NCBI RefSeq assembly: GCF_037198315.1
Contig: NZ_CP144913.1
Coordinates: 1,302,001-1,366,000 of the forward strand
Reading direction: 5' to 3'
Source: Janibacter sp. A1S7
GTDB taxonomy: Bacteria; Actinomycetota; Actinomycetes; Actinomycetales; Dermatophilaceae
Length of the DNA: 64,000 bases
Below are positions 1 through 64,000 of this stretch, one piece after another. A program made the position numbers and the translations under genes. How positions within the stretch are numbered: the stretch's first letter is position 1; each line of letters opens with the position of its first letter. The notes under the pieces were generated by a model, which ran no database searches, was not told the origin of the DNA, and saw only the letters and a list, made by a program, of their open reading frames with translations.

Positions 1-957
1 GGGGACCGTCCAGCTGCTCGGGTCGTAGTCGCCGGACAGTGCGCCCTGCTGGTCACGGTCGATCGCGGCGGTGACGGTGTTGAGCACGATGAGCACGAGC
101 GGGATGGCCAGGGGGAGGGACCCCACGAAGGCGCCGACGTGGCGGTGACTCTGGCCTGCGGGAGGCTCGCCGAGGTAGTCGGACGGGTTGTAGGTGGCGA
201 CGTCGCTCATCTCGTCGCCGTCGGTGGATGCCGGGGCATCCGTCGGACCGCCGCCGCCGGAACCGCTACCGCCGCCGGTGGAGCCCACGCCCACCGTCGC
301 GAGCGTGCCGTAGACGGCTTCGCGCACCTCGGGGATGACGCGGTCCTCCAAGGTGGGGCCGACCCAGCGCGCGTAGGCGATGACGACCGGGAGCAGGATG
401 ATCGTGAAGACCAGGCCGGTGACGATGACCAGGCCCAGGTCGGCTCCGAGGATGCCGGTGGCGGCGAGCGGACCGGGAGTCGGGGGGACGAGGTGGTGGG
501 TCAGCGTCATGCCGCAGCCGAGCGCGAGCGCGAGCGCGACGTAGCCACCGCGCTTGACTCGGGCGATCGAGCGAGCCAGCGGGTTCATGATCACGTAGCC
601 GGAGTCGCAGAAGACGGGGATCGAGACCAACGAGCCGACGGAGCCCATGGCCCACTCCTCACGGCCCTTGCCGAAGGCCCGCAGGAACGCCCGGGCCAGG
701 GAGTCCGCCGCTCCGGAGACCTCGAGGATCTTGCCGATGGCGACCCCGAGCCCGATGACGATGCCGATGCTTCCGAGGGTGTTGCCGAAGCCGGTCGTGA
801 TCGAGTCGACGATGCCGGTCAGCTGCTGGCCGGACACGACACCGGTGACGAGACAGGCGATCAGCAGGGCGACGAAGGCGTCGAGCCGGGTGCGCAGGAC
901 CAGCACGATGATGACTGCGATGCCCAGCACCAGGGCCAGCAGCAGTTGGATGTCCAC
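1..957 (-). CDS. GntP family gluconate/organic-acid permease (C-terminus cut by window edge)
   Basis: Inner-membrane symporter of the GntP family, expected to import gluconate or a related hydroxy acid with protons. The reverse strand reads open for 319 codons from a GTG at 957 to the window edge, so the C-terminus is missing. The GTG has GAGGAG about 8 nt upstream. Family signatures are visible: PVFCDSGYVIMNPL and the conserved HHLVPPTPGP segment, set among long hydrophobic helices. A Gly/Ser-rich hydrophilic linker (GGGSGSGGGG) interrupts the helices in the central loop, longer than usual. It is divergent from the acyl-CoA ligase at 1177, so the two probably share a control region. The substrate is not determinable from sequence. 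Confidence 0.88.
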   Translation of the reverse strand, partial: MDIQLLLALVLGIAVIIVLVLRTRLDAFVALLIACLVTGVVSGQQLTGIVDSITTGFGNTLGSIGIVIGLGVAIGKILEVSGAADSLARAFLRAFGKGREEWAMGSVGSLVSIPVFCDSGYVIMNPLARSIARVKRGGYVALALALGCGMTLTHHLVPPTPGPLAATGILGADLGLVIVTGLVFTIILLPVVIAYARWVGPTLEDRVIPEVREAVYGTLATVGVGSTGGGSGSGGGGPTDAPASTDGDEMSDVATYNPSDYLGEPPAGQSHRHVGAFVGSLPLAIPLVLIVLNTVTAAIDRDQQGALSGDYDPSSWTVP

Positions 958-1015
958 GATGACTCTCCTCAAAGCGGGGGCGGGCGGCACTGCCCGACAT
1001 GAGCGATTATGGCAC

Positions 1016-1059
1016 GCAGTATTGCGCAAAACAAGCAGTATCTGCATGAATTACGCAAT
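1016..1059. promoter_or_regulatory. Repeat-rich divergent control region (possible operator)
   Basis: Between the divergent GntP permease and acyl-CoA ligase lie two oppositely oriented similar sites, ATTGCGCAAA (1021-1030) and ATTACGCAAT (1050-1059, reverse complement ATTGCGTAAT). There is also a direct repeat GCAGTAT at 1016 and 1035. The stretch is visibly more AT-rich than its surroundings. This fits an operator for a dimeric regulator of both genes, but no regulator is encoded next to it in the window. Confidence 0.4.
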
Positions 1060-1141
1060 CCAGCACCATGTGTGGCCGGTTCGTGGACGCAGGACGGGCT
1101 GCGCGGAGTGGGGGTCCGACAGGAGGACGTACTACAAACTA

Positions 1142-1170
1142 TTGACGGTGACTCATAATCGATGTAGAAG
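1142..1170 (+). promoter_or_regulatory. Promoter of the 1177 gene, apparently leaderless
   Basis: A -35-like TTGACG (1142-1147) is followed after 17 nt by a -10-like TAGAAG (1165-1170). The ATG at 1177 lies 6 nt beyond the -10, where transcription would start, and no Shine-Dalgarno sequence precedes it. This arrangement is expected for a leaderless actinobacterial mRNA. Confidence 0.45.
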
Positions 1171-1176
1171 TTTGCG

Positions 1177-2991
1177 ATGGCCAACCCGCTCTTTTCCCAG
1201 CCGAGCATCGTCCGTGAGGACCGCCCCGACGGGTCGATCCTCCTGCGGTCGACCGAGCCTCTGTCCGGGTACCCGCCCACGGTCATGCACACCTTCGCGC
1301 AGTGGGCGACCACGGACCCCGACCACGTGCTCGTGGCCGAGCGCGACGGCGAGGGGGGCTGGCGGGAGGTCACCTACGGGGAGGCACTCGCCGCGACCCG
1401 GTCGATCGGTCAGGCGCTGCTGGATATGGGGCTCGGTCCGCACCGGCCGCTGCTCATGCTGTCCGGCAACGGTGTGGCGCACATGCTCACCGCGATGGGT
1501 GCGCTCGGGGTGGGCATTCCGATCGCACCGACGAGCGTCGCCTACTCCCTGCAGTCGCAGGACCACGCCCGGATCAAGCAGATCGCTGAGCTGATCACCC
1601 CGGGGGCGGTCTTCGCCGACGACGGCTCCGCCTTCTCGAAGGCGATCGGTGCGCTCGGGGACATGCCGAGGATCGTTGCCGCCGGCGAGGGGGACCGCAC
1701 CCTCGACGAGCTGCGCGCGATCGAGCCGACCGAGGCGGTGGACGCCGCCTTCGCTGCCCTGACGCACGACTCCCTGGCCAAGATCCAGTTCACCTCCGGA
1801 TCGACCGGTTCACCGAAGGGCGTCCAGGTCACCCACGGGATGTGGTCGGCGAACCAGCAGATGATGCGCGAGGTGTGGCCCTTCCTGTCGCAGGAGCGGC
1901 CGGTCATCGTCGACTGGCTGCCGTGGAGCCACACCTTCGGGGGCAACCACAACGTCGGGATGGTGCTGGTCAACGGGGGCACGTTGTACATCGACGGGGG
2001 CCGCCCGGCGCCCGGCCTCTTCGACACGACCCTGCGCAACGTCGCCGAGCACCCGCCGACCATCTACTTCAACGTCCCGGCCGGATTCGCCCAGCTCATC
2101 CCCACGCTGGAGAACGACGCCGAGTTCGCGGCGACCTTCTTCTCCCGACTCCGCCTGGTCTTCAACGCGGCTGCCGCGCTCCCGCCCGCTCTGCGTCAGC
2201 GGATGCGTGCGGTGGCGGAGACGACGACCGGCCATCCGGTCGCCATCACCGGGTCATGGGGTCTGACCGAGACGGCGCCCGCCGTGACCAACGCCCACTA
2301 CGACTTCGACGAGTCGGGCAACATCGGCGTCCCGATCCCCGGCGCCGAGGTCAAGCTCGCCCCGGCCGGGGACGCCTACGAGATCCGCGCCCGCGGCCCG
2401 ATGGTCACTCCCGGCTACTTCGCACGACCGGACCTGACGAAGGAGGCCTTCGACGAGGAGGGGTACTACAAGACCGGCGATGCCGTGGTCCCGGCCGATC
2501 CGGACGACCCGAACCGAGGTCTGCTGTTCCGCGGCCGCCTGGCCGAGGACTTCAAGCTCGACACCGGCACCTTCGTGCGGGTCGGGGCCGTGCGCACCGC
2601 CTTGTTGTCGTCGTGCCCCCTGCTGGCGGACGCCGTCATCACGGGCGAGAGCGCCTCCGAGGTGTGTGCGCTGGCCTGGACCAACGCCGCCGAGATCAGT
2701 GGGCTCCTGGGCCGCGAGGCCACGGTCGAGGACGAGGTCGTCGTCGACCCCGACCTGAGCGGGCACATCGCCAAGGCGCTGGCAGACCACAACGGTCGCG
2801 CCGGTACCGCGGGGCAGATCCGGCGACTCCTGCTGATGGCACGGCCGGCGGATCTCGACTCGGGGGAGATCACCGACAAGGGATACGTCAACCAACGCAA
2901 GGTCCGCGAGGTACGTGCCCACCTCGTCGACCGCCTCTACGCCCCCACCGACGGCGACGCCGCCGTCATCACGTCAGGAGACCGCCCATGA
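1177..2991 (+). CDS. Feruloyl-CoA synthase-like AMP-dependent acyl-CoA ligase
   Basis: ANL-superfamily ligase of 604 aa that should activate an aryl or acyl carboxylate to its CoA thioester through an acyl-adenylate. The ATP-binding P-loop FTSGSTGSPKG is at residues 205-215 and the A5 motif GSWGLTETAP at about 359-368; GYYKTGD follows. The N-terminus (LFSQPSIV, then SGYPP) and the long C-terminal domain resemble feruloyl-CoA synthases more than fatty-acid ligases. It overlaps the thiolase by ATGA, so the pair probably activates and then thiolytically shortens a side chain. The ATG lacks a ribosome binding site and appears leaderless. Feruloyl specificity is inferred from overall resemblance only. 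Confidence 0.8.
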   Translation: MANPLFSQPSIVREDRPDGSILLRSTEPLSGYPPTVMHTFAQWATTDPDHVLVAERDGEGGWREVTYGEALAATRSIGQALLDMGLGPHRPLLMLSGNGVAHMLTAMGALGVGIPIAPTSVAYSLQSQDHARIKQIAELITPGAVFADDGSAFSKAIGALGDMPRIVAAGEGDRTLDELRAIEPTEAVDAAFAALTHDSLAKIQFTSGSTGSPKGVQVTHGMWSANQQMMREVWPFLSQERPVIVDWLPWSHTFGGNHNVGMVLVNGGTLYIDGGRPAPGLFDTTLRNVAEHPPTIYFNVPAGFAQLIPTLENDAEFAATFFSRLRLVFNAAAALPPALRQRMRAVAETTTGHPVAITGSWGLTETAPAVTNAHYDFDESGNIGVPIPGAEVKLAPAGDAYEIRARGPMVTPGYFARPDLTKEAFDEEGYYKTGDAVVPADPDDPNRGLLFRGRLAEDFKLDTGTFVRVGAVRTALLSSCPLLADAVITGESASEVCALAWTNAAEISGLLGREATVEDEVVVDPDLSGHIAKALADHNGRAGTAGQIRRLLLMARPADLDSGEITDKGYVNQRKVREVRAHLVDRLYAPTDGDAAVITSGDRP

Positions 2992-4172
2992 AGCTCACCG
3001 ATGTCGCCATCCCCGCCGGGATGGTGTGGAGTTCCCCCTTCGCCAAGTGGCAGGGAAGCCTGTCCGGGCTCTCGAGCCTCGACGTGGCCGCGGCCGTCAC
3101 GACCCGCGCCCTAAGGGAGCGCAGCGTCGAGGTCGACCGCCTGACGGCACTGACCCTCGGCTGGTCGGTGCCGCAGCCGGACATCTTCTACGGCGGGCCG
3201 CTCCTGGCCGCCCGGATCGGTGCCGAGGGCCTGACCGGCCCGATGGTCAGCCAGGCGTGCGCGACGTCCGTCGCCGCGCTGCAGGCCGCGGCCACCACCG
3301 TCACCGACGGGGACGTGCACCTCGTCGTCGCCACGGACCGCACCAGCAACGGCCCGATACTGGTCTACCCGAACCCGACCGGTCAGGGTGGGGCGCCGCA
3401 GACCACCCACTGGGTGCTGGACAGCTTCGCGCGGGACCCGTGGGCGGGTCGGAGCATGATCGCCGCGGGCGACCGCGTGGGTCGCGACGGGGGCTTCACC
3501 CGTGAGCAGGCGGACGAGCTGAAGGCGCTGCGCTACCAGCAGTACGCCTCCTCGCTCGCCGACGACCGCGCCTTCCAGAAGCGGTACATGGTGCCGATCG
3601 AGGTCGGCAGCGGCCGGCGCGCAGTCAGCCTGGAGGCGGACGAGGGGATCCGCCCGGCCGATCGCGAGGCGATGGCCGGCCTGAAGACCGTCGATCCCGA
3701 GGGGATCCACACCTTCGCGACCCAGACACACCCGGCCGACGGCTGCGCCGGCGCAGTCGTCACCACTCCCGGGACGGCACGCGAGCTCTCCGGAGGCGAA
3801 GGGGTGGTCACCCTCCTGGCCACCGGCACCTCGCGGGTGGGGAAGTCCCAGATGCCCCAGGCGCCCGTTCCCGCTGCCTCGGCCGCACTCGCGGACGCAG
3901 GTCTGGGGATCGACGACGTGGACCTCGTGACGACGCACAACCCGTTCGCGGTCAACGACCTCTACTTCGCCCGCGAGACCGGGTTCCCGCTGGAGCGGAT
4001 GAACGTCCGTGGGTCCAGCCTCGTCTTCGGCCACCCGCAGGGGCCGACCGGGCTGCGCTCCATCGCCGAGCTCGTCGAGGAGCTGCGTGCCCGCGGCGGC
4101 GGCGTGGGGCTCTTCACCGGGTGTGCGGCCGGGGACACCGGGATGGCACTGGTGGTGCGGGTGGAGGACTGA
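2988..4172 (+). CDS. Thiolase family protein (acetyl-CoA acyltransferase)
   Basis: Thiolase-fold enzyme of 394 aa, expected to cleave 3-ketoacyl-CoA with CoA in beta-oxidation-like side-chain degradation. The nucleophilic cysteine is C91 in SQACATS; the conserved GHPQGPTG places the catalytic histidine near H349; the second cysteine is C379 in GCAAGDTG. The length is normal for the family. Its ATG overlaps the stop of the preceding ligase (ATGA), so it is translationally coupled to it. Together they give activation and thiolysis but no hydratase or dehydrogenase, which must be supplied elsewhere. It converges with the ArsA-like gene 33 bp downstream. Confidence 0.85.
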   Translation: MKLTDVAIPAGMVWSSPFAKWQGSLSGLSSLDVAAAVTTRALRERSVEVDRLTALTLGWSVPQPDIFYGGPLLAARIGAEGLTGPMVSQACATSVAALQAAATTVTDGDVHLVVATDRTSNGPILVYPNPTGQGGAPQTTHWVLDSFARDPWAGRSMIAAGDRVGRDGGFTREQADELKALRYQQYASSLADDRAFQKRYMVPIEVGSGRRAVSLEADEGIRPADREAMAGLKTVDPEGIHTFATQTHPADGCAGAVVTTPGTARELSGGEGVVTLLATGTSRVGKSQMPQAPVPAASAALADAGLGIDDVDLVTTHNPFAVNDLYFARETGFPLERMNVRGSSLVFGHPQGPTGLRSIAELVEELRARGGGVGLFTGCAAGDTGMALVVRVED

Positions 4173-4205
4173 CGAGCCCGAGTCGCCGCCGTTCGTGGTG
4201 TCCCG

Positions 4206-5228
4206 TCAGTGCGCCGGTGCGCCGAGCACGTCGGCGAAGCGCGCCACAGCCTCCGCACCGACGATGTCGGCGTCCAGCAGGGGCAGCTGAACCACCGGCA
4301 CGTCGGGAAGCCCCTCGCGCAGCGCCGTCAGGTGCGCCTCCTCCTGGGCACGTCGGGCACCGAGGAAGTCCCCGCGGTCTCCGGGGGAGCGCTTGTTGAC
4401 CACGAGCCCGGCGACGTCGACGCCGGTGCGTTCCAGCTGCGCGTGCAACTCGATGGTTTCCAGCACGGGCAACCGCTCGGCGGTGAGCACGATGAGGAAG
4501 GCGGTGCGCTGAGCGTCCTGCAGAACCTCACGCAGCCGGGCGAAGCGCGTCTGCCGGCGCACGAGGATGCGGCGGATCTCCTGGTCACGTCGTCCGCGAC
4601 GGTCCCGCGTCGCGGTGCGTCCTTCCCGATCGCCCAGCAGGGTGACGCCCGGGTCGTCGGGGTCGTCACCGCCGAGGCCACGCAGTGCCGCCCCGAACTT
4701 CTCCGAGCGGTCCTGCCGCCGCAGCAGCCCCTCGGTCCAAGCGGACATCGTCTCCGGGAGGGACATCAGGCGGCTCGTGTGCCCGGAGGGCGCGGTGTCG
4801 AAGACGACGAGGTCGTACCTTCCTTCGGCCTCTTCGACGGTCTCGGCGACGCGCTCGAGGACGGCTGCCTCGTGGGTGCCCGGGGCGTCGCGCGCCAGGG
4901 CGAGGTGCTTGGTGACCTCGCCGTGCAGGTGCTCGGGCATCAATCGGCGCATCGTCGCCCCGACGGCCGCGAGGTGCTCGTCCGTGGTGCGGGCCGGGTC
5001 GATCTCGACCCCGTCCAGATCCTCGGTGAGGCTGACGATCTCGTCCCCGACCGCTCGGTCCCACAGGTGCCCGAGGTTGTGCGCCGGGTCGGTGGAGACG
5101 ACGAGGGTGCGTCGCCCCCTTCGCGCTGCCGCCAGGGCCAGGGCCGAGGCCACGCTCGTCTTGCCGACCCCGCCCTTGCCCCCGACGAAGAGGACCTGTC
5201 GCTGCGCGACGAGGTCTAGCAGCAGCAC
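4206..5228 (-). CDS. ArsA/Get3 family ATPase
   Basis: Deviant-Walker ATPase of 340 aa. The P-loop [10 protein letters not shown] is at residues 16-25 from the GTG at 5228; STDPAHNLG and [11 protein letters not shown] are the characteristic switch segments, and VVNKRSP is the adenine-binding loop. ArsA/Get3 proteins energise arsenite pumps or chaperone tail-anchored proteins. No arsenic genes are present, so an arsenite role is unlikely. The chosen GTG start overlaps the last 13 nt of the small Cys-tailed gene, and the P-loop lies close to the N-terminus as expected. It is the last gene of the cstA / small protein / ArsA trio and is probably cotranscribed with it. Confidence 0.85.
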
Positions 5229-5473
5229 GAGAACTGGTCCAGCGGCGAGCGGTCCAGACCCATGCGGGTGTGCCACTCGTGCACCCGGTCGTACATCACC
5301 GGCAGCAGCTCCGCGGTGTAGTAGCTCGCCGGGTTGGGCACCCCGAGGGCCTCGGACAGCACGAGCATCATGAACAGGTCGTCCTCCTCCTGCTTCGCTC
5401 GGGCGAAGGCCTGCCGGTAGGGCCCGTAGTAGAACTCCTTCAGCCCCGCGGAGAAGCGCGCGAACCAGGTCAT
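5216..5473 (-). CDS. Small protein with C-terminal cysteine cluster (cory-CC-star type)
   Basis: An 85-aa soluble protein ending in FSCCC directly before the stop codon. I recall a named actinobacterial family ('cory-CC-star protein') defined by terminal cysteines; membership is from memory, not searched. The body is helical and charged ([18 protein letters not shown]) with YYTAELLP following. Its start overlaps the stop of cstA by ATGA and its C-terminal codons overlap the ArsA start, so all three are translationally linked. The terminal cysteines suggest metal binding, lipidation or handover to the ArsA ATPase, but the function is unknown. Confidence 0.75.
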
Positions 5474-7176
5474 GACGACCCGTCCCGCGAGATGGAGGCC
5501 CGCTCGACCTCCTCGTCGTCGGCGCCCTCACCCTGACGAGCCCGGTTCATCGCACCGACCGACTCGACGATCACCCACACGGCGGCGACGAGGATGATCA
5601 GGTCGAGGACCAGCAGCAGCCAGTTGCTGTCGCGGTAGAAGGTGCCCAGCTGGACGAAGAGCGCGTAGACCGTCATGGCCAGCAGGAAGACCATCGGCAG
5701 CACGACGGGCACGATCGTCCGCTTCCGGCGCAGCAGCATCACGGCGATGATGCCCAGCGTCAGGCCGGCCATCAACTGGTTGGTCGTGCCGAAGAGCGGC
5801 CAGATGAGCAGACCACCCGAGCCGTCCAGTCCGGCGCCGAAGGTCAGGCCCAGCGCGACCGCGACGGCGATGATCGTCGCAGTGCCCTTGCCGACCGTCA
5901 TACGCATCGCGTCCCCGGCCTCCTGGACGACGAAGCGCTGCAGCCGCACCCCCGTGTCCATGGTGGTCGCGGCGAAGAGCACCGCCATCGTGGCCAGCAC
6001 GGTCGCGCTCAGGGAGGTCGGCAGGCCGAGGCCGGCGTTCATGATCGAGCCGCCACCGTCGACGAAGGCGGTCACGCCGCCCTCGTTGAAGGCCGAGTAG
6101 ACGGACTCCCAGTCGGCCAGGGTGCGGAAGCCGGCCGTGGTGGCGATGATCGCACCGAGCGCCAGCAGCCCCTCGCCGACGGCCCCGAAGTAGCCGACGA
6201 AGCGGGCGTCGGTCTCCTTGTCCAGCTGCTTGGAGCTGGTGCCGGAGGCGACCATGCCGTGGAAGCCGGAGATGGCGCCGCAGGCGATCGTCACGAAGAG
6301 CAGGGGGATCAGGCTCGGCGTGCCCTCCGGGACGTTGCTGTTGAAGGCCGGGGCGACCATGTCGCGGCCCGCCAGGAGCACCGAGCCGTAGAGCAGGCCG
6401 AGTCCGATGAAGAGCTGCAGCCCGTTGATGTAGTCACGAGGCTGGAGCAGCAGCCACACCGGCAGGATCGAGGCGATGCCCGCGTAGACGAATAGGATGA
6501 TGATCCACACCGCGTTGTCGGGCATGCCCATGACCGTCTCGGGCAAGGAGATGGGGAACTGGTTGCCGATGAGGATCAGCGTGTAGAGGGCGACGACACC
6601 GATGACGGACACGGCCGCGAGGTTCCACGTGAAGCGGTAAATGGCCTGGCCGATGAGCAGCGCGACGACGATCGCCCCCCAGGTGGGGATGACGGCGGTC
6701 GGGGTGCTGATCAGCAGGTTGGCGATGACCACCGCGAAGGCGGCGTTGACCATCAGCAGCAGCAGGAAGATGACCACGAGGAAGAGGTTGGCCCCGCGCG
6801 CGCCGATGTAGCGCTCGGACAGTGCGCCGATCGACTTGCCCTTGTTGCGCACGGAGGCCCACAGCGCACCCATGTCGTGCATGCCGGCCATGAAGATCGT
6901 GCCGAGCGTGACCCAGAGGAAGGCCGGCAGCCAGCCCCAGATCACGGCGACCGCGGGACCGACGATCGGTGCGGCACCGGCGACGGAGGTGAAGTGGTGG
7001 CCCCACAACACGTACTTGTTCGTCGGGACGTAGTCGACACCGTCGGTCAGCTCGTGCGAGGGAGTCGTGAAGTTCGGCTCCAACCGGTAGATGCGGTTGG
7101 CCAGGTACTTCGAGTAGAGGACGTAGCCGGCGAGGATCATCGCCACGCCGATGACTGCGAGCAGGACCGAATTCAT
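5470..7176 (-). CDS. cstA: Carbon starvation protein CstA (pyruvate/peptide transporter family)
   Basis: Polytopic membrane transporter of 568 aa in the CstA/BtsT family, which imports pyruvate (and was earlier linked to peptides) in other bacteria. Family segments are visible: [19 protein letters not shown] near residue 55, [17 protein letters not shown] near 110 and [13 protein letters not shown] near the C-terminus, with more than a dozen hydrophobic helices. The ATG at 7176 is preferred over the one at 7188 because TGGAG sits 6 nt upstream of it. The downstream small Cys-tailed protein overlaps it by 4 nt. A CRP/GlxR-like palindrome lies just upstream, in keeping with carbon-source control of cstA elsewhere. 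Confidence 0.93.
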
Positions 7177-7195
7177 CGTTGACTCCATTCCAGCG

Positions 7196-7211
7196 TGTGA
7201 TGACGATCACT
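7196..7211. promoter_or_regulatory. CRP/GlxR-like binding site upstream of cstA
   Basis: TGTGATGACGATCACT matches the CRP-family consensus TGTGA-N6-TCACA at all but the last base, with perfect GTGAT/ATCAC arms. It lies 20-35 nt upstream of the cstA start codon. A TACCTT -10-like element (7219-7214 on the reverse strand) would put the transcript start inside the site, so a bound regulator could repress rather than activate. This is inference from consensus only. Confidence 0.55.
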
Positions 7212-7450
7212 CAAAGGTAGTACCCACGGGGGTGGTCGTGGCGAGGGGGGTCATCGGCCGTCAGCACCCTCGACCGGTGGATACCCTACGGGTGCTCCTC
7301 GGTGGTCGGGCGAGTGCTGGTGCCGAGTCCTTCCAGGGTGTCGACGGGCGCCGTCCGCTCGCCGATTCGACCATGGTCATGCACCCGGCCGTGGGTGGAG
7401 GATGTGAGCCACAGTCGGGTGGTGCACAGCCGTATCGAGGTGACGGTGGC

Positions 7451-7717
7451 ATGGCGAAGATCAGGTGCGATGGGGTGGGGGAGTTCACGACCTTCCCCGA
7501 GGCCGAGTTCCGAGTGTTCGGTGGTGTTCTCGTGCACGCTGTCGGGGCGTGGCACCTCACCAGTGGGGACGTGATCGAGATGGTCGGTCATGGCAAGCCC
7601 CTGCTGCACGACGGGCGCCCCGTGGTCCAGCTCGGCGGATGGGCGCCCCCGCCGAGCGATCCGCACGTCATCGGGGAGTTCGACACCGCGTACCGACGCG
7701 GGGTTGACGATGTGTAG
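7451..7717 (+). CDS. Hypothetical protein
   Basis: An 88-aa reading frame that I do not recognise. It has normal GC-rich codon use, a Gly/Val-rich middle (FGGVLVHAVGAWHLTSGD) and an acidic C-terminus. No signal peptide or membrane helix is visible. The next gene starts within its final codons (ATGTGTAG), which suggests the two are translated together. The Shine-Dalgarno sequence is weak, and the preceding ~270 bp back to cstA holds only the divergent control region, so the start is uncertain. Confidence 0.45.
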   Translation: MAKIRCDGVGEFTTFPEAEFRVFGGVLVHAVGAWHLTSGDVIEMVGHGKPLLHDGRPVVQLGGWAPPPSDPHVIGEFDTAYRRGVDDV

Positions 7718-8582
7718 GGCCAAGCGGTCGGACGCGAGTGCTGACGATGCGGATCTCGACCTGCGCAAGATCGATCGCGAGTACGAGCGCAAGGCCGAGG
7801 CTGCGGCGGATGCTGCCGAGGCCGAGCTGAACAAGCTCTTCCACGAGAAGGTCGCCGAAGTGGCCGTGGGGTCGGTGGAGAGGGCCCGCGACAACGCGAA
7901 GTTCCTCCAGATCGCGGCCAGTGCGATCTTCGCCGTCTACACGGGCCTGCTGGCTCTCGTGTACTCGGTGACGGACAACCCGCTCCCGCTGCGGGGAGCG
8001 TGGGCGGGCGTCTTCATCGGGCTCTCGATCGCCTTTGCGACGGCGTACCTGACCTTCCTGACGAACGGCCCACGGATGCAGATGACTCTGGACCCGCGCG
8101 GCGGAGTCCATCGTCAGTATTCGAGAACGGCCGGCCTCATCGCGTGGATCTCCGCGAGCGTGAACCGACGGACGTATGCCATCCGTGCCGCGGTGATCAG
8201 CCTGCTCTTCGGGGTGCTCTTCATGACGGCCCCGTTCGTCTCCAGCGCAGTGCCGGTACCGGAGGTACCGAGGCCGACGCCTCCCTCCGTCCCCGAAGAG
8301 GTCGATGACGCCTTCACCGGCCCGGCGTTCGAGCTCTTCGAGTCCCAGATCGAGGACTACCGCAACGCCGTCGCTGCCCGCTCGAGTGCGCTGGATGCCG
8401 CTGAGGAGGCGGCACGCGAGCGAGCAGATCAAGAGTCGACGCTCAACGAATGGGCGACCTGGTTGGCCGTCCTGGCCCTTGTCGTCGTGCTCCTCGGTCC
8501 CGATGCGTACGCGCGGATCGAATCGCGGCGAAACGCTGATGATCCGCAGGTGTCGTCGCGTCGGGTCGAAGGGGGAGGGTAG
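7710..8582 (+). CDS. Hypothetical four-helix membrane protein with coiled-coil segments
   Basis: A 290-aa protein of unknown function. A charged, Ala/Glu-rich N-terminal stretch (about residues 20-55) looks like a coiled coil. Two hydrophobic helices follow near residues 65-120, a third near 165-185 ends in a Pro/Val-rich periplasmic-like linker (VPVPEVPRPTPPSVP), then a second coiled coil and a last helix (TWLAVLALVVVLLGP). The start overlaps the stop of the preceding small gene by 8 nt. The arrangement suggests a membrane-anchored scaffold or sensor, but nothing ties it to a known family. Confidence 0.6.
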   Translation: MCRAKRSDASADDADLDLRKIDREYERKAEAAADAAEAELNKLFHEKVAEVAVGSVERARDNAKFLQIAASAIFAVYTGLLALVYSVTDNPLPLRGAWAGVFIGLSIAFATAYLTFLTNGPRMQMTLDPRGGVHRQYSRTAGLIAWISASVNRRTYAIRAAVISLLFGVLFMTAPFVSSAVPVPEVPRPTPPSVPEEVDDAFTGPAFELFESQIEDYRNAVAARSSALDAAEEAARERADQESTLNEWATWLAVLALVVVLLGPDAYARIESRRNADDPQVSSRRVEGGG

Positions 8583-8676
8583 ATGCCCTCTCCTGCGCAT
8601 CTGCGTGGAGCGGTCCGTTGCTTCGGTGATGGCGCCCGTGATGTCGGTGTTGCCGCGGGTGTGCCACGTTGGTGCC

Positions 8677-9300
8677 ATGGACGTCCTGCCGATGTTTCCC
8701 CTCGGGTCGCCGCTGCTGCCGGGCCAGCCCTTGCCGCTGCAGGTCTTCGAGCCTCGTTACCTCGCCATGCTGCGCGACGTCGCGAGCGGTGACGGACGGT
8801 TCGGCGTGGTGCTCATCGAGCGGGGGTTCGAGGTCGGTGGAGGGGACGCGCGCTTCTCCGTCGGCTGTGCCGCGCGCATCGAGCAGGCACGGGCCATGCC
8901 GGATGGTCGCGTCCGCCTGCTCGCGCGCGGCCGGGAGCGTGTCGAGGTCGTCCGCTGGCTGCCCGATGACCCCTATCCGCGCGCCGAGGTGCGTCGGCTG
9001 CCCGACCTCGCGTGGAGCGAGGAGCACACGGCGCTCCTGGCCGGAAGCGAACGCACCGTCCGCCGTGCCCTGACCGTGATGAGTGAGTACCGCTCGCAGG
9101 TCTGGTCCGCGGACATCGCGCTCTCCGACGACCCGATCACCCGCGCCTGGCAGCTGGCGTGCATCGCCCCGCTGGGGGCGCTCGACCAACTCGAGCTGCT
9201 GCGGTCGTCATCGATCGACGAGCTGCTGGAGACGACAGCACGGCTGACCGCCGAGGCACTGGAACTGCTGCCGCTGCAGCGACCCGATGGGAGTGGGTGA
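8677..9300 (+). CDS. Lon protease N-terminal (substrate-binding) domain protein
   Basis: A 207-aa stand-alone LonN/PUA-like domain: MFPLGSPLLPGQPLPLQVFE followed by RYLAMLRDV is the family hallmark, with FGVVLIERGFEVGG next. It has no ATPase or protease domain, as is usual for this small actinobacterial family, whose role is undefined. The ATG at 8677 has no good ribosome binding site. It converges with the SPFH pair, separated by a strong hairpin that probably ends transcription from both sides. Confidence 0.85.
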   Translation: MDVLPMFPLGSPLLPGQPLPLQVFEPRYLAMLRDVASGDGRFGVVLIERGFEVGGGDARFSVGCAARIEQARAMPDGRVRLLARGRERVEVVRWLPDDPYPRAEVRRLPDLAWSEEHTALLAGSERTVRRALTVMSEYRSQVWSADIALSDDPITRAWQLACIAPLGALDQLELLRSSSIDELLETTARLTAEALELLPLQRPDGSG

Positions 9301-9315
9301 GCTCACCCGCCGAAG

Positions 9316-9356
9316 CGAAGGGAGCCGCGACGGACCGACCGTCGTGGCCCCCTTCG
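9316..9356. terminator. Bidirectional hairpin terminator between convergent genes
   Basis: Two 18-nt arms, 9316-9333 and 9339-9356, pair with one mismatch and one G-T wobble around a 5-nt loop (ACCGA). The ends of the stem are CGAAGGG and CCCTTCG, related to an octamer frequent in the window. It sits between the convergent LonN-domain and SPFH genes. A clear U-tract is absent, as is common in actinobacteria. Confidence 0.75.
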
Positions 9357-9368
9357 CCCGTGGTCGGG

Positions 9369-10763
9369 CTACTCCTGCGTCCGCGCCCGGAACGCCTGTG
9401 CGGCGACGTCGGCGGCCGCCTGACCGGTTGCCTGCTCCGGCGCAGCGGACTGCGGATCGCTCGAGGAGGACGGGCCGACCGGACGTCGCCGGGCGCTCTC
9501 GCCGGACACCTGCGGCAGCAGCTGCGCCATCAGCAGCGTCGACAGGGCCGAGGTGTCACCGCTGCCGCTGTCGGTGTGCACGATGACCGGACGGGGGGCG
9601 TGCTCGGCCAGCGAGGCGCCGACGTCGAGGCGACGCTGGGCCAGCTCGTACTCCAGGACCGCGCGGTTGTCGCGGTAGGCCGTGGCCAGCTGCTCCTGGG
9701 CCTTGGCCTCACCCTGGGCGGCGACGAGGTTGGTGCGGGCCCGGGTCTCGATCTCGTAGCGGACCTTCTGCGCCTCGGTCTCGCGCTCCTCGAGCATCTG
9801 GGCGACGTCCTTGCGCGCCTTGTTCAGCGAGGCCTGCACCTCGACGACCTTGGCGTCCCGGACCTTCTTCGAGCGCTCCATCTCCATCAGGAGGGTGTCG
9901 ATCCGGCGCTTGCGCGTCAGGTCCCACTCCTTCTCGTAGGCGACGAGCTCCTTGGCGACCCGCTCGCGCGTGGCCAGGTGCTCCCGGTAGGTGTCGGGCA
10001 GCTGCACGTCGGGGATGTTGCAGCCCATGATCTGCACGCCGTAGCGGGTCAGCTGGCGGTTGAGGATGTCCTGCATGTCCTTCACGTCGCTGCCGCGCAG
10101 GTCGTAGGCCTGCTCGGTGTGCACCTGGCGGCTGCGCTGTCGGATGGCGTCCTGCACCGAGTTGGCGAGCACGAGGTCGAAGTTGCCGGCGCCGATGGTC
10201 TGCACGAAGCGGATCGCGTCGACGATGCGGAAGCGCAGGAAGAACTCGATCGACTTCAACGGCACGTTCTCGTGGGTCGGCGAGGAGAGTACCGGAGCCG
10301 TGTAGGGGATCTCCGTGGTCACGTCGACGACGTAGGCCACGCGCGCCCACGGATGCCACAGGTAGTGGCGACCGGGCGAGAGGCCCGGGCCGGAGATCGC
10401 ACCGAACTTCGTCAGCACGCCGACCGTGCCCTCCTCGATCTCGACGATCGAGGAGCGCCACCACCACAGGGCGGCAAGGAGGACGGAGACGACAGCGACG
10501 ATGATCGCCAGTCCGCCCAGGCCGCCGTGGTCCGAGGCCATGAGGGCGATGCCGCTGATCAGCGCCCACAGGGCGAACCAGAGCAGCCCGGTCCAGCGCA
10601 GACCACGCTTGTCCTTGGGGATGACGACGGGCACGACCGAGCCCGCGTCGCCGCCGCGCAGGAAACGCGCGACGTCGCTCCACGCGGAGACGACCTCCTT
10701 GATCGAGCTCATTCCCTGCCCGCGGGAGGCGCGGACGGCCTGCTCCATCATCTGGTCGCTCAT
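9369..10763 (-). CDS. SPFH (stomatin/band 7) domain membrane protein, downstream member of a pair
   Basis: A 464-aa membrane-anchored SPFH-domain protein. Two hydrophobic helices lie near residues 57-105, followed by the SPFH core (GTVGVLTKFGAISGPGLSPG, then FFLRFRIVDAIRFV). A long charged coiled coil spans about 255-390 and the tail is disordered, rich in Ser, Gln and Ala. Such proteins form oligomeric cages or microdomain scaffolds. It starts inside the stop of the upstream SPFH gene (ATGA), so the two are made together and may co-assemble. Confidence 0.85.
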   Translation of the reverse strand: MSDQMMEQAVRASRGQGMSSIKEVVSAWSDVARFLRGGDAGSVVPVVIPKDKRGLRWTGLLWFALWALISGIALMASDHGGLGGLAIIVAVVSVLLAALWWWRSSIVEIEEGTVGVLTKFGAISGPGLSPGRHYLWHPWARVAYVVDVTTEIPYTAPVLSSPTHENVPLKSIEFFLRFRIVDAIRFVQTIGAGNFDLVLANSVQDAIRQRSRQVHTEQAYDLRGSDVKDMQDILNRQLTRYGVQIMGCNIPDVQLPDTYREHLATRERVAKELVAYEKEWDLTRKRRIDTLLMEMERSKKVRDAKVVEVQASLNKARKDVAQMLEERETEAQKVRYEIETRARTNLVAAQGEAKAQEQLATAYRDNRAVLEYELAQRRLDVGASLAEHAPRPVIVHTDSGSGDTSALSTLLMAQLLPQVSGESARRRPVGPSSSSDPQSAAPEQATGQAAADVAAQAFRARTQE

Positions 10764-12436
10764 GCCTGCTCACCCTCGTTCGTCACGTCGTCCTGCTGCG
10801 GGGCCGGCGGGACGTCGGAGGTGACGTCCTCGAGCCGGGAGGCCACCCCTTCGTCGGTCACCGACTGGCGGATCGCGTCGAGGCGCTCATCGCCCTCGAC
10901 GTCGTACTCGGACTCCGAGGACGGCAGGATCTCCACGTCCGTCTCCTCGGGGGCCTTCAGCAGCTCCTCGATGTCGGCCTCGCGGGAGGAGACGCGCTGC
11001 GAGATGTCGCCCTGCCGCGAGCGGATGGCCTCCATGGCCTCGGTGGAGAAGAGCTGCTGGTCCTGACCACCGACGAGCTGACGAGCGATCTGGAGGTAGT
11101 CCACGCTCTCGGACTCCTCGCCGATGCGCACGATCTGCGGAAGGGAGGTGGAGACCGACTTCATCTTCTCCAGCATGTCCTGCTGGTAGCGGTAGTCGAG
11201 GATCTCCGGCGCGAGCGCCGCGCTGAGCGCCCGGATGTCCAGGGCCTGCGCCTCGAGCAGCGCCGCGTTGGCGTTGGCCTCGGACTGGGACTCGACGAAC
11301 CGCTGGCGGGCGACCGCCTCGGCGCGGTTGGTCTCGCGCTCCAGTGCGGTGTCCATCTGCGCCTGGTAGCGGGCGATGTCGGCCTGGATCGCGGAGAGGT
11401 TCTCGTTGAGCGAGGCGAGGTCCTTGTTCAGGTCACCCTCGTTCTGCTCCTTCTTCAGGTTCAGCTCGTAGTCGTAGGTGTAGGCCTCCTTGGCCACCCG
11501 GATCATCTCCGGGGCGGCGAGGTCCATCCGGTACTCCTGCGCCGACGGCTCGGCATGCGTGATGTTGGCCGTCGTCAGCTCCACCGCGGGGGCGAACTGC
11601 GCGTTGAGCTGCTCGAGCAGGCGCGAGGTGCTCTCGCCGACGAGGTCGTAGATGCCCGATGCCTCCTGCTCGTAGATCAGCGAGCGCGTGGTCTCGGAGA
11701 TCGCGTTGTTCAGCTTGTCCTGGAATCCCTGGACGGCACCGAGGACGAAGACGAACTCGCGGGCGCTGACGATGCGGAACTGGAGGAAGAGGTCCACCGA
11801 CGCCTGGACGCCGGACTTCGTCGGTGCCGAGCGGATCGGGGCGTTGAAGGGGTACTCGCGCGTGGTGTTGACGATGTAGGAGACCCGCTTCCACGGGTTC
11901 CACAACGTCACCCGGCCGGGACCGACCTCCGCCTCGACCTTGCCGAAGCGGCTGATCAGGGCGGTGCAGCCCTCGGGGACCATCACCATCCCGTGGCGCC
12001 ACCACATGAAGGCCGCCGCGGCCACCACGAGCACCCAGTAGTGGATCCCGAAGACGGCCCGGCTGAGCCCGAAGGGCAGCAGGAAGATCGCTCCGACGAC
12101 ACCGATGAACACCAGCAGCACCGCCGGCAGCATCGCCCTGACGCGGCCGCCCTTGGGCATGACCATCGGGGTGATGACGTGCACCGGGCCGTCGGTGCCC
12201 ATCTCGTACTCGCTGCGGCTGAGCTGCTCGGCGGCCTCGTCCAGGGCGACGTGCTCGGCGTTGATCCGGGTGCCGGCCGACCCCCCTTCGCCCCGGGCCG
12301 CGGGGAAGTCCCGCGCGTTGAGGTCGAATCCGGCGTTCTGTGCGCCCTCGGCCGCCTGATTCACCGCCTCGCCCATGCCGGTCGCGTCGGCGACCTGCCG
12401 GGCAGTGTCCATGAACTGTTGGGCTCGGTTGCTCAA
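10760..12436 (-). CDS. SPFH (stomatin/band 7) domain membrane protein, upstream member of a pair
   Basis: Membrane-anchored SPFH protein, 558 aa from a TTG at 12436; a GTG at 12499 would add 21 residues. I prefer the TTG because AGGGG lies 8 nt upstream, but this is uncertain. Two hydrophobic helices (AMLPAVLLVFIGVVGAIFLL and the following HYWVLVVAAAAFMWW) precede the SPFH core (CTALISRFGKVEAEVGPG). A coiled coil follows, rich in Glu, Ala and Gln, then an acidic tail. The same order as its neighbour shows an old duplication, although the sequences have diverged widely. Confidence 0.83.
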   Translation of the reverse strand: MSNRAQQFMDTARQVADATGMGEAVNQAAEGAQNAGFDLNARDFPAARGEGGSAGTRINAEHVALDEAAEQLSRSEYEMGTDGPVHVITPMVMPKGGRVRAMLPAVLLVFIGVVGAIFLLPFGLSRAVFGIHYWVLVVAAAAFMWWRHGMVMVPEGCTALISRFGKVEAEVGPGRVTLWNPWKRVSYIVNTTREYPFNAPIRSAPTKSGVQASVDLFLQFRIVSAREFVFVLGAVQGFQDKLNNAISETTRSLIYEQEASGIYDLVGESTSRLLEQLNAQFAPAVELTTANITHAEPSAQEYRMDLAAPEMIRVAKEAYTYDYELNLKKEQNEGDLNKDLASLNENLSAIQADIARYQAQMDTALERETNRAEAVARQRFVESQSEANANAALLEAQALDIRALSAALAPEILDYRYQQDMLEKMKSVSTSLPQIVRIGEESESVDYLQIARQLVGGQDQQLFSTEAMEAIRSRQGDISQRVSSREADIEELLKAPEETDVEILPSSESEYDVEGDERLDAIRQSVTDEGVASRLEDVTSDVPPAPQQDDVTNEGEQA

Positions 12437-12514
12437 GCCTTCATCCCCTGCGCGTTGGTCCGGTTGGTGCCGTTCCGATCCTGTCACACGGGGCTTCACG
12501 GCGGCCGCGTCCGG

Positions 12515-13927
12515 TCACCCCAGACCGAGGTCCTTGATGGCCAGCTGCGCGGCGTGGTGGCCGGCCATGCCGTGCGCTCCGGGCCCCGGGGGCGCGGCGG
12601 CAGAGCACAGGTAGACCCCGTGGAGGCCGGTCCCGTAGGGGTTGCGGCCCGGGCGCGGCCCGAAAAGGAGCGCTGTGGGTGACTTGGCGCCGGTGAGGAT
12701 GTCACCGCCGACGTAGTTGGTGTTGCCTGCGGTGAAGTCGGCGGGGCGTGTCACCCTCAGGTCGCGGATGCGCTCTCGCACCCCGGGTGCGAAGCGCTCG
12801 ATCTGTGCCGTGATGGCCTCCGTCGCATCACCGGTATACCCCGCCGGGACGTGGGCGTAGGCGTAGAGCGGGTGCACGTCGCCGCGGGAACGCGTCGGGT
12901 CGGCGACGTACTGCTGACCCAGCAGCACGAATGGACGCTCGGGCATTCGACCCCGGGCGACCGCGCGCTCGTTGGCCAGGATCTCCGCGGGCCCACCACC
13001 GAGGTGGACCGTGCCCGCACGGCCGAGCTCGGCGTCGCGCCACGGCACCCCCTGCTCGATCGTGAAATCCACCTTGTACGCCGCGGGGCCGTAGGCGTAG
13101 CGACGGTAGGCGCGCACTGTGGCGTCGGGCAGCCGGCCGGCGCAGAGGTTGACCGCTGCCGTGGGGGACAGGTTGAGCATGATCGCGTCGGCGGGCGGCA
13201 GCTGGTCCATCGAGGTGACCCGTACTCCGGTCTCGATGGTGCCGCCGAGGTCGACGAGAGCCCGGGCCAGCGCGCCGGTGACCGCCTGGGAGCCACCCAC
13301 GGCGACGGGCCATCCGTCGTGGTGCCCGGCCGTGAGGATCCCCATGCCGATGGCAGAGGAGACGACCTCTGTGAGCGGACGCATCGCGTGGGCCGCGGTG
13401 CCCAGGAACAGCGCCCGTGCCCGCTCGGTGCGAAAGAGGTGGGCGAGCAGTGCGGCCGGCAAGACCGTCGGTGCACCGAAGCGGCCCAGCAGGAGCGGGT
13501 GCTTCGGCACGTGGACGACCGGACCCAGGAGGTCCGCGCGCAGGGCGTCGTAGGAGCTCGAGGGGCCCTCGAAGAGCAACCGCCAGCGGTCGCCGTCCCG
13601 GCCCAGACCGTCGGCCGTGCGGTCGACCGATCGGTGGAGCAGTGCGGCAGGCGCGTCGTCGAGCGGATGGCCCGCGTCGATCTCCGGCCAAGCCCACTCC
13701 AGACCGTAGCGGTCCAGCTCGGCAAGTGCCGGTGAACTGACCGCCATGGGGTGGAACCCCGAGCAGTGGTCGACGATGATCCCCTCACCGAAGGGCTCGA
13801 GGCTGCGGGTGCCACCCCCGATCTCGTTCTCGGCCTCGAGCACGGTCACCTGTGCGCCGACCCGGGCCAAGGTCACGGCCGCAGCCAGACCGTTGGGGCC
13901 GCTGCCGATCACGATCACGTCAGCCAT
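12515..13927 (-). CDS. FAD-dependent oxidoreductase (phytoene desaturase/amine oxidase-like)
   Basis: A 470-aa flavoprotein. The dinucleotide-binding motif GSGPNGLAAA is at residues 8-17, followed by the acidic VLEAENEIGGGTRS. The C-terminal FAD motif is represented by GLHGVYLCSAAAPPGPGAHG. It belongs to the phytoene-dehydrogenase-related group; no carotenoid genes are nearby, so the substrate is unknown. A TAGCAT element ends 6 nt before the ATG, suggesting a leaderless transcript, though GGAG is also close. It lies downstream of the PucR-type gene in the same direction. Confidence 0.82.
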   Translation of the reverse strand: MADVIVIGSGPNGLAAAVTLARVGAQVTVLEAENEIGGGTRSLEPFGEGIIVDHCSGFHPMAVSSPALAELDRYGLEWAWPEIDAGHPLDDAPAALLHRSVDRTADGLGRDGDRWRLLFEGPSSSYDALRADLLGPVVHVPKHPLLLGRFGAPTVLPAALLAHLFRTERARALFLGTAAHAMRPLTEVVSSAIGMGILTAGHHDGWPVAVGGSQAVTGALARALVDLGGTIETGVRVTSMDQLPPADAIMLNLSPTAAVNLCAGRLPDATVRAYRRYAYGPAAYKVDFTIEQGVPWRDAELGRAGTVHLGGGPAEILANERAVARGRMPERPFVLLGQQYVADPTRSRGDVHPLYAYAHVPAGYTGDATEAITAQIERFAPGVRERIRDLRVTRPADFTAGNTNYVGGDILTGAKSPTALLFGPRPGRNPYGTGLHGVYLCSAAAPPGPGAHGMAGHHAAQLAIKDLGLG

Positions 13928-13933
13928 GGCTCC

Positions 13934-13939
13934 ATGCTA
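13934..13939 (-). promoter_or_regulatory. -10 element of the FAD oxidoreductase (leaderless candidate)
   Basis: TAGCAT on the reverse strand ends 6 nt before the ATG at 13927, the spacing at which transcription would begin at the start codon. No convincing -35 is seen. Confidence 0.35.
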
Positions 13940-14037
13940 GGGACCCGGCACACCGCGGGAGATGGTCTGCCTGACCGCAGATGACGTGCGGATTTGGTCG
14001 TCATGCACAACACGCCACCCCGGTCGCGGACCTGCGA

Positions 14038-15327
14038 TCAGTCCCCGTTCAGGACCGATGACCCGAGCCAGTGGCAGGCCGTGACCGCCAACTCGATGGA
14101 CTGGCGGTCGGAGGCGATGGAGCGTCCCAGGACCTTCTCCGCAGCGGCGAGTCGGTACTTCACCGAGTTCTTGTGCATGAGCATCGCGTCGGCAGTGGCC
14201 GTGTAGCTGCCGCCGTGCTGGAAGAACTGCTGGAGGGTGTGGCGCAGACGCGCCTGCTGCTCGCCGTCGGCGGCGAGGTCGCCGAGGGTCTCCTGCACCC
14301 AGGCGGCCGTCGTCTCCAGGTCCCGCACGAGCAGGGTCGTCACCCGCAGACCGGGTTCGTCGAAGGAGGTGACGAGCTTGAGGTCGTCGTCGTGCACCGT
14401 CGCGACCTGCTGGGCGCGGACCGCCTGCAGGTGACTGGTCCGGAATCCGGAGACCCCGCTGTGGATCCGGCCGAGCGCGACCGCCGGCGTCGGCGGCCGG
14501 TCGACGTCGACCAGTGCCGCCCGGATCCGGTCGACGTCGACCTGACAGCCCTCGGGCACGGGGAACCACACCCAGGCCGTCACCCGGTCGTGGGTGATGA
14601 CCAGGGGTGCCCGCTGGCACCCGAGCTCGGCGGCGATCGCACCGGCGGCCCGGGTGAAACGGGAGAGCTGGTCCTGCTGGGCACCCGTCCCGTGGACCCA
14701 CAGCACGGCCGCCAGGTGTGGGGCGCGCAGTCGATAGCCGATGACCGCCTCGGCTGCGTCGACGTCGACGCTCCGACCGGCGACGAGGTCCTCGACCCGG
14801 CCGGACCGGGCGCTGCTCCGCTCCGCGAGCCAGCGTTCGCGCTCGGCCTCGTAGACCGCGTTCACCCCCTGGGAGATCCAGTCGATGTAGTCGAAGGTCT
14901 GGTAGACGACCGTGCGGTAGGCGTCGGCTCGCAGCGTCGGGTCCGCCTCGAGCTGCTCGCACGCCTCGAAGACGTACTCGAGCAGGTTCTGCTGCCCGAG
15001 GCGGTAGGCACGGACGAGAGCGGAGGCAGGGACACCCCGCTGGGCCAGGCGCCGTGCGTACTCGTAGGCAGCCGACGGGGGCTCGATGTCCTCCAGGCTG
15101 ATGCCGTGCTGGAGGGAGGAGAGGATGTTCTCGATGTTGCCCTGGATGCTGGCGTAGAGCAGGTTCACCAGGGGAGCGTCTCCCTGCAGCTCCTCGATCT
15201 GTTGGGAGAGGCGGTCGCGCAGGCCCTCCGACAGTTCGCTCAACCGCGGGGTCAGGTGCGCGGCGACATCGACCACGAGAGCCTCGCTGGAGACCCGCTG
15301 CGACCGTCCTTCACCCATGCGGTGCAT
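14038..15327 (-). CDS. PucR family transcriptional regulator
   Basis: A 429-aa PucR/CdaR-like regulator. The N-terminal half is a helical sensor region (about 1-160); the middle is the GGDEF-like CdaR domain; the C-terminal helix-turn-helix lies near 370-405 (YTATADAMLMHKNSVKYRL), the hallmark of pfam13556. The ATG at 15327 is chosen because GGAGG lies 10 nt upstream; another ATG at 15318 is possible. It sits between an acyl-CoA ligase and an FAD oxidoreductase, all transcribed leftward, and may control either. The ligand is unknown. Confidence 0.85.
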   Translation of the reverse strand: MHRMGEGRSQRVSSEALVVDVAAHLTPRLSELSEGLRDRLSQQIEELQGDAPLVNLLYASIQGNIENILSSLQHGISLEDIEPPSAAYEYARRLAQRGVPASALVRAYRLGQQNLLEYVFEACEQLEADPTLRADAYRTVVYQTFDYIDWISQGVNAVYEAERERWLAERSSARSGRVEDLVAGRSVDVDAAEAVIGYRLRAPHLAAVLWVHGTGAQQDQLSRFTRAAGAIAAELGCQRAPLVITHDRVTAWVWFPVPEGCQVDVDRIRAALVDVDRPPTPAVALGRIHSGVSGFRTSHLQAVRAQQVATVHDDDLKLVTSFDEPGLRVTTLLVRDLETTAAWVQETLGDLAADGEQQARLRHTLQQFFQHGGSYTATADAMLMHKNSVKYRLAAAEKVLGRSIASDRQSIELAVTACHWLGSSVLNGD

Positions 15328-15446
15328 TCTGTCAGCGCCTCCGGCGATGGTCTTGTGCGTCGCGACCAAACTCTCGCAGGTCGGCGGTCGGCAGAGCGGT
15401 CCCACGGCTGCCGCCGGACGTCACCATCGTCCGGCCGGTCTGTCGC

Positions 15447-16946
15447 TTATCGCCCACCTGCGAGCAGCTCGTCGCGCAGCTGCCCCTTGACGAGCTTGCC
15501 CACGGAGTTCTTCGGTAGTTCGTCGCGCACGTGGACTCGGGCCGGCACCTTGTACCCGGCCAGGCCCTGCGCGCACCGATCGAGCAGCGTCTCGGAGGTG
15601 ACCGTCCGGCCGGGCTTGGTCGCGACGAAGGCGACCGGCACCTCGCCGAGGACCGGATCGGCCTGCCCGACGACCGCGGCCTCGAGCACCGCTGGGTGAC
15701 CGTAGAGACAGTCCTCGATCTCCTTGGGGAAGATGTTCTCCCCACCTCGGATGATCAGGTCCTTCAACCGGTCGACGATGCTCAGGTAACCGTCCTCGTC
15801 GAGGATCCCGACGTCACCGCTGTGGAGCCACCCGTCCATGAGCACCTGGGCCGTCTCCTCGGGCTTGCCGAGGTAGCCGCGCATCACGGTCGCGCCGTGG
15901 ATGACGACTTCACCGCGCTCGCCGACCGGCACGGGGTGTCCGTCGGGGTCGACGACCGCCACCTCCAGCCCCGGGAGCGCGACGCCGACCGTGCCCGGCT
16001 TGCGCGGCCCCTCGATGGGGTTGATGGTACAGGCCACCGATGTCTCCGACAGGCCGTATCCCTCGACCACCGGGACGCCGAAGCGCTCCTCGATGCGCAC
16101 GATCAGCTCGGCCGGCATCGGCGCCGCTCCACACACCATGAAGCGAAGGGAGGAGGTGTCCACCTCCCGCGTGGGCGCCGCGTCCAGGAGTGCGTAGATG
16201 GTCGGGACCGCGGAGAAGTACGTCGGTCGGTGGGTCTCGACGAGGTCCCAGAAGGTGTCCGTGGAGAAGCGCGGTGCGACCACCACCTCACCTCCCGCCC
16301 GGAGTGGGGAGAGGGTTCCGGCGATGAGGCCGTTGGCGTGGAAGAGGGGCAGGACGAGCAGGCTCGTGTCGGCCTCGCTGAGCGCGAAGTGCTCGACGAG
16401 CGAGGCGCTCATCGCGTCGAGGTTGTCGTGGTCGAGGAGCACCCCCTTCGGCCTGGCGGTCGTGCCGCTGGTGTAGATGATCAGCGCGATGTCATGGCCC
16501 CGGGCGAGCGGGGCGTCAGTGACCTCCTCCGCGACCGCGGCACGCGACACCTCGTCGGTGATGTCGATGCACGCGATCCCCAGGTGCTCGGCCAACCGTC
16601 GACCCCGCTCGTCCCCGACGAGGACCACGCTCGAGGAGTCCGTGATCTGGTAGCCGGCCTCCTCGTCGGTCAGGGCGGGATTGACCGGGGTCATCGAGGC
16701 CCCGAGGTGCCAGGCGGCGAACATCGTGGTGATGATCTCCGCGCGGTTGGGCAGCATGACCCCCACCGCGTCGCCGGCAGCGACGCCGGTTGCCGCGAGG
16801 CGCTGGGCGATCCGACGTACCTCGTCGGCGAAGGCCGCGTTGTCCAGGAGCAGGTCCCCGTCACGCAGGCAGTTGCTCTCGGGTGCGGCTGCGGCTCGGT
16901 CGAAGGGGATCGCTGCCACCGCGCTCGTCTTCAGCGTCTGGGTCAT
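15447..16946 (-). CDS. Class I adenylate-forming acyl-CoA ligase
   Basis: A 499-aa ANL ligase. The P-loop is YTSGTTARPKG (158-168), the A5 motif is GYGLSETSVA, and DGWLHSGDVG with the hinge DRLKDLIIRGGENIFPKE lead to the C-terminal domain; PKNSVGKLVKG carries the catalytic lysine. It should form acyl-CoA from a fatty or aromatic acid. Only 4 nt separate it from the upstream DUF3556 gene, so both are one operon read from a promoter near 18.8 kb. This suggests that the DUF3556 membrane protein and the ligase act on the same lipophilic substrate. Confidence 0.87.
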   Translation of the reverse strand: MTQTLKTSAVAAIPFDRAAAAPESNCLRDGDLLLDNAAFADEVRRIAQRLAATGVAAGDAVGVMLPNRAEIITTMFAAWHLGASMTPVNPALTDEEAGYQITDSSSVVLVGDERGRRLAEHLGIACIDITDEVSRAAVAEEVTDAPLARGHDIALIIYTSGTTARPKGVLLDHDNLDAMSASLVEHFALSEADTSLLVLPLFHANGLIAGTLSPLRAGGEVVVAPRFSTDTFWDLVETHRPTYFSAVPTIYALLDAAPTREVDTSSLRFMVCGAAPMPAELIVRIEERFGVPVVEGYGLSETSVACTINPIEGPRKPGTVGVALPGLEVAVVDPDGHPVPVGERGEVVIHGATVMRGYLGKPEETAQVLMDGWLHSGDVGILDEDGYLSIVDRLKDLIIRGGENIFPKEIEDCLYGHPAVLEAAVVGQADPVLGEVPVAFVATKPGRTVTSETLLDRCAQGLAGYKVPARVHVRDELPKNSVGKLVKGQLRDELLAGGR

Positions 16947-16950
16947 GGGC

Positions 16951-18750
16951 TCAGGCCATCTCCTTGTCCCCGTCGTGCTGGTCGCTGTCCGGGTGCAACT
17001 CGGGGTGGCGCCAGGTCACCTGCGTGGCGATCGGGCCGTTGGGCAGCCAGGGCTGCTCGTTGACACAGTCGGTCACCAGCCAGGTGCCGCGCTCGATGAT
17101 GCCCAGGGCGGCGTCCATGACGAAGTACTCCTGCGTCGCCTTGTGGATCGGCTGCGACTCGACCCAGACCACGATGAACTCGCCGGGAGCGAAGCCGACT
17201 CGCTTCTGGATGGCCTCGATGAGCTGGTCGTCGTGCAGGTGGCCGTCCCCGAAGTTCCAGCCGATGACCGCGTTGCAGCAGAACTCGGCCTCCCGGAGGG
17301 AGTAGGTCTCGTACTCCGAGCGCAGGTACTTCTGCATGACCGAGAACAGGCCACGGCCCTGACTGTGCATGGACCGCCAACTGAGGGTCATGTCCAGCGT
17401 CATCTCGGCGACGTCGGGGTCGTAGCCCAGACCGTCGATCAGCTGGTCGATCTGGTTGTTGGCCGGCCGCGTCAACTGGTTGAGCTTGGCCTCGGCCCCC
17501 GGGGCGAAAGCCCACGTCGCCGAGGCCCAGTTGCCGGCGTACTGACGCATCGACGGCAGGAAGGAGACGAGGTCGGGGCGCAGGTTGCCCAGGACGGGGA
17601 AGAAGAAGAGCACCGCGGCGAAGACCGGCAGCATCCACGGCTGACTGAAGTCCATGATGCCGAACCCCTCACCCGCCGGGAAGCCGGCGAAGAGGCAGAT
17701 CGCGATGTAGGCGAAGAGGACGTTCCACTCCAGCGGGACCGCCAGCGGGAAGGTCTGGGTGATGAAGAGGTGGAACAGGACCATCGAGCCGACAGCGAGC
17801 AGGGTCACGGTCCAGTTGGTGCTCAGGAGAAGCACGATCGGGACGACGAGCTCGGCGGTCGTGCCGAGGATGTGGGCCATGAACCAGGCGAGCTTCGAGG
17901 GCTTGAGGTCCTCGGGCAGCGAGCGGTAGTGGGCCCGCTTGAGGGACTTGGGGGTGAAGGGTGCGTTGGACACCATCGGCGGGATGACGTTCTCGAAGTG
18001 CGGGTTGATCTTCGAGATCGACGCACAGATCCAGACGATGACGATGATGAGCTTCGCGGCGACGATGAAGTCGGTGGAGGTCAGCAGGGTGCCGGCGAGC
18101 GTGGAGATGATGAGGATGGGCAGGTACTGCTCGCCGCGGGCGGCGAGGAAGAGGATCTTGTCCCGCAGGCCGCACAGCACGAGCAGTGCGGCGGAGAGGG
18201 CCATCAGACGCGGGTCGACCAGATCGAACCCGAACCCATCGGGCCGCATCCCGCCCGAGACGATCGCGATCACGAAGCTGCCCAGGGTCGCGAGGTAGAG
18301 CAGGACGTCGCCCGGGGTCCGGTTGTCACCCGAGGTGAGCGGCACCCGCTGTGGCCACGGGGGCAGTCGGATCGTGTCGGGTCGTGCCCAGTAGCTGATA
18401 CCACCGGTCATCGGCTTGAAGTGCGCGGCGAGCGGCCCCCATGTCCCACCGATCCCGAAGAGCTCGAGGAAGAGGGTCCACAGCACGAGCTTCTGGTAGA
18501 TGATCGGCTGGTCCCACCAGGATGAGACCTCGAGCGGACCGCCCACGTCGGAGGTCAGGGTGGCGAGGACGACACCGCCGCAGACGTAGAGCACGAGCAG
18601 CTTCGTGATGTAGATGGCGTGGACCGACTTGGGCGTGCCGAATCCGTAGACGGCCCAGAAGTTCGCCAGCGTCCGGATGCGCTCCTGGCGCGGAAGGGTT
18701 CGGAACTCGGCCGGATCGACCGGCGGGACGTCAGGGGTGAGGAAGGGCAT
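16951..18750 (-). CDS. DUF3556 family integral membrane protein
   Basis: A 599-aa polytopic membrane protein of the DUF3556 family, function unknown. About ten hydrophobic helices are visible, beginning with KLLVLYVCGGVVLATL near residue 36. The soluble C-terminal part (YRSEYETYSLREAEFCCN and after) is conserved-looking. The ATG at 18750 has a strong AAAGGAG 8 nt upstream. The acyl-CoA ligase follows after 4 nt, so the two form an operon. The coupling with a fatty-acyl ligase points to lipid or hydrocarbon metabolism, but this is inference from context. Confidence 0.85.
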   Translation of the reverse strand: MPFLTPDVPPVDPAEFRTLPRQERIRTLANFWAVYGFGTPKSVHAIYITKLLVLYVCGGVVLATLTSDVGGPLEVSSWWDQPIIYQKLVLWTLFLELFGIGGTWGPLAAHFKPMTGGISYWARPDTIRLPPWPQRVPLTSGDNRTPGDVLLYLATLGSFVIAIVSGGMRPDGFGFDLVDPRLMALSAALLVLCGLRDKILFLAARGEQYLPILIISTLAGTLLTSTDFIVAAKLIIVIVWICASISKINPHFENVIPPMVSNAPFTPKSLKRAHYRSLPEDLKPSKLAWFMAHILGTTAELVVPIVLLLSTNWTVTLLAVGSMVLFHLFITQTFPLAVPLEWNVLFAYIAICLFAGFPAGEGFGIMDFSQPWMLPVFAAVLFFFPVLGNLRPDLVSFLPSMRQYAGNWASATWAFAPGAEAKLNQLTRPANNQIDQLIDGLGYDPDVAEMTLDMTLSWRSMHSQGRGLFSVMQKYLRSEYETYSLREAEFCCNAVIGWNFGDGHLHDDQLIEAIQKRVGFAPGEFIVVWVESQPIHKATQEYFVMDAALGIIERGTWLVTDCVNEQPWLPNGPIATQVTWRHPELHPDSDQHDGDKEMA

Positions 18751-18902
18751 CGCGTAACTCCTTTGGTACGGCCGGCGCAGCGGTGGATGCCCTTTGACCG
18801 TAGGTGGGTGGACGCGCGCTCGGTCACGGTCTCGGCGACCTAACTTCTGCGCTCCCTTCGTTCGCTGCGGACAAGGCGACGGGGATGCCGGGTCGGCGCA
18901 GG

Positions 18903-19202
18903 TCAGTCCCGCTGGACCCGCCACGGGAAGGCGGGGTCGGTGGCGTGCGCTGTGTCGCAGACGCGGACCCCGTACCGCGGTGTTCCCTCGTCCTCGACCG
19001 GGCCGAGGTAGCCGTGCCCGGTGATCCGGCACCAGGCGGGCAGGTCGATGGGTGCGATCGGGTCGCTCGTCTCGAGGTGGACCACGGATCCACCGGGGAG
19101 GTGCTGGGCTTCCTGGCGCAGCAGGACCAGCAGCCGCGCGCACCCGAGGTCGCCGCCGCGCAGCAGGTGCGCGCCGTGGGGGAGTCGTTCCATGCCAGTC
19201 AT
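18903..19202 (-). CDS. TusA-like sulfur-carrier fold protein
   Basis: A 99-aa protein of the TusA/SirA-like fold. The single cysteine C21 (DLGCARLLVLL) stands where TusA has its persulfide-carrying cysteine, but the following CPxP proline is absent. The rest (SDPIAPIDLPAWCRITGHGY) is typical of a short actinobacterial TusA-like branch. A downstream ATG at 19193 could be the start instead; neither has a good ribosome binding site. It may relay sulfur, yet no sulfur-metabolism partner is nearby. Confidence 0.7.
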   Translation of the reverse strand: MTGMERLPHGAHLLRGGDLGCARLLVLLRQEAQHLPGGSVVHLETSDPIAPIDLPAWCRITGHGYLGPVEDEGTPRYGVRVCDTAHATDPAFPWRVQRD

Positions 19203-19339
19203 TGTCGCTCGACGAAGAGGGTGCCGTGACCCGACCCGAGCAGCCTCGCCCTGTGGAAACTCGAGATGCGAACAGGCGGGATTTCACTACCGTTGACCCC
19301 TGATGCGGCCCTGATCGGGGCCCGGGGAGGAAGACGAAC

Positions 19340-19969
19340 GTGCGAGTTGTCCGACGACGTCCCGTGGTTGCTCTGGCCGCGACCGTGCTGGCGATGGGCG
19401 CCCTGTCCGCCTGCGGCGGTGAGTCCGATGCGGAGCCGTCGACCGCGACGAGCACCGCCAGCCCGCTCCCGGTGGACCCCTCGAGCAGCTCGAGTTCGTC
19501 GTCGGGTGAGGCTTCGTCCACGTCCAGCACGAAGGGGGGCGAGGACTCGGTCGATCTCCCGCAGGCGGCCACGAAGCACACCCAAGAGGGGGCGGTGGCG
19601 TTCGCGAAGTTCTACTGGGACGAGACCGGCCGAGCTCTCCAATCAGGTGAGACTGCCGCGCTTGAGTCCATGGCAACGGACTGTGTGCCTTGCGCGGCTT
19701 ACGTCGAATCTGTGGAGGAGGACGCCAAGAAAGGGTTGCACGCGGATGTAAACCCGACCGTTATAGGTGACCACAAGATCGCGAAGGAGACCGACGGAAA
19801 GTCAGCGCAGGCTGTGCGGCTCTCCGTGCGCGAAAACGCATACCAAGTCGTCGATGGCCAAGGTCAGGCCCAAGCACAGGCCGACCCGGTGAGCTATGAC
19901 GTTCTTATCTATTTGGACGAGTCACAGTCGGGATGGACCGTTGTCGACCTCTACATGTTCACGAAATGA
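19340..19969 (+). CDS. DUF6318 family lipoprotein
   Basis: A 209-aa predicted lipoprotein: basic N-terminus, hydrophobic helix and the lipobox LSAC with the lipidated cysteine at residue 25. A Ser/Thr-rich spacer (about 30-70) leads to the DUF6318 domain with the characteristic ATKHTQEGAVAFAKFYW and the pair CVPC. The GTG start has GGAGG about 10 nt upstream. From about 19620 the codon use becomes visibly less GC-rich (GTA, ATA, AAA codons), which continues into the next gene and suggests a replaced or foreign segment. The function is unknown; it is translationally coupled to the next gene. Confidence 0.8.
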   Translation: MRVVRRRPVVALAATVLAMGALSACGGESDAEPSTATSTASPLPVDPSSSSSSSSGEASSTSSTKGGEDSVDLPQAATKHTQEGAVAFAKFYWDETGRALQSGETAALESMATDCVPCAAYVESVEEDAKKGLHADVNPTVIGDHKIAKETDGKSAQAVRLSVRENAYQVVDGQGQAQAQADPVSYDVLIYLDESQSGWTVVDLYMFTK

Positions 19970-20901
19970 TCTCGCGGGCGTCCTGGCTGGTCATTCTCAT
20001 CCTGCTGGCATCACTGATGCCAGCAGGCAGGGCAGGGGCTGCGCAGGATCCACTACCAAAGATCGGCAACAAAAAGGTCACCGTCATAGCCAAGACTGGT
20101 CGTCAGACGTCAAAGGACCAGCAGATCGGTGAATCGACGAAGTCCCGCACGTCCGGCAAGGCTAAGGACGTCGAGTTCCATGCACCGCCCGTCGACTGGG
20201 TGACCAAGGAGCGCACCTGCACGGGCGGTGGCATCGACCCGGCGTGCAGCGCGACGATCATCGACTGCAGCACCAACCCGGATGCGTCGGGTCAACCTCG
20301 TTTGGTCTGGATGCGTCAGGAGGGCAGCGACCAGTGGTTCGGTCCGATCCAGACGTGTCTGCCGGGCTATCCCGCGCCGCCGGACGTCAATGACCCGACG
20401 ATCCCGCGGACGTCGGCGCCACCCCCACCAGTACCCACGATCGCCCAGATCCGCGAGGCGTTCCTGGAGTTGCCCTTCGCCAAGCCGCAGGTGTCGATGC
20501 AGCCGGTGGGCAACAGGACCTTGATCAATCTGCCGACCTTCTACGAGGCGTCCTGGCCGAACGACGCGGGACTGACGCCGGGTGATGTCAGCACGCCGGT
20601 GAAGCTGCTGTCCTGGACGATCCAGTTCAAGATCGCCGCGAAGGACTACCGCTACACCTTCGGGGAGGACAGCACCTCCGAGTGGACGGCCAGCGCCGGT
20701 GGGGTCTACCCGGACGGGGACATCACCCACACCTACGAGACCACCGGTACGCGATCGGTGAAGGTCGACGCCCGACTGGTCGGCCAGTTCCGGGTCAACG
20801 GTGGCGCGTGGCAGGACCTCGGGGCCGTCGCGGACCTGCAGGACGAGCCGGTGGCCCAGCTCGAGGTCGTCGGTACCAAGACGCGCCTCGTCGACAACTG
20901 A
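19966..20901 (+). CDS. Secreted protein of unknown function
   Basis: A 311-aa exported protein. The signal peptide is clear (WLVILILLASLMPAGRAGA, cleavage after AGA near residue 25). A basic, Lys/Ser/Thr-rich stretch follows, then a Cys-containing region (CTGGGIDPACSATIIDC), a Pro linker (SAPPPPVPT) and a C-terminal domain with YTFGEDSTSEW and the PKD-like THTYETTGTRSVKV. The ATG overlaps the stop of the DUF6318 gene (ATGA). Such DUF6318/secreted pairs recur in actinobacteria in my recollection, without known function. A hairpin at its stop codon probably ends the unit. Confidence 0.72.
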   Translation: MISRASWLVILILLASLMPAGRAGAAQDPLPKIGNKKVTVIAKTGRQTSKDQQIGESTKSRTSGKAKDVEFHAPPVDWVTKERTCTGGGIDPACSATIIDCSTNPDASGQPRLVWMRQEGSDQWFGPIQTCLPGYPAPPDVNDPTIPRTSAPPPPVPTIAQIREAFLELPFAKPQVSMQPVGNRTLINLPTFYEASWPNDAGLTPGDVSTPVKLLSWTIQFKIAAKDYRYTFGEDSTSEWTASAGGVYPDGDITHTYETTGTRSVKVDARLVGQFRVNGGAWQDLGAVADLQDEPVAQLEVVGTKTRLVDN

Positions 20902-20931
20902 ACCCGTGATCTGCGGCCACGACCGGTTCAG
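20898..20931 (+). terminator. Hairpin terminator after the secreted protein gene
   Basis: CTGAACC (20898-20904) pairs with GGTTCAG (20925-20931), with an inner CGTG/CACG helix. The stop codon is inside the first arm. There is no U-tract. Confidence 0.5.
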
Positions 20932-21017
20932 CACGAGCTGCCCGGGGGTGGGCCGGGTCCGCATCCGGGACAAGCGCGTCCGCGGTCTCGTCGAAGGGGA
21001 TCCACGGCTCGATCGCC

Positions 21018-21046
21018 GAGGTGATGACGTCCAGAGGTGATGACGT
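21018..21046 (+). repeat. 13-bp tandem direct repeat upstream of the dehalogenase
   Basis: GAGGTGATGACGT occurs at 21018-21030 and again at 21034-21046 (16-bp period). It lies in the 238-bp gap (20902-21139) between the secreted protein and the dehalogenase, which otherwise shows no convincing gene. Confidence 0.5.
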
Positions 21047-21127
21047 TGAGTCGCATGGCGGCCGAACCCGTCGGTGAGGATGCAGCGGCGGCAGCCCGGC
21101 CAGCGACACCTGACGAGTCCCAACTCG

Positions 21128-21133
21128 TAGGCT
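21128..21133 (+). promoter_or_regulatory. -10 element of the haloalkane dehalogenase gene (leaderless candidate)
   Basis: TAGGCT ends 6 nt before the ATG at 21140 and no ribosome binding site is present. The same hexamer at the same distance precedes the PucR gene at 23345. Confidence 0.4.
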
Positions 21134-21139
21134 CCCGAC

Positions 21140-22066
21140 ATGGAGACCCTGCGTACGCCTGACGAGCGATTCACCGACCTGCCCGACTTCCCCTTCGAGC
21201 CCCACTACGCCGACGTGCCGGACCAGGACGGCGGGACCCTGCGGATGGCGTGGGTCGAGGCCGGCCCGCCGGCCGCCGAGGCACCGACCGTGCTGCTGCT
21301 GCACGGAGAGCCGAGCTGGTCCTTCCTCTACCGACACGTGATGCGGGTGCTCGCGGACGCGGGCGTCCGTGCGGTCGCGGTGGACCTGGTCGGTTTCGGT
21401 CGCTCGGACAAGCCCACTGATCCTGCCGCACATTCGTATGCCCGGCACGTGGAGTGGGTGCGCAGTCTCGTCTTCGACGTGCTCGACCTGCGCGAGGTCA
21501 CCCTCGTCGGCCAGGACTGGGGCGGGCTCATCGGTCTGCGTCTGGTCGCGGAGAACCCGGAGCGGTTCGCGTCCGTCGTGGCCGCCAACACGGGGTTGCC
21601 GACCGGCGAGCACGGCATGCCCGACGTGTGGTGGGCCTTCCGCAAGGCGGTGGAGGGGGCAGAGGTCCTGGATGTCGGACGGCTCGTCGCCTCGGGATGC
21701 GCCCGTGAGCTGACCGCCGAGGCGCGCGCCGCCTACGACGCGCCCTTCCCGGACGAGACGTACAAGGCCGGACCGCGGGTGATGCCGTCCCTCGTGCCCA
21801 CCTCGACCGACGATCCGGCCACCGAGGCCAACCGTCGCGCGTGGGATGAGCTGACGCGGTGGGAGAAGCCCTTGCTCGTGGCCTTCGGAGACAGCGACCC
21901 GATCACGGGGGCGATGGCGCCGGTGCTGAAGCGCGCCATCCCCGGCGCCCAGGGTCTGGCCCACCCGGTCCTCGCCGATGCCGGGCACTTCCTGCAGGAG
22001 GACGCGGGGGAGGAGCTCGGGCGGGTGGTTGCCCAGTTCGTCACCGATGCTCCCGGGGCGCGGTGA
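21140..22066 (+). CDS. Haloalkane dehalogenase (subfamily I-like)
   Basis: A 308-aa alpha/beta hydrolase that should hydrolyse carbon-halogen bonds. HGEPSWSFLYR (55-65) forms the oxyanion hole. The triad reads D126 (in VGQDWGG), D253 (in GDSDPITG) and H283 (in AGHFLQED), the order of subfamily I. W127 next to the nucleophile is a halide-binding residue and W164/W165 could supply the second. The length is typical. It stands alone, convergent with a PucR regulator, and appears to have a leaderless transcript. Epoxide hydrolysis cannot be excluded by sequence, but the DW pair favours a dehalogenase. Confidence 0.85.
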   Translation: METLRTPDERFTDLPDFPFEPHYADVPDQDGGTLRMAWVEAGPPAAEAPTVLLLHGEPSWSFLYRHVMRVLADAGVRAVAVDLVGFGRSDKPTDPAAHSYARHVEWVRSLVFDVLDLREVTLVGQDWGGLIGLRLVAENPERFASVVAANTGLPTGEHGMPDVWWAFRKAVEGAEVLDVGRLVASGCARELTAEARAAYDAPFPDETYKAGPRVMPSLVPTSTDDPATEANRRAWDELTRWEKPLLVAFGDSDPITGAMAPVLKRAIPGAQGLAHPVLADAGHFLQEDAGEELGRVVAQFVTDAPGAR

Positions 22067-22069
22067 TCA

Positions 22070-22132
22070 CCGCGGGGCTGACCGCGTCCGGGGCTGCCAG
22101 ATCCCCTCTGGTGCTGCGACGTCACCCCGCGG
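22070..22132. terminator. Inverted repeat between convergent dehalogenase and PucR genes
   Basis: CCGCGGGGCTGAC (from 22070) pairs with GTCACCCCGCGG (22121-22132) with one bulged C, enclosing a small CCAGA/TCTGG hairpin. The 3-prime arm overlaps the PucR stop region. It could stop transcription from both sides. Confidence 0.45.
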
Positions 22133-23345
22133 CCTCACGGCCGTGGACCTCCACCCACAGCAGGGCCAGCTCCAACGCGGTGGCCTCCTCGGTGACCGGT
22201 CGCCCCAGCAGCGCCTCGGCCCGCGAGATGCGGTAGCGCACGGTGTTCGGGTGCACGATGAGTGCCCGGGCCGCCTCGTCGGCATTGCGTCCGGACTGCA
22301 ACCACGCCAGCACCGTCTCGCGGACCGCCCGCAGTCGTTCACCGGGCCCGAGCAGGGGCAGGGCGACCCGTCGGACCATGTCCCGGACCAGCTCGCCGTC
22401 ACCGAGCAGGGTGACCAGCTCCACGTCCCGGTAGTGGTGGCGCGACGAGGCGTGGACGGCGACGCCATGGGCGGCGACAGCCTGCACGTGGCTCCGGCGG
22501 AACGCCGTCGGACCCCGCAGCGGCCCCCCCAACGCGAACCGCAGCCCGAGAGAGGTCAGCAGCGGATCGACCCGAGTCAGATCGAGGTCGGGCGCCTGCG
22601 CGGTCGACACCCAGCCCCACAGCTCGGCGCTGCCGGACAGGGTGGTGAAGGGCCGAGGCAGTCCCAGATCGCGACACAGGCGTACCGCGACCTCGAAGAG
22701 CGGCGCCGCAGCGTCCGGGGGCGAGGCCATCGAGACGACGAACGCGGTCTGCCACGGTGACAGGGCATGGCCGAGGACCCTCTCGGCCTCGGCCGAGGGC
22801 TCGGCACCGGCGAGCAGCGCCGCGATCGTCTCGGCGCGACGGGCCCGGTGCCCCTCCGCCAGGGAGGCCCGCTCGGCGGTGAAGTACTCGATCAGCTCCT
22901 CGACGGACTCGTCGATCCACCGCTCGGCCCGCAACCACAGCGCGATCAGGACCTCGTCACGCCCGAGCCCGGACGGCAGCGGCTGCTCGCCGGTGCGCTC
23001 GGCGAGGATGTCGAAGACCGTCTTGTTCGCCACCCGGTAGACCTTGAGCAGCACGCCGATGTCGTGATGACGCCGCGCGATGGACAGGCACAGGGCGATC
23101 GCGTCGGCGGGCAGAGCCAGTCGGTGCTCATGGGTGATCGCCGAGAGGAAGGAGCGCCAGTGCGCGCGCGTGGACGCGTGCAGCTCCGTGATCAGTGCCG
23201 GCTCCCGGGCGATCTCGGGAATGGCGGCGATGATCGCCCCGTCCACGGTGGTGACGAACTGCTCGATCTCGTCCGGGCGCTGGGCGGACTCGACGAAGTC
23301 CTGCAACCACACGAAGAGCTCGTCCGAGACGTTGGCTGATGGCAC
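22122..23345 (-). CDS. PucR family transcriptional regulator
   Basis: A 407-aa regulator with the same layout as the one at 14038: helical N-terminal sensor region, GGDEF-like middle, and the C-terminal pfam13556 helix-turn-helix (RNADEAARALIVHPNTVRYR). The GTG start at 23345 follows TAGGCT by 6 nt, suggesting a leaderless mRNA. It is divergent from the GMC oxidoreductase-aldehyde dehydrogenase operon, 140 bp away, so it most likely controls that operon, probably in response to the alcohol or aldehyde substrate. Confidence 0.85.
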   Translation of the reverse strand: MPSANVSDELFVWLQDFVESAQRPDEIEQFVTTVDGAIIAAIPEIAREPALITELHASTRAHWRSFLSAITHEHRLALPADAIALCLSIARRHHDIGVLLKVYRVANKTVFDILAERTGEQPLPSGLGRDEVLIALWLRAERWIDESVEELIEYFTAERASLAEGHRARRAETIAALLAGAEPSAEAERVLGHALSPWQTAFVVSMASPPDAAAPLFEVAVRLCRDLGLPRPFTTLSGSAELWGWVSTAQAPDLDLTRVDPLLTSLGLRFALGGPLRGPTAFRRSHVQAVAAHGVAVHASSRHHYRDVELVTLLGDGELVRDMVRRVALPLLGPGERLRAVRETVLAWLQSGRNADEAARALIVHPNTVRYRISRAEALLGRPVTEEATALELALLWVEVHGREAAG

Positions 23346-23351
23346 ATGGTG

Positions 23352-23357
23352 AGCCTA
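23352..23357 (-). promoter_or_regulatory. -10 element of the second PucR gene (leaderless candidate)
   Basis: TAGGCT on the reverse strand, 6 nt before the GTG start at 23345, identical in sequence and spacing to the element before the dehalogenase gene. No ribosome binding site is present. Confidence 0.4.
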
Positions 23358-23485
23358 GTGGCGCCCGGCCCGGGTCGGTCGATTTGGGGATCCGAACAAT
23401 CCGACGCGGCAAGTGTGGACTCCGTGCACAAGCCCGGCGGCGCCCACGGTGGGATCGTGGTGCCACGGTCAATGGAAGGAGTGCA

Positions 23486-25075
23486 ATGGCGCACGAGTAC
23501 GACTACATCATCGTCGGGAGTGGCTCCGGGGGAGCAGTGGTGGCGGGACGGTTGAGCGAGGATCCCGACGTCAGCGTCCTGGTCCTCGAGGCGGGCGGTC
23601 GCAGCCGCCCGAAGATGAACGTCCAGATCCCCGCGGCCTTCCCCAAGCAGTTCCACAGCTCGCTCGACTGGGACTACCGGACCGACCCGGAGCCGCACCT
23701 GGGCGGACGTGAGATGTACATGCCCCGCGGCAAGATGCTCGGCGGATGCAGTGGGATGAACGCGATGATCTACATCCGCGGCAACCGCAGCGACTACGAC
23801 GGCTGGTCGACGGCCGGTGCCGTGGGGTGGTCCTACGACGAGGTGCTGCCGCTCTTCCGTCGGATGGAGACCAACAGCCGGGGGGCTGACCGCTTCCACG
23901 GCGACGCCGGTCCGCAGTCCGTCGAGGACGCCCCGGACCCGCGCCCGATCTCCCGGCGGATGGTCGAGGCCATGGTCGCCTCGGGCATCTCTCGCAACGA
24001 CGACTTCAACGCCGAGCAGCAGGAGGGCGCCGGGCTCTTCCAGCGCTTCACCCGCAACGGGCAGCGCTGGACCACCTGGGACGGATACCTCGCACCACGA
24101 CGCAAGCAGCGCAACCTGACCATCACCCCCGACGCCATGGTCCACAAGGTGCTCTTCGACGGGGACCGTGCCACCGGCGTCATGGCCCGCGTCGGACGGG
24201 AGGTGCGCACCATCCGTGCCCGCCGCGAGGTGATCCTCAGCGCCGGGGCGTACAACACACCCCAACTGCTGATGCTCTCGGGGATCGGTCCGGCCGACCA
24301 CATCCACGATCTCGGCGTCGACCCCATCGTGGACAACCCGCACGTCGGCGCGCACCTGATGGACCACCCGTTCTACCTGATGAACTGGGAGACCGATGAC
24401 CCCGGCACGTTGTTCGAGGCGGAGAAGCCGGCACAGCTGGTGCAGTACCTGACCAGGCGACGCGGGATGCTCACCTCCAACATCGGCGAGGTCGGCGCCT
24501 TCACCCACACCAGCGTCGAGGACGACGCACCCACCATGGAGATGATCGGTGCCGCCGCCTACTTCTGGCAGCACGGTGCCGTCTCCCACGACACCCCGGC
24601 GCTCGCCATCGGTCTGTCCCTGGTCGGCGCCCGGTCCGAGGGGTCGGTTCGGCTGCGCTCGCTCGACCCCGAGGCCGCTCCGCGGATCTGCCACAACTAC
24701 TTCGCCGAGCCGGACGACATGACGATGATGGTCGATGGCATCGAGCAGGCCCGACAGATCGTGGCGAGCGACCCCCTTCGCCAGGTCGTGGGTCGGGAGC
24801 TGCACCCCGGTCCGGACCACGGCACCAGTCGCGCGGAGACCGAGGCGGCCATCCGCGCCGGGGTGGAGCACACGTACCACCCGTCGTGCACTGCGCGCAT
24901 GGGCACCGAGGAGACCGGGGTCCTGGACGAGCGCCTGCGGGTGCGTGGTGTCACCGGACTGAGGGTGGTCGACGCCTCGGCGATGCCGCGGGTACCGCAC
25001 GGCAACACGCACGCACCGACGATGCTGATCGGCGAGAAGGCCGCCGACCTGATCCGAGAGGGACGCAACGCATGA
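23486..25075 (+). CDS. GMC family oxidoreductase (choline dehydrogenase-like alcohol oxidase)
   Basis: A 529-aa flavoprotein that should oxidise an alcohol to an aldehyde. The FAD motif GSGSGGAVVAGRL starts at residue 11; the GMC signatures RGKMLGGCSGMNAMIYIRG and SAGAYNTPQLLMLSGIG are intact. The active-site histidine is in HTYHPSCTARMG and the partner histidine/asparagine in HGNTHAPT. AAGGAG precedes the ATG. It overlaps the aldehyde dehydrogenase by ATGA, giving a two-step alcohol-to-acid operon, opposite a PucR regulator. The actual alcohol is unknown. Confidence 0.9.
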   Translation: MAHEYDYIIVGSGSGGAVVAGRLSEDPDVSVLVLEAGGRSRPKMNVQIPAAFPKQFHSSLDWDYRTDPEPHLGGREMYMPRGKMLGGCSGMNAMIYIRGNRSDYDGWSTAGAVGWSYDEVLPLFRRMETNSRGADRFHGDAGPQSVEDAPDPRPISRRMVEAMVASGISRNDDFNAEQQEGAGLFQRFTRNGQRWTTWDGYLAPRRKQRNLTITPDAMVHKVLFDGDRATGVMARVGREVRTIRARREVILSAGAYNTPQLLMLSGIGPADHIHDLGVDPIVDNPHVGAHLMDHPFYLMNWETDDPGTLFEAEKPAQLVQYLTRRRGMLTSNIGEVGAFTHTSVEDDAPTMEMIGAAAYFWQHGAVSHDTPALAIGLSLVGARSEGSVRLRSLDPEAAPRICHNYFAEPDDMTMMVDGIEQARQIVASDPLRQVVGRELHPGPDHGTSRAETEAAIRAGVEHTYHPSCTARMGTEETGVLDERLRVRGVTGLRVVDASAMPRVPHGNTHAPTMLIGEKAADLIREGRNA

Positions 25076-26796
25076 GCACCGACACCATCCACCGGACCAA
25101 TGCGGAGCGCGCCGAGCAGATCGTGACGCGGGCCCGCGACGGCGCAGACAACTGGGCGCGTCAGACGCCGGCCGACCGGCGCGCGATGCTGATGAAGCTC
25201 GTCGAGCTCGTCGACGCGCACGCCGAGGAGTGGGTGCGTCGCGCCTGCCGGATCAAGGGTCTGGACCCCAGCTCACCGCTCGCGGGTGAGGAGTGGACCT
25301 CCGGGCCGTGGGCCACGATGTACTACGCACGGGCCCTCGCCGAGACCCTGGAGCGGATGGAGCAGGGCAGGGGCCCGACCCACGGCTTCGACATCCGGCC
25401 GGTCACGGGTGATCGCGTCGCCGTGGAGGTGCTTCCGCACTCGATCTGGGACCGGCTGCTGCTGTCCGGCCTCTCCGCCGAGGTGTGGTGCGAGCCGGGT
25501 GTCAGCGAGCAGCAGGTCCGGGACACCGCCGGCCTCGGTGCGCGCAACCCGCAGGAGTCCGGCGGGACGTGCGTGGTGCTGGGCGCCGGCAACATCCTGT
25601 CCATCGCACCGCTGGACGCGCTCTACGCGCTCTACGCCGACAACCGGTCCGTCGCGGTCAAGCTCAACCCGGTCACCGATCCCCTGCTGCCGGTGCTGCA
25701 GGCGGTCTTCGCCCCCTTCGTCGAGATCGGGGCGGTGCAGTTCTTCAGCAGCGACCTCGACCTCGGCTCCCGGGTCATCGAGCACGAGGGCATCGACGCG
25801 GTGCACCTGACCGGCGCGGAGACCACCCACGACGCGATCGTGTGGGGCAGCGGCGAGGAGGGCGAGCGCAACCGCGCGGCCGGCACACCGAAGCTGACCA
25901 AGCCGGTCACCAGCGAGCTCGGCGGGATCAGCCCGATCATCGTCGTGCCCGGTCAGTGGTCGCAGGCGGACCTGCAGTTCCAGGCCGAGCACGTGGCGAC
26001 CATGCGACTGCACAACGCCGGCTGCAACTGCATCGCCGGGCAGGTTCTCGTGCTCAGCGCCGACTGGGCGCAGAAGGAGGAGTTCCTCGACCTGGTCCGA
26101 CAGGCACTGGTCTCGGCGCCGGACCGACCGGGCTGGTACCCGGGCCTGGCCGACCGGGTGGCCGCGGCGCGGGAGAGCTACGCGACCAGCGAGGCCGTCG
26201 GTGGCAGCCCGGAGCGGACCCTGATCACCGGCCTGCCCGGCGACGGTGACTCGCAGGCCTACTCGAGCGAGTACTTCGGACCGGTGCTGGCCGTGACCGA
26301 GGTGCCGGGGACGGGAGAGGACTTCCTGCGCACGGCCGTCGACTTCGCCAACGAGCGGTTGCACGGGACCCTGGGCGCGAACGTCCTCATCCACCCGGAC
26401 CAGATCGGGGAGCTCGGTCACGACCGCTTCGAGCGGCTCCTGGCGGAGCTGCGCTACGGCACCATCGCCGTCAACGCGTGGACCGGGGTCGGCTTCCTGC
26501 TGCCGCTGGTGACGTGGGGCGCCTTTCCCGGGCACACCCTCGAGGACGTCCAGTCCGGGCGGGGCGTGGTCCACAACGGGCTGCTGCTCGCCCATGCCGA
26601 GCGCACGGTCGTGCGCGGTCCGTGGCGCCCCTTCCCACGGTCGATCGCAGCCGGTGAGATGTCCCTGACGCCGGTCCCGCCGTGGTTCGTGCACAACAGG
26701 ACGGCCGCCACCACGGGCCGGCGCCTGGTGCGCTTCGTCGCTGAGCCGGGGCTGACCAAGCTTCCGGGGGTGTTCGCCTCGGCGCTGCGGGGGTGA
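25072..26796 (+). CDS. Aldehyde dehydrogenase family protein
   Basis: A 574-aa NAD(P)-dependent aldehyde dehydrogenase, longer than the usual ~490 aa. The catalytic cysteine region is HNAGCNCIAGQ, with cysteines at 318 and 320; SELGGISPIIV carries the upstream conserved glutamate region. The extra length is mainly in the C-terminus (after about residue 500). Its ATG overlaps the stop of the GMC oxidoreductase, so it probably takes over the aldehyde formed. A hairpin follows at 26851. Confidence 0.87.
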   Translation: MSTDTIHRTNAERAEQIVTRARDGADNWARQTPADRRAMLMKLVELVDAHAEEWVRRACRIKGLDPSSPLAGEEWTSGPWATMYYARALAETLERMEQGRGPTHGFDIRPVTGDRVAVEVLPHSIWDRLLLSGLSAEVWCEPGVSEQQVRDTAGLGARNPQESGGTCVVLGAGNILSIAPLDALYALYADNRSVAVKLNPVTDPLLPVLQAVFAPFVEIGAVQFFSSDLDLGSRVIEHEGIDAVHLTGAETTHDAIVWGSGEEGERNRAAGTPKLTKPVTSELGGISPIIVVPGQWSQADLQFQAEHVATMRLHNAGCNCIAGQVLVLSADWAQKEEFLDLVRQALVSAPDRPGWYPGLADRVAAARESYATSEAVGGSPERTLITGLPGDGDSQAYSSEYFGPVLAVTEVPGTGEDFLRTAVDFANERLHGTLGANVLIHPDQIGELGHDRFERLLAELRYGTIAVNAWTGVGFLLPLVTWGAFPGHTLEDVQSGRGVVHNGLLLAHAERTVVRGPWRPFPRSIAAGEMSLTPVPPWFVHNRTAATTGRRLVRFVAEPGLTKLPGVFASALRG

Positions 26797-26850
26797 GGTC
26801 GCCCGTACCGGTGAGCAGGCAGGGGCCGGCCCGCCGGAGCGAAGGGAGGA

Positions 26851-26866
26851 CCCGCCGCCGGGCGGG
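26851..26866 (+). terminator. GC-rich hairpin after the aldehyde dehydrogenase gene
   Basis: CCCGCC and GGCGGG arms (6 bp) enclose a GCCG loop, followed by AAGGTTT. It lies about 55 nt past the aldehyde dehydrogenase stop codon. Confidence 0.45.
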
Positions 26867-26943
26867 AAGGTTTCCCCCGGCTCGGCGGGTTTCCCGGACG
26901 TGACCGTCCTCCGCCCGGGGGACACCACGATGGAAGGCGCCCG

Positions 26944-28365
26944 ATGACACCGCTGTCACTGTGGAGGAGGCTCGAGCGAGCCACCCGACCGGTCCACCCG
27001 GTCACCGAGCGGGTGCTGGCCGAGCGATGGGCCGCCCTGCCCCCCGGGGTCCGGACCGACCAACAGGTCCTCGGACGCCACGCCGTGGGCTGCGAGGGCA
27101 CGCACGGCGTCTTCCCGAAGTGCAACCTGACCTGCTCGCCGTGCTACCACTCCAAGGACGCCAACAAGGTGCGGGTCGACGGCGCCCACACGGTGGCGCA
27201 GGTGGCCGCCCAGATGGACCTGCTGGCCCGGGTGCGGGGCCCTCGCGCGCACACCCAGTTGATCGGGGGCGAGGTCTCCCTCCTCGACCCCGACGACCAC
27301 GCGGCCGCCCTGAGGGTCATGCGCGAGCACGGTCGCGAGCCGATGTCGATGACCCACGGCGACTTCGACGACGCCTACCTGCGCGCGCTCGCTCTCGACG
27401 AGCACGGCGCGCGGCGCTTCCGCCGGCTCTCCTTCGCCGCGCACTTCGACTCGTTGGTGCGCGGCCGCACCGGCATCCCTCGCCCCAGGAACGAGATCGA
27501 GCTCAACGCCTTCCGCGCGACGTTCGTGCAGATGTTCCACGACCTGCGCCGGGACCACGGGGTGCGCTCCTACCTCGCGCACAACATGACCATCACCCCG
27601 AGCAATCTCGACCAGATCCCGGACGTCGTGGCCGACGTGAGCGCCATGGGCTTCGCCATGCTCTCCTTCCAGCCCGCCGCCCACGTGGGTGACGAACGTC
27701 GCTGGACGGGCGGCGACTACCGCAGTGTCGGCATCGACGACGTCTGGGACCGGCTCGAGAGCGGCCTGGGTCAACGCGTCGCGTGGCAGGCGCTCCAGTT
27801 CGGCGACCCGCGCTGCAACCGCTCCGCCATCGGGCTACGCGTCGACGGACGCTGGGTGCCGTTGCTCGACCCGGACGATGTGGCCGACCGGCAGGCGCGG
27901 GACCGCACCCTCGACCACTTCGGCGGCGTGAACTTCGGCGGTACGCCACCGCACCTGCTCGCGCTGAAGGTCCTGCGCGTGCTGGTGCACCACCCCCGTG
28001 ACGCCACGGTCGCGCTCGCGTGGGCCCGCCGACTGGTCACGCGGGCCGGGGGGCTGCGCCGCGTCTGGGCCTCCTGGCGGCACGGCGACGTCACCCCCAT
28101 GACCTACGTCGTGCACGACTTCATGGATGCCGCTGATGTCGCGCCGGCGTGGCAGCTGATGCAGACCGGTCAGGTCGCGACCGATCCACAGGTGCGCGCC
28201 ACCCAGGAGCGCCTGTCCGCCTGCACCTACGCGATGGCCCACCCCGAGACCGGGGAGCTGGTGCCGGCGTGCGTGCAGCACTCGGTGCTCGACCCCGACG
28301 AGAACGAGGGGCTGCGCCGTCTCCTTCCGCTGACGGTCCTCGAGTCGGGACCTCGCCCGACCTGA
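26944..28365 (+). CDS. Radical SAM protein of unknown function
   Basis: A 473-aa radical SAM enzyme. The [4Fe-4S] motif is C60-x3-C64-x2-C67 (KCNLTCSPC), followed by YHSKDANKVRVDG. IGGEVSLL at about 101-108 replaces the common GGEP SAM-binding segment. The C-terminal region has two further cysteines (SACTYAMAHP and VPACVQHS), which could bind an auxiliary cluster. GGAAGG lies about 6 nt before the ATG. No substrate peptide or maturation partner is evident beside it. Lipid or cofactor modification is as likely as peptide modification. Confidence 0.8.
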   Translation: MTPLSLWRRLERATRPVHPVTERVLAERWAALPPGVRTDQQVLGRHAVGCEGTHGVFPKCNLTCSPCYHSKDANKVRVDGAHTVAQVAAQMDLLARVRGPRAHTQLIGGEVSLLDPDDHAAALRVMREHGREPMSMTHGDFDDAYLRALALDEHGARRFRRLSFAAHFDSLVRGRTGIPRPRNEIELNAFRATFVQMFHDLRRDHGVRSYLAHNMTITPSNLDQIPDVVADVSAMGFAMLSFQPAAHVGDERRWTGGDYRSVGIDDVWDRLESGLGQRVAWQALQFGDPRCNRSAIGLRVDGRWVPLLDPDDVADRQARDRTLDHFGGVNFGGTPPHLLALKVLRVLVHHPRDATVALAWARRLVTRAGGLRRVWASWRHGDVTPMTYVVHDFMDAADVAPAWQLMQTGQVATDPQVRATQERLSACTYAMAHPETGELVPACVQHSVLDPDENEGLRRLLPLTVLESGPRPT

Positions 28366-28421
28366 GCGCGGGACGCCGGACACGTTCGTCACCGGGCGCA
28401 TCGGGCGAAGGGGGTGGCGGC

Positions 28422-28844
28422 CTACTCCGTGACCGTGGCGACGTCGGGACCGGGCCCGCCCCCGGCGGCAGCCTGCGCGGCGGCCCGGATCTGCGGGAAG
28501 CGCTCGCCCATGGCCGCAGCGAGGGCCTGGGAGGCCTTGAGCGGGCGGGTCATCACCATGAACTCGCTGATCTTGCCCTCCTCGTTGAAGGTGAGGAAGT
28601 CACAACCGGTGATCTCCATGCCGTCCACCGTGGCGGTGAAGACGTAGGCCTCGTGGTCGCCGTCGCGCAGCTGGCGGACGTAGGTGAAGTCCTCGAAGAC
28701 CTCGACGACGGTGCGCAGGATGGCGCTGGTGATCGCCTTGCCGGGGTAGGGGGTGAAGGCCACCGGACTGAGGAAGACACAGTCCTCGGCGAGCATCTCA
28801 TCGACGGCGTCGATGTCCTTGGCTTCGACGGCTTCACGGAACAT
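28422..28844 (-). CDS. NTF2/SnoaL-like domain protein
   Basis: A 140-aa single-domain protein of the NTF2-like fold (MFREAVEAKDIDAVDEMLA, then EDCVFLSPV, then a beta-rich YVFTATVDGMEITGCDFLTF). This fold covers polyketide cyclases, isomerases and binding proteins, so the activity is open. CAGGAG 5 nt upstream fixes the ATG at 28844 over a GTG two codons earlier. The C-terminus is Ala/Gly-rich. It is convergent with the radical SAM gene and divergent from the 3-hydroxyacyl-CoA dehydrogenase. Confidence 0.75.
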   Translation of the reverse strand: MFREAVEAKDIDAVDEMLAEDCVFLSPVAFTPYPGKAITSAILRTVVEVFEDFTYVRQLRDGDHEAYVFTATVDGMEITGCDFLTFNEEGKISEFMVMTRPLKASQALAAAMGERFPQIRAAAQAAAGGGPGPDVATVTE

Positions 28845-29003
28845 GTGCACTCCTGGGGAATCGGTGGGTAGGTGAACGCAGCCTACGGACGGTCGTGGCT
28901 CCCTTCGTCTGCCGGTCGGCGACTCGGGAAGACAACCGGCTCGACGGGTGTTCTACACATGACGAACGACAGTGGCGGTTGGCCCGCCCGAGAAGGAGAA
29001 GAC

Positions 29004-29855
29004 ATGCAGAACCTGACGGTCCTCGGCAGTGGAGTCCTCGGCTCCCAGATCGCCCTCCAGGCGGCCTTCCACGGCAAGAGCGTCGTGGTCCACGACATCA
29101 GCCAGGAGGTGCTGGACGAGCTCCCCGCTCGGTGGGACTACCTGACCCCGCTGTACGTCCGTGACGTCGAGGCCGCGACCCAGGAGAAGATGACCGAGGC
29201 CGTGGCCCGGATCCGCTCCAGCGCCGACCTGGCCGATGCCGTCTCCGACGCGGACCTGATCATCGAGGCCGTGCCCGAGCGGCTGGACATCAAGCAGCAG
29301 ACGTGGGCGACGGTGGGCGAGCTCGCCCCCGAGCGCACGATCTTCGCGACCAACTCATCGACACTGCTCCCCAGCGACATCGCCGAGTCCACCGGCCGTC
29401 CCGGGCGTTTCCTCGCGCTGCACTTCGCCAACGAGATCTGGCGCAACAACATCGGCGAGGTGATGGGCCACGCGGGCACCGACCAGGACGCCTTCGACGC
29501 GGTCGCGACGTTCGCCGGCGAGATCGGGATGGTGCCGATCCCGGTGCTGAAGGAGCAGCCCGGCTACCTGCTCAACAGCCTGCTCGTGCCGTGGCTCTCG
29601 GCCGCCGGTCAGCTGCTCGTGCGTGGGGTCGGCGACATCGAGACCATCGACAGGACGTGGCGGCTGTCCACCGGGGCGCCGCTGGGCCCGTTCCAGATCT
29701 TCGACGTGATCGGGATGATGACGCCCTACGCCCTGAACAAGGACAGCGAGGACCCGGACAAGCGTGCCTTCGCCGAGTTGATCAAGCGTGAGTACATCGA
29801 CAAGGGGCGTCTCGGTCGGGGAGCCGGCGGCGGTTTCTACGACGACGAGGTCTGA
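29004..29855 (+). CDS. 3-hydroxyacyl-CoA dehydrogenase
   Basis: A 283-aa NAD-dependent 3-hydroxyacyl-CoA dehydrogenase of the PaaH/Hbd length class. The Rossmann motif GSGVLGSQIA is at residues 8-17, NSSTLLPSDIA forms the substrate loop, FLALHFANEIW holds the catalytic histidine region and YLLNSLLVPWLSAA is the start of the dimerisation domain. The C-terminus GRGAGGGFYDD is the usual end. AAGGAG precedes the ATG. It could supply the dehydrogenase step missing from the thiolase and ligase pairs elsewhere in the window. A terminator follows. Confidence 0.9.
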   Translation: MQNLTVLGSGVLGSQIALQAAFHGKSVVVHDISQEVLDELPARWDYLTPLYVRDVEAATQEKMTEAVARIRSSADLADAVSDADLIIEAVPERLDIKQQTWATVGELAPERTIFATNSSTLLPSDIAESTGRPGRFLALHFANEIWRNNIGEVMGHAGTDQDAFDAVATFAGEIGMVPIPVLKEQPGYLLNSLLVPWLSAAGQLLVRGVGDIETIDRTWRLSTGAPLGPFQIFDVIGMMTPYALNKDSEDPDKRAFAELIKREYIDKGRLGRGAGGGFYDDEV

Positions 29856-29889
29856 GGGCGCCGGACACCCCGGGAGCAGGTGACGGACT

Positions 29890-29913
29890 GTGGCCGCCCC
29901 TGCGTGCGGCCAC
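29890..29913 (+). terminator. Hairpin terminator after the hydroxyacyl-CoA dehydrogenase
   Basis: Perfect 8-bp arms GTGGCCGC (29890-29897) and GCGGCCAC (29906-29913) around an 8-nt loop. It directly abuts the -10 element of the next gene. Confidence 0.6.
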
Positions 29914-29919
29914 TATCGT
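29914..29919 (+). promoter_or_regulatory. -10 element of the AraC-type regulator gene
   Basis: TATCGT sits immediately after the terminator stem and 7 nt before the GTG start at 29927. There is no room for a ribosome binding site, so the mRNA would be leaderless. Confidence 0.4.
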
Positions 29920-29926
29920 CGACGGG

Positions 29927-30337
29927 GTGGATCCCCGTGAGGTGGCCGACCTCGCACGCCTGCGCCGGGCGCGCGACTACATGGATCGCCATTACGCGCA
30001 GCGGTTGAGCGTGCCGCAGGTCGCGTCCCGGGCGCTGATGTCCCCGGCCCACTTCTCGCGGAAGTTCCGCTCGGCCTACGGCGAGACGCCCTACTCGTAC
30101 CTGATGACTCGTCGCATCGAACGCGCCATGGCCCTGCTGCGCGACGGGGCGTCGGTGACCGACGCCTGCTTCGCCGTCGGGTGCGTCTCGCTGGGGTCGT
30201 TCAGTACACGCTTCACCGAGATCGTCGGCGAGACGCCGTTCGAGTACCGCCGACGGGATCACGGCGGCATGGCGGGTGTCCCGCCGTGCGTCGCCAAGGT
30301 GTGGACCCGTCCACTCCGGGTTCCGGCCGGCAGTTGA
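29927..30337 (+). CDS. AraC-type helix-turn-helix transcriptional regulator
   Basis: A 136-aa protein that is almost only the AraC/XylS DNA-binding domain: two helix-turn-helix units (LSVPQVASRALMSPAHFSRK and VTDACFAVGCVSLGSFSTRF) and the terminal TPFEYRRR. It has no ligand-binding domain. The GTG start seems leaderless. A VOC-family gene follows 55 bp downstream in the same direction; AraC/VOC neighbours of this kind are common and the regulator probably controls that gene. Confidence 0.83.
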   Translation: MDPREVADLARLRRARDYMDRHYAQRLSVPQVASRALMSPAHFSRKFRSAYGETPYSYLMTRRIERAMALLRDGASVTDACFAVGCVSLGSFSTRFTEIVGETPFEYRRRDHGGMAGVPPCVAKVWTRPLRVPAGS

Positions 30338-30380
30338 GGATCGAGCAGGATCGAAGAAGTACGGCCTCCGGTGCCGGTTC

Positions 30381-30386
30381 TACGCT
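30381..30386 (+). promoter_or_regulatory. -10 element of the VOC gene (leaderless candidate)
   Basis: TACGCT ends 6 nt before the ATG at 30393, with no ribosome binding site. The spacing matches the other leaderless candidates in the window. Confidence 0.35.
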
Positions 30387-30392
30387 CATGAG

Positions 30393-30791
30393 ATGGCAAT
30401 CACCGTTTCGACCATGTTCATCACCGTCGACGACCCCGAGAAGGCGCTCGGGTTCTACCGCGATGCCCTCGGCCTCGAGGTCCGGCAGGATGTCGAGAAC
30501 GGCGGCTTCCGCTGGGTCACTCTCGGCGCGCCGGGGCAGGACGTCGACATCGTGCTCTCGCAGGCGCACGGCGGCCGCTCATCGACCGAGGCCGACGCGC
30601 TGCTCGCGCTCGTGACCCAGGGGTCCCTCCAGGCCGCGATCTTCCGCAGCGACGACCTCGAGGCCACCTTCGACGCGCTCGTCGAGTCCGGCGCCGAGGT
30701 GCTCGAGGAGCCCACCGACCAGTTCTGGGGGGTGCGCGACTGTGCCTTTCGTGACCCGTCGGGGAACCTGGTTCGTATAGCCCAGGCGTGA
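30393..30791 (+). CDS. VOC (glyoxalase/dioxygenase superfamily) protein
   Basis: A 132-aa vicinal-oxygen-chelate protein with two beta-alpha-beta-beta-beta modules: MFITVDDPEKALGFYRDALG at the start, and RSDDLEATFDALVESGAEV followed by RDCAFRDPSGNLVRI at the end. The canonical glutamate before the end is replaced in DPSGN-type sequences, so it may be a lyase-like or resistance-type binding protein. It follows the AraC-type regulator. The substrate is not predictable. Confidence 0.83.
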   Translation: MAITVSTMFITVDDPEKALGFYRDALGLEVRQDVENGGFRWVTLGAPGQDVDIVLSQAHGGRSSTEADALLALVTQGSLQAAIFRSDDLEATFDALVESGAEVLEEPTDQFWGVRDCAFRDPSGNLVRIAQA

Positions 30792-30878
30792 GAGACGGAC
30801 GGCCCCGGAGCACGTCAGGCACGGTGCGCGCACGTCGCCTCCGTCCCCGGCCCCGGTCAACGCCCCACGACGCGGAGC

Positions 30879-32399
30879 TCAGCGTCGTCCGGCGAGTTCC
30901 GTGTCGTCGTGCGAGGGGATCGCACGGAATTCGCCGCTGGGTTTGGTCAGGAGGCTGACGACCACGATGGCGATGGTGGCGCACAGGAAGCCGGGGATGA
31001 TCTCGTAGACTCCCTCGCCGCCGAGGAAGCTGTCGCTCCACCCGGCCCAGATCCAGCCGACCACCACCGCGGCCCCGGTCACCAGACCGGCCACCGCGCC
31101 GGTTCCGGTCATCCGCGGCCAGGTCAGCGCGAGCAGGATCAGCGGCCCGAAGGCTGCGCCGAATCCGGCCCAGGCGTTGGCCACCAGCCCCAGGACCTGC
31201 GAGTCGGGGTCCCGGGCGAGCACGGCCGCGACCAACCCGACGAGCAGGACGCACACCCGACCCACCAGCACCGTTTCCTTCTCGCTGGCGTGACGACGCA
31301 GGAAGAGGCGGTAGAAGTCCTCGGTCAGGGACGAGGAGGCCACCAGCAGCTGGCTGGAGACGGTGCTCATGATCGCCGCGAGCAGTGCCGCGAAGAGGAA
31401 CCCGGTGATGAGCGGGTGGAAGAGCAGCTGTGCCAGCACGATGAAGATGGTCTCCGGGTCCTGGATGTCGAGGCCGTTGCGCTCGGCGTAGGCCCGCCCG
31501 AAGACCCCCACGCTGATCGCGCCGATGAGGGAGATCCCCATCCACGTCATCCCGATCCTGCGGGCGGCCGGGACGGCCTTGACACTGCGTACTGCCATGA
31601 ATCGCACGATGATGTGTGGCTGCCCGAAGTAGCCCAGGCCCCAGGTGATGGCGGACAGGAAGGCGATGAGCGACAGACCATTGGTCAGTGACAGGAAGTT
31701 GGGGTCGATGCCGCGCAACCGGTCCGCGGCCTGCCCGACGCCGTCGCCCTGGCCGGTGGTGAGCACCAGCACGGGCATGATGACCAGGGCGACCATCATG
31801 ATGCAGCCCTGCACGAAGTCGGTCAGGCTGACCGCCAGGAAGCCGCCGACGACGGTGTAGGCCATCACGATGCCCAGGGTCAGCCACACCCCGAGGGCGT
31901 AGTCACTGACTCCTCCGGCGTCGACCAGTCCACCGAACGCCGTGGTGAACAACTTGCCGCCTCCCACCAGACCGGAGGCGGTGTAGACGGAGAAGAAGAG
32001 CACGATCACCAGCCCCGAGATGGTGCGCAGGGGTAGGGCCGTGCTGGGGAAGCGTGCGGCCAGGAAGGCGGGCACGGTCAACGAGTTGTCGTACCGCTCG
32101 GTCTGCTCGCGCAGCCGTGGCGCGACGATGATCCAGTTGAGATAGGCGCCGATGAAGAGCCCGATCCCGATCCAGGCCTCGACCAGCCCTGCCGCGTACA
32201 GGGCTCCCGGCAGTCCCAGCAGCAGCCAGCCACTCATGTCGGAGGCGCCCGCGGACAGGGCCGCGACGGCAGGAGGTAGTCGTCGTCCGCCGAGGATGTA
32301 CTGCTCCGCGGTGCCGGTGGACCTGCGGTAGGCGTAGAAGCCGATGGCGAGCATGAGGACGAAGTACGCGGTCAGACTGATCCAGATCCCAGTCTCCAT
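30879..32399 (-). CDS. putP: Sodium/proline symporter
   Basis: A 506-aa sodium:solute symporter of the PutP type with about 13 transmembrane helices. Family segments include YILGGRRLPPAVAALSAGASDMSGWLLLG, which carries part of the sodium site, GYFGQPHIIVRFMA and AAIMSTVSSQLLVASSSLTED. The length is typical for PutP. TGGAGG lies 6 nt before the ATG at 32399. It stands alone between convergent VOC and codirectional TetR genes, and no proline catabolic gene is in the window, so proline specificity is inferred from the family. Confidence 0.9.
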   Translation of the reverse strand: METGIWISLTAYFVLMLAIGFYAYRRSTGTAEQYILGGRRLPPAVAALSAGASDMSGWLLLGLPGALYAAGLVEAWIGIGLFIGAYLNWIIVAPRLREQTERYDNSLTVPAFLAARFPSTALPLRTISGLVIVLFFSVYTASGLVGGGKLFTTAFGGLVDAGGVSDYALGVWLTLGIVMAYTVVGGFLAVSLTDFVQGCIMMVALVIMPVLVLTTGQGDGVGQAADRLRGIDPNFLSLTNGLSLIAFLSAITWGLGYFGQPHIIVRFMAVRSVKAVPAARRIGMTWMGISLIGAISVGVFGRAYAERNGLDIQDPETIFIVLAQLLFHPLITGFLFAALLAAIMSTVSSQLLVASSSLTEDFYRLFLRRHASEKETVLVGRVCVLLVGLVAAVLARDPDSQVLGLVANAWAGFGAAFGPLILLALTWPRMTGTGAVAGLVTGAAVVVGWIWAGWSDSFLGGEGVYEIIPGFLCATIAIVVVSLLTKPSGEFRAIPSHDDTELAGRR

Positions 32400-32610
32400 G
32401 CCGGCCTCCAGTGTCGTCGCGGGCGAGGGTCGACTCACTGTGCCACAGACCACGCTTGGTGCAATGGGCCTGTATCTCCGGGTCCAGAGGAGCACCAGCT
32501 CACGGGGCGGGAGGTGCCCGCGCCGGGTCCGGGAGAGATCGCGATCGAGGTGCTGACGCCTGATGGGGGAGCGCGAGCCAACCGGATCCCCTGAGTGGGG
32601 AGCGCGCGGT

Positions 32611-33252
32611 TCAGGCCCGGTCTGCTCCGCCGATCGTCATGAAGGCGATGTCGCGGTAGCGCTCGGCCAGCTGCTCGGCGGTCAACGGACCATCGGGCTG
32701 GTACCACTGGGCGATACCGGTGCACATCGTGATCACCGCCGTGCTGACGTCCTTGGGGTAGGGGGTGCTGAAGATCCCCGTCTCGACGCCCTGCTCCACG
32801 ATCGAGTCCATGAGCCGGTGCTGACGGTCCCGGGCGGCGATCTGCTCTGCGTGGGCGGCGGGTTCGAGACTGCGCAGCTCGCTGGAGGCGATGAACGCGA
32901 GGTTCTTCCGGTGCGCGTGGAAGAGGACCAGGCACTCGATGAGAAGGCCGAACTGCCGTGCGACGGACGGGCCGGCCTCGGCGACGGCCCCTTGGCTGCG
33001 GGGCCACAGGTCGGACATCGCATGGGACATGACGGCCACGAGCAGTGCGTGCTTGGAAGGGTAGTGGTGGTAGAGGCCCGGCACGGAAAGGCCCGCCCGT
33101 GCAGCGATCTGCCGGATGGTCGTGCCGTGGTAGCCCTGCTGCGTGAAGCACGTGAGCGCGACCCCCAGCATGGGCGGGAGGTCGTCTCGCGAGTAGTCCC
33201 GCCACGCGAGGGTCGCATCGTCACGAGCGGGGTTCGGGGATGAACTGGTCAT
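32611..33252 (-). CDS. TetR family transcriptional regulator
   Basis: A 213-aa TetR regulator: the N-terminal helix-turn-helix is YHGTTIRQIAARAGLSVPGL followed by YHHYPSKHALL, and the rest is an all-helical ligand domain that cannot be assigned to a ligand by eye. It is divergent from the acyl-CoA ligase operon at 33403. An 18-bp palindrome between the genes is the likely operator, so it probably represses that operon until an acyl-CoA or acid inducer binds. A GATAAT -10-like element lies 8 nt before its ATG. Confidence 0.88.
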   Translation of the reverse strand: MTSSSPNPARDDATLAWRDYSRDDLPPMLGVALTCFTQQGYHGTTIRQIAARAGLSVPGLYHHYPSKHALLVAVMSHAMSDLWPRSQGAVAEAGPSVARQFGLLIECLVLFHAHRKNLAFIASSELRSLEPAAHAEQIAARDRQHRLMDSIVEQGVETGIFSTPYPKDVSTAVITMCTGIAQWYQPDGPLTAEQLAERYRDIAFMTIGGADRA

Positions 33253-33297
33253 GGCACCTCATTATCGACTCTGCGGCGATGTCGACGAACCGGAGCC

Positions 33298-33326
33298 TTG
33301 ACAGCGTCCGTGCCTCATCTCACACT
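33298..33326 (+). promoter_or_regulatory. Putative promoter of the acyl-CoA catabolic operon
   Basis: A perfect TTGACA -35 (33298-33303) with a weak CACACT -10 (33321-33326) at 17-nt spacing. The palindromic operator begins 8 nt downstream, where a bound TetR protein would block transcription. Confidence 0.4.
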
Positions 33327-33333
33327 GGAGCCG

Positions 33334-33351
33334 ACCGAGCGAGCGCTCGGT
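33334..33351. promoter_or_regulatory. 18-bp palindromic TetR operator
   Basis: ACCGAGCGAGCGCTCGGT has perfect 8-bp arms (ACCGAGCG / CGCTCGGT) around a 2-bp centre. It lies between the divergent TetR gene and the acyl-CoA ligase operon, upstream of the ligase ribosome binding site. The size and symmetry are typical of TetR-family operators. Confidence 0.7.
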
Positions 33352-33402
33352 AGGCGAGGTCCCGTGAGGGGCGCGAGTCTCGATCAAGGAAGGGAGCGCG
33401 CT

Positions 33403-35070
33403 GTGACCAGCTCCGTGACTCCGCAGTGGGTCAGTTCCTATCCGCCCGGCCTGTCTGCTCATCTGGCGGTCGACGCGACCTCCCTCGTGGACGCCTGGCG
33501 ACGGCGGGTGGCGGCGGCCCCGGATCGCAGCGCCATCGCGTACTTCGACGGCACGGTGAGTGCACGAAGGCTGGACGGGCTCTCCGACGCCTTCGCGGCC
33601 GCCCTGCAGGACCGTGGCGTGACCCACGGCGACCGCATCGGGATCCTCATGCAGAACGTGCCGCAGTACGCGATCAGTTTCTTGGCGCTGTGGAAGCTCG
33701 GGGCGATCGCGGTCCTGCTCAACCCCATGTACCAGGGCCGCGAGCTGCGGCACCTGGTCGACGACTCCGGCGTGCGCGGGATCATCGCCGACGACCAGCT
33801 CCATCCGGCCACCGTGGAGACCGTCGAGGGCAGCCGCGTGGAGTGGATCGTGACCACCTCGGGGCTGGAGTACCAGACCCGGGGCGACCCCCGGGTCTTC
33901 GGAGCGCATGCCGCCGCGCAGCCCTCCCCGGACGGGGACATGGCCCAGCTGATCCATGAGTACGAGGGCCGTCGGCCGACCGAGCCGGGCCTCGCCCTGG
34001 ACGACATCGCCCTGCTCACCTACACCTCGGGGACCACCGGCCCGCCGAAGGGGGCGATGAACACCCACGGCAACATCCTCACCGTCGCGACGACGACGGC
34101 GGCGTGGATGGGGGTGGAGCCGGGGGACTCCCACCTGGCGGTCGCCCCGTTGTTCCACATCACCGGCGCGGTGATCGGCGCGGCCACCCCTCTGCTGCAC
34201 GACACGACGCTCGTCTTCGTCAATCGCACCGACCCGGCCGTCGTCGTCGACGCCTTCGCCGAGCACCGGGTCACGTGCACCACCGGATCGATCACGGTCT
34301 TCAATGCCCTCCACCGGGTCGAGGGCGCCGGCGCCGAGCACTTCGCCTCGGCCAGGACCCTGTACTCCGGTGGCGCACCCATCCCTCCGGCCACGGTCGA
34401 GCAGTTCCGGGAGCGCTTCGGGAAGTACATCCACAACATCTACGGGATGACCGAGACCACCTCGGCGGTCATCGCCGTGCCGCCGGGCGTCGACGCCCCC
34501 GTGGACGAGGCCAGCGGCAGCCTGTCCATCGGTCTGCCCATGCCCAATCTCGAGGCCAGGATCGTCGACCCCGCGGGCACCCCCCTTCCGACCGGGCACC
34601 AGGGCGAGCTCGAGCTCGCCGGGCCGCAGATCGTGCCGGGGTACTGGCACAACCCGCAGGCCACCGCCGGGACCATGCCCGAGGGACGGCTGCGGACCGG
34701 GGACGTCGCGGTCATGGACGAGGACGGGTGGGTCTACATCGTCGATCGGCTCAAGGACCAGATCAACGTCTCGGGATACAAGGTGTGGCCCCGCGAGGTC
34801 GAGGATGTCCTCTACGAGCACCCGGCCGTCTACGAGGCCGCGGTGGTGGGCCGGCCCGATCCCTACCGCGGGGAGACGGTCGTCGCCTATGTCTCCGTCA
34901 AGGGCGGCGAGACGGTGGCCGAGGAGGACCTCATCGAGTTCACCAAGCAGCGGCTGGCCGCCTACAAGTACCCCCGCACCATCAATGTGATCGACGAGCT
35001 ACCCAAGACGCAGACCGGCAAGATCCGCCGCCGGGTCCTGCGCGACACCCCCCAGGAGGATGACACGTGA
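33403..35070 (+). CDS. Acyl-CoA ligase (long/medium-chain fatty acid CoA ligase-like)
   Basis: A 555-aa ANL ligase. The P-loop is YTSGTTGPPKG (about 207-217), A5 is YGMTETTSAV, the hinge is DRLKDQINVSGYKVWPRE and the catalytic lysine is in LPKTQTGKIRRR. The GTG at 33403 has GGGAG 7-8 nt upstream. It is the first gene of a four-gene operon (ligase, SDR, acyl-CoA dehydrogenase, APH kinase) and should activate the pathway acid. The next gene overlaps its end by 4 nt. Control by the adjacent TetR protein is likely. Confidence 0.88.
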   Translation: MTSSVTPQWVSSYPPGLSAHLAVDATSLVDAWRRRVAAAPDRSAIAYFDGTVSARRLDGLSDAFAAALQDRGVTHGDRIGILMQNVPQYAISFLALWKLGAIAVLLNPMYQGRELRHLVDDSGVRGIIADDQLHPATVETVEGSRVEWIVTTSGLEYQTRGDPRVFGAHAAAQPSPDGDMAQLIHEYEGRRPTEPGLALDDIALLTYTSGTTGPPKGAMNTHGNILTVATTTAAWMGVEPGDSHLAVAPLFHITGAVIGAATPLLHDTTLVFVNRTDPAVVVDAFAEHRVTCTTGSITVFNALHRVEGAGAEHFASARTLYSGGAPIPPATVEQFRERFGKYIHNIYGMTETTSAVIAVPPGVDAPVDEASGSLSIGLPMPNLEARIVDPAGTPLPTGHQGELELAGPQIVPGYWHNPQATAGTMPEGRLRTGDVAVMDEDGWVYIVDRLKDQINVSGYKVWPREVEDVLYEHPAVYEAAVVGRPDPYRGETVVAYVSVKGGETVAEEDLIEFTKQRLAAYKYPRTINVIDELPKTQTGKIRRRVLRDTPQEDDT

Positions 35071-35837
35071 GCACTGATCGAGGACTGCAGGACAAGGTCG
35101 CGATCGTCACCGGCGCGAGCCGGGGCATCGGTGCGGCCATCGCCCAGGACCTGGTGGCCAATGGGGCCAGGGTGTGCCTCACCGCGCGCCGGCCCGAACC
35201 CCTGGCGGAGGCCGCGGCCGGCTTCCCCGAGGGCACCGCCATCGCCGTGGCCGGCAAGTCGGACGACCCGGACCACCGACAGGAGGTCCTGGACACCGTG
35301 GCCGAGCGCTTCGGTGGGCTCGACATCCTCGTCAACAACGCGGGCATCAACCCGGTCTACGGTCCGCTCGAGGAGCTGGATCTGGACGCGGCCCGCAAGG
35401 TCTTCGAGGTCAATGTCCTCGGGACCCTGGCGTGGGTGCAGGGCGCGCTGGCCCACAGCGGGCTGGGCTTCCGGGCCCGCGGCGGGAGCGTGGTCAACCT
35501 CTCCTCCGTCTCGGCAGAGACCCCGTCCCCGGGCATCGGCCTCTACGGGATCAGCAAGGCCGCGGTCTCCCACCTGACTCGCACCCTCGCGGTCGAGCTC
35601 GGACCGCAGGTCCGGGTGAACGCGGTCGCCCCGGCCGTGGTCAAGACCCAGTTCGCGCGTGCCCTCTACGAGGGCAGGGAGGACGAGGTCGCGCAGGGCT
35701 ACCCGCTCGAGCGTCTCGGCACCCCGCAGGACGTCGCCGGCGCGGTCACCTACCTCGCCTCTCCCGACGCGTCCTGGGTGACCGGCCAGGTGCTCACCCT
35801 CGACGGCGGCCTGCTGGTCGCCGGCGGTACGGCCTGA
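35067..35837 (+). CDS. SDR family oxidoreductase
   Basis: A 256-aa short-chain dehydrogenase/reductase. TGASRGIGAAIA is the coenzyme motif near the N-terminus, NNAGIN the structural motif and the catalytic residues are Ser in NLSSVSAE and YxxxK in YGISK. The C-terminal VTGQVLTLDGG is the usual FabG-like ending. It overlaps the ligase gene (GTGA start) and precedes the acyl-CoA dehydrogenase, so it probably oxidises a hydroxyacyl intermediate of the same pathway. Confidence 0.88.
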   Translation: MSTDRGLQDKVAIVTGASRGIGAAIAQDLVANGARVCLTARRPEPLAEAAAGFPEGTAIAVAGKSDDPDHRQEVLDTVAERFGGLDILVNNAGINPVYGPLEELDLDAARKVFEVNVLGTLAWVQGALAHSGLGFRARGGSVVNLSSVSAETPSPGIGLYGISKAAVSHLTRTLAVELGPQVRVNAVAPAVVKTQFARALYEGREDEVAQGYPLERLGTPQDVAGAVTYLASPDASWVTGQVLTLDGGLLVAGGTA

Positions 35838-35865
35838 CCCACTGAACCCGAAAGGACCGCACCAG

Positions 35866-37119
35866 ATGACTGCAGCAACGCCCGAGGCGAGCCACACGAC
35901 CGACACGGTGGAGGAGCTGCGCCAGCGCACCCGCGACTTCATCCGCGGGACCGTCCTGCCCGCCGAGCCCGCCCCCGGTGAGCGCCTGGACCAAGCCACC
36001 CGCGACCGCCTCCAACAGGCCGCCAAGGACGCCGGTGTCTTCGCTCCCCACGTCCCCGTGGAGTACGGCGGGCAGGGCGTGCCGATCCAGTGGTGGTCAC
36101 AGATCTTCCAGGAGGCGGGCTATTCACCGATCGGCCCCTCCGTGCTCAACTGCATGGCCCCCGACGAGGGCAACATGCACATGCTCAACCTCGTCGCCAC
36201 CGACGAGCAGAAGCGGCGGTACCTCACCACCTTGGCCTCCGGTCAGGTGCGCTCCTGCTTCGCGATGACCGAGCCCCACCCCGGCGCGGGCTCGGATCCC
36301 GACGCGCTGCTCACGTCAGCCCGCAGAGAGGGCGACCAGTGGGTGATCAACGGCCACAAGCGCTTCATCAGCGGAGCCGTCGGCGCGGGTTTCGCCATCG
36401 TCATGGCCCGCACCGAGGGCACCGACGACACCCCCGCCGGCGCCACCATGTTCCTCGTGGACATGGACAACCCGGGCATCCGGGTGGGGGAGCACATCCA
36501 CACCATCGACCGTGCGATGGCCGGTGGTCACCCGCACGTGTACTTCGAGGACTGCACCGTCTCGTCCGAGGCGGTCCTCGGTGAAGTGGGCCAGGGATTC
36601 CGGTACGCCCAGGTGCGGCTCGGGCCCGCTCGACTGACCCACTGCATGCGCTGGCTGGGGCTGGCCCGACGCTCCCTGGACATCGCCCTGGACCGGTCCG
36701 AACGGCGCACGGTCTTCGGCGCGGAGCTGAAGAGCCTCGGCCTGGCCCAAGAACTCATCGCCCAGTGCGAGATCGACATCGAGACCTCGGACGCCATCAT
36801 CGCCAAGACCGGCGCCCTGCTGGCCAGCGACCCCAGGGCCGGCTCGGCGATGTCCTCGATCGCCAAGGTGCACTGCTCCGAGGCCATCTTCCGGGTCGTC
36901 GACCGCGCCATCCAGATCTGCGGCGGTGACGGGGTCTCCGACGGGCTGCCCCTGGCCCAGTACGCCGCCGAGGTGCGGGGCTTTCGCATCTACGACGGGT
37001 CCAACGAGACCCACAAGTGGGCCATCGCCCGCCGGGCCTCGTCCCGGCGCCGCAAGACCGTCGATGCCGGCGCGCCGTACCAGGCCGATGCCGTGGTCCG
37101 GGACACGGAGAGCCACTGA
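35866..37119 (+). CDS. Acyl-CoA dehydrogenase (ACAD10/11-like context)
   Basis: A 417-aa flavin-dependent acyl-CoA dehydrogenase. CFAMTEPHPGAGSDP is the FAD/substrate segment, and AIQICGGDGVSDGLPLAQ with YDGSNETHKWAIAR closes the C-terminal domain. The stop overlaps the start of an APH-type kinase gene (TGATG). In mammals the same two activities are fused in ACAD10/11, and in Pseudomonas they occur as the LvaA kinase with LvaC in levulinate catabolism, where a 4-phosphohydroxyacyl-CoA is processed. A role on 4-hydroxyacyl-CoA is therefore plausible. Confidence 0.88.
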   Translation: MTAATPEASHTTDTVEELRQRTRDFIRGTVLPAEPAPGERLDQATRDRLQQAAKDAGVFAPHVPVEYGGQGVPIQWWSQIFQEAGYSPIGPSVLNCMAPDEGNMHMLNLVATDEQKRRYLTTLASGQVRSCFAMTEPHPGAGSDPDALLTSARREGDQWVINGHKRFISGAVGAGFAIVMARTEGTDDTPAGATMFLVDMDNPGIRVGEHIHTIDRAMAGGHPHVYFEDCTVSSEAVLGEVGQGFRYAQVRLGPARLTHCMRWLGLARRSLDIALDRSERRTVFGAELKSLGLAQELIAQCEIDIETSDAIIAKTGALLASDPRAGSAMSSIAKVHCSEAIFRVVDRAIQICGGDGVSDGLPLAQYAAEVRGFRIYDGSNETHKWAIARRASSRRRKTVDAGAPYQADAVVRDTESH

Positions 37120-38207
37120 TGACGATGCAGACCGCGCCCGACGGAGTGGAGGTCGTCGCGACCGCCGAGGACGCCGCGTCTCTCGCGAGCCCCCCGCTGC
37201 TCGTGATCGAGACGGTGACGGCGTTCCTTGACGAGCACGGGCTCGGGTCCGGACCGCTGGCGTGGGAGCGGATCGGGGACGGCCAGTCCAACATCACCTA
37301 TCGGATCAGCAGGGGAGGACAGGTCCTGGTGCTGCGCCGCGGCCCCCGGCCGCCACTGCCGCGATCCACCCACGACATGGTGCGCGAAGCCCGGATCCAA
37401 CGGCTGCTGCGGACCGAGGGGATCCCCGTCCCTGAGGTCGTGGCCGTGTGCGAGGACGAATCCCTGCTCGGCGTCCCCTTCTACGTCATGTCCTACCTGG
37501 ACGGTGTGGTCATCACCGACACCGTGCCGACCCACCTGGATCCCGTCGAGCAGCGGGACGCCACGAGCCGCGCGGTCGTCGAGACCCTCACCCAGCTGCA
37601 CCGCGTGGATGTCACGACGGCAGACCTCGCCGGACTGGGCCGACCGGACGGCTACCTCGAGAGGCAGGTCGCGCGCTTCGCACAGCTGTGGGAGGCCAAC
37701 ACGACCCGGGAGCTGCCGCAGGTCGCGGCCCTGGCGACCTGGCTCGAGCAGAACCGCCCCCGCACCCAGGCCGCGGCAGTGGTCCACGGCGACTACCGCA
37801 TCGGCAACCTGATGTTCGCCGACCGGGCCCCGGCCACCGTCGTCGGGATCCTCGACTGGGAGATGGCGACGCTGGGCGACCCGCTCGCCGACCTCGGCTA
37901 CCTGGCCGCCACCTACTCCGATCCCGGCAGCGAGCCCACGATCATGGAGCTGACCCCGGTGACCCGTCAGCCCGGGTACTGGACCCGCCAGCAGCTGGTG
38001 GACCACTACGCCCAGCGCAGCGGTCTCGACGTCACGGCCCTTCCCTGGTACCAAGCGCTCGCGCTGTGGAAGTCCGCGATCTTCTGCGAGGCCATCTACA
38101 CGCGGTGGCTCCACGGCGAACGTCCCGGCGACGACTTCAGTCCGACGCTCGAGGCCGGCGTCCCCCGGCTGCTGCAGCAGTCCCAGGAGCACGCGCAGCA
38201 GTTGTAG
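37119..38207 (+). CDS. APH-type phosphotransferase (ACAD10/LvaA-like kinase)
   Basis: A 362-aa kinase-fold protein. The ATP-lobe contains GDGQSNITYRI; the catalytic loop is VVHGDYRIGNLMF (about 222-234) and the metal motif is ILDWEMATLGDP. This is the subgroup that pairs with acyl-CoA dehydrogenases, known to phosphorylate 4-hydroxyacyl-CoA, rather than aminoglycosides. It overlaps the dehydrogenase stop by TGATG and is the last gene of the TetR-controlled unit before a fatty-acid transporter. An antibiotic-resistance label would be misleading. Confidence 0.87.
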   Translation: MTMQTAPDGVEVVATAEDAASLASPPLLVIETVTAFLDEHGLGSGPLAWERIGDGQSNITYRISRGGQVLVLRRGPRPPLPRSTHDMVREARIQRLLRTEGIPVPEVVAVCEDESLLGVPFYVMSYLDGVVITDTVPTHLDPVEQRDATSRAVVETLTQLHRVDVTTADLAGLGRPDGYLERQVARFAQLWEANTTRELPQVAALATWLEQNRPRTQAAAVVHGDYRIGNLMFADRAPATVVGILDWEMATLGDPLADLGYLAATYSDPGSEPTIMELTPVTRQPGYWTRQQLVDHYAQRSGLDVTALPWYQALALWKSAIFCEAIYTRWLHGERPGDDFSPTLEAGVPRLLQQSQEHAQQL

Positions 38208-38261
38208 CGGCGCTGTGCCTTCGGCACGAGTTCACCCCACCACAGAAGAAGGATGTCCACC

Positions 38262-39623
38262 ATGTTGCAGACCTTGTCGCGGCCACTGAGTCGATTCGTG
38301 GAGCGTTGGCTCCCCGGCCCGTTGATCCTCGCGATCATCCTGACGGCCATCGTCTCGGCCATGGCGCTGACGATGACCGACATCGGTGTGGGCGACCTGA
38401 TCCTCGGCTGGGGCGACGGGTTGACCGGCCTGTTGGCATTCATGACGCAGGTGTCGCTCGTGCTCCTCCTGGGGTTCACCCTGGCGAACACGCGACCGGT
38501 CCACCGTCTGCTGGTCCGCGTGGCGTCGGTGCCGCGCACTCCTCGTCAGGCATACGGATTCGTGACGATCATCGCCGGGATCGGTTCGCTGATCAGCTTC
38601 GGTCTGGGACTGATCGTCGGCGGTGTCATCTCGGTCGAGGTCGCCCGCGTGGCACGCAGTCGCGGGGTCAAGCTCCACTACCCGCTGCTCGTCGCCTCCG
38701 CCTACAGCGGATTCGTGGTCTGGCACATGGGCTACTCCGGCTCCGGGCCGCTGAACGCTGCCACCGAGGGCGGGGCGTACTCCTCCCTTCCCGGTGGGCT
38801 GGTGGACGTCACCCGGACCACCTTCTCCTCCTGGAACATCAGCGCCACGGTGGTCACGCTGGTGGTGATCGCCGGTGCCATGATGCTGCTGGCGCCCAAG
38901 GAGCACGAGTACATCGCCCCGGCGCCCGACGCCGTCTTCGACGCGGTGGAGGCCCCCGCCGACAGCGCTGACCCGGAGGCGGACCGGAGCCGGACCCCGG
39001 CGGACCGCCTGGAGCACCTGCGGCTCTTCACCCTCGCTCTGGGCGCGCTCCTCGGCGCCTACCTCGTGCTGTACTTCGGCAAGAACGGCTTCGACCTGAC
39101 GCTGGACATCGTCAACTGGACCTTCCTCGCCCTGATCATGCTCCTCGTGGGCAACGCCAAGGAGCTGGCCGCCCTGATCGTGCGCGGTGGGCGCACCGTC
39201 GGTGAAGTACTCCTCCAGTACCCCCTGTACGCGGGAATCATCGGCATGATGAGCGTCAGCGGGCTGGTGGACGTCATCAGCGGGTTCTTCATCGACATCT
39301 CCACCCCCGGGACCCTCGGCCTGTGGACGTTCTTCGCCGCCGGCCTGCTCAACATGTTCGTGCCGTCCGGCGGGGGCCAGTTCACCGTGATGGCGCCGCT
39401 GTTCGCCGAGCCGGCGAGGGCGCTGGGGGTCGATCAGTCGGTGGTCATCATGGCCATCTCCTACGGCGACCAGTGGACCAACATGATCCAGCCGTTCTGG
39501 GCGATCCCCCTCCTCGCGGTGGCCGGGCTGAAAGTCCGCGACATCCTCGGGTACACCTTCATCACCCTGCTGCTCAGCGGGATCATCTTCGCCGGCGTGC
39601 TGCTCATCATCGGCGCCGGCTGA
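38262..39623 (+). CDS. Short-chain fatty acid transporter (AtoE family)
   Basis: A 453-aa integral membrane protein of the AtoE family, which takes up short-chain fatty acids such as acetoacetate or butyrate. About eleven hydrophobic helices are seen, with the conserved HMGYSGSGPLNAAT and NMFVPSGGGQFTVMAPL. The ATG at 38262 is preferred over 38253 because GAAGGA lies 8 nt upstream of it. It is 54 bp after the APH kinase gene in the same direction, so it probably imports the substrate for that operon. Confidence 0.88.
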   Translation: MLQTLSRPLSRFVERWLPGPLILAIILTAIVSAMALTMTDIGVGDLILGWGDGLTGLLAFMTQVSLVLLLGFTLANTRPVHRLLVRVASVPRTPRQAYGFVTIIAGIGSLISFGLGLIVGGVISVEVARVARSRGVKLHYPLLVASAYSGFVVWHMGYSGSGPLNAATEGGAYSSLPGGLVDVTRTTFSSWNISATVVTLVVIAGAMMLLAPKEHEYIAPAPDAVFDAVEAPADSADPEADRSRTPADRLEHLRLFTLALGALLGAYLVLYFGKNGFDLTLDIVNWTFLALIMLLVGNAKELAALIVRGGRTVGEVLLQYPLYAGIIGMMSVSGLVDVISGFFIDISTPGTLGLWTFFAAGLLNMFVPSGGGQFTVMAPLFAEPARALGVDQSVVIMAISYGDQWTNMIQPFWAIPLLAVAGLKVRDILGYTFITLLLSGIIFAGVLLIIGAG

Positions 39624-39689
39624 GCGGACGACAGTGGTTGCGTTTCGGTTACGCCACCGCGTCGTCGACCCTGTGCGGGGATGTGCGAC

Positions 39690-39719
39690 CCTACTGTCCA
39701 GCGCAGGAACCACAGTAGG
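39690..39719. promoter_or_regulatory. Perfect 8-bp inverted repeat before the hydroxy-acid oxidase gene
   Basis: CCTACTGT (39690-39697) and ACAGTAGG (39712-39719) are separated by 14 nt. The element could be a terminator of the transporter gene or an operator for the alpha-hydroxy-acid oxidase, whose ATG is 31 nt further. The sequence alone does not decide. Confidence 0.45.
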
Positions 39720-39749
39720 CCCGCACCGACGCGGGGAATGAGGAAGTAC

Positions 39750-40967
39750 ATGACACGGGTGGAGCGACGTCTGCCACGACTGGACGAGTTGCGCCCACTC
39801 GTGCGGGTCGAGCGACCGACGCTCCAGCGCACCCGCCGGCACCTCGAGCGGGCTTACACCATCGACGACCTGCGCCGCATCGCCCGGCGCCGCACCCCCG
39901 GCTCCGTCTTCGACTACGTGGACGGGGCCGCCGAGAGCGAGGTCAGCCTGAGCCGGGCTCGCGCGGCCTTCGGCGCGGTGGACTTCCGACCGCGGGTGCT
40001 GCGCGATGTCTCGCAGGTGGATCCCTCGGTCCGACTCCTGGATGTCACCAGCCCGATCCCGCTCGTGCTGGCGCCCACCGGCTTCACCCGGATGATGCAC
40101 CACGAGGGGGAGCGGGCCGTGGGCCGTGCAGCCCTGGCGGCCGGTGTCCCCTATGTCCTCTCGACCATGGGGACGGTGTCGGTCGAGGACCTGGCCGCGG
40201 AGGTGCCCGACGTCCAGCGATGGTTCCAGCTCTACCTGTGGCGGGACCGGCCGGCCTCCCTGGAGTTGATGGCCCGGGCCAGGGCCGCGGGCTACACGAC
40301 CTTGGTGCTCACCGTGGACACCGCCGTCGGCGGTCAGCGGCTGCGCGACGTGCGCAACGGGATGACGATCCCGCCGCAGCTGACACCCACGACCCTGGCG
40401 GACATGGCCCTCCACCCGCGCTGGTGGGCCAACCTGCTGACCACCGAGCCGTTGACCTTCGCCTCGCTGACCCACTCCGGAGGCACGGTCGAGCAGCTGA
40501 TCAACCGCATGTTCGATCCCTCGCTGAGCGTCGCCGACCTGGCCTGGGTCCGGGAGAACTGGTCCGGCCCGATCGTCCTGAAGGGCATCCAGAGTGTCGA
40601 GGACGCCACCGAGTTCGTCGACCTCGGGGTCGATGGCCTGGTCGTGTCCAACCACGGCGGGCGCCAGCTGGACCGCTCGGTCACCCCCCTGCACGTCCTG
40701 CCCGAGATCGCCGCGGCCGTCGGCGGTCGTGTCCCGGTGCTGCTGGACGGCGGCATCATGCACGGCGCCGACATCGTCGCCGCCGTGGCCCATGGGGCCG
40801 ACGCCGTGATGGTCGGTCGGGCCTACCTCTACGGACTCATGGCCGGCGGCGAGGCGGGCGTCACCCGCGCCCTGGAGATCCTCACCAGCCAGGTCACCCG
40901 CACCATGCAGCTGCTCGGTGTGACCTCCGTCGACGAGCTCACCCCGCACCACGCCGTCCTGCCCTGA
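39750..40967 (+). CDS. FMN-dependent alpha-hydroxy-acid oxidase/dehydrogenase
   Basis: A 405-aa FMN enzyme of the lactate/glycolate/mandelate family. FDYVDGAAESEVS starts the barrel, LAPTGFTRMMHHEGE binds FMN, and SNHGGRQLDRS (about 300-310) holds the active-site histidine and arginine. It should oxidise an L-2-hydroxy acid. The ATG at 39750 is chosen for its AGGA spacing over one at 39738. Its place between a fatty-acid transporter and an ABC importer suggests it handles a hydroxy acid taken up by one of them. Confidence 0.88.
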   Translation: MTRVERRLPRLDELRPLVRVERPTLQRTRRHLERAYTIDDLRRIARRRTPGSVFDYVDGAAESEVSLSRARAAFGAVDFRPRVLRDVSQVDPSVRLLDVTSPIPLVLAPTGFTRMMHHEGERAVGRAALAAGVPYVLSTMGTVSVEDLAAEVPDVQRWFQLYLWRDRPASLELMARARAAGYTTLVLTVDTAVGGQRLRDVRNGMTIPPQLTPTTLADMALHPRWWANLLTTEPLTFASLTHSGGTVEQLINRMFDPSLSVADLAWVRENWSGPIVLKGIQSVEDATEFVDLGVDGLVVSNHGGRQLDRSVTPLHVLPEIAAAVGGRVPVLLDGGIMHGADIVAAVAHGADAVMVGRAYLYGLMAGGEAGVTRALEILTSQVTRTMQLLGVTSVDELTPHHAVLP

Positions 40968-41007
40968 CCACCCACACCCAGCACCACGTCACACTCCTGG
41001 AGGAAAC

Positions 41008-42180
41008 ATGCGCACCAGTCTGTTCACGATGTCGGCCGCCGCAGGCGCCCTGGCCCTGACCCTGACCGCCTGCGGTTCCGGCGACAGCAGCGGCGGCAGC
41101 GACGCCTCCCTCGTCGGTGAGGGCAGCGGCGACTCCTGTGTCATCGAGGGGGAGGTGCCCGTGGGCGCCGCCCTGTCGCTGACCGGCGCCGCCGCCTCGT
41201 ACGGTGAGTCGCAGCGCAACGGGCTCGAGCTGGCCGCCGCTGACCTCAACGAGAAGGACGGCGTGACCTATGACCTGACCGTCGAGGACGACCAGACCGA
41301 TCCCAAGCAGGGCATCTCGGTCTTCGAGGGCTTCGTCAACGACGGCGCCAGCGTCATCATCGGCCCGACCCTGTCCAACACGGCCTTCCAGGCGCAGCCG
41401 ATCGCGCAGGAGGAGGGCGTGCCGGTGCTGGCCATCTCCAACACCGCCGACGGCATCACCGAGCAGGGTGACTACATCTTCCGTGACTCGTTGACCGAGT
41501 CCCAGGTCATCCCGCAGACCGTGACCACCGCGATCGAGAAGTACGACCTCAAGGACGTCGTCGTCATGTACTCCAACGACGACGCGTTCACCGAGTCCGG
41601 CTACGAGGTGATGGCGTCCGCGCTGGAGGACAGCGACACGGAGGTCACCGACACCTTGACCTTCTCCACCAACGACACCGACTTCCGCGCCCTGCTCACC
41701 GAGGCGAAGAACGCCGACCCGGACGCGATCTTCGTCTCCGGCCTGATCGAGGCGGCCATCCCGCTGGTCACCCAGGCGCGTGAGCTGGGCATCGACGTGC
41801 CGATCATCGGCGGCAACGGCTTCAACAACCCGCAGCTGATGGCCGACGCCGGCGACGCCGCCGAGGGCGTGGTCGTCGGTGCCGCGTGGAACTCCGCCTC
41901 CGACAACCCGCAGAACGCCGACTTCCTCGCCGCCTACGAGGAGAAGTACGACTCCCAGCCCGACCAGTTCGCGGCGCAGGCCTACACCGGCCTGATGCTC
42001 ATCGACGACGCCGTGCGCAGCGGCTGCTCCGCCGAGCGCGACGCCATCAAGGAGGGCCTGGGCAACATCTCCGACGTGGAGTCGGTGCTGGGCACGATCA
42101 GCATCAACGAGGACCGCGACGCCGAGCACGAGGCCGTCGTCCAGGTCGTCGAGGACGGCAAGTTCACCGTCCTGAAGTGA
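41008..42180 (+). CDS. ABC transporter substrate-binding lipoprotein (LivK-like)
   Basis: A 390-aa type 1 periplasmic-binding protein, lipid-anchored: the lipobox LTAC places the modified cysteine at residue 22, followed by a Gly/Ser linker. GAALSLTGAAASYGESQRNG is the typical start of the Leu/Ile/Val-binding fold. GGAGG stands 4-5 nt before the ATG. The permease and ATPase genes follow in order, so this is the receptor of the importer. Ligands of the family include branched-chain amino acids, amides and aromatic acids; the one here is unknown. Confidence 0.92.
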   Translation: MRTSLFTMSAAAGALALTLTACGSGDSSGGSDASLVGEGSGDSCVIEGEVPVGAALSLTGAAASYGESQRNGLELAAADLNEKDGVTYDLTVEDDQTDPKQGISVFEGFVNDGASVIIGPTLSNTAFQAQPIAQEEGVPVLAISNTADGITEQGDYIFRDSLTESQVIPQTVTTAIEKYDLKDVVVMYSNDDAFTESGYEVMASALEDSDTEVTDTLTFSTNDTDFRALLTEAKNADPDAIFVSGLIEAAIPLVTQARELGIDVPIIGGNGFNNPQLMADAGDAAEGVVVGAAWNSASDNPQNADFLAAYEEKYDSQPDQFAAQAYTGLMLIDDAVRSGCSAERDAIKEGLGNISDVESVLGTISINEDRDAEHEAVVQVVEDGKFTVLK

Positions 42181-42219
42181 CCCACACCCCCACCTGCCAC
42201 CCCTGACGAAGGCGGACAC

Positions 42220-43095
42220 GTGCAACAACTGCTCAACGGGCTGTCCATCGGCGCCATCTACGCGCTCTTCGCGATCGGCTTCACGCTGGTCTTCGGCGTG
42301 CTGGACCGGCTCAACCTGGCCCACCCGTCGGTGTTCGCGGTGTCCGCCTTCGTCGGGATCGAGCTGGTCGAGGTGGCCGGCCTGTCGATCTGGCTGACCC
42401 TGCCGATCGTCGCCGCCGTCGGCGGCGTGCTCGGCGTGATCATCGAGCGGGTGGCCTTCCGACCACTGAAGAACAGACCGGATGCCCACTTCGCGGGGTT
42501 GATCTCATCGATAGCCTTGGCGGGGATGTTCATCGCCCTCCTTCAATGGAGATACGGCCCGAACACCCGGCGCTTCCCGGCCGAGTCCTTCCCGACGACG
42601 ACCTACAGCGTCTTCGGCGCGCAGGTCACCGTGCTGCAGGTGGCGATCCTGGCCATCTCGATCCTGCTGATGATCGCGCTGACCGTGCTGGTGGCCCGCT
42701 CCCGCCTGGGGCGGGGCATGCGAGCCATCGCCGAGAACCCGACCGCGGCGAAGGTGCTGGGCATCAACGTCGACCGGGTGACGGTGACCACCTTCGCCAT
42801 CTCCTCGGCCCTGGGCGCCGTGGCCGGAGCGCTCTTCGCGATGAACGTCAACAGCGCCCAGCTGGGCATGGGCTCGGCCATCGAGCTGAAGGGCCTGGCC
42901 GTCATCATCGTCGGCGGGATGGGCTCGCTGCCCGGCGCGCTCATCGGCGGCCTGCTGCTGGGTCTCGCCGAGGTGTTCGCGGTGCAGTACGTCGGTTCGT
43001 CGTGGCGTGACCTGGTCGCCTTCGGCCTGCTGTTCCTCATCCTGCTGGTGCGTCCGCAGGGTCTCTTCGGTGGCCGCAAGGTGCGTGAGGTCTGA
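42220..43095 (+). CDS. livH: Branched-chain amino acid-type ABC permease (LivH)
   Basis: A 291-aa permease with about eight helices beginning LLNGLSIGAIYALFAIGFTL, the family signature, and RAIAENPTAAKVLGINVDRV as the ATPase-coupling loop. The GTG start at 42220 has GAAGG 7 nt upstream. The fused LivM-LivG gene starts directly after its stop codon. It forms half of the heterodimeric membrane channel. Confidence 0.92.
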   Translation: MQQLLNGLSIGAIYALFAIGFTLVFGVLDRLNLAHPSVFAVSAFVGIELVEVAGLSIWLTLPIVAAVGGVLGVIIERVAFRPLKNRPDAHFAGLISSIALAGMFIALLQWRYGPNTRRFPAESFPTTTYSVFGAQVTVLQVAILAISILLMIALTVLVARSRLGRGMRAIAENPTAAKVLGINVDRVTVTTFAISSALGAVAGALFAMNVNSAQLGMGSAIELKGLAVIIVGGMGSLPGALIGGLLLGLAEVFAVQYVGSSWRDLVAFGLLFLILLVRPQGLFGGRKVREV

Positions 43096-44790
43096 GTGTT
43101 CGTCGAGTCCACCTTCGTCTTCATCGCCCTGGGCGGCATCTTCGCCTACTCCTTCTACGCCGTCCTCGTCGCCGGGCAGCTCAGCCTCGGCCAGGCCGGT
43201 TTCGCCTCGCTGGCGGCCTTCTCCGCCGCCGCCGTGACGCCGACGCCCAGTGACATCGGGGACCTGCCGGCGCTGCTCATCGCCATCGTCATCGGCATGC
43301 TCGTCGGTGCCGTCACCGCCGTGATCCTCGGGTTGCCGACGATGCGACTCCGCGGGGTCTTCCTGGCCATCGCCACCCTCGCCTTCGCCGAGGCGGTGCG
43401 CATCCTCGTGATCAACATGGAGTGGACCGGCGGTGCGCAGGGCATGTCGGTACCCAAGGTGCTCGAGCCGTGGATGGCGTGGGTGGCCCTGGCGCTCGTC
43501 GCCTACTGGTTCTGGCGGCAGGGTCCCTCCCGGTACGGCCGGGCGCTGGATGCCATCCGTGAGGACGAGCTCGCCGCCCGCGCGATGGGCATCGACGTCA
43601 GCCGGCACCGCCTGTCCGCCTTCGTCGCCGCGGGTGCGGTCGCCGGGCTCTACGGCGTGCTGTGGGCCTACTACGTGCGGCTGATCGCCCCGGAGGACTT
43701 CGGCTTCGAGAAGGCGATCGACGGACTCGTCACGGCCGTGGTCGGTGGGTCGACGATGTTCGTCGGTCCGCTGCTGGGCAGCGTCTTCCTGACGATGGTC
43801 CCCGAGGTGCAGCGCGCCATCGGCATCGAGGCGGGCTGGATCCGCCCGTTCATCTCCAGCCTGCTGCTGCTGCTCGTCATCCTCTTCCTGCCCGGCGGTC
43901 TGGCCAGCTTCCTGCCGCGGCGCCGGCCACGTCTGGTCACCGGTGCGGACGGGGACGACGGCGAGCGAAGGGGGGAGACCAGCCTGGCCCGACGGGTGCA
44001 CCCGGACCCGGGGGAGACCGTGGTCAGCCTCACCGGTCTGGGCAAGGACTACGGCGGGGTCTTCGCCAACCGCGACATCAACCTGCAGATAACCGGCGGC
44101 GAGGTCATCGGTCTGATCGGGCCCAACGGCGCCGGGAAGACCACGCTGATCAACATGGTCAGCGGCCTGTCCAAGCCGACGTCCGGGACCGCGGAGGTGC
44201 TCGGTCTGCAGCCGGGCAAGGCGGCCGTGCACAAGGTCGCCGCAGCCGGGGTGAGCCGGACCTTCCAGCACTCCAAGCTCTTCGACCGGCTCTCCGCGCT
44301 GGAGAACGTCATGGTCGGCGGCCACCTGGTCAGCAAGCCGACCTTCCTGCGCCGGCTGCTCTGGCTGCCCTCGGCCCGCCGCGACGAGCAGCGCGTGGCG
44401 CGGCACGCCGCGTGGTGCCTGGCGCGGGTGGGCCTGGCCGAGCAGGCCGGGACCCAGGCCTCGGCGTTGTCCTACGGTGACCAGCGCCGCCTGGAGATCG
44501 CCCGGGCGCTGGCCTCGGACCCGTCGTTGTTGATCCTCGACGAGCCGGCCGCGGGGATGAACCACGTCGAGGCCGATGCGCTGTCGGACCTGATCGGCTC
44601 GCTGGCCAGTGACGGGCTGACGATCCTGCTCATCGAGCACAACGTCGGCATGGTGATGAAGACGTGCAGTCGCATCGTCGTGCTGAACTTCGGTGAGGTC
44701 ATCGCCACCGGCACGCCGGACCAGATCATCGAGAATCCTGCTGTCATCGAGGCCTACCTCGGCAGCTCCGAGTCGGAGGAGTCGTCATGA
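43096..44790 (+). CDS. Fused ABC permease-ATPase (LivM-LivG)
   Basis: A 564-aa fusion. Residues 1 to about 275 are a LivM permease (GQLSLGQAGFASLAAFSAA near the start; AIREDELAARAMGIDVSRHR as coupling loop). A charged linker (about 276-310) follows, then a LivG ATPase: Walker A GPNGAGKTT near 343-351, signature LSYGDQRRLEIARAL, Walker B LLILDEPAAGM and the late HNVGMVM. These are usually separate genes, so each transporter would carry one covalently fixed ATPase beside a separate LivF. The GTG start is directly after livH and livF overlaps the end. Confidence 0.92.
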   Translation: MFVESTFVFIALGGIFAYSFYAVLVAGQLSLGQAGFASLAAFSAAAVTPTPSDIGDLPALLIAIVIGMLVGAVTAVILGLPTMRLRGVFLAIATLAFAEAVRILVINMEWTGGAQGMSVPKVLEPWMAWVALALVAYWFWRQGPSRYGRALDAIREDELAARAMGIDVSRHRLSAFVAAGAVAGLYGVLWAYYVRLIAPEDFGFEKAIDGLVTAVVGGSTMFVGPLLGSVFLTMVPEVQRAIGIEAGWIRPFISSLLLLLVILFLPGGLASFLPRRRPRLVTGADGDDGERRGETSLARRVHPDPGETVVSLTGLGKDYGGVFANRDINLQITGGEVIGLIGPNGAGKTTLINMVSGLSKPTSGTAEVLGLQPGKAAVHKVAAAGVSRTFQHSKLFDRLSALENVMVGGHLVSKPTFLRRLLWLPSARRDEQRVARHAAWCLARVGLAEQAGTQASALSYGDQRRLEIARALASDPSLLILDEPAAGMNHVEADALSDLIGSLASDGLTILLIEHNVGMVMKTCSRIVVLNFGEVIATGTPDQIIENPAVIEAYLGSSESEESS

Positions 44791-45494
44791 CCGCACCGAT
44801 CCTGACGGTGGAGGACCTCGCCGTGAGCTACGGGCGGGTCGAGGCCGTACGTGGGGTCTCCTTCGAGGTGGCCGCCGGTGACCTGATCACCCTGGTGGGC
44901 GCCAACGGCGCGGGGAAGTCCTCGGTGATCAACGCCGTCTCCGGGGTGGTGCGTCCCTCCGGGGGCAGGATCACCTTCGAGGGGAAGGACGTCACCCGCA
45001 CCCAGGCGCACACGCTGGTGGCCGACGGCCTCGTGCAGGTGCCCGAGGGACGACAGGTGCTGGCGACGCTGACGATCCACGAGAACCTGCAGCTGGGCGG
45101 GTGGCACAGCAACGACAAGGCAGCGATCGACGAGGTCTACGAGCGCTTCCCGGTGCTCGCCGAGCGGCGCGAGCTGCCGGCCGGTGCTCTGTCCGGTGGT
45201 GAGCAGCAGATGCTCGCGATCGGTCGGGCCCTGGTGGCCAGGCCCCGGCTGATGCTCCTCGACGAGCCGTCGATGGGATTGGCGCCGAAGATCGTCGACG
45301 AGGTCTTCACCGTCATCCGGGAGATCCGCGCCACCGGCACCACGGTGGTGCTCGTCGAGCAGAACGCCCGCCGGGCGTTGCAGGCCGCCGACCACGGCTA
45401 CCTCATGGCCACCGGTGAGATCGTGCACGCCGGGCCTGCGGCCGAGCTGTTGGCGGACGAGAAGATCGTGCAGGCGTATCTGGGGGTTGAGTAG
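44787..45494 (+). CDS. livF: Branched-chain amino acid-type ABC ATPase (LivF)
   Basis: A 235-aa ATPase: Walker A GANGAGKSS, signature LSGGEQQMLAIGRAL, Walker B LMLLDEPSMGLAP and the H-loop replaced by VEQNARRAL, as normal in LivF. It overlaps the fused LivM-LivG gene by ATGA and completes the importer (binding protein, LivH, LivM-LivG, LivF). It ends 26 bp before the convergent GNAT toxin gene. Confidence 0.93.
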   Translation: MTAPILTVEDLAVSYGRVEAVRGVSFEVAAGDLITLVGANGAGKSSVINAVSGVVRPSGGRITFEGKDVTRTQAHTLVADGLVQVPEGRQVLATLTIHENLQLGGWHSNDKAAIDEVYERFPVLAERRELPAGALSGGEQQMLAIGRALVARPRLMLLDEPSMGLAPKIVDEVFTVIREIRATGTTVVLVEQNARRALQAADHGYLMATGEIVHAGPAAELLADEKIVQAYLGVE

Positions 45495-45520
45495 CGCTCT
45501 GGTGGTCGTCGGCCCCGGGA

Positions 45521-46033
45521 TCAGGCCGGTGACACGTCGTCGCGGAGGGCGGCTGCCGCCGTCGACATCTTCATCACGAGCCGATCGCCCGGCCCTTTGG
45601 TCGGGGTGAATCCGAACGTCTCGTAGAACGCCCTGGCCGTCTCGTCGATGGGGTCCACCACGATGATGCGTCCACCTCCCACGTCGGCGGCCGCGAGGCA
45701 CACCTCGAGCGCGCTGAGGAGGAGTTGAGCCCCCTCTCCCTGACCCTGGAGGTCACGATGCAGCGCGAGCCGGGCGATGAGGTAGCCGGGCACGAGGCTG
45801 TGGCCGCCAGCCGTGCCCCGAGTGAGGTCCCGGGCGACGACCTGCGTCGGCTGGATGGCGGCGTAGGCGACGACGTCATCCGGCGTCGCCTCGTTGACCC
45901 AGACGTACACGCGAACGATGCCCTGCCGGTGCATACGGTGCGCGTGCCTGTACAACCAGGCATCGAGGTCGTGGACTCCGCAGTCGAAGCCGCTGAGCTC
46001 GTCGTCGTCGGCCAGTTGGCGCTGGAGCCACAT
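45521..46033 (-). CDS. GNAT acetyltransferase, probable TacT-type toxin
   Basis: A 170-aa GNAT. FDCGVHDLDAWLYRHA near the N-terminus and LIARLALHRDLQGQGEGAQL, with the Q-x-G-x-G acetyl-CoA loop, match toxins that acetylate charged tRNA. AFYETFGFTP is the typical C-terminal strand. It overlaps the DUF1778 antitoxin stop by TGATG, the usual antitoxin-first order. As in known pairs, the upstream protein should neutralise it and repress the operon. Toxicity is inferred from the arrangement. Confidence 0.86.
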   Translation of the reverse strand: MWLQRQLADDDELSGFDCGVHDLDAWLYRHAHRMHRQGIVRVYVWVNEATPDDVVAYAAIQPTQVVARDLTRGTAGGHSLVPGYLIARLALHRDLQGQGEGAQLLLSALEVCLAAADVGGGRIIVVDPIDETARAFYETFGFTPTKGPGDRLVMKMSTAAAALRDDVSPA

Positions 46034-46302
46034 CAGGCGCGTCGGTAGCTGCGCGGACCCTGTGCGGCCTTGCGAAGGGCGGCGGCCGGGTCCGGCGTGT
46101 CCAGCGACTCGACCAGCTCAGCGAAGAGGACGGGGTCCATCACGGTGACATCGCTGCGCGCCAGGACCTCTTCAGCGGATGCTCTCGTGGCATCGGCGAC
46201 GAACTGGGACTTGCTGACGTTCAGACGCTGAGCAGCCGCAGACGCGAGTGCGTCCGTCTCTTCGTCGACGCGCGTCTCCCAGCGTCGGGTCTTGGCGGCC
46301 AT
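46033..46302 (-). CDS. DUF1778 ribbon-helix-helix antitoxin
   Basis: An 89-aa antitoxin of the DUF1778 (TacA-like) family. The N-terminal half is the DNA-binding part (RWETRVDEETDALASAAAQR, then LNVSKSQFVADATRASAEEV) and the rest (VMDPVLFAELVESLD) is the toxin-neutralising tail. The ATG at 46302 follows a TACAGT -10-like element by 6 nt. A pair of GCCGTACA repeats upstream is the likely autoregulatory operator. Confidence 0.85.
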   Translation of the reverse strand: MAAKTRRWETRVDEETDALASAAAQRLNVSKSQFVADATRASAEEVLARSDVTVMDPVLFAELVESLDTPDPAAALRKAAQGPRSYRRA

Positions 46303-46665
46303 GACTCCACTGTACGGCATTTGTACGGCGTCCCTTCTGGTCTCGTCCTTGAAACGTAGTGGAGGGGCAGTGGGTGCACAGGTGTCGATGTCGCAAGCTG
46401 TGCACAGTCGTCGGGGAAGGTGCTTCTTGTGGACTCCGAGCGTGACGCGAGACCTGGTCATCTACAGGTGCTGGTGCTGGAGTTGATCGCTGATCCTGTT
46501 GCGTCGACCACAGCGCTGGTGTGTCCGTGGCCGTTGACAATCAGCTCAACGGAGTAGGCCCAGCCATCCGGTCACCCAGCACTGTCCGTTCGGATGATCC
46601 AGGCGGTCCGGCCGCTGCCGTAACGTCGCTCGCGCAGGGGATGGTAGGTCCACAGGAGGAGTTGC
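46303..46665. other. Intergenic region between the toxin-antitoxin operon and the thermonuclease gene
   Basis: No gene is seen. It contains the antitoxin operator repeats (46311-46329), an inverted repeat GTGCACAG/CTGTGCAC (46374-46381 and 46398-46405), a TTGACA hexamer near 46534 and a TAACGT hexamer near 46621 that could belong to the thermonuclease promoter. Confidence 0.5.
46311..46329 (-). promoter_or_regulatory. Antitoxin operator: two GCCGTACA repeats
   Basis: On the reverse strand GCCGTACA occurs twice, in tandem with an 11-bp period (one helical turn), directly before the DUF1778 start. This is a suitable site for a ribbon-helix-helix repressor. Confidence 0.5.
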
Positions 46666-47658
46666 GTGATGAGGTCAGGGTTGAGGCGGCGCCGGGTCGC
46701 GGGAGTGCGAGACCTGCCCAGGTACGGGGTCGTGGTCGCCGGGGTGCTGGCGCTGGCACTCACGGGGTGCGGAGCTTCGGAGACGACGTCGGAGTCGGCG
46801 GGTGCCGAGGCGGCGGTGACCTCGCCCGACGTGCAGGACGAAGGGGGAGAGAGCGCCGGTTCCGATGCGAAGGACGCGGCGAAGTCCTCGTCCTCGGCGG
46901 CGGGTGACGACGACTCGACGAGTGAGACGAGTGCGTCGGAGGGTGCCGGCGCGGGCAAAGGCAGCGCGAAGCCTCGGGGGTCGAAGACCCTCTACCGGGT
47001 GATCCGGGTCGTCGACGGCGACACGGTGAAGGTGAACATCAACGGGGGCGAGTCGGTGCGTGTCATCGGGATCGACACCCCGGAGACGGTCGACCCGGAC
47101 CAGCCGGTCCAGTGCGGTGGACCGGAGGCCACGGCCGCGGCGAAGAAGCTGCTCAGCGGCAAGAGCGTCGCTGTCGTTTTCGACGAGTCCCAGGGGCGCC
47201 GCGACAAGTACGACCGGCTGCTGGCCTACCTCGACGTGCCGGGCTCGGGTGACTTCGGTGAGGACATGATCCGCTCCGGCCACGCGGAGGAGTACACCTA
47301 CGACGCCGCGTACGAGCGCAAGCCGACGTACCTGGCCGCTGAGCAGTCGGCGCGCAGCGCGGGGAAGGGCACCTGGGGGTCCTGCCAAGAGGAGCCTGCG
47401 CCGGCTGCGCCTGAGCCGGCCGAGCCCGCGTACACGCCTCCACCTCCGCCGCCGCCGTCGACGCCGGCACCTGCTCCGGCTCCCACGCCTGCGCCCGCCC
47501 CCACGCCGGCTCCCGCTCCAGCGCCTCCTGCAGCACCCGCGGGTCCGGGCCCCGGCTGGACGAACGATGCCCTGACGCCCGGCTACACCGGGTGTCGTCA
47601 GGGGTACCCCGGTGGACGCATCAACGGGGTCTACTGGTGGAAGCCGATCCCGTGCTGA
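46666..47658 (+). CDS. Thermonuclease (SNase-like) family lipoprotein
   Basis: A 330-aa exported nuclease. A long basic N-terminus leads to a hydrophobic helix and the lipobox LTGC (cysteine near residue 35). An acidic Ser/Glu/Ala linker follows. The SNase domain (about 108-232) shows YRVIRVVDGDTVKV, VRVIGIDTPET and GRRDKYDRLLAYL, with the calcium-binding aspartates and arginines in place. The C-terminus is a Pro/Ala repeat ending in a Gly-Trp-Cys module (CRQGYPGG to WWKPIPC). GGAGG precedes the GTG/ATG start pair; either could be used. It may degrade extracellular nucleic acid. Confidence 0.85.
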   Translation: MMRSGLRRRRVAGVRDLPRYGVVVAGVLALALTGCGASETTSESAGAEAAVTSPDVQDEGGESAGSDAKDAAKSSSSAAGDDDSTSETSASEGAGAGKGSAKPRGSKTLYRVIRVVDGDTVKVNINGGESVRVIGIDTPETVDPDQPVQCGGPEATAAAKKLLSGKSVAVVFDESQGRRDKYDRLLAYLDVPGSGDFGEDMIRSGHAEEYTYDAAYERKPTYLAAEQSARSAGKGTWGSCQEEPAPAAPEPAEPAYTPPPPPPPSTPAPAPAPTPAPAPTPAPAPAPPAAPAGPGPGWTNDALTPGYTGCRQGYPGGRINGVYWWKPIPC

Positions 47659-47679
47659 CCTGAAGGATGCCGCAGCGGG

Positions 47680-48024
47680 TCAGTGACCGGCCTTGGCGGA
47701 GGACCCCTTGGCGCGGGCGACCGTGTACCGCCGCTCGTTGTCTTCCGCCTTGGCTGTCAGAGCGGCGTCGAGGTCGATGCCGGTGACGTCGGCGAACCGC
47801 AACAGGTACGTGAGGATGTCCGCCACCTCGTCGCGGACATCCTTGGCCCTGGCGCCGGTCATGACGGCGGCAGCTTCCTCCGGGGGCATCCACTGGAAGA
47901 TCTCGACCAGCTCGCTCACCTCGACGGACAACGCCATCGCGAGATTCTTCGGGTTGTGGAACTGCTCCCAGTCGCGCTCTTGAGCGAACTCGCGGATCCG
48001 CTCCGTCCAAGGTTCGGTGTTCAT
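47680..48024 (-). CDS. MazG-like nucleotide pyrophosphohydrolase
   Basis: A 114-aa single-domain all-alpha NTP pyrophosphatase of the MazG/dCTPase (RS21-C6-like) type. The metal motifs ExxE (SVEVSELVEIFQW) and ExxD (DEVADILTYLL) are intact, so it should hydrolyse dNTPs or NTPs to monophosphates. The start at 48024 gives MNTEPWTERI. It lies 28 bp after the EVE/HNH gene and is the last gene of the leftward defence-like unit, where depletion or cleansing of nucleotides would be its role. Confidence 0.86.
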   Translation of the reverse strand: MNTEPWTERIREFAQERDWEQFHNPKNLAMALSVEVSELVEIFQWMPPEEAAAVMTGARAKDVRDEVADILTYLLRFADVTGIDLDAALTAKAEDNERRYTVARAKGSSAKAGH

Positions 48025-48052
48025 GGTTCCACCCAACAGCACGAGGCCGACA

Positions 48053-48889
48053 TCAGAGCCAACTGCACTCAGCGTTGTGCTCCGCGAGCTTGGCAGCCAG
48101 TGGACGCTCGACGGGCTTGACCGGCACGCGGAGCTGGGCCGAGTCAAGTCTCACGTAGGGCGTGCCCAGACTTTGGTCGACTCGTACGAGCAGGCCCGGG
48201 GTGACGGTGATCCGGTGCAGGTCGAAGAGGGTGTGGATGTCCGCACGGAGGAGCAGCCCGTTGTTCGTGCGGTTGGTGTGCGCGCCGAGGAATCGCGAGA
48301 TGTGCGCGGCCTCCAGGACGAACTCGGTCGACGTCCCCGTCACGGCGCACCGGTTGCCGTACGCGCGCATGAGCTTGTTGCGGAACTCCTTCTGCCCTTG
48401 GCGTCGGGCGATGGATCGCAGGTCGAATGTCCTCAGATCCAGGCCCAGTCGCGACATCTCCTCTTCGCGCTCTTGGTCGCGGTACGGGTTGGGGACTGGA
48501 GTGGTGTCGAAGTACTGAGAGAGCACAGCCTCTTGGACAGAGTCGTCGAAGGATCGGAACTGGGGCGGGTAGAGGCCGCCCCACTGCTTCTGAAGGTCAC
48601 TCCATGCCGGTTCGGTGATGGGCGCTTCCGACTCCAGGTCGAAGGTGAACCGTGCCTTGTAGTCGCGTTCGCCGGAGTCATCCCACGGCAGTTGTTCGGC
48701 GCCGGTCAGCGGGACGTATGAGGAGGTCGCGGTGCACTGAGACACCAAGGACCCTCCTCCTTGCCAGAAGTACACCGTGTCACCGAGCGAGACCTTGTGC
48801 GCGGACGTCATGTCCCAGAATCCGTGCTGCTTGGCGATCTCCCAGTGCTGCGGGTACTTCGAGTCGATGATGGCGACCCAGCTCGTCAT
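48053..48889 (-). CDS. EVE-like/HNH endonuclease (modification-dependent restriction candidate)
   Basis: A 278-aa protein. Residues 1 to about 140 resemble an EVE/PUA-like base-reading domain (WVAIIDSKYPQHWEIAKQHG, then LGDTVYFWQGGGSLVSQC). The C-terminal domain is an HNH nuclease: NRCAVTGTSTEFVLEAAHI, then TNNGLLLRADIHTLFDL, with the histidines and asparagine of the finger visible. EVE-HNH proteins are known type IV-like enzymes that cut DNA with modified bases. It lies between DUF2075 and MazG-like genes, and its leader carries the repeated element described at 48914. Confidence 0.82.
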   Translation of the reverse strand: MTSWVAIIDSKYPQHWEIAKQHGFWDMTSAHKVSLGDTVYFWQGGGSLVSQCTATSSYVPLTGAEQLPWDDSGERDYKARFTFDLESEAPITEPAWSDLQKQWGGLYPPQFRSFDDSVQEAVLSQYFDTTPVPNPYRDQEREEEMSRLGLDLRTFDLRSIARRQGQKEFRNKLMRAYGNRCAVTGTSTEFVLEAAHISRFLGAHTNRTNNGLLLRADIHTLFDLHRITVTPGLLVRVDQSLGTPYVRLDSAQLRVPVKPVERPLAAKLAEHNAECSWL

Positions 48890-48913
48890 GGCATGCCTGC
48901 TCCGTGTAAGTCA

Positions 48914-48953
48914 CGGGTGAGGCATGTCCTGCGATGGAAGCCTGTCGATCCGC
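48914..48953 (-). repeat. Repeated leader element, copy A (upstream of EVE/HNH gene)
   Basis: The core 48922-48947, GCATGTCC-T-GCGATGGAAGCC-T-GTCG on the + strand, is nearly identical to 50890-50914 (one mismatch, one extra T), with flanking CGGGTG and CCGC shared. On the gene strand it is followed by a CCGTG/CACGG hairpin (48902-48916) and the start codon at 48889. It is either a shared control element or a duplicated end of an inserted cassette. Confidence 0.65.
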
Positions 48954-48980
48954 CGGTGTTCGGTTGGTGTGCGTTCTCGC

Positions 48981-50849
48981 CTACGACCGCACGAGCGATC
49001 GCAGGAAGTCTCGGGTCTGGGGGTCGGTCGAGTAGATGTGCACGCTGCGCATTCCGCGGGTGAGCAGCACCTTGTAGACATTGCGCACGAGCCGGTCGAA
49101 GTCGGCGTCCGGGACCTTCTCGCGGTTCTTGAAGTCCGGGTCCCGGTTGGCCTCGCGCACCGAGACCCAGCGGTCGTCACGCCACACCAGATCGGGCCCG
49201 ATGATCACTCCGGCGTGGTCGTACTCGAATCCCTGAGCGGTATAGATGCAGCCCACCTGGCCGAAGCCGGCCGGGTCTGAGGCCCACAACGGCGAAGGGG
49301 GAGCCCCGCCCACTGCTCGGTCGCCACGCAGGTTCCACGGCCGGGACCAGTCGTCGATGTGAACGTCCGGCACGAGTGTCCCGTCGTTGCGTGGGTCGCT
49401 CCATGGCCAGCAGTAGCCAGCCGCCATGCGCGCGGTGTAACCCCCTTCGTGCTTCTGGGCGAGCACATGCTCAAGCTCGTGGGGCGAGTCCACGACCTCG
49501 ACGGTGAAGCCATCGTCCCCGCGCCACGGGAGGGGCCCACCCGGGGCCAGCCCGAGGAGGTGCAGCACCCAGTCGACGTACACCTGTGAACCGCCACACC
49601 GGAACTGGTCGTCGAGCCGGATCTCTTCCACCTCGATGCCTAGGACTGCGGCGTAGCGCTCGATGTCCTGCACGGTGCCCAGCTCACCCGGCCGCACGAC
49701 TTGGTGTTGATCGAGGAGGAAGACGGGCACCCGTGCGGCAGAGAGGAGCTCGTGGATCTGTGGTTGTGCGCGCTCCCGCTCGGCCTTACGGGTGTACCGG
49801 TTGACCGAGGTCTCCCGGATGCGGTGCGCCTCGTCGAGGATCAGGCAGTCCAAGTCGTTTGGCTCGGCCGTCATGAACGAGTTGAAGTACTTGAAGAGCT
49901 GCCGCACCCGTGGTGCTCGCGCGGCTGCGACCTTGCGCAGCGTCTGGGTGAACGACCGCGAGCCCGTGGCGTGCACGACGGTGCGACCCTGTCTCGACAG
50001 TTCGCCCATGAGGGAGAGGGCGATGACGGACTTGCCGCTGCCCGGGCCACCACTGACGACGATGGCTCGCTTGGTGTTCGCGCGCCGGGCCCGTTCGACG
50101 GCGTGCAGCACGTGCTCGTAGGCGTCTCGTTGCTCGTCGAGGAGGACGAACATCTCACGGCGCTGGACCTCGTCCGCGGCGACGGTCAGGAGCTGCTTGC
50201 TGGGGGCGATCCGCGACGCGAGCAGAGCATCGGCGGCATCGGCGCCCGGTTTGCCGGGAGCCAGGTGCTGGGCGAGGAAGTCACCGAAAGCCGCCCGCCG
50301 CTGTCCCGTGAACACGCGAGAACGCGCCGTGGCCGGACGGGCGAAGAGGTCCTCGACCCCACGGTCGGTCGCGTTGTGCAGGTAGGCGGCGCCCACCAAA
50401 CTGTGTTCGGTCTCCGCGAGGTGACTGGTGAAGTCGGCGATGTAGTCGACGTACCCCTCGACCTGCACGGCCGGGTGGGTGACGCCGCGCCCGCCGTACT
50501 GCTCAACGGCGACGAGGGTGTCGGAGTCCTCGAATGCTTCGGCGTGCGACCACTGCTTGAGCTCGACGACGACGTACGAAGGGAGCCCTGTGCGTGGGTG
50601 CACGCCAGCGAGGACCACGTCGGCTCGCTTGGACGTCAGCGGGAGCTGGTACTCCACCAGCATCTCCACCTCGTGCAGTCCCACGTCGATCAGGTCGGCA
50701 CGAAGGGCGGGCAGGCTCCGCTCCCACGCGCGGCGCTCACCGGGCGAAGGGGAATGGCCGGTCTGGATGGACATCTGTTCAGCAAGGCGCTCGGCCAAGT
50801 GGTGCTCGAGCGCCGAGAATCCTCGGACGGATGAGCGGAGCAGTGGCAC
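48981..50849 (-). CDS. Nuclease-helicase fusion protein (DUF2075)
   Basis: A 622-aa protein from the GTG at 50849, preferred because GGGGAT is 7 nt upstream; a GTG at 50870 would add 7 residues. The N-terminal region has a PD-(D/E)XK-like nuclease signature: RADVVL (D77), then VVVELKQW (E96, K98). A DUF2075 superfamily 1 helicase-like ATPase follows: Walker A SGGPGSGKS (about 266-274), Walker B LILDEAHR (about 337-344) and DDQFRCGG further on; YTAQGFEYDHAG is a late helicase motif. It heads the leftward unit with EVE/HNH and MazG-like genes. Domain limits are by eye. Confidence 0.85.
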   Translation of the reverse strand: MPLLRSSVRGFSALEHHLAERLAEQMSIQTGHSPSPGERRAWERSLPALRADLIDVGLHEVEMLVEYQLPLTSKRADVVLAGVHPRTGLPSYVVVELKQWSHAEAFEDSDTLVAVEQYGGRGVTHPAVQVEGYVDYIADFTSHLAETEHSLVGAAYLHNATDRGVEDLFARPATARSRVFTGQRRAAFGDFLAQHLAPGKPGADAADALLASRIAPSKQLLTVAADEVQRREMFVLLDEQRDAYEHVLHAVERARRANTKRAIVVSGGPGSGKSVIALSLMGELSRQGRTVVHATGSRSFTQTLRKVAAARAPRVRQLFKYFNSFMTAEPNDLDCLILDEAHRIRETSVNRYTRKAERERAQPQIHELLSAARVPVFLLDQHQVVRPGELGTVQDIERYAAVLGIEVEEIRLDDQFRCGGSQVYVDWVLHLLGLAPGGPLPWRGDDGFTVEVVDSPHELEHVLAQKHEGGYTARMAAGYCWPWSDPRNDGTLVPDVHIDDWSRPWNLRGDRAVGGAPPSPLWASDPAGFGQVGCIYTAQGFEYDHAGVIIGPDLVWRDDRWVSVREANRDPDFKNREKVPDADFDRLVRNVYKVLLTRGMRSVHIYSTDPQTRDFLRSLVRS

Positions 50850-50880
50850 GGACAGATCCCCAGACAGCACGAAACTCGTG

Positions 50881-50920
50881 CGGGTGGGGGCATGTCCGCG
50901 ATGGAAGCCCGTCGGGCCGC
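50881..50920 (-). repeat. Repeated leader element, copy B (upstream of DUF2075 gene)
   Basis: The core 50890-50914 matches copy A except for one base and one missing T. On the gene strand it is followed by a GCACGA/TCGTGC hairpin (50867-50881) and the DUF2075 start. Both copies have the same order of core box, hairpin and start codon. Confidence 0.65.
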
Positions 50921-51376
50921 TATGTCAGTGGCGAGTATGCCTCAAACCGCTTCGCCTCACTCGCTTGGATCCCAACTCTTCGGTGCAGGCCCGAAGGAGC
51001 GATTCGTGGATTGGATGATTCCTTCAGCCACAGCAGCACTAGCAGTGCCGCCGATGAGGGCACCCCGACGCTGAACAGTGGCACCCGCCGCGAACGATGA
51101 TGTCTTGCTTGGTTCCGTATTCGGTGACGGGATTGTGTCCCAGGACCTTGTTGATGGCGCGGATCTGAGACATCGGCACCCTCGAGACGAGATGCTTGGC
51201 CCATGTTGGCTCGTGTGCTCGACCATCTTGCCGACTGTTCTCGTCGCGGACTCGCCCAAGGCATTGGCGTGGCGGAGTCCTCTCCCGGGACCTATGACCA
51301 TGCGTCGGTGGACCCCGGGGCCGACCGGGTGACCTCCTGAGGGGCTGCGCTCCGGTGGGCAGAGTGACTGACAGAG
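50921..51376. other. Low-information stretch between defence module and MFS gene
   Basis: Apart from the possible gene remnant (50957-51173) no gene, repeat or RNA is recognisable. Base composition is less GC-rich than the flanking MFS gene, as in the adjoining defence genes, which suggests the transferred segment extends to about 51.3 kb. Confidence 0.4.
50957..51173 (-). pseudogene. Possible frameshifted small-gene remnant
   Basis: One frame starting at 51173 reads MSQIRAINKVLGHNPVTEYG and TKQDIIVRGG in protein-like codons, then runs into a short Cys-rich end at 51039. From about 51080 another frame reads RGALIGGTASAAVAEGIIQS to a stop at 50957. Joined by a one-base shift they would give a ~70-aa protein with one hydrophobic segment. 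I do not recognise it. It may equally be non-coding. Confidence 0.25.
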
Positions 51377-52642
51377 CTACCGCGGTCTCGACGCGGTCGA
51401 CCGGGACCCCGGGTGGGTGTCCTGGCGGTGGTCGCCCTGCCGCACCTGTACCAGTCGGGTGAGTGCGGAGGCCGCGGCGAGGGCGGCGAGCACGAGCATC
51501 GGTGCCGCCGCGCCGATGCTGTCCTGGTACGTGTTGAGGACGAAGGGCAGGGCGAAGCCCGTGTACGTGACGACGTAGAAGATGCCGATGACCAGCCCCC
51601 GGGTGGAGCGCGGTGCGAGCCGGTCGACGTCGCGCAGGCCCTGCCCGAGGCACAGGCCGTACGCGGCCCCGAAGACGATCGAGCACAGCACGAAGGTCGC
51701 AATGCTCATCCGGCTGCCCGCCACGCCGGAGATGAGGAAGGCGGTGGCCGCCAGCCCCGCTCCGACGACCCCGAGCGGTCGCCATCCGGCGATCCGGCGC
51801 GTGCCGAGCTGGACGACGATGCCGGTGCCCAGAGCCAGCACGGCCGCCACCGCCGGCAGCATCGGCCCCCCGTACTGGCCACCGATCCGCTCGGTCAGCA
51901 CGATCATGGCGACGGTGACGCAGGAGAAGACCCACAGCGTCATCGGCAGTGCGGCCGCAAGGGCAGGACCCAGGCGCCGGTCCTCGACGAAGGGGGCGGA
52001 GCTGCCGTCGCGAGGCGGGCGAGGCGTCCTGTGGGGCGCCACGACACTGGCGTAGTCCGGGCGCAGGCAGAGCAGCGCCGAGACTCCGGTCAGGAGCACC
52101 GGGACGGCGAAAGCCACGACCAGTCCGGTCTCCCCGGGGGTGAACTGCGCGATCAGGCCGGAGGCCAGCGGGCCGGCCGCGAACCCGGTGGTGAGCACGA
52201 CCCCTGCGCGTGCGGCCCCCTTCGCCGCGTCGTGGTCGCCCGCCCACGCGGTCCCCGCACTCGCCACCAGGCCGACACCCACGCCGACGACGAGCCTGCC
52301 GAGCATCACCCCGGCCAACGTCGGCCAGATCAGCATCACCAGGTTGCCGCCGCCGCACAGGACCAGCCCGGTCAGCACGACCGGCCGTCGCCCCCGGCGG
52401 TCCGACAGGCCGCCGCCGAGCAGCAGACCCGGCAGCAGACCGAGGGCGTAGAGGCCGAATGCGGCATCCAGACCCGGCTTGGCGATGTGCTCGACCTCCG
52501 CGAGCACGGGCAGGAGGGCGGCGAAGTGGTTCGTCGACCATCCCGCGGCCAGCAGGGCCGCGAGCGTGACCCAGATCGCGCGACGGCGACCGGATGACGG
52601 CATGGCGACAGGGCGCGTCGGCGCGAAGGTGCGCTGACCCAT
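51377..52642 (-). CDS. MFS transporter
   Basis: A 421-aa major facilitator with twelve predicted helices. The loop between helices 2 and 3 carries the MFS signature GGGLSDRRGRRPVVL, and a second RRIAGWRPLG-type loop marks the half repeat. GGAGG lies 5 nt before the ATG at 52642. Its start overlaps the stop of the upstream methyltransferase gene (TGATG), so the two form an operon. It may export a small molecule modified by that enzyme. Substrate unknown. Confidence 0.85.
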   Translation of the reverse strand: MGQRTFAPTRPVAMPSSGRRRAIWVTLAALLAAGWSTNHFAALLPVLAEVEHIAKPGLDAAFGLYALGLLPGLLLGGGLSDRRGRRPVVLTGLVLCGGGNLVMLIWPTLAGVMLGRLVVGVGVGLVASAGTAWAGDHDAAKGAARAGVVLTTGFAAGPLASGLIAQFTPGETGLVVAFAVPVLLTGVSALLCLRPDYASVVAPHRTPRPPRDGSSAPFVEDRRLGPALAAALPMTLWVFSCVTVAMIVLTERIGGQYGGPMLPAVAAVLALGTGIVVQLGTRRIAGWRPLGVVGAGLAATAFLISGVAGSRMSIATFVLCSIVFGAAYGLCLGQGLRDVDRLAPRSTRGLVIGIFYVVTYTGFALPFVLNTYQDSIGAAAPMLVLAALAAASALTRLVQVRQGDHRQDTHPGSRSTASRPR

Positions 52643-53541
52643 CAACCCTCCCGGACGGGTGCGATCGCCCGTGGACTGACGAGCCACGGCACGGTACCTG
52701 AAATGTATATCTCCGAGGCTCGGCGCGGCAGGAAGAACAGGTCACGGTGGTGGACTGTGGCCGCGAGTTGACCTCCCTCGACCTGTTCCTTGCGCAAACC
52801 GAGATAGTCGCTGCCCTCGGACTGGAGAGTCGAATCCTGCTCACAGGCAGCACCGACCCACCCGGTAAGCCACGACTCGAGTAGGACGGTGTCTCTCGAG
52901 TCCACCTGCCACGGGCTCGGCGCGAGCTGGACGGTGTACCCCGCGTGCAGGAACTCCGCTGCGGCCACGTCCACGGCACCGGGCCCGAGGAGTTGGCCGT
53001 GGCCGGTCTCGCGCATCTGGTGGTCGTTGAACGCCGCGGTGATCCGGCCGTCGAGAGGGTGCGCGGGCGCCAGCTTCACCTGACCGACGACACTGAGGGT
53101 GATCAACGCCGGACAACCGGCCCCAGCGATGCTCGCCACCATCCGTTCGATCTCCTCGCGCGTCATCATGTCGAGGAGCGCTGACGCCGTGACGAGTGAG
53201 GCGCCCGTGAGGTCGCTCGGTGGCAACCGGGTGATCTCGCGTAGGCGCCATTCGGTGGTGATCGCCTGGCCGTCACGCGACAGCGGTGGGGGAGCAGCGG
53301 TGGCGCGGGTGAGGAGGTCCTCGTCCCGTTCATAGCCCACCCAGTGCTGCGGGCCGGATAGTTGCGGGGCGAGCCAGCGGGACATCGAGCCCGTGCCGCA
53401 ACCGAAGTCATGGATGACCAGGCCATCCGTCGGCAGGTGCGGACGAAGGGCGTTGACCAGCTGGACGGATCGGGCCGCTGCATCCGCCGGCTCGCGCAGG
53501 GCGAGCCAGTCGGCGTCGGCGCGGGCCACCTCCTCGGTCAT
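52642..53541 (-). CDS. Class I SAM-dependent methyltransferase
   Basis: A 299-aa protein. The SAM motif HDFGCGTGSMSRWLA is at about residues 45-59, with YERDEDLL as the acidic post-II segment and LVTASALLDMMTREE as post-motif. The C-terminal half (about 180-299) is specific to this protein. CAGGA 7 nt upstream supports the ATG at 53541. It is coupled to the MFS gene by TGATG and divergent from the CDP-alcohol phosphotransferase-methyltransferase gene. The substrate is unknown; a pathway role with the pterin/lipid cluster is possible. Confidence 0.8.
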   Translation of the reverse strand: MTEEVARADADWLALREPADAAARSVQLVNALRPHLPTDGLVIHDFGCGTGSMSRWLAPQLSGPQHWVGYERDEDLLTRATAAPPPLSRDGQAITTEWRLREITRLPPSDLTGASLVTASALLDMMTREEIERMVASIAGAGCPALITLSVVGQVKLAPAHPLDGRITAAFNDHQMRETGHGQLLGPGAVDVAAAEFLHAGYTVQLAPSPWQVDSRDTVLLESWLTGWVGAACEQDSTLQSEGSDYLGLRKEQVEGGQLAATVHHRDLFFLPRRASEIYISGTVPWLVSPRAIAPVREG

Positions 53542-53623
53542 GGGGACATCCTGACGCTTCCTAGCGGTGGTATCGAGGGCGGACCACGGGCGGCCGTGCG
53601 CCCCAGGCACCGAGGCTCATCTC

Positions 53624-53629
53624 TAGACT
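53624..53629 (+). promoter_or_regulatory. -10 element of the CDP-alcohol phosphotransferase fusion gene
   Basis: TAGACT ends 7 nt before the ATG at 53637 and no ribosome binding site is present, so a leaderless transcript is likely. Confidence 0.4.
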
Positions 53630-53636
53630 CACGCAG

Positions 53637-55097
53637 ATGACACTGCGGGCAGCTTCGGCACTGCTGCTCCCGCAGATCGTGCTGCTGGGCGGGATCGGGC
53701 TCGCCACCGGGTGGGGCGTCGTCGGATGGGTCGTGGCCATCGCCGCCACCGCCATCCTGGACACATTCGTCGCCCGCGGGCTGCGCCACCACCACGATGT
53801 CCTCGGACCGGCCGACCTCGTGACGATCACCCGGGCCACGCTCACCTGCGCCGTCACCGCGCTCGTCGCCGCATCGCTACTCGCCGGGGACCTCCTCGAC
53901 ACCTCGCCGTGGACGACCACCATCACCGTCCTCGCCGTCCTCTCGCTGACCCTCGACCTCGTCGACGGGTGGGTGGCGCGATGGACCGCGACCGCGTCCC
54001 CCTTCGGTGCCCGTGCCGACGGTGAGGCCGACGCCGCCCTCATGCTCGCCCTGAGCATCTGGATTACCCCCAGCCACGGCTGGTGGGTGCTGCTGATCGG
54101 ACTGGCCCGCTACGCCTTCGCTGCCGCCGGGTGGGTGCTGCCGTGGCTGAGGGCGCAGCTGCCACCGCGCTACTGGCGCAAGGTCGTCACGGCCGTCACC
54201 AGCACGATCCTTGTCGTCGCCACGGCGGGAATCGCGCCCCGACCGGTCGTCATCACCGCGCTCCTGGTCGGTCTGGCCCTGATCACCGAGTCCTTCGGCC
54301 GCGACATCTGGTGGCTGTGGCACCACCGCCACGCCACAGAAGACCCACTCCGGAGCGCGCGGCGCGACGCCTACGGGCAGCACGATTTCGTCGACCAGCA
54401 GGGATTCATGACCGCCGACGAGATCCGGCGGCTCGCCGCCGCAGCCGGCATCGGGCCGGACACGCGGGTGCTCGACCTGTGCTGCGGGCACGGTGGACCC
54501 GGCCGCCTCATCACCCGCGAGCTCGGCGGCACCCTGCTCGGCGTGGACGCCGACGCCTCGGCCATCGCGGCCGCCCGCTCCCGGACCGGCCACCTGCCCT
54601 GCAGCTACGAGACGGGACGCATCCCACCCGTCCCGGACGGCCCCTTCGAGGTGGTCCTCCTGCTGGAGACGATGCTCGCCTTCCGCGACAAGGAAACCCT
54701 GCTGGCCGGGATCCACGCGGCGCTCGCACCCGGCGGTCGCCTGGCCTGCACCGTCGAGGTGGGCGCGCCCCTGACCGAGGCCGAGCGCGCCGCCATGCCC
54801 GCCGCCGATACCGTCTGGCCGATCCCGTTGTCCCGGCTGCACGAGGTGCTCGAGCAGGCCGGGTTCGAGGTCACCTGGCAGCAGGACCGCACCGCCGCCC
54901 ACCGCGGGGTCGTCGACTCGCTGCTGACCGAGTTCACCCGGCACGAGGGCGCGATCGCCGGACAGATCGGGCGCGGCCAGGTGGACGACCTGCTGACCTC
55001 GCACCGCCTGTGGAGCGACTGGCTGGGCACGGGGCGCATCCGCAAGGTCGCGCTCGTCGCAATCGCTCAGCCGGTGCAGCGCTCGGACAGGGCGTAG
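53637..55097 (+). CDS. CDP-alcohol phosphatidyltransferase fused to a SAM methyltransferase
   Basis: A 486-aa two-domain protein. Residues 1 to about 225 form a membrane domain with the complete CDP-alcohol phosphotransferase motif DGx2ARx8Gx3Dx3D (DGWVARWTATASPFGARADG, then EAD, near 110-132). Residues about 240-486 are a class I methyltransferase (VLDLCCGHGGPGRLI near 277; LLGVDADASAIAAA). The fusion suggests transfer of a CDP-activated lipid to an alcohol head group and methylation of the product. It is convergent with, and overlaps by 31 nt, the RibD-like gene that ends the opposite operon, which it probably serves. Confidence 0.87.
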   Translation: MTLRAASALLLPQIVLLGGIGLATGWGVVGWVVAIAATAILDTFVARGLRHHHDVLGPADLVTITRATLTCAVTALVAASLLAGDLLDTSPWTTTITVLAVLSLTLDLVDGWVARWTATASPFGARADGEADAALMLALSIWITPSHGWWVLLIGLARYAFAAAGWVLPWLRAQLPPRYWRKVVTAVTSTILVVATAGIAPRPVVITALLVGLALITESFGRDIWWLWHHRHATEDPLRSARRDAYGQHDFVDQQGFMTADEIRRLAAAAGIGPDTRVLDLCCGHGGPGRLITRELGGTLLGVDADASAIAAARSRTGHLPCSYETGRIPPVPDGPFEVVLLLETMLAFRDKETLLAGIHAALAPGGRLACTVEVGAPLTEAERAAMPAADTVWPIPLSRLHEVLEQAGFEVTWQQDRTAAHRGVVDSLLTEFTRHEGAIAGQIGRGQVDDLLTSHRLWSDWLGTGRIRKVALVAIAQPVQRSDRA

Positions 55098-55753
55098 CGC
55101 AGCAGCACCACGTCGCCGATGGCGCGCGTCTCGACCAGACGCGCGGGGGAGTCGGCCCGCCACGGGAAGGCCCCGTCGTCGACGAACCGCCGCGCCCGAG
55201 AGTCACCGATGAGGAAGGGCGCGAGCACCAGGTGCATCTCGTCGGCCAACCCCTCGGCCAGGAACTGCGTCAGCACCGTGCCGCCGCCCTCGACGAGCAG
55301 GCGCTGGACACCCCGCTCGGCCAGGTCGGCGCACACCCGCGCCATGCGCACCGGCCGACCGCCGTCGACGATCGTGGCCACCGCCCCGATCCGCTCGCGG
55401 GCGTGCTCGACCCCGTCCCGTGCGCAGTAGACGAGCTTGTCGACCTCCCCGAGGGTGAAGAAGTTCGCGTCCGGGTCGAGGTCGGCCCGCTCGCTGACGG
55501 TCACCTTCACCGGGGAGGCGCTCCGCCCGGCGGCGAGCCGCTCCTGCACCCGCTGCTCGCTGCGCACGAGCAGCCGCGGGTCGTCCAGACGCAGCGTGCA
55601 GGCACCGACGAGGATCGCGTCGCTGTCCGCGCGCACCTGGTCGACCCGGTCCAGATCGGCCGCGTTGGACAGGATCAACCGCCGCGTCGACGCGTCGTCG
55701 AGGTACCCGTCGAGGGAGATCGCGCAGCTGAGGGTCGTGTACGGCCGCGTCAC
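55067..55753 (-). CDS. RibD C-terminal (dihydrofolate reductase-fold) family protein
   Basis: A 228-aa reductase of the RibD_C/DHFR-like fold: LSCAISLDGYLDDAS at the start, SDAILVGACTLRLDDP as NADPH-binding part and RLLVEGGGTVLTQFLAEG near the middle. In riboflavin synthesis this fold reduces a pyrimidine; stand-alone versions act on pterins and related heterocycles. The GTG at 55753 overlaps the flippase-like gene by GTGA. As the last gene of the pterin operon it probably reduces the heterocycle. A role in riboflavin synthesis is unlikely because no rib gene is near. Confidence 0.82.
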   Translation of the reverse strand: MTRPYTTLSCAISLDGYLDDASTRRLILSNAADLDRVDQVRADSDAILVGACTLRLDDPRLLVRSEQRVQERLAAGRSASPVKVTVSERADLDPDANFFTLGEVDKLVYCARDGVEHARERIGAVATIVDGGRPVRMARVCADLAERGVQRLLVEGGGTVLTQFLAEGLADEMHLVLAPFLIGDSRARRFVDDGAFPWRADSPARLVETRAIGDVVLLRYALSERCTG

Positions 55754-56739
55754 GGAACCACCCGGGCCTCGGGCCGAGCAGCGCGCCGCGACCCGGGCCG
55801 AGAGGAACGCGTGCCGGCCACCAGCAGCACGGCGCCGGGCAGCGTCGCCACGAGCGCCAGCACCCCGTAGAGCACCGCCACGCTCACCCCGGTCGCCGCG
55901 CCCAGACCGGCCACCTCGAAGGCCCACGCGGCCACCCCTTCGCGCGGGCCCCACCCGGCGACGCTCGCCGGGATCGCGGCACCGAGCAGCACGATCAGCG
56001 CCAGGGCCACCTGCCGCCCCACCGAGACCTCGACGCCGGCCGCGGCCATCGCCACGAGCAGGACCGTGACGTGACCCAGCACGGCCACGACCGAGGTGAC
56101 CACGATGCCCACCGGCGCCCCGCGTACGCGCAGGATCCGGCGCAGGTCCGCCACGAGCACCCCGACCACCCGCACGAGCGTCACCCCCAGCACCAGGGCG
56201 ACCAGGGCGGCGGCGCCGATCACCACCAGCGCCCGTACCGGGCCGGGCAGCACCACCAGCAGCGCCGCGGTCAGCACGACCTGCACGACCTGCGCGAGGC
56301 TGCGTTCCCAGACCACGGAGCGCACCCCGCGCCCCATCCGGTCCACGTCGTAGCCGTGCCGCACCGCGCGGTGGACATCACCGAGGACCCCGCCGGGCAG
56401 CACCGAGTTGAGGAACTGCGAGCGGTAGTACGCAGCGACCGCCGCCGGCAGCGCGATGCGCGCGCCCAGACCGGTCGCGACCACGCTCCAGCGCCACGCG
56501 GCACAGATCGTCGTCACCACGGTCAGTGCGAGCGCGGCCAGCAGCGCCGGCCAGGTGACCTCGGTGACGGCCAGGACGACGGGCTCGATACCCACCACCG
56601 CCAGCAACACCGCGAGGATCACCACGCCGACGGCGGGGCGCCATCCTCTCCCGAGGCGCCCACGCAGAGCGCGGGACCCGGCGCCCGGGAGGCGCTCGCG
56701 GATCGGGGCGCGGGTGGGGTCAGGGGCCGCGCGGACCAT
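55750..56739 (-). CDS. Lysylphosphatidylglycerol synthase-type (UPF0104) membrane protein
   Basis: A 329-aa integral membrane protein with about eight helices, of the flippase-like UPF0104/MprF N-terminal type: AYYRSQFLNSVLPGGVLGDV is its signature. It has no soluble synthase domain, so a lipid-flipping or transport role is more likely than lysyl transfer. It overlaps the glycosyltransferase gene by 20 nt upstream and the RibD-like gene by 4 nt downstream. In this operon it would flip the glycolipid product. Confidence 0.82.
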   Translation of the reverse strand: MVRAAPDPTRAPIRERLPGAGSRALRGRLGRGWRPAVGVVILAVLLAVVGIEPVVLAVTEVTWPALLAALALTVVTTICAAWRWSVVATGLGARIALPAAVAAYYRSQFLNSVLPGGVLGDVHRAVRHGYDVDRMGRGVRSVVWERSLAQVVQVVLTAALLVVLPGPVRALVVIGAAALVALVLGVTLVRVVGVLVADLRRILRVRGAPVGIVVTSVVAVLGHVTVLLVAMAAAGVEVSVGRQVALALIVLLGAAIPASVAGWGPREGVAAWAFEVAGLGAATGVSVAVLYGVLALVATLPGAVLLVAGTRSSRPGSRRAARPEARVVP

Positions 56740-57769
56740 CCGCCACCTCGTCCAGGACCTGCGCGACGCGGGTGACCGTCTCCCGCCAGGGCGTGAGCGT
56801 CAGGCGCCGCCCCCGGGCGGCACCCCGCACCCCTTCGCGGTGGTCGGCGTCGGTGAGCCAGGCACGCAGACCGGCGGCGAGGGCGTCGGCGTCCCCCGGA
56901 GGGACGAGCGCGCCGGGCAGCCCACCTCCCACCTGCCCGAGCGTGGCCGGCACCCCACCGACGCGCGCGGCGATGACCGGGATCCCACGCACCAGCGCCT
57001 CGGTCACGACCATCGCGTAGGTGTCGGCGCGGGTGGGGTGGACGAGCAGGTCGGCCCGCACGTAGGCCGTGTCGAGGTCGTCGCCCACGCGTGGCCCGAC
57101 GAAACCCACCCGGTCCGCGAGGCCGAGCTCGGCCACCCGCTCCTGAAGATCCCGGACGAAGACCGGTTCCACATCGAGGGGCCCCACGCAGGTGCACTGC
57201 CAGTCCAGGTCCCGGATCGACGCGAGGGCCTCGACCAGCACGTCGTGCCCCTTGGCCCGGGTCACCGGGGCGACACACAGTAGGTGTCCACCCCCGCCGC
57301 TGCCGTCGGTGACCTCGGCCGGGCGCACGCCCGGCTCGGCGACGTGCACGCGCGCGTCCGGCAAACCGTGCCGGTCGAGCATCCGGTCGCGGGTCCAGTT
57401 GCTCGTGGTGATCACCGCGGTCGCCGCACTGAGCGCGGTCCGCTCCGCGGCCTCGTCCGCGGCCACCATGTGCGCCAGCACGACCAGGCGCAGCCGGTCA
57501 CCCGCCGCGGCCGTCTCCTCCGGCGCCGCGAGCGCGACCAGCCCGTCGAGCAGGACCACCGAGTCGTCGGGGACGTCGGCGAGCGTCGCCGCCAATGCCG
57601 CCGGCGTCTCCGGCTGCGGGTGCGGCCACGACCCGGGCACGGGGTGCTCGCGCACGCTCCACCCGAGCCCGGCCAGCCCGGTGCACACCTCGCGGTCGTA
57701 GGTGTTGCCGCCGCTGGGATGGAGCGGGTCGTCGATGTCGCCCGGCAGGACGACGTGCACGGTCCTCAC
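56720..57769 (-). CDS. GT4 family glycosyltransferase
   Basis: A 349-aa glycosyltransferase of the GT-B fold, family 4-like. The donor-binding segment is [19 protein letters not shown] (about residues 245-263) with [11 protein letters not shown] after it; [19 protein letters not shown] starts the second Rossmann domain. It should move an activated sugar to a small molecule or lipid. It overlaps the flippase-like gene and the PTPS-like gene at either end, so it is part of the same translationally linked operon. Confidence 0.87.
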
Positions 57770-58173
57770 AGCACCACCTCGCAGCTCGCGGAGGCGATGT
57801 GCGACTCGTGCAGGGTGACCGTGATCCTGCTCAGGTGCTCACCCGGCCCCAGATCGCCGTCGGCCACCCGCCGGGCGAGCTGCTCGGCGACGGCGAAGGC
57901 CAGCGCCTCGGTGGTCGTGTTGCGCCCGGCGAAGTCCGGCTCCTCGTCGAGGTTGCGGTAGGTCAACCCTGCAAGCGCATCCTTCAGCTCCTGCGCCGCC
58001 CGGCCGAGGTCGACGACGATCCCGTCACTCGTCAGCCTCGCGCTGTGGAAGGTCGCGTCGACCACGTACGTCGCGCCGTGCAACCGCTGCGCCGGGCCGA
58101 AGACCTCACCGCCCAGACTGTGCGCGATCATCATGTGGTCGCGCACGGTCGCGGAGAACTTTGCGTGTTTCAT
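57766..58173 (-). CDS. Degenerate 6-pyruvoyl-tetrahydropterin synthase/QueD homologue
   Basis: A 135-aa PTPS-fold protein. [25 protein letters not shown] and LHESHIAS (glutamate E123, which binds the pterin ring) are clear family segments. Key residues differ: the zinc site HGH is HGA (H18 and H32 kept, third position A34), no catalytic cysteine precedes it, and the D76 partner histidine is E77. It may bind or transform a pterin by another route. It overlaps the glycosyltransferase and the dehydrogenase by 4 nt each. Confidence 0.83.
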
Positions 58174-59192
58174 CCGGACTCCTCACCGCCCTCGTCCTCG
58201 TCGTGCTCATCGGTGTAGGTGACGACATGGCAGATGGCCGGGATCCGCCCTTCGCTGATCCCGGCCATCACCTGCGGCAGGTCGTCGAAGGGGGAGTCCC
58301 CGGTCAGCAGGGCGTCGAACCTCGGATCCCGCAACAGCTGCAGGGACAACGCCTTCCGCTCGGCCGGCGAGCGCACCCCGCGCCGGGCGTCGGCGACGGC
58401 GGCGACCTGGCTGGAGCGGATCCGCAGCCGCCCCGAGTGGTAGGCGCCGCCCAGGGCGAGCTCGACGCCGCGGGTGCCGTACCAGCTGAGGTCGAGCACG
58501 GTGCCCTCCGAGCGCAGCAGGTCCAGCGCGGTCTGCAGGCCGGCCGAGGTCGCGCTGGTGTGCACGACGAGGTCCTGGCCCCCCTTCGCCTCGTGGGGGA
58601 GCGCGAAGTCGACCCCCAGGTCCGCGGCCACCGCCGCCCGGGTCCCGTCCACGTCGACGAGGGTGACCTCGACGCCCGGGTATCGCGCGAGCAGCCGTGC
58701 GGCACAACAGCCGACCATCCCGGCGCCGACGACGCCGACCCGGTCACCGAGCAGCGGCGGGACGTCCCACAGGCCGTTGACCGCGGTCTCGACCGCGCCG
58801 GTCAGGACCGCCCGCCGCGCCGGCACGTCGTCGGGGACGGGCACGACCGCATCGGCCGGGACGACGTAGCGGGTCTGGTGCGGGTGCAGGCAGAAGACGG
58901 TCCGGCCGAGCAGGTGCGCCGGCCCGTCCTCGACGACCCCGACGCTGAGGTAGCCGTAGGCGAGCGGGCCGGGGAAGTCACCCTGCTGCATGGGTGCGCG
59001 CATCGCCTCGTACTGGCTCGGCGGGACCTCCCCGCGGAAGACGAGCGCCTCGGTGCCCCGGCTGATCCCCGAGAAGAGCGCACGGACGAGGACCTCGTCG
59101 GGGCCGGGTGCGGGCAGTGACGCGGAGCGGACCTCGCCACGACCGGGCTCGACCACCCAGAAGGCGCGTGCGTCCGGGGCCGGGGCACTCAC
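58170..59192 (-). CDS. Medium-chain (zinc-binding type) dehydrogenase
   Basis: A 340-aa MDR-superfamily dehydrogenase. The coenzyme motif [14 protein letters not shown] lies near 170-183 and LVDVD follows. The catalytic zinc cysteine of true alcohol dehydrogenases is replaced by [11 protein letters not shown], as in the BchC/YhdH-like branch. AGGAGG stands 8 nt before the GTG at 59192. It is the first gene of the five-gene operon (dehydrogenase, PTPS-like, GT4, flippase-like, RibD-like), all joined by short overlaps, and is divergent from the sulfatase-like gene 65 bp away. Confidence 0.85.
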
Positions 59193-59231
59193 GGTCGACA
59201 CCTCCTGACGCGACGGCGCTGCCGCTGTGGT

Positions 59232-59244
59232 CCCTATCGTAGGG
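59232..59244. promoter_or_regulatory. Symmetric bidirectional promoter core
   Basis: The palindrome CCCTATCGTAGGG contains TATCGT on the + strand and TACGAT on the - strand, both of TAnnnT -10 type and overlapping by five bases. It serves the divergent sulfatase-like gene (ATG 59258) and the pterin operon (GTG 59192), so one core could start both transcripts. It could also be an operator half-site pair. Confidence 0.5.
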
Positions 59245-59257
59245 CCCGGGAGGCGCC

Positions 59258-59560
59258 ATGATTCGACGGACAGCGGGCCGGGCCTCGGCCACGGTCGCGA
59301 GCGCGCTGGCGCTGGTCCTCGTCTGGGGTGCACTGGTGCTGCCGTCAGCTCCGGCGGCGCCGGTTTGGGGGTCACTGCTGCGCTTCCCGCTCGGGGCGCT
59401 GATCGTGCTGGCCGTGCTCCTCGTGGTACCGGTCGCGGCGCGTCGGGCGGTGACTCTGGCCCTGGGGGCACTGCTCACGCTGGTGGTGGGCGTCACCGCC
59501 CTGGACATCGGCTTCTCCGTGGTGATGGATCGCCGATTCCACGCGCTGTACGACGTGGCG
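59258..59560 (+). CDS. Sulfatase/LtaS-like membrane protein, first exon (N-terminal membrane part)
   Basis: First 101 codons of a protein interrupted by a group II intron. It has three hydrophobic helices (for example SATVASALALVLVWGALVLP) and ends ..FHALYDVA at 59560, exactly on a codon boundary. GGAGG lies 4 nt before the ATG. Read onward without splicing, the frame enters intron RNA and stops at about 59785. Joined to 61735-63036 it gives a 534-aa protein of the five-helix plus extracellular-domain type found in alkaline-phosphatase-like lipid-head-group transferases. Confidence 0.75.
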
Positions 59561-60159
59561 GTGCGCCGTGAGGCGCTTGTTGTTCGAGTGGAGGTGAGAG
59601 ACCTTTGCCTGATTCCCTGCCGTAGCAGGGAGTCCGTAGCTGGGGGCAGCCTGATCGCAGGGACGTGCGGGAGGGCGGGAGCAGCCCCGACAAAGCCGTG
59701 TCGCGTCAGCACCGTTGGATGGCGTGGGCGCGGCGAGCAAGCCGAAGAGGTATACGCGAGGAACCGGTGTCATCACCTGTCTTGACGTACTACCGCCTCA
59801 AACCCAGTGGATATGGGGCGGGCGCGGCCAGCCACCTGCCGGAGTGATGGGCGGTGGACCGCCCGGGGCACGAGTTACATGTCCCGGGTCGGGTCGGCGG
59901 TGAAGGACTACGGAGTAGTCGCCGACGAGTGCCGCAGGCAGATAGCCGGGTGCCTCCTTCGGTCAGCGGACAGCAAGTGAACACGGGAAGGTCCCCGGGG
60001 CCTGCCCGCCGAGCCTGTACAGCCAGCGCGGGTCGGTGTGGCTGGGTGCGTCGCCTGCCGATCGGCCCGGGGGCTGGCGGAGCCGCCGTAGTACTGCGAG
60101 TCCGGGAAAGCCGGACACATCGGGAAGGGCGGCAGCGAGGATGGATAGGAGGTACTGCG

Positions 60160-61620
60160 ATGGCGCAAGAGGCGTTGGTGAACTCCGACGCTCGAGCCTT
60201 GATGGAGCAAGTCAGGGAGCGGGTAGCGCGGACGCAGATCAAGTATCACCGGTGGGCCAAGACCGACCGCGATCAGCGGTTCGGGGACTTGTTCAACCTC
60301 GTGTCACACCCGGACTACCTGCGGGTGGCCTGGCAGCACGTGGCACGAAACAAGGGGGCTCGCACCGCGGGGGTCGACGGCGTGACCGTGCGTCAGATCG
60401 CCCAGCGGGGTGAGATCGGGGATTTCCTGAATGGGATCGCCGCGAGCCTGAAGGACGGCACGTATCGGCCCTCGCCGGTGCGGCGGGTGCTCCTTCCCAA
60501 GCCGGGCGGCAAGTCGCGCCCGTTGGGGATCCCGACCGTGACCGACCGGGTCGTGCAGCAGTCGTTGAGGATGGTGCTGGAACCGATCTTCGAGGCCGAC
60601 TTCCAGCCGGTCTCCTACGGGTTCCGGCCCAAGCGGCGCGCCCATGACGCGGTCGCCGAGATCCACCACTACGCCACCAGCGGGTACCGGTGGGTGCTGG
60701 ACGCAGACATCGAAGGATGTTTCGACCACATCGACCACACTGCCCTGCTGGGTTTGGTGCGGGAACGGATCAAGGACAAGAAGACCGTGGCACTGGTCCG
60801 CGCGTTCCTCAAGGCCGGAGTTCTTGATGAGCTCGGTCTGCAGGCCGCGACCAGTGAGGGAACCCCACAAGGCGGGATCATCTCGCCGCTGTTGGCCAAC
60901 ATCGCCTTGTCCGTGCTGGACGAGGCGATCATGGCCCCGTGGAAGCCAGGTGGTGACCAGTCAAGCCAGGCTGAACGCGCCAAACGTCGTTACCACGGGT
61001 TGGGCAACTGGCGGATCGTGCGCTACGCGGACGACTTCGTCATCATGACCAACGGCAGCAAGGATGACGCGCTGGCCCTGAAAGAACAGGCCGCCGAGGT
61101 GCTGGCCGGGATCGGGCTGCGGCTTTCCGAGGCCAAGACCCGCGTCACGCACCTACGCGAAGGGATCGACTTCCTCGGCTTCCACATCCAGTGGAGGAAA
61201 CGCAGAGGAGGCGGCAAGTGGTGCTGCATGGTCTTCATCAGCAACAAAGCGTTCGCGAGGATCAAACAGACCATCCGCGCTCTGACCCCTCGCCGGTCAC
61301 CACGGCCCATGATGGACGTGATCATTGAGGTCAACGCGGCGCTGCGCGGGTGGACGTCCTACTTCCGCCACGCCATCGCCGGGCGACGATTCAGTTTCCT
61401 TCGGTACTTCACCTGGAGACGCTTTGTCGCGTGGCAGCGCGAGCAGCGCCGCTGGAACTGGTCCAAGGTCAAACGATGGCTCCGCCGCCCAGACGGCAGT
61501 TGGAAACCCATCGCGACTACGGACGTGGCCGTCTTCGACCCCACGAAAGTGCGGGTTCGACGCTATCGGTACCGCGGGAATCGGATCCCCAGTCCCTACG
61601 ACCCGGCCACGGCCGCCTGA
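60160..61620 (+). CDS. ltrA: Group II intron reverse transcriptase/maturase
   Basis: A 486-aa intron-encoded protein for splicing and retrohoming. The reverse-transcriptase blocks are in order: RPLGIPTVTDRVVQQ, FQPVSYGFRPKRRAHDAV, VLDADIEGCFDHIDH, EGTPQGGIISPLLANI and the catalytic RYADDFVIM, followed by the thumb/domain X region and the conserved ALRGWTSYFRHA. AGGAGG lies 7 nt upstream of the ATG. No clear HNH endonuclease domain is visible after domain X, so target cleavage may use replication forks. It appears intact. Confidence 0.95.
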   Translation: MAQEALVNSDARALMEQVRERVARTQIKYHRWAKTDRDQRFGDLFNLVSHPDYLRVAWQHVARNKGARTAGVDGVTVRQIAQRGEIGDFLNGIAASLKDGTYRPSPVRRVLLPKPGGKSRPLGIPTVTDRVVQQSLRMVLEPIFEADFQPVSYGFRPKRRAHDAVAEIHHYATSGYRWVLDADIEGCFDHIDHTALLGLVRERIKDKKTVALVRAFLKAGVLDELGLQAATSEGTPQGGIISPLLANIALSVLDEAIMAPWKPGGDQSSQAERAKRRYHGLGNWRIVRYADDFVIMTNGSKDDALALKEQAAEVLAGIGLRLSEAKTRVTHLREGIDFLGFHIQWRKRRGGGKWCCMVFISNKAFARIKQTIRALTPRRSPRPMMDVIIEVNAALRGWTSYFRHAIAGRRFSFLRYFTWRRFVAWQREQRRWNWSKVKRWLRRPDGSWKPIATTDVAVFDPTKVRVRRYRYRGNRIPSPYDPATAA

Positions 61621-61637
61621 CGGCATCACCTCGTGGA

Positions 61638-61731
61638 GAGCCCGTTGCGTTGAAAGGCGCACGGCGGGTTCGGCGGGCGGTCCGGGGAAACGGGGCAGCA
61701 GCAATGCCGCCACCGCGCCCCGGACCGACCC
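61638..61731 (+). ncRNA. Group II intron domains V and VI
   Basis: Domain V is the 34-nt hairpin at 61638-61671 (GAGCCCGTTGCGTTGAAAGG in its first 20 nt, closing ..GGCGGGTTC) with the catalytic AGC near its 5-prime end and a GAAA tetraloop-like apex. Domain VI pairs GGGCGGTCCGGGG (61675-61687) with CCCCGGACC (61718-61726) and CCC (61729-61731), leaving A61728 bulged as branch point. Confidence 0.85.
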
Positions 61732-61734
61732 AAC

Positions 61735-63036
61735 AACCTCGGGCGCGGGTACGTGGTGCTCGCCGACTGGGCGGGCCGGGGGTGGGCGGTCGCGGTCGTG
61801 CTGGGGAGCGTCCTGGTGACCGTGCTCGTGGGCGTGCTGCTCGTCCGGTCCGTGGCGCGACTGTCCCGGGTGGTCGTCGCCCACCGGCGCGGAGCGCTGG
61901 CCGCGCTGCTCGTGGGCGCCCTCGCGTGGGGCGCCCTGGCGGTCTCGGGCGTGCAGGTGGCCGGCCAGGCGGTCGCGTCCACGCCCACCGCGGGGCTGGC
62001 CCGCGAGCACGTCGCCGGCGGCTGGGCCGACTACCGGGACGAGTCGGCCTTCGGCACGGCGATCGCCGACGACGAGCTGGCCGGACAGCCGGACCTGCTC
62101 GGCGGGCTGGCGGGCAAGGACGTGCTGGTGGTCTTCGTCGAGAGCTACGGCGCAGCAGCGCTGACCGACCCCGACATCGCGAAGGGGGTCACCCCCGTCC
62201 TCGACGCGGGCGAGGAGTCGTTGGGTCAGGTGGGCGTCGAGGCACGCAGCGGGTGGCTGACCTCGCCGACCGTCGGCGCCGGCTCGTGGCTGGCGCACGC
62301 CACCCTGCAGTCCGGGCTGTGGGTCGACGACGACCGGCGGTACGAGCAGCTGCTGGCGGCGGACCGGCTGACGCTGACCCGGGCCTTCTCCGACGCGGGG
62401 TGGCGCACGAGCTTCGTGCTGCCGGCGGTGGCGGAGCCCTGGCCGCAGGGGACGGAGTTCTACGGCTTCGACCGGTTGCACGCCGGCGACGACCTGGGCT
62501 ACCGGGGACCCGAGCTCGGGTGGGGCGGCATCCCCGACCAGTACACGCTTGCGTGGGTGTGGCGCTCGCTGCTCGCCGGCACGGACGGCCCCGTCATGGC
62601 CGAGATCGACCTCGTCTCCAGCCACAACCCGTGGCCGCAGCCGCCGCCCCTGCTGCCGTGGGGCGACGTCGGTGACGGGTCGACGTACACGTGCATGCCG
62701 GGGTGCGCCGCGCAGGGGCCGCAGGACGTGCGCTCGCGGTACGCCGCGTCGGTCGGGTACTCGCTGGAGTCGGTGGTCTCCCTCGTCGAGGAGCACCCCG
62801 ACCTCGTCGTGCTCGTCCTGGGAGACCACCAACCATGGGGGCAGGTCACCGGCGACGACCCCAGACACGACGTGCCGGTGACCCTCCTCGCCGGTGACGC
62901 CGAGGTGATCGAGCGTGTCGACGGGTGGGGCTGGACCCCCGGTATGCAGCCCGCACCGGACTCGCCGGTGTGGCGGATGGACGCCTTCCGCGACCGATTC
63001 CTCGGGGCCTTCTCCCGGGGAGTGCACGAGCGATAG
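61735..63036 (+). CDS. Sulfatase/LtaS-like membrane protein, second exon
   Basis: Second part (433 codons) of the intron-split gene, beginning NLGRGYVVLADWAG in frame with the first exon. Two more helices precede an extracellular domain of the sulfatase/alkaline-phosphatase-like type: VLVVFVESYGAAAL holds the metal and nucleophile region, EIDLVSSHNPW and VLVLGDHQPWGQ the later metal ligands. Such proteins transfer or hydrolyse phospho- or sulfo-head groups at the membrane surface. Its position opposite the pterin/glycolipid operon suggests it modifies that product. Automatic annotation would probably call it a stand-alone gene from the GTG at 61753. Confidence 0.78.
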   Translation, partial: NLGRGYVVLADWAGRGWAVAVVLGSVLVTVLVGVLLVRSVARLSRVVVAHRRGALAALLVGALAWGALAVSGVQVAGQAVASTPTAGLAREHVAGGWADYRDESAFGTAIADDELAGQPDLLGGLAGKDVLVVFVESYGAAALTDPDIAKGVTPVLDAGEESLGQVGVEARSGWLTSPTVGAGSWLAHATLQSGLWVDDDRRYEQLLAADRLTLTRAFSDAGWRTSFVLPAVAEPWPQGTEFYGFDRLHAGDDLGYRGPELGWGGIPDQYTLAWVWRSLLAGTDGPVMAEIDLVSSHNPWPQPPPLLPWGDVGDGSTYTCMPGCAAQGPQDVRSRYAASVGYSLESVVSLVEEHPDLVVLVLGDHQPWGQVTGDDPRHDVPVTLLAGDAEVIERVDGWGWTPGMQPAPDSPVWRMDAFRDRFLGAFSRGVHER

Positions 63037-63054
63037 GGCCAGTTACCGGCGCGA

Positions 63055-63091
63055 CGTCATGAACGACGCCATGACGAGTTCAACTCATGGC
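63055..63091. terminator. Overlapping hairpins between convergent genes
   Basis: CGTCATG/CATGACG (63055-63061 with 63070-63076) and GCCATGA/TCATGGC (63068-63074 with 63085-63091) are two mutually exclusive 7-bp hairpins between the sulfatase-like gene and the convergent acyl-CoA ligase. They may stop both transcripts. Confidence 0.45.
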
Positions 63092-64000
63092 TGTTTCAGG
63101 GCCACCTTGCGGATCTTCCCCGCAGGGGTCATCGGCAGCGACTCGACTACTTCGATCCGGCTCGGGACCTTGTATGCCGCGAGAGTGCGCCGGCACAACT
63201 CAATCAACTCGGACGCATCCACGGTCTGGTCGGCGGCGGGCACGACGAATGCGAGGCCCGTCTCACCGAAGGTGTCATCCGGTGTGCCGATGACGGCGGA
63301 CATGGCGACCGAGGGGTGCGTGGCCAGGACGTTCTCGACTTCAGCGGGATAGACGTTGTAGCCACCGCGCACGTACATCTCCTTCTTTCGCGCGACGAGC
63401 ATGACGTGGCCGTCCTCGGTCATCGAGCCGACATCACCGGTACTCAGCCAGCCGTCCTCACCGAACGCGGACGCCGTTTCATCGGGCATCTCCCAGTAGC
63501 CAGCGGCGACGCAGCCGCCGCGAACCTGCAGCTCGCCGACCTCGCCCGGGGGGAGCGGCTCGTGCTCGTCATCGACGATACGGCCCTCGAAGTCCCCGAG
63601 CATCGTCCCGATCGAACGGCCGACCATCTCCACCGAATCCCCCGGGGGAGAGATCGCGCACGCGCCCGATGTCTCTGACAGTCCATAGAGGTTCGCCATG
63701 CGCGCGTTGTCGAACGTTGACGTCACCTGCTCGGCCAGCGCGGGCTCAAGATTGGAGCCTCCCACCACACAGAGACGGATGCCGTCGGCCCCCTCGGGAG
63801 CTCCCGAGGCGAGGACCATCCTGAACATCGTCGGGACGCCGACGAACATCGAAATCGGCGTCTCCTGCATGGCACGCCGGACCAGGTCGGGGTGGAACCG
63901 AGGCAGGAGGGAGAAACCTCCGCCGGCGACCAACGACGAGGTGAGGGTGCAGGTGAGTCCGCCCACGTGGTTGAAGGGAAGCACCCCGAGGATCACATCC
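63085..64000 (-). CDS. Acyl-CoA ligase (AMP-binding), N-terminus outside window
   Basis: The C-terminal ~305 residues of an ANL ligase, open to the window edge. The A5 motif is LYGLSETSGAC, the A7/A8 region is DGWLSTGDVG with ARKKEMYVRGGYNVYPAEVE and the catalytic lysine is in LPMTPAGKIRKVAL. LGVLPFNHVGGL is the A4 region. The ATP-binding P-loop must lie beyond 64000. It should activate a fatty or aromatic acid, like the three other ligases in the window, but no partner gene is seen. Confidence 0.87.
   Translation of the reverse strand, partial: DVILGVLPFNHVGGLTCTLTSSLVAGGGFSLLPRFHPDLVRRAMQETPISMFVGVPTMFRMVLASGAPEGADGIRLCVVGGSNLEPALAEQVTSTFDNARMANLYGLSETSGACAISPPGDSVEMVGRSIGTMLGDFEGRIVDDEHEPLPPGEVGELQVRGGCVAAGYWEMPDETASAFGEDGWLSTGDVGSMTEDGHVMLVARKKEMYVRGGYNVYPAEVENVLATHPSVAMSAVIGTPDDTFGETGLAFVVPAADQTVDASELIELCRRTLAAYKVPSRIEVVESLPMTPAGKIRKVALKQP

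Follow-up and report, generated by a model that had tools for sequence, protein, structure and literature searches.

A conserved actinobacterial gene cluster around an SCO6650-family protein in Janibacter sp. A1S7 and its putative GTP-derived product

For Streptomyces coelicolor, the structure of SCO6650 was reportedly described in a 2008 paper, and a 2006 study in Biochemistry on the GTP cyclohydrolases II (GCHIIs) of this organism is said to have found that SCO6655 yields a formyl intermediate via a Tyr-to-Met change. Apart from these known pieces, our literature search, which covered open-licence papers, returned neither a product of the cluster analysed here nor a pathway with its gene set, in line with a sequence-only reading of the locus that knew of no such pathway. 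Related chemistry opens archaeal riboflavin biosynthesis, which starts with the GCHIII ArfA, the formamidase ArfB and the reductase ArfC/Rib7. Furthermore, the creatininase-family protein BrbF of S. meliloti (SMc02977) was shown to deformylate the formylaminopyrimidine (FAPy), and the same paper names the bacterial source of this compound as a gap (PMC9478397).

The Janibacter locus and its closest relatives

The window, i.e. the whole stretch of 64,000 nucleotides of Janibacter sp. A1S7 that was analysed (contig NZ_CP144913.1, positions 1,302,001 to 1,366,000), encodes a PTPS-like protein that, judged by sequence comparison, belongs to the SCO6650 family, with PDB entry 3D7J (SCO6650) as its sole match at E ≤ 0.001 (E 1.1e-45, residues 5-133). 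In four Streptomyces loci (L054, L057, L076 and L079) the genes follow the order PTPS, GT4, methyltransferase, UPF0104, creatininase and GCHII, which, going by the numbering, would fit the S. coelicolor genes SCO6650 to SCO6655. The Janibacter locus shares the SCO6650-family member with this region, but differs from it in carrying neither a cluster GCHII nor a creatininase, and in the presence of a Rib7-like reductase, a fused CDP-alcohol/methyltransferase gene and an LtaS-like gene. Domain calls with Pfam and NCBIfam profiles gave the following features:

52642-53610, minus strand: class I SAM methyltransferase (Methyltransf_25, E 2e-6)
53637-55097, plus strand: fusion of CDP-alcohol phosphotransferase (PF01066, E 3.1e-12) and SAM methyltransferase (Methyltransf_23, E 1.4e-11)
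55067-55753, minus strand: Rib7/ArfC/RibD_C-like pyrimidine reductase (PF01872, E 1.5e-37; ORF 55067-55954, probable GTG start at 55753)
55750-56739, minus strand: UPF0104/LPG_synthase_TM, flippase-like membrane protein (PF03706, E 3.8e-24)
56720-57769, minus strand: GT4 glycosyltransferase (PF00534, E 1.6e-24)
57766-58173, minus strand: PTPS-fold protein, SCO6650 family (PF01242, E 4.3e-20)
58170-59201, minus strand: MDR-superfamily dehydrogenase, BchC-like (GTG start at 59201 or 59192)
59258-59560, plus strand: LtaS/sulfatase-like membrane enzyme, 5' exon (ATG at 59258; boundary by blastn)
59561-61734, plus strand: group II intron of 2,174 bp inside the LtaS-like gene
61735-63036, plus strand: LtaS/sulfatase-like enzyme, 3' exon, alkaline-phosphatase-superfamily core

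Neighbouring genes overlap by 20 nt (UPF0104/GT4), 4 nt (GT4/PTPS and PTPS/MDR each) and, with the GTG at 55753 taken as start codon, another 4 nt (RibD_C/UPF0104). Profiles and coordinates thus bear out the sequence-only reading, which had described MDR, PTPS-like, GT4, UPF0104 and RibD-type genes joined by overlaps of 4-20 nt; the MDR-type protein matched TIGR01202 (BchC, E 4.8e-10) and PF00107 (ADH_zinc_N, 22 bits), both below cut-off. The convergent CDP-alcohol phosphotransferase-methyltransferase of that reading was likewise recovered as one ORF of 486 aa, with the phosphotransferase at approximately aa 1-235 and the methyltransferase at approximately aa 238-486, the 3' end of which overlaps that of the RibD_C gene by 31 nt.

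The divergent LtaS/sulfatase-like gene was also present; rather than forming a single ORF, it is split by a group II intron. It breaks off after 59560 and resumes at 61735, and these two bases align to neighbouring bases in the uninterrupted loci L100 and L101 of the same genus (blastn); in a third same-genus locus (L099), about 17 bases remained unaligned at the intron site. The intron comprises an RT/maturase ORF (59854-61620; TIGR04416, E 5.3e-115) and a 3' ribozyme part (61636-61734; Rfam RF00029, 43.1 bits), and its RT is encoded at four places of the genome with 100% protein identity. The ORF 61753-63036 alone gave no Pfam match, and an intact relative (L015) matched PF00884 (E 2.6e-6). 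Residues E227, T277, H383, D459 and H460 were invariant among 12 aligned LtaS-like sequences, presumably matching the metal and nucleophile pattern of LtaS. A helical N-terminus, predicted in a structure model of low confidence in the N-terminal part, may be common to this protein and LtaS/LtaP, as may a domain in which acidic, Thr, His and Asp-His positions are conserved; the sequence relation is very weak (E 0.032 for the lipoteichoic acid primase 4UOP).

The likeness of the PTPS-fold protein to PTPS/QueD enzymes of the T-fold consists of a shared Pfam family and distant similarity to two solved PTPS chains. Compared with these two chains, the HGH zinc motif is changed to HGA, with loss of the third zinc histidine, and the DH pair to xY in all ten aligned members of the SCO6650 family, so that neither the three-histidine zinc site nor the catalytic residues of PTPS/6-carboxytetrahydropterin synthase are complete. 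With part of the zinc site and catalytic residues replaced, PTPS chemistry should not be read from the name, and a classical PTPS/QueD role was rejected on these residues.

Conservation of the gene set in actinobacteria

To describe the neighbourhood, 132 non-redundant loci centred on the PTPS-like gene, the window included, were analysed with HMM profiles. For the first set of relatives, 565 stretches were confirmed and the best 80 of them kept; 15 loci were added from relative genomes (16 of 58 matched, one being that of the window) and 39 from a survey of the class, in which 45 of 296 genomes matched at 46 places, with G039, G040 and G041 already in the set and G000 being the window. Three weak or cut matches of this survey (G129, G106, G324) were left out, and three duplicate loci (L122, L126, L138) were removed before counting.

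The PTPS-like gene shared its locus with GT4 in 131 of the 132 cases, MDR in 130, UPF0104 in 119, the CDP-alcohol enzyme in 114, a methyltransferase in 111, GCHII in 97, RibD_C in 83 and creatininase in 48, while the LtaS-like gene (56/132) and the fused-type methyltransferase (18/132) were too infrequent to count as core. All six of PTPS, MDR, GT4, UPF0104, CDP-alcohol enzyme and methyltransferase were found in 96/132 loci, the window among them, and in 85 of the 103 loci in which PTPS is flanked by 5.5 kb or more in both directions. On the same strand and within 500 bp of PTPS lay MDR in 120/132 and GT4 in 128/132 loci; MDR stood apart from PTPS in 10/132, namely in Lentzea loci and some others. 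Gene order differs between lineages and some genes are optional. A Thermoleophilia MAG locus (L026) carries all six core genes, and a Streptomyces locus (L045) only MDR, PTPS and RibD_C. A control set of stretches, each roughly 20 kb long (20 from cluster-carrying genomes and two from the window), analysed with the same profiles and score, returned one match in total, to RibD_C, and conservation in 132 loci versus these 22 controls rules out a chance neighbourhood. These genes form one conserved actinobacterial unit, as proposed for the single locus, and stay linked across many soil bacteria; they were not found scattered in relatives. Its distribution is patchy, with the cluster in 5/16 genomes of the genus, 16/58 relatives and 45/296 sampled genomes of the class, and in Thermoleophilia MAGs as well.

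The methyltransferase at 52642-53610, which lies outside the region originally delimited, belongs to the conserved cluster, and a homologue was found in 69 of the 80 related loci (tblastn; best 80 of 565) and by HMM in 111/132. When its AlphaFold model (mean pLDDT 86.9) was compared by Foldseek, the top 50 matches listed were all class I methyltransferases or related SAM enzymes, whose query TM-scores spanned 0.36-0.53; as these enzymes are varied, an assignment of the substrate from the fold was set aside. The C-terminal part of the fusion was matched in only 4 of the 69 loci with a match (best 80 of 565), and both fusion domains occurred in 23 of the 120 protein matches listed (of 412), the window's own included, the named two-domain proteins among them being two from Janibacter and one from a Promicromonosporaceae MAG. 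Two flanking genes were rejected as cluster members: an MFS transporter (51377-52687), regarded as flank because it occurs in three same-genus loci only, and an acyl-CoA ligase (63085-63996), matched in two of the loci examined.

GCHII type, creatininase and the start of the pathway

Analysis of the GCHII sequences at the position of E. coli Tyr105 revealed Tyr in 49 sequences, with creatininase in none of their loci, and another residue in 47 (Met 30, His 13, Leu 3, Gln 1), with creatininase in 47/47; one Ser sequence (L072) and one gapped sequence (L066, first copy; set apart in the residue table) had no creatininase. Of 36 loci added after this pattern was first noticed, 29 contain GCHII, comprising 8 with Tyr and no creatininase and 21 without Tyr, all 21 with creatininase. 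On the MDR tree, which took in 94 of the 97 GCHII loci, residue and creatininase each need four changes. Three independent pairs lie on well-supported branches, two of which agree and one of which shows no difference in creatininase (sign test, median p 0.5, with too few pairs to reach significance), and the coupling rests on few independent events.

All 20 well-flanked loci without GCHII, the window included, also lack creatininase, as expected if housekeeping RibA can replace only the Tyr type. Within the genus, GCHII is absent from L099-L101 and present in L105. Since the Janibacter cluster contains neither GCHII nor creatininase, which also kept both from the view of the first reading, the start of the pathway was deduced from relatives; the single GCHII of the genome sits elsewhere, and the Janibacter RibBA has Tyr at the position in question. 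As a Tyr-type enzyme would give the diaminopyrimidine directly, a dedicated copy would be dispensable and Janibacter could use its housekeeping RibBA.

The pairing of a non-Tyr residue with creatininase fits a route from GTP via formylaminopyrimidine and a formamidase to the diaminopyrimidine, as in the logic of archaeal riboflavin biosynthesis. The proposed FAPy formation, deformylation and reduction are common to both, and the cluster reductase has among its relatives an enzyme of the reduction step with a solved structure; the cluster differs in using a tyrosine-substituted GCHII-family enzyme instead of GCHIII, and in its conserved downstream genes for tailoring and membrane enzymes. The cluster protein of L055 falls into the creatininase superfamily (PF02633, E 4.2e-65), with MftE as the best model, followed by creatininase, IolN and ArfB, all below cut-off. 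Its likeness to BrbF consists of the superfamily match and the same proposed reaction (PMC9478397). Expression of SCO6655 was considered as support for the cluster and dropped: it correlates with predicted riboflavin flux at r -0.61, but SCO2687, the other listed S. coelicolor GCHII, behaves likewise at -0.52, so that opposition to this flux fails to single out the cluster gene (PMC2853524).

What is new here is that the residue at the Tyr position of GCHII and creatininase vary together, which suggests how the pathway starts. The precursor is probably GTP-derived and of pyrimidine or pterin type; for the pterin-type compound proposed from the single locus, this support comes from the GCHII and creatininase genes of relatives.

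The reductase of the window scored 124 bits against TIGR01508 (cut-off 186) and is hence related, but not assignable as equivalog; its PDB relatives are the 5XV5 group ('Conserved protein') and 6P8C, a 2,5-diamino-6-ribosylamino-4(3H)-pyrimidinone 5'-phosphate reductase. RibD_C was matched in 48/49 loci with a Tyr-type GCHII, five of these weakly. In loci with the creatininase-linked type it went undetected in 31/47 and was weak in nine more, and the ribityl step may therefore not be general.

Proposed pathway and alternative explanations

Taken together, we consider it likely that the conserved unit, here termed the SCO6650 cluster, makes, via a GCHII start, a dedicated GTP-derived small molecule distinct from riboflavin. 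GTP would be opened by GCHII, as comparison with relatives supports, either by a Tyr-type enzyme that gives the diaminopyrimidine directly (type A) or, in Streptomyces, Actinomadura, Lentzea and others (type B), by a modified GCHII that would halt at FAPy, to be deformylated by the creatininase-family formamidase. By homology, the Rib7-like reductase would then turn the ribosyl side chain into ribityl. The later steps are drawn from protein family and are tentative as written: the MDR enzyme and the zinc-less PTPS-fold protein, usually adjoining, may modify the pyrimidine or close a ring on it, probably giving a pteridine-like base, GT4 may add a sugar and the methyltransferase a methyl group, the CDP-alcohol phosphotransferase may join the product to a lipid by a phosphodiester, and at the membrane it may be acted on by UPF0104 and, in loci that have one, by the LtaS-like enzyme. 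Glycosylation, methylation, lipid anchoring, export and surface exposure of a pterin-type product, as first read from the single locus, are inferred from the predicted enzymes.

The same genes could also yield a soluble glycosylated ribityl-pyrimidine or pterin, as cofactor or secondary metabolite, with the CDP-alcohol and UPF0104 proteins serving transport or another step. Pterin glycosides are known from cyanobacteria, the solved structures closest to GT4 belong to ordinary glycosyltransferases of the GT4 family (3C4Q/3C48, 'Predicted glycosyltransferases', which we take to be MshA, a small-molecule GT4 enzyme), and the LtaS-like gene is optional (56/132). However, CDP-alcohol enzymes and UPF0104 proteins are known to act at the membrane on lipid-linked substrates, and both genes (114/132 and 119/132) are retained almost as consistently as those of the pterin side; we regard a soluble product as conceivable at low probability.

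Two independent pathways sharing one locus, a pterin side (MDR, PTPS, RibD_C, GCHII) and a lipid side (GT4, UPF0104, CDP-alcohol, LtaS-like), appear improbable. The optional genes, the varying order and the reduced locus L045 would agree with such a division, but the joint presence of both modules' core genes in 85/103 well-flanked loci and in L026, together with the proximity of PTPS and GT4 (≤500 bp in 128/132), argues against it. Still less credible, and in our view very improbable, is that the cluster provides an auxiliary route to riboflavin or F420/deazaflavin. Riboflavin-type steps are represented by GCHII, the formamidase and the Rib7-like reductase, but the ten families present in at least 22 of 80 loci (best 80 of 565) include no lumazine or riboflavin synthase, and the cluster is patchy (16/58 relatives, 45/296 in the class). 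We also know of no role for glycosyltransferase, CDP-alcohol or UPF0104 genes in these pathways.

The molecule made by the SCO6650 cluster probably matters to the cell. We tentatively propose, at low confidence, a new class of membrane lipid in many actinobacteria with a head group made from GTP, namely a ribityl-pyrimidine or pteridine bearing sugar and methyl groups. Its synthesis would begin as in the riboflavin pathway and involve a zinc-less PTPS-fold enzyme as well as a CDP-alcohol phosphotransferase; once flipped outward, the lipid would possibly be a membrane-bound redox or signalling pterin. With the coupling of GCHII and creatininase, assays have a concrete starting substrate and a pair of enzymes to work with, and a function can be suggested for an S. 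coelicolor GCHII paralogue as well as for one group of proteins annotated as 'creatininase'. Moreover, an enzyme of this kind could close the gap in the bacterial source of formylaminopyrimidine that is named in the BrbF paper (PMC9478397).

Gene layout and conservation of the cluster

The host genome consists of a single 3.36 Mb contig, of which the window covers bases 1302001-1366000. Pfam and NCBIfam searches identified the following genes, five of which are read successively on the minus strand (window coordinates):

58170 to about 59201, minus strand, MDR-superfamily dehydrogenase, first in reading order
57766-58173, minus strand, PTPS-like protein, second
56720-57769, minus strand, GT4 glycosyltransferase, third
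55750-56739, minus strand, UPF0104 protein, fourth
55067-55753, minus strand, RibD_C/Rib7-like reductase, fifth
53637-55097, plus strand, CDP-alcohol phosphotransferase-methyltransferase fusion, convergent with the minus-strand genes
52642-53610, minus strand, further methyltransferase beyond the fusion gene

The MDR protein scored below the cut-off for zinc dehydrogenases, as did its best NCBIfam match, BchC, and inspection of its sequence by eye did not reveal the zinc-ligand motifs which we take to be usual for these enzymes. Protein matches of the fusion include Janibacter cremeus and Janibacter sp. DB-40. Fold comparison of the methyltransferase (Foldseek) was uninformative. Elsewhere in the window, positions 46666-47658 encode a staphylococcal-nuclease domain protein (PF00565, E = 1.1e-18) with a proline-rich tail, and at 48053-50870 an HNH endonuclease gene (PF13391) adjoins one whose product contains a Schlafen group 3 helicase domain (PF09848, E = 9.8e-86); both gave PADLOC matches of modest score and possibly form a defence pair.

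Ten aligned PTPS-like proteins served as the query for a scan of genome contigs, in which the best 80 of 565 confirmed stretches belonged to Actinomycetes (76) and Thermoleophilia (3), with one unplaced. Tblastn of the window proteins against these best 80 of 565 loci detected GT4 in 79, MDR in 78, UPF0104 in 73, the methyltransferase and the CDP-alcohol/fusion protein in 69 each, RibD_C in 56 and the 3' part of the LtaS-like gene in 36. Addition of 15 loci from relatives, 39 from sampled genomes of the class and the window itself gave 135 loci, or 132 without duplicates. The sequence-only reading had taken the genes as linked, and a conserved neighbourhood was indeed found around the PTPS-like gene: profile searches detected GT4 in 131 and MDR in 130 of the 132 loci, followed by UPF0104 (119), CDP-alcohol enzyme (114), methyltransferase (111), GTP cyclohydrolase II (GCHII, 97), RibD_C (83), LtaS-like protein (56), creatininase (48) and a fused-type methyltransferase (18), while 22 control stretches yielded one RibD_C match at the same threshold. 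In both loci in which MDR is missing, the PTPS gene lies at a contig edge. MDR and GT4 were located on the same strand and within 500 bp of PTPS in 120 and 128 of the 132 loci, respectively, with MDR lying farther away in ten loci, including the five of Lentzea. Occurrence is patchy, as the cluster was found in 16 of 58 relatives, in 5 of 16 genomes within the genus (own genome counted in both) and, across the class, in 45 of 296 genomes. At one Streptomyces locus (L045, 10001-10400), MDR, PTPS-like and RibD_C genes were found and GT4, UPF0104 and CDP-alcohol genes were not detected; such a reduced cluster might reveal steps able to stand alone.

The LtaS-like gene and its group II intron

The divergent LtaS/sulfatase-like gene described in the sequence-only reading is present, but is split by an intron which that reading had missed:

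start at 59258, plus strand, LtaS/sulfatase-like gene, split by an insert at 59561-61734
59561-61734, plus strand, group II intron with GTGCG at its start, AC at its end, a reverse transcriptase/maturase ORF and, at the 3' end, a match to the group II model of Rfam

Bases 59560 and 61735 adjoin in the nucleotide alignment with two loci of the same genus (L100 and L101), which identifies the 2,174 bp in between as an insert; a third locus of the genus (L099) is consistent with this junction, but about 17 bases are unaligned there. As the exons comprise 303 and 1302 bases, the reading frame would be kept upon splicing. Four genomic sites code for the intron reverse transcriptase with 100% protein identity, which points to recent retromobility. 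Residues E227, T277, H383, D459 and H460 (numbering of the alignment) are invariant in 12 intact LtaS-like relatives, a set presumably as expected of the alkaline-phosphatase superfamily. The intact relative in locus L015 matches PF00884, and the predicted structure of the LtaS-like protein has a mean pLDDT of 73. The function of the host gene would depend on splicing of the insert at 59561-61734.

Coupling of the GCHII key residue to creatininase

Clusters of relatives include a GCHII (L021: PF00925, E = 4.9e-54), which some lineages supplement with a creatininase-family protein (L055: PF02633, E = 4.2e-65). The Janibacter genome encodes a single GCHII, within a 537-aa RibBA-like frame, and one creatininase-family gene, both outside the cluster.

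The GCHII residue corresponding to E. coli Tyr105 in an alignment with 2BZ0 was taken as the key residue. The first pass gave 33 sequences with Tyr, none accompanied by creatininase, 26 with Met or His, all accompanied by it, and one each with Ser or a gap, both without it. With further loci added and a looser profile search, Tyr was present in 49 of 98 GCHII sequences (97 loci), with creatininase in none, and Met (30), His (13), Leu (3) or Gln (1) in 47, with creatininase in all; the remaining two, again with Ser and a gap, lacked it. Among the 36 new loci alone, 29 contain GCHII, comprising 8 with Tyr and no creatininase and 21 non-Tyr with creatininase. As four different replacements occur, the sequences suggest that creatininase goes with the loss of Tyr rather than with any single substitute. 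The statistics are limited by shared ancestry of the loci: in a 94-row MDR tree each trait changes four times, and two of three independent pairs agree while the third shows no difference, the sign test being uninformative (median p 0.5).

The single exception, a Pseudonocardia GCHII (L072, 14145) with Ser at the Tyr105 position, other changed motif residues and no creatininase, is perhaps a decaying copy. A Mycobacterium MAG (L066) has two GCHII matches around the cluster (2988 and 9802), one of them gapped at the key residue. Creatininase occurs without GCHII at L064 alone, where the contig ends at the CDP-alcohol gene; in other Actinomadura loci, GCHII is the next gene outwards from there.

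Proposed pathway and its placement

The Met-bearing GCHII SCO6655 of S. coelicolor reportedly yields a formyl compound. BrbF, a creatininase-family enzyme of S. meliloti, was shown to form the diaminopyrimidine by deformylating a formylaminopyrimidine nucleotide; according to the authors of that study, the producer of this substrate in BrbF bacteria still awaits discovery (PMC9478397). Based on these two activities, we propose that clusters with non-Tyr GCHII and creatininase (type B) would convert GTP via the formylaminopyrimidine to the diaminopyrimidine, and those with Tyr-type GCHII and no creatininase (type A) would reach it in a single step. RibD_C was matched in 48 of 49 type A loci (5 weak) and in 16 of 47 type B loci (9 weak), so that most type B genomes would encode the reductase, if needed, at another place. 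The Janibacter cluster resembles a type A cluster having lost its GCHII; the housekeeping RibBA carries Tyr at the key position, consistent with its replacing the lost enzyme, and would supply the same product. Expression of SCO6655 was set aside as support for the cluster, as SCO2687 behaves alike.

Proteins of the SCO6650 family, to which the PTPS-like protein belongs, differ from standard PTPS in having other residues in place of the third zinc histidine and of the DH pair. The ligand of the PTPS-like protein probably resembles a pterin or pyrimidine, but standard PTPS chemistry is unlikely. That the MDR and PTPS-like genes are usually neighbours suggests consecutive steps, and the nearly equal constancy of GT4, methyltransferase, CDP-alcohol enzyme and UPF0104 suggests a glycosylated, methylated and lipid-linked putative product.

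We conclude that the cluster is a real, conserved, orphan biosynthetic unit. That it acts as one gene unit forming a GTP-derived product begun by GCHII appears reasonably probable, our confidence being slightly reduced by unspecific expression evidence and by MDR lying away from PTPS in some loci. The initial proposal of a glycosylated, methylated, membrane-anchored pterin-type compound is partly supported, in that the unit is conserved (132 loci) and a pyrimidine start is now specific and testable. As homologues of two of its parts have already been studied in S. coelicolor, the cluster is best regarded as a variant within an orphan family already known, not as an entirely new one.
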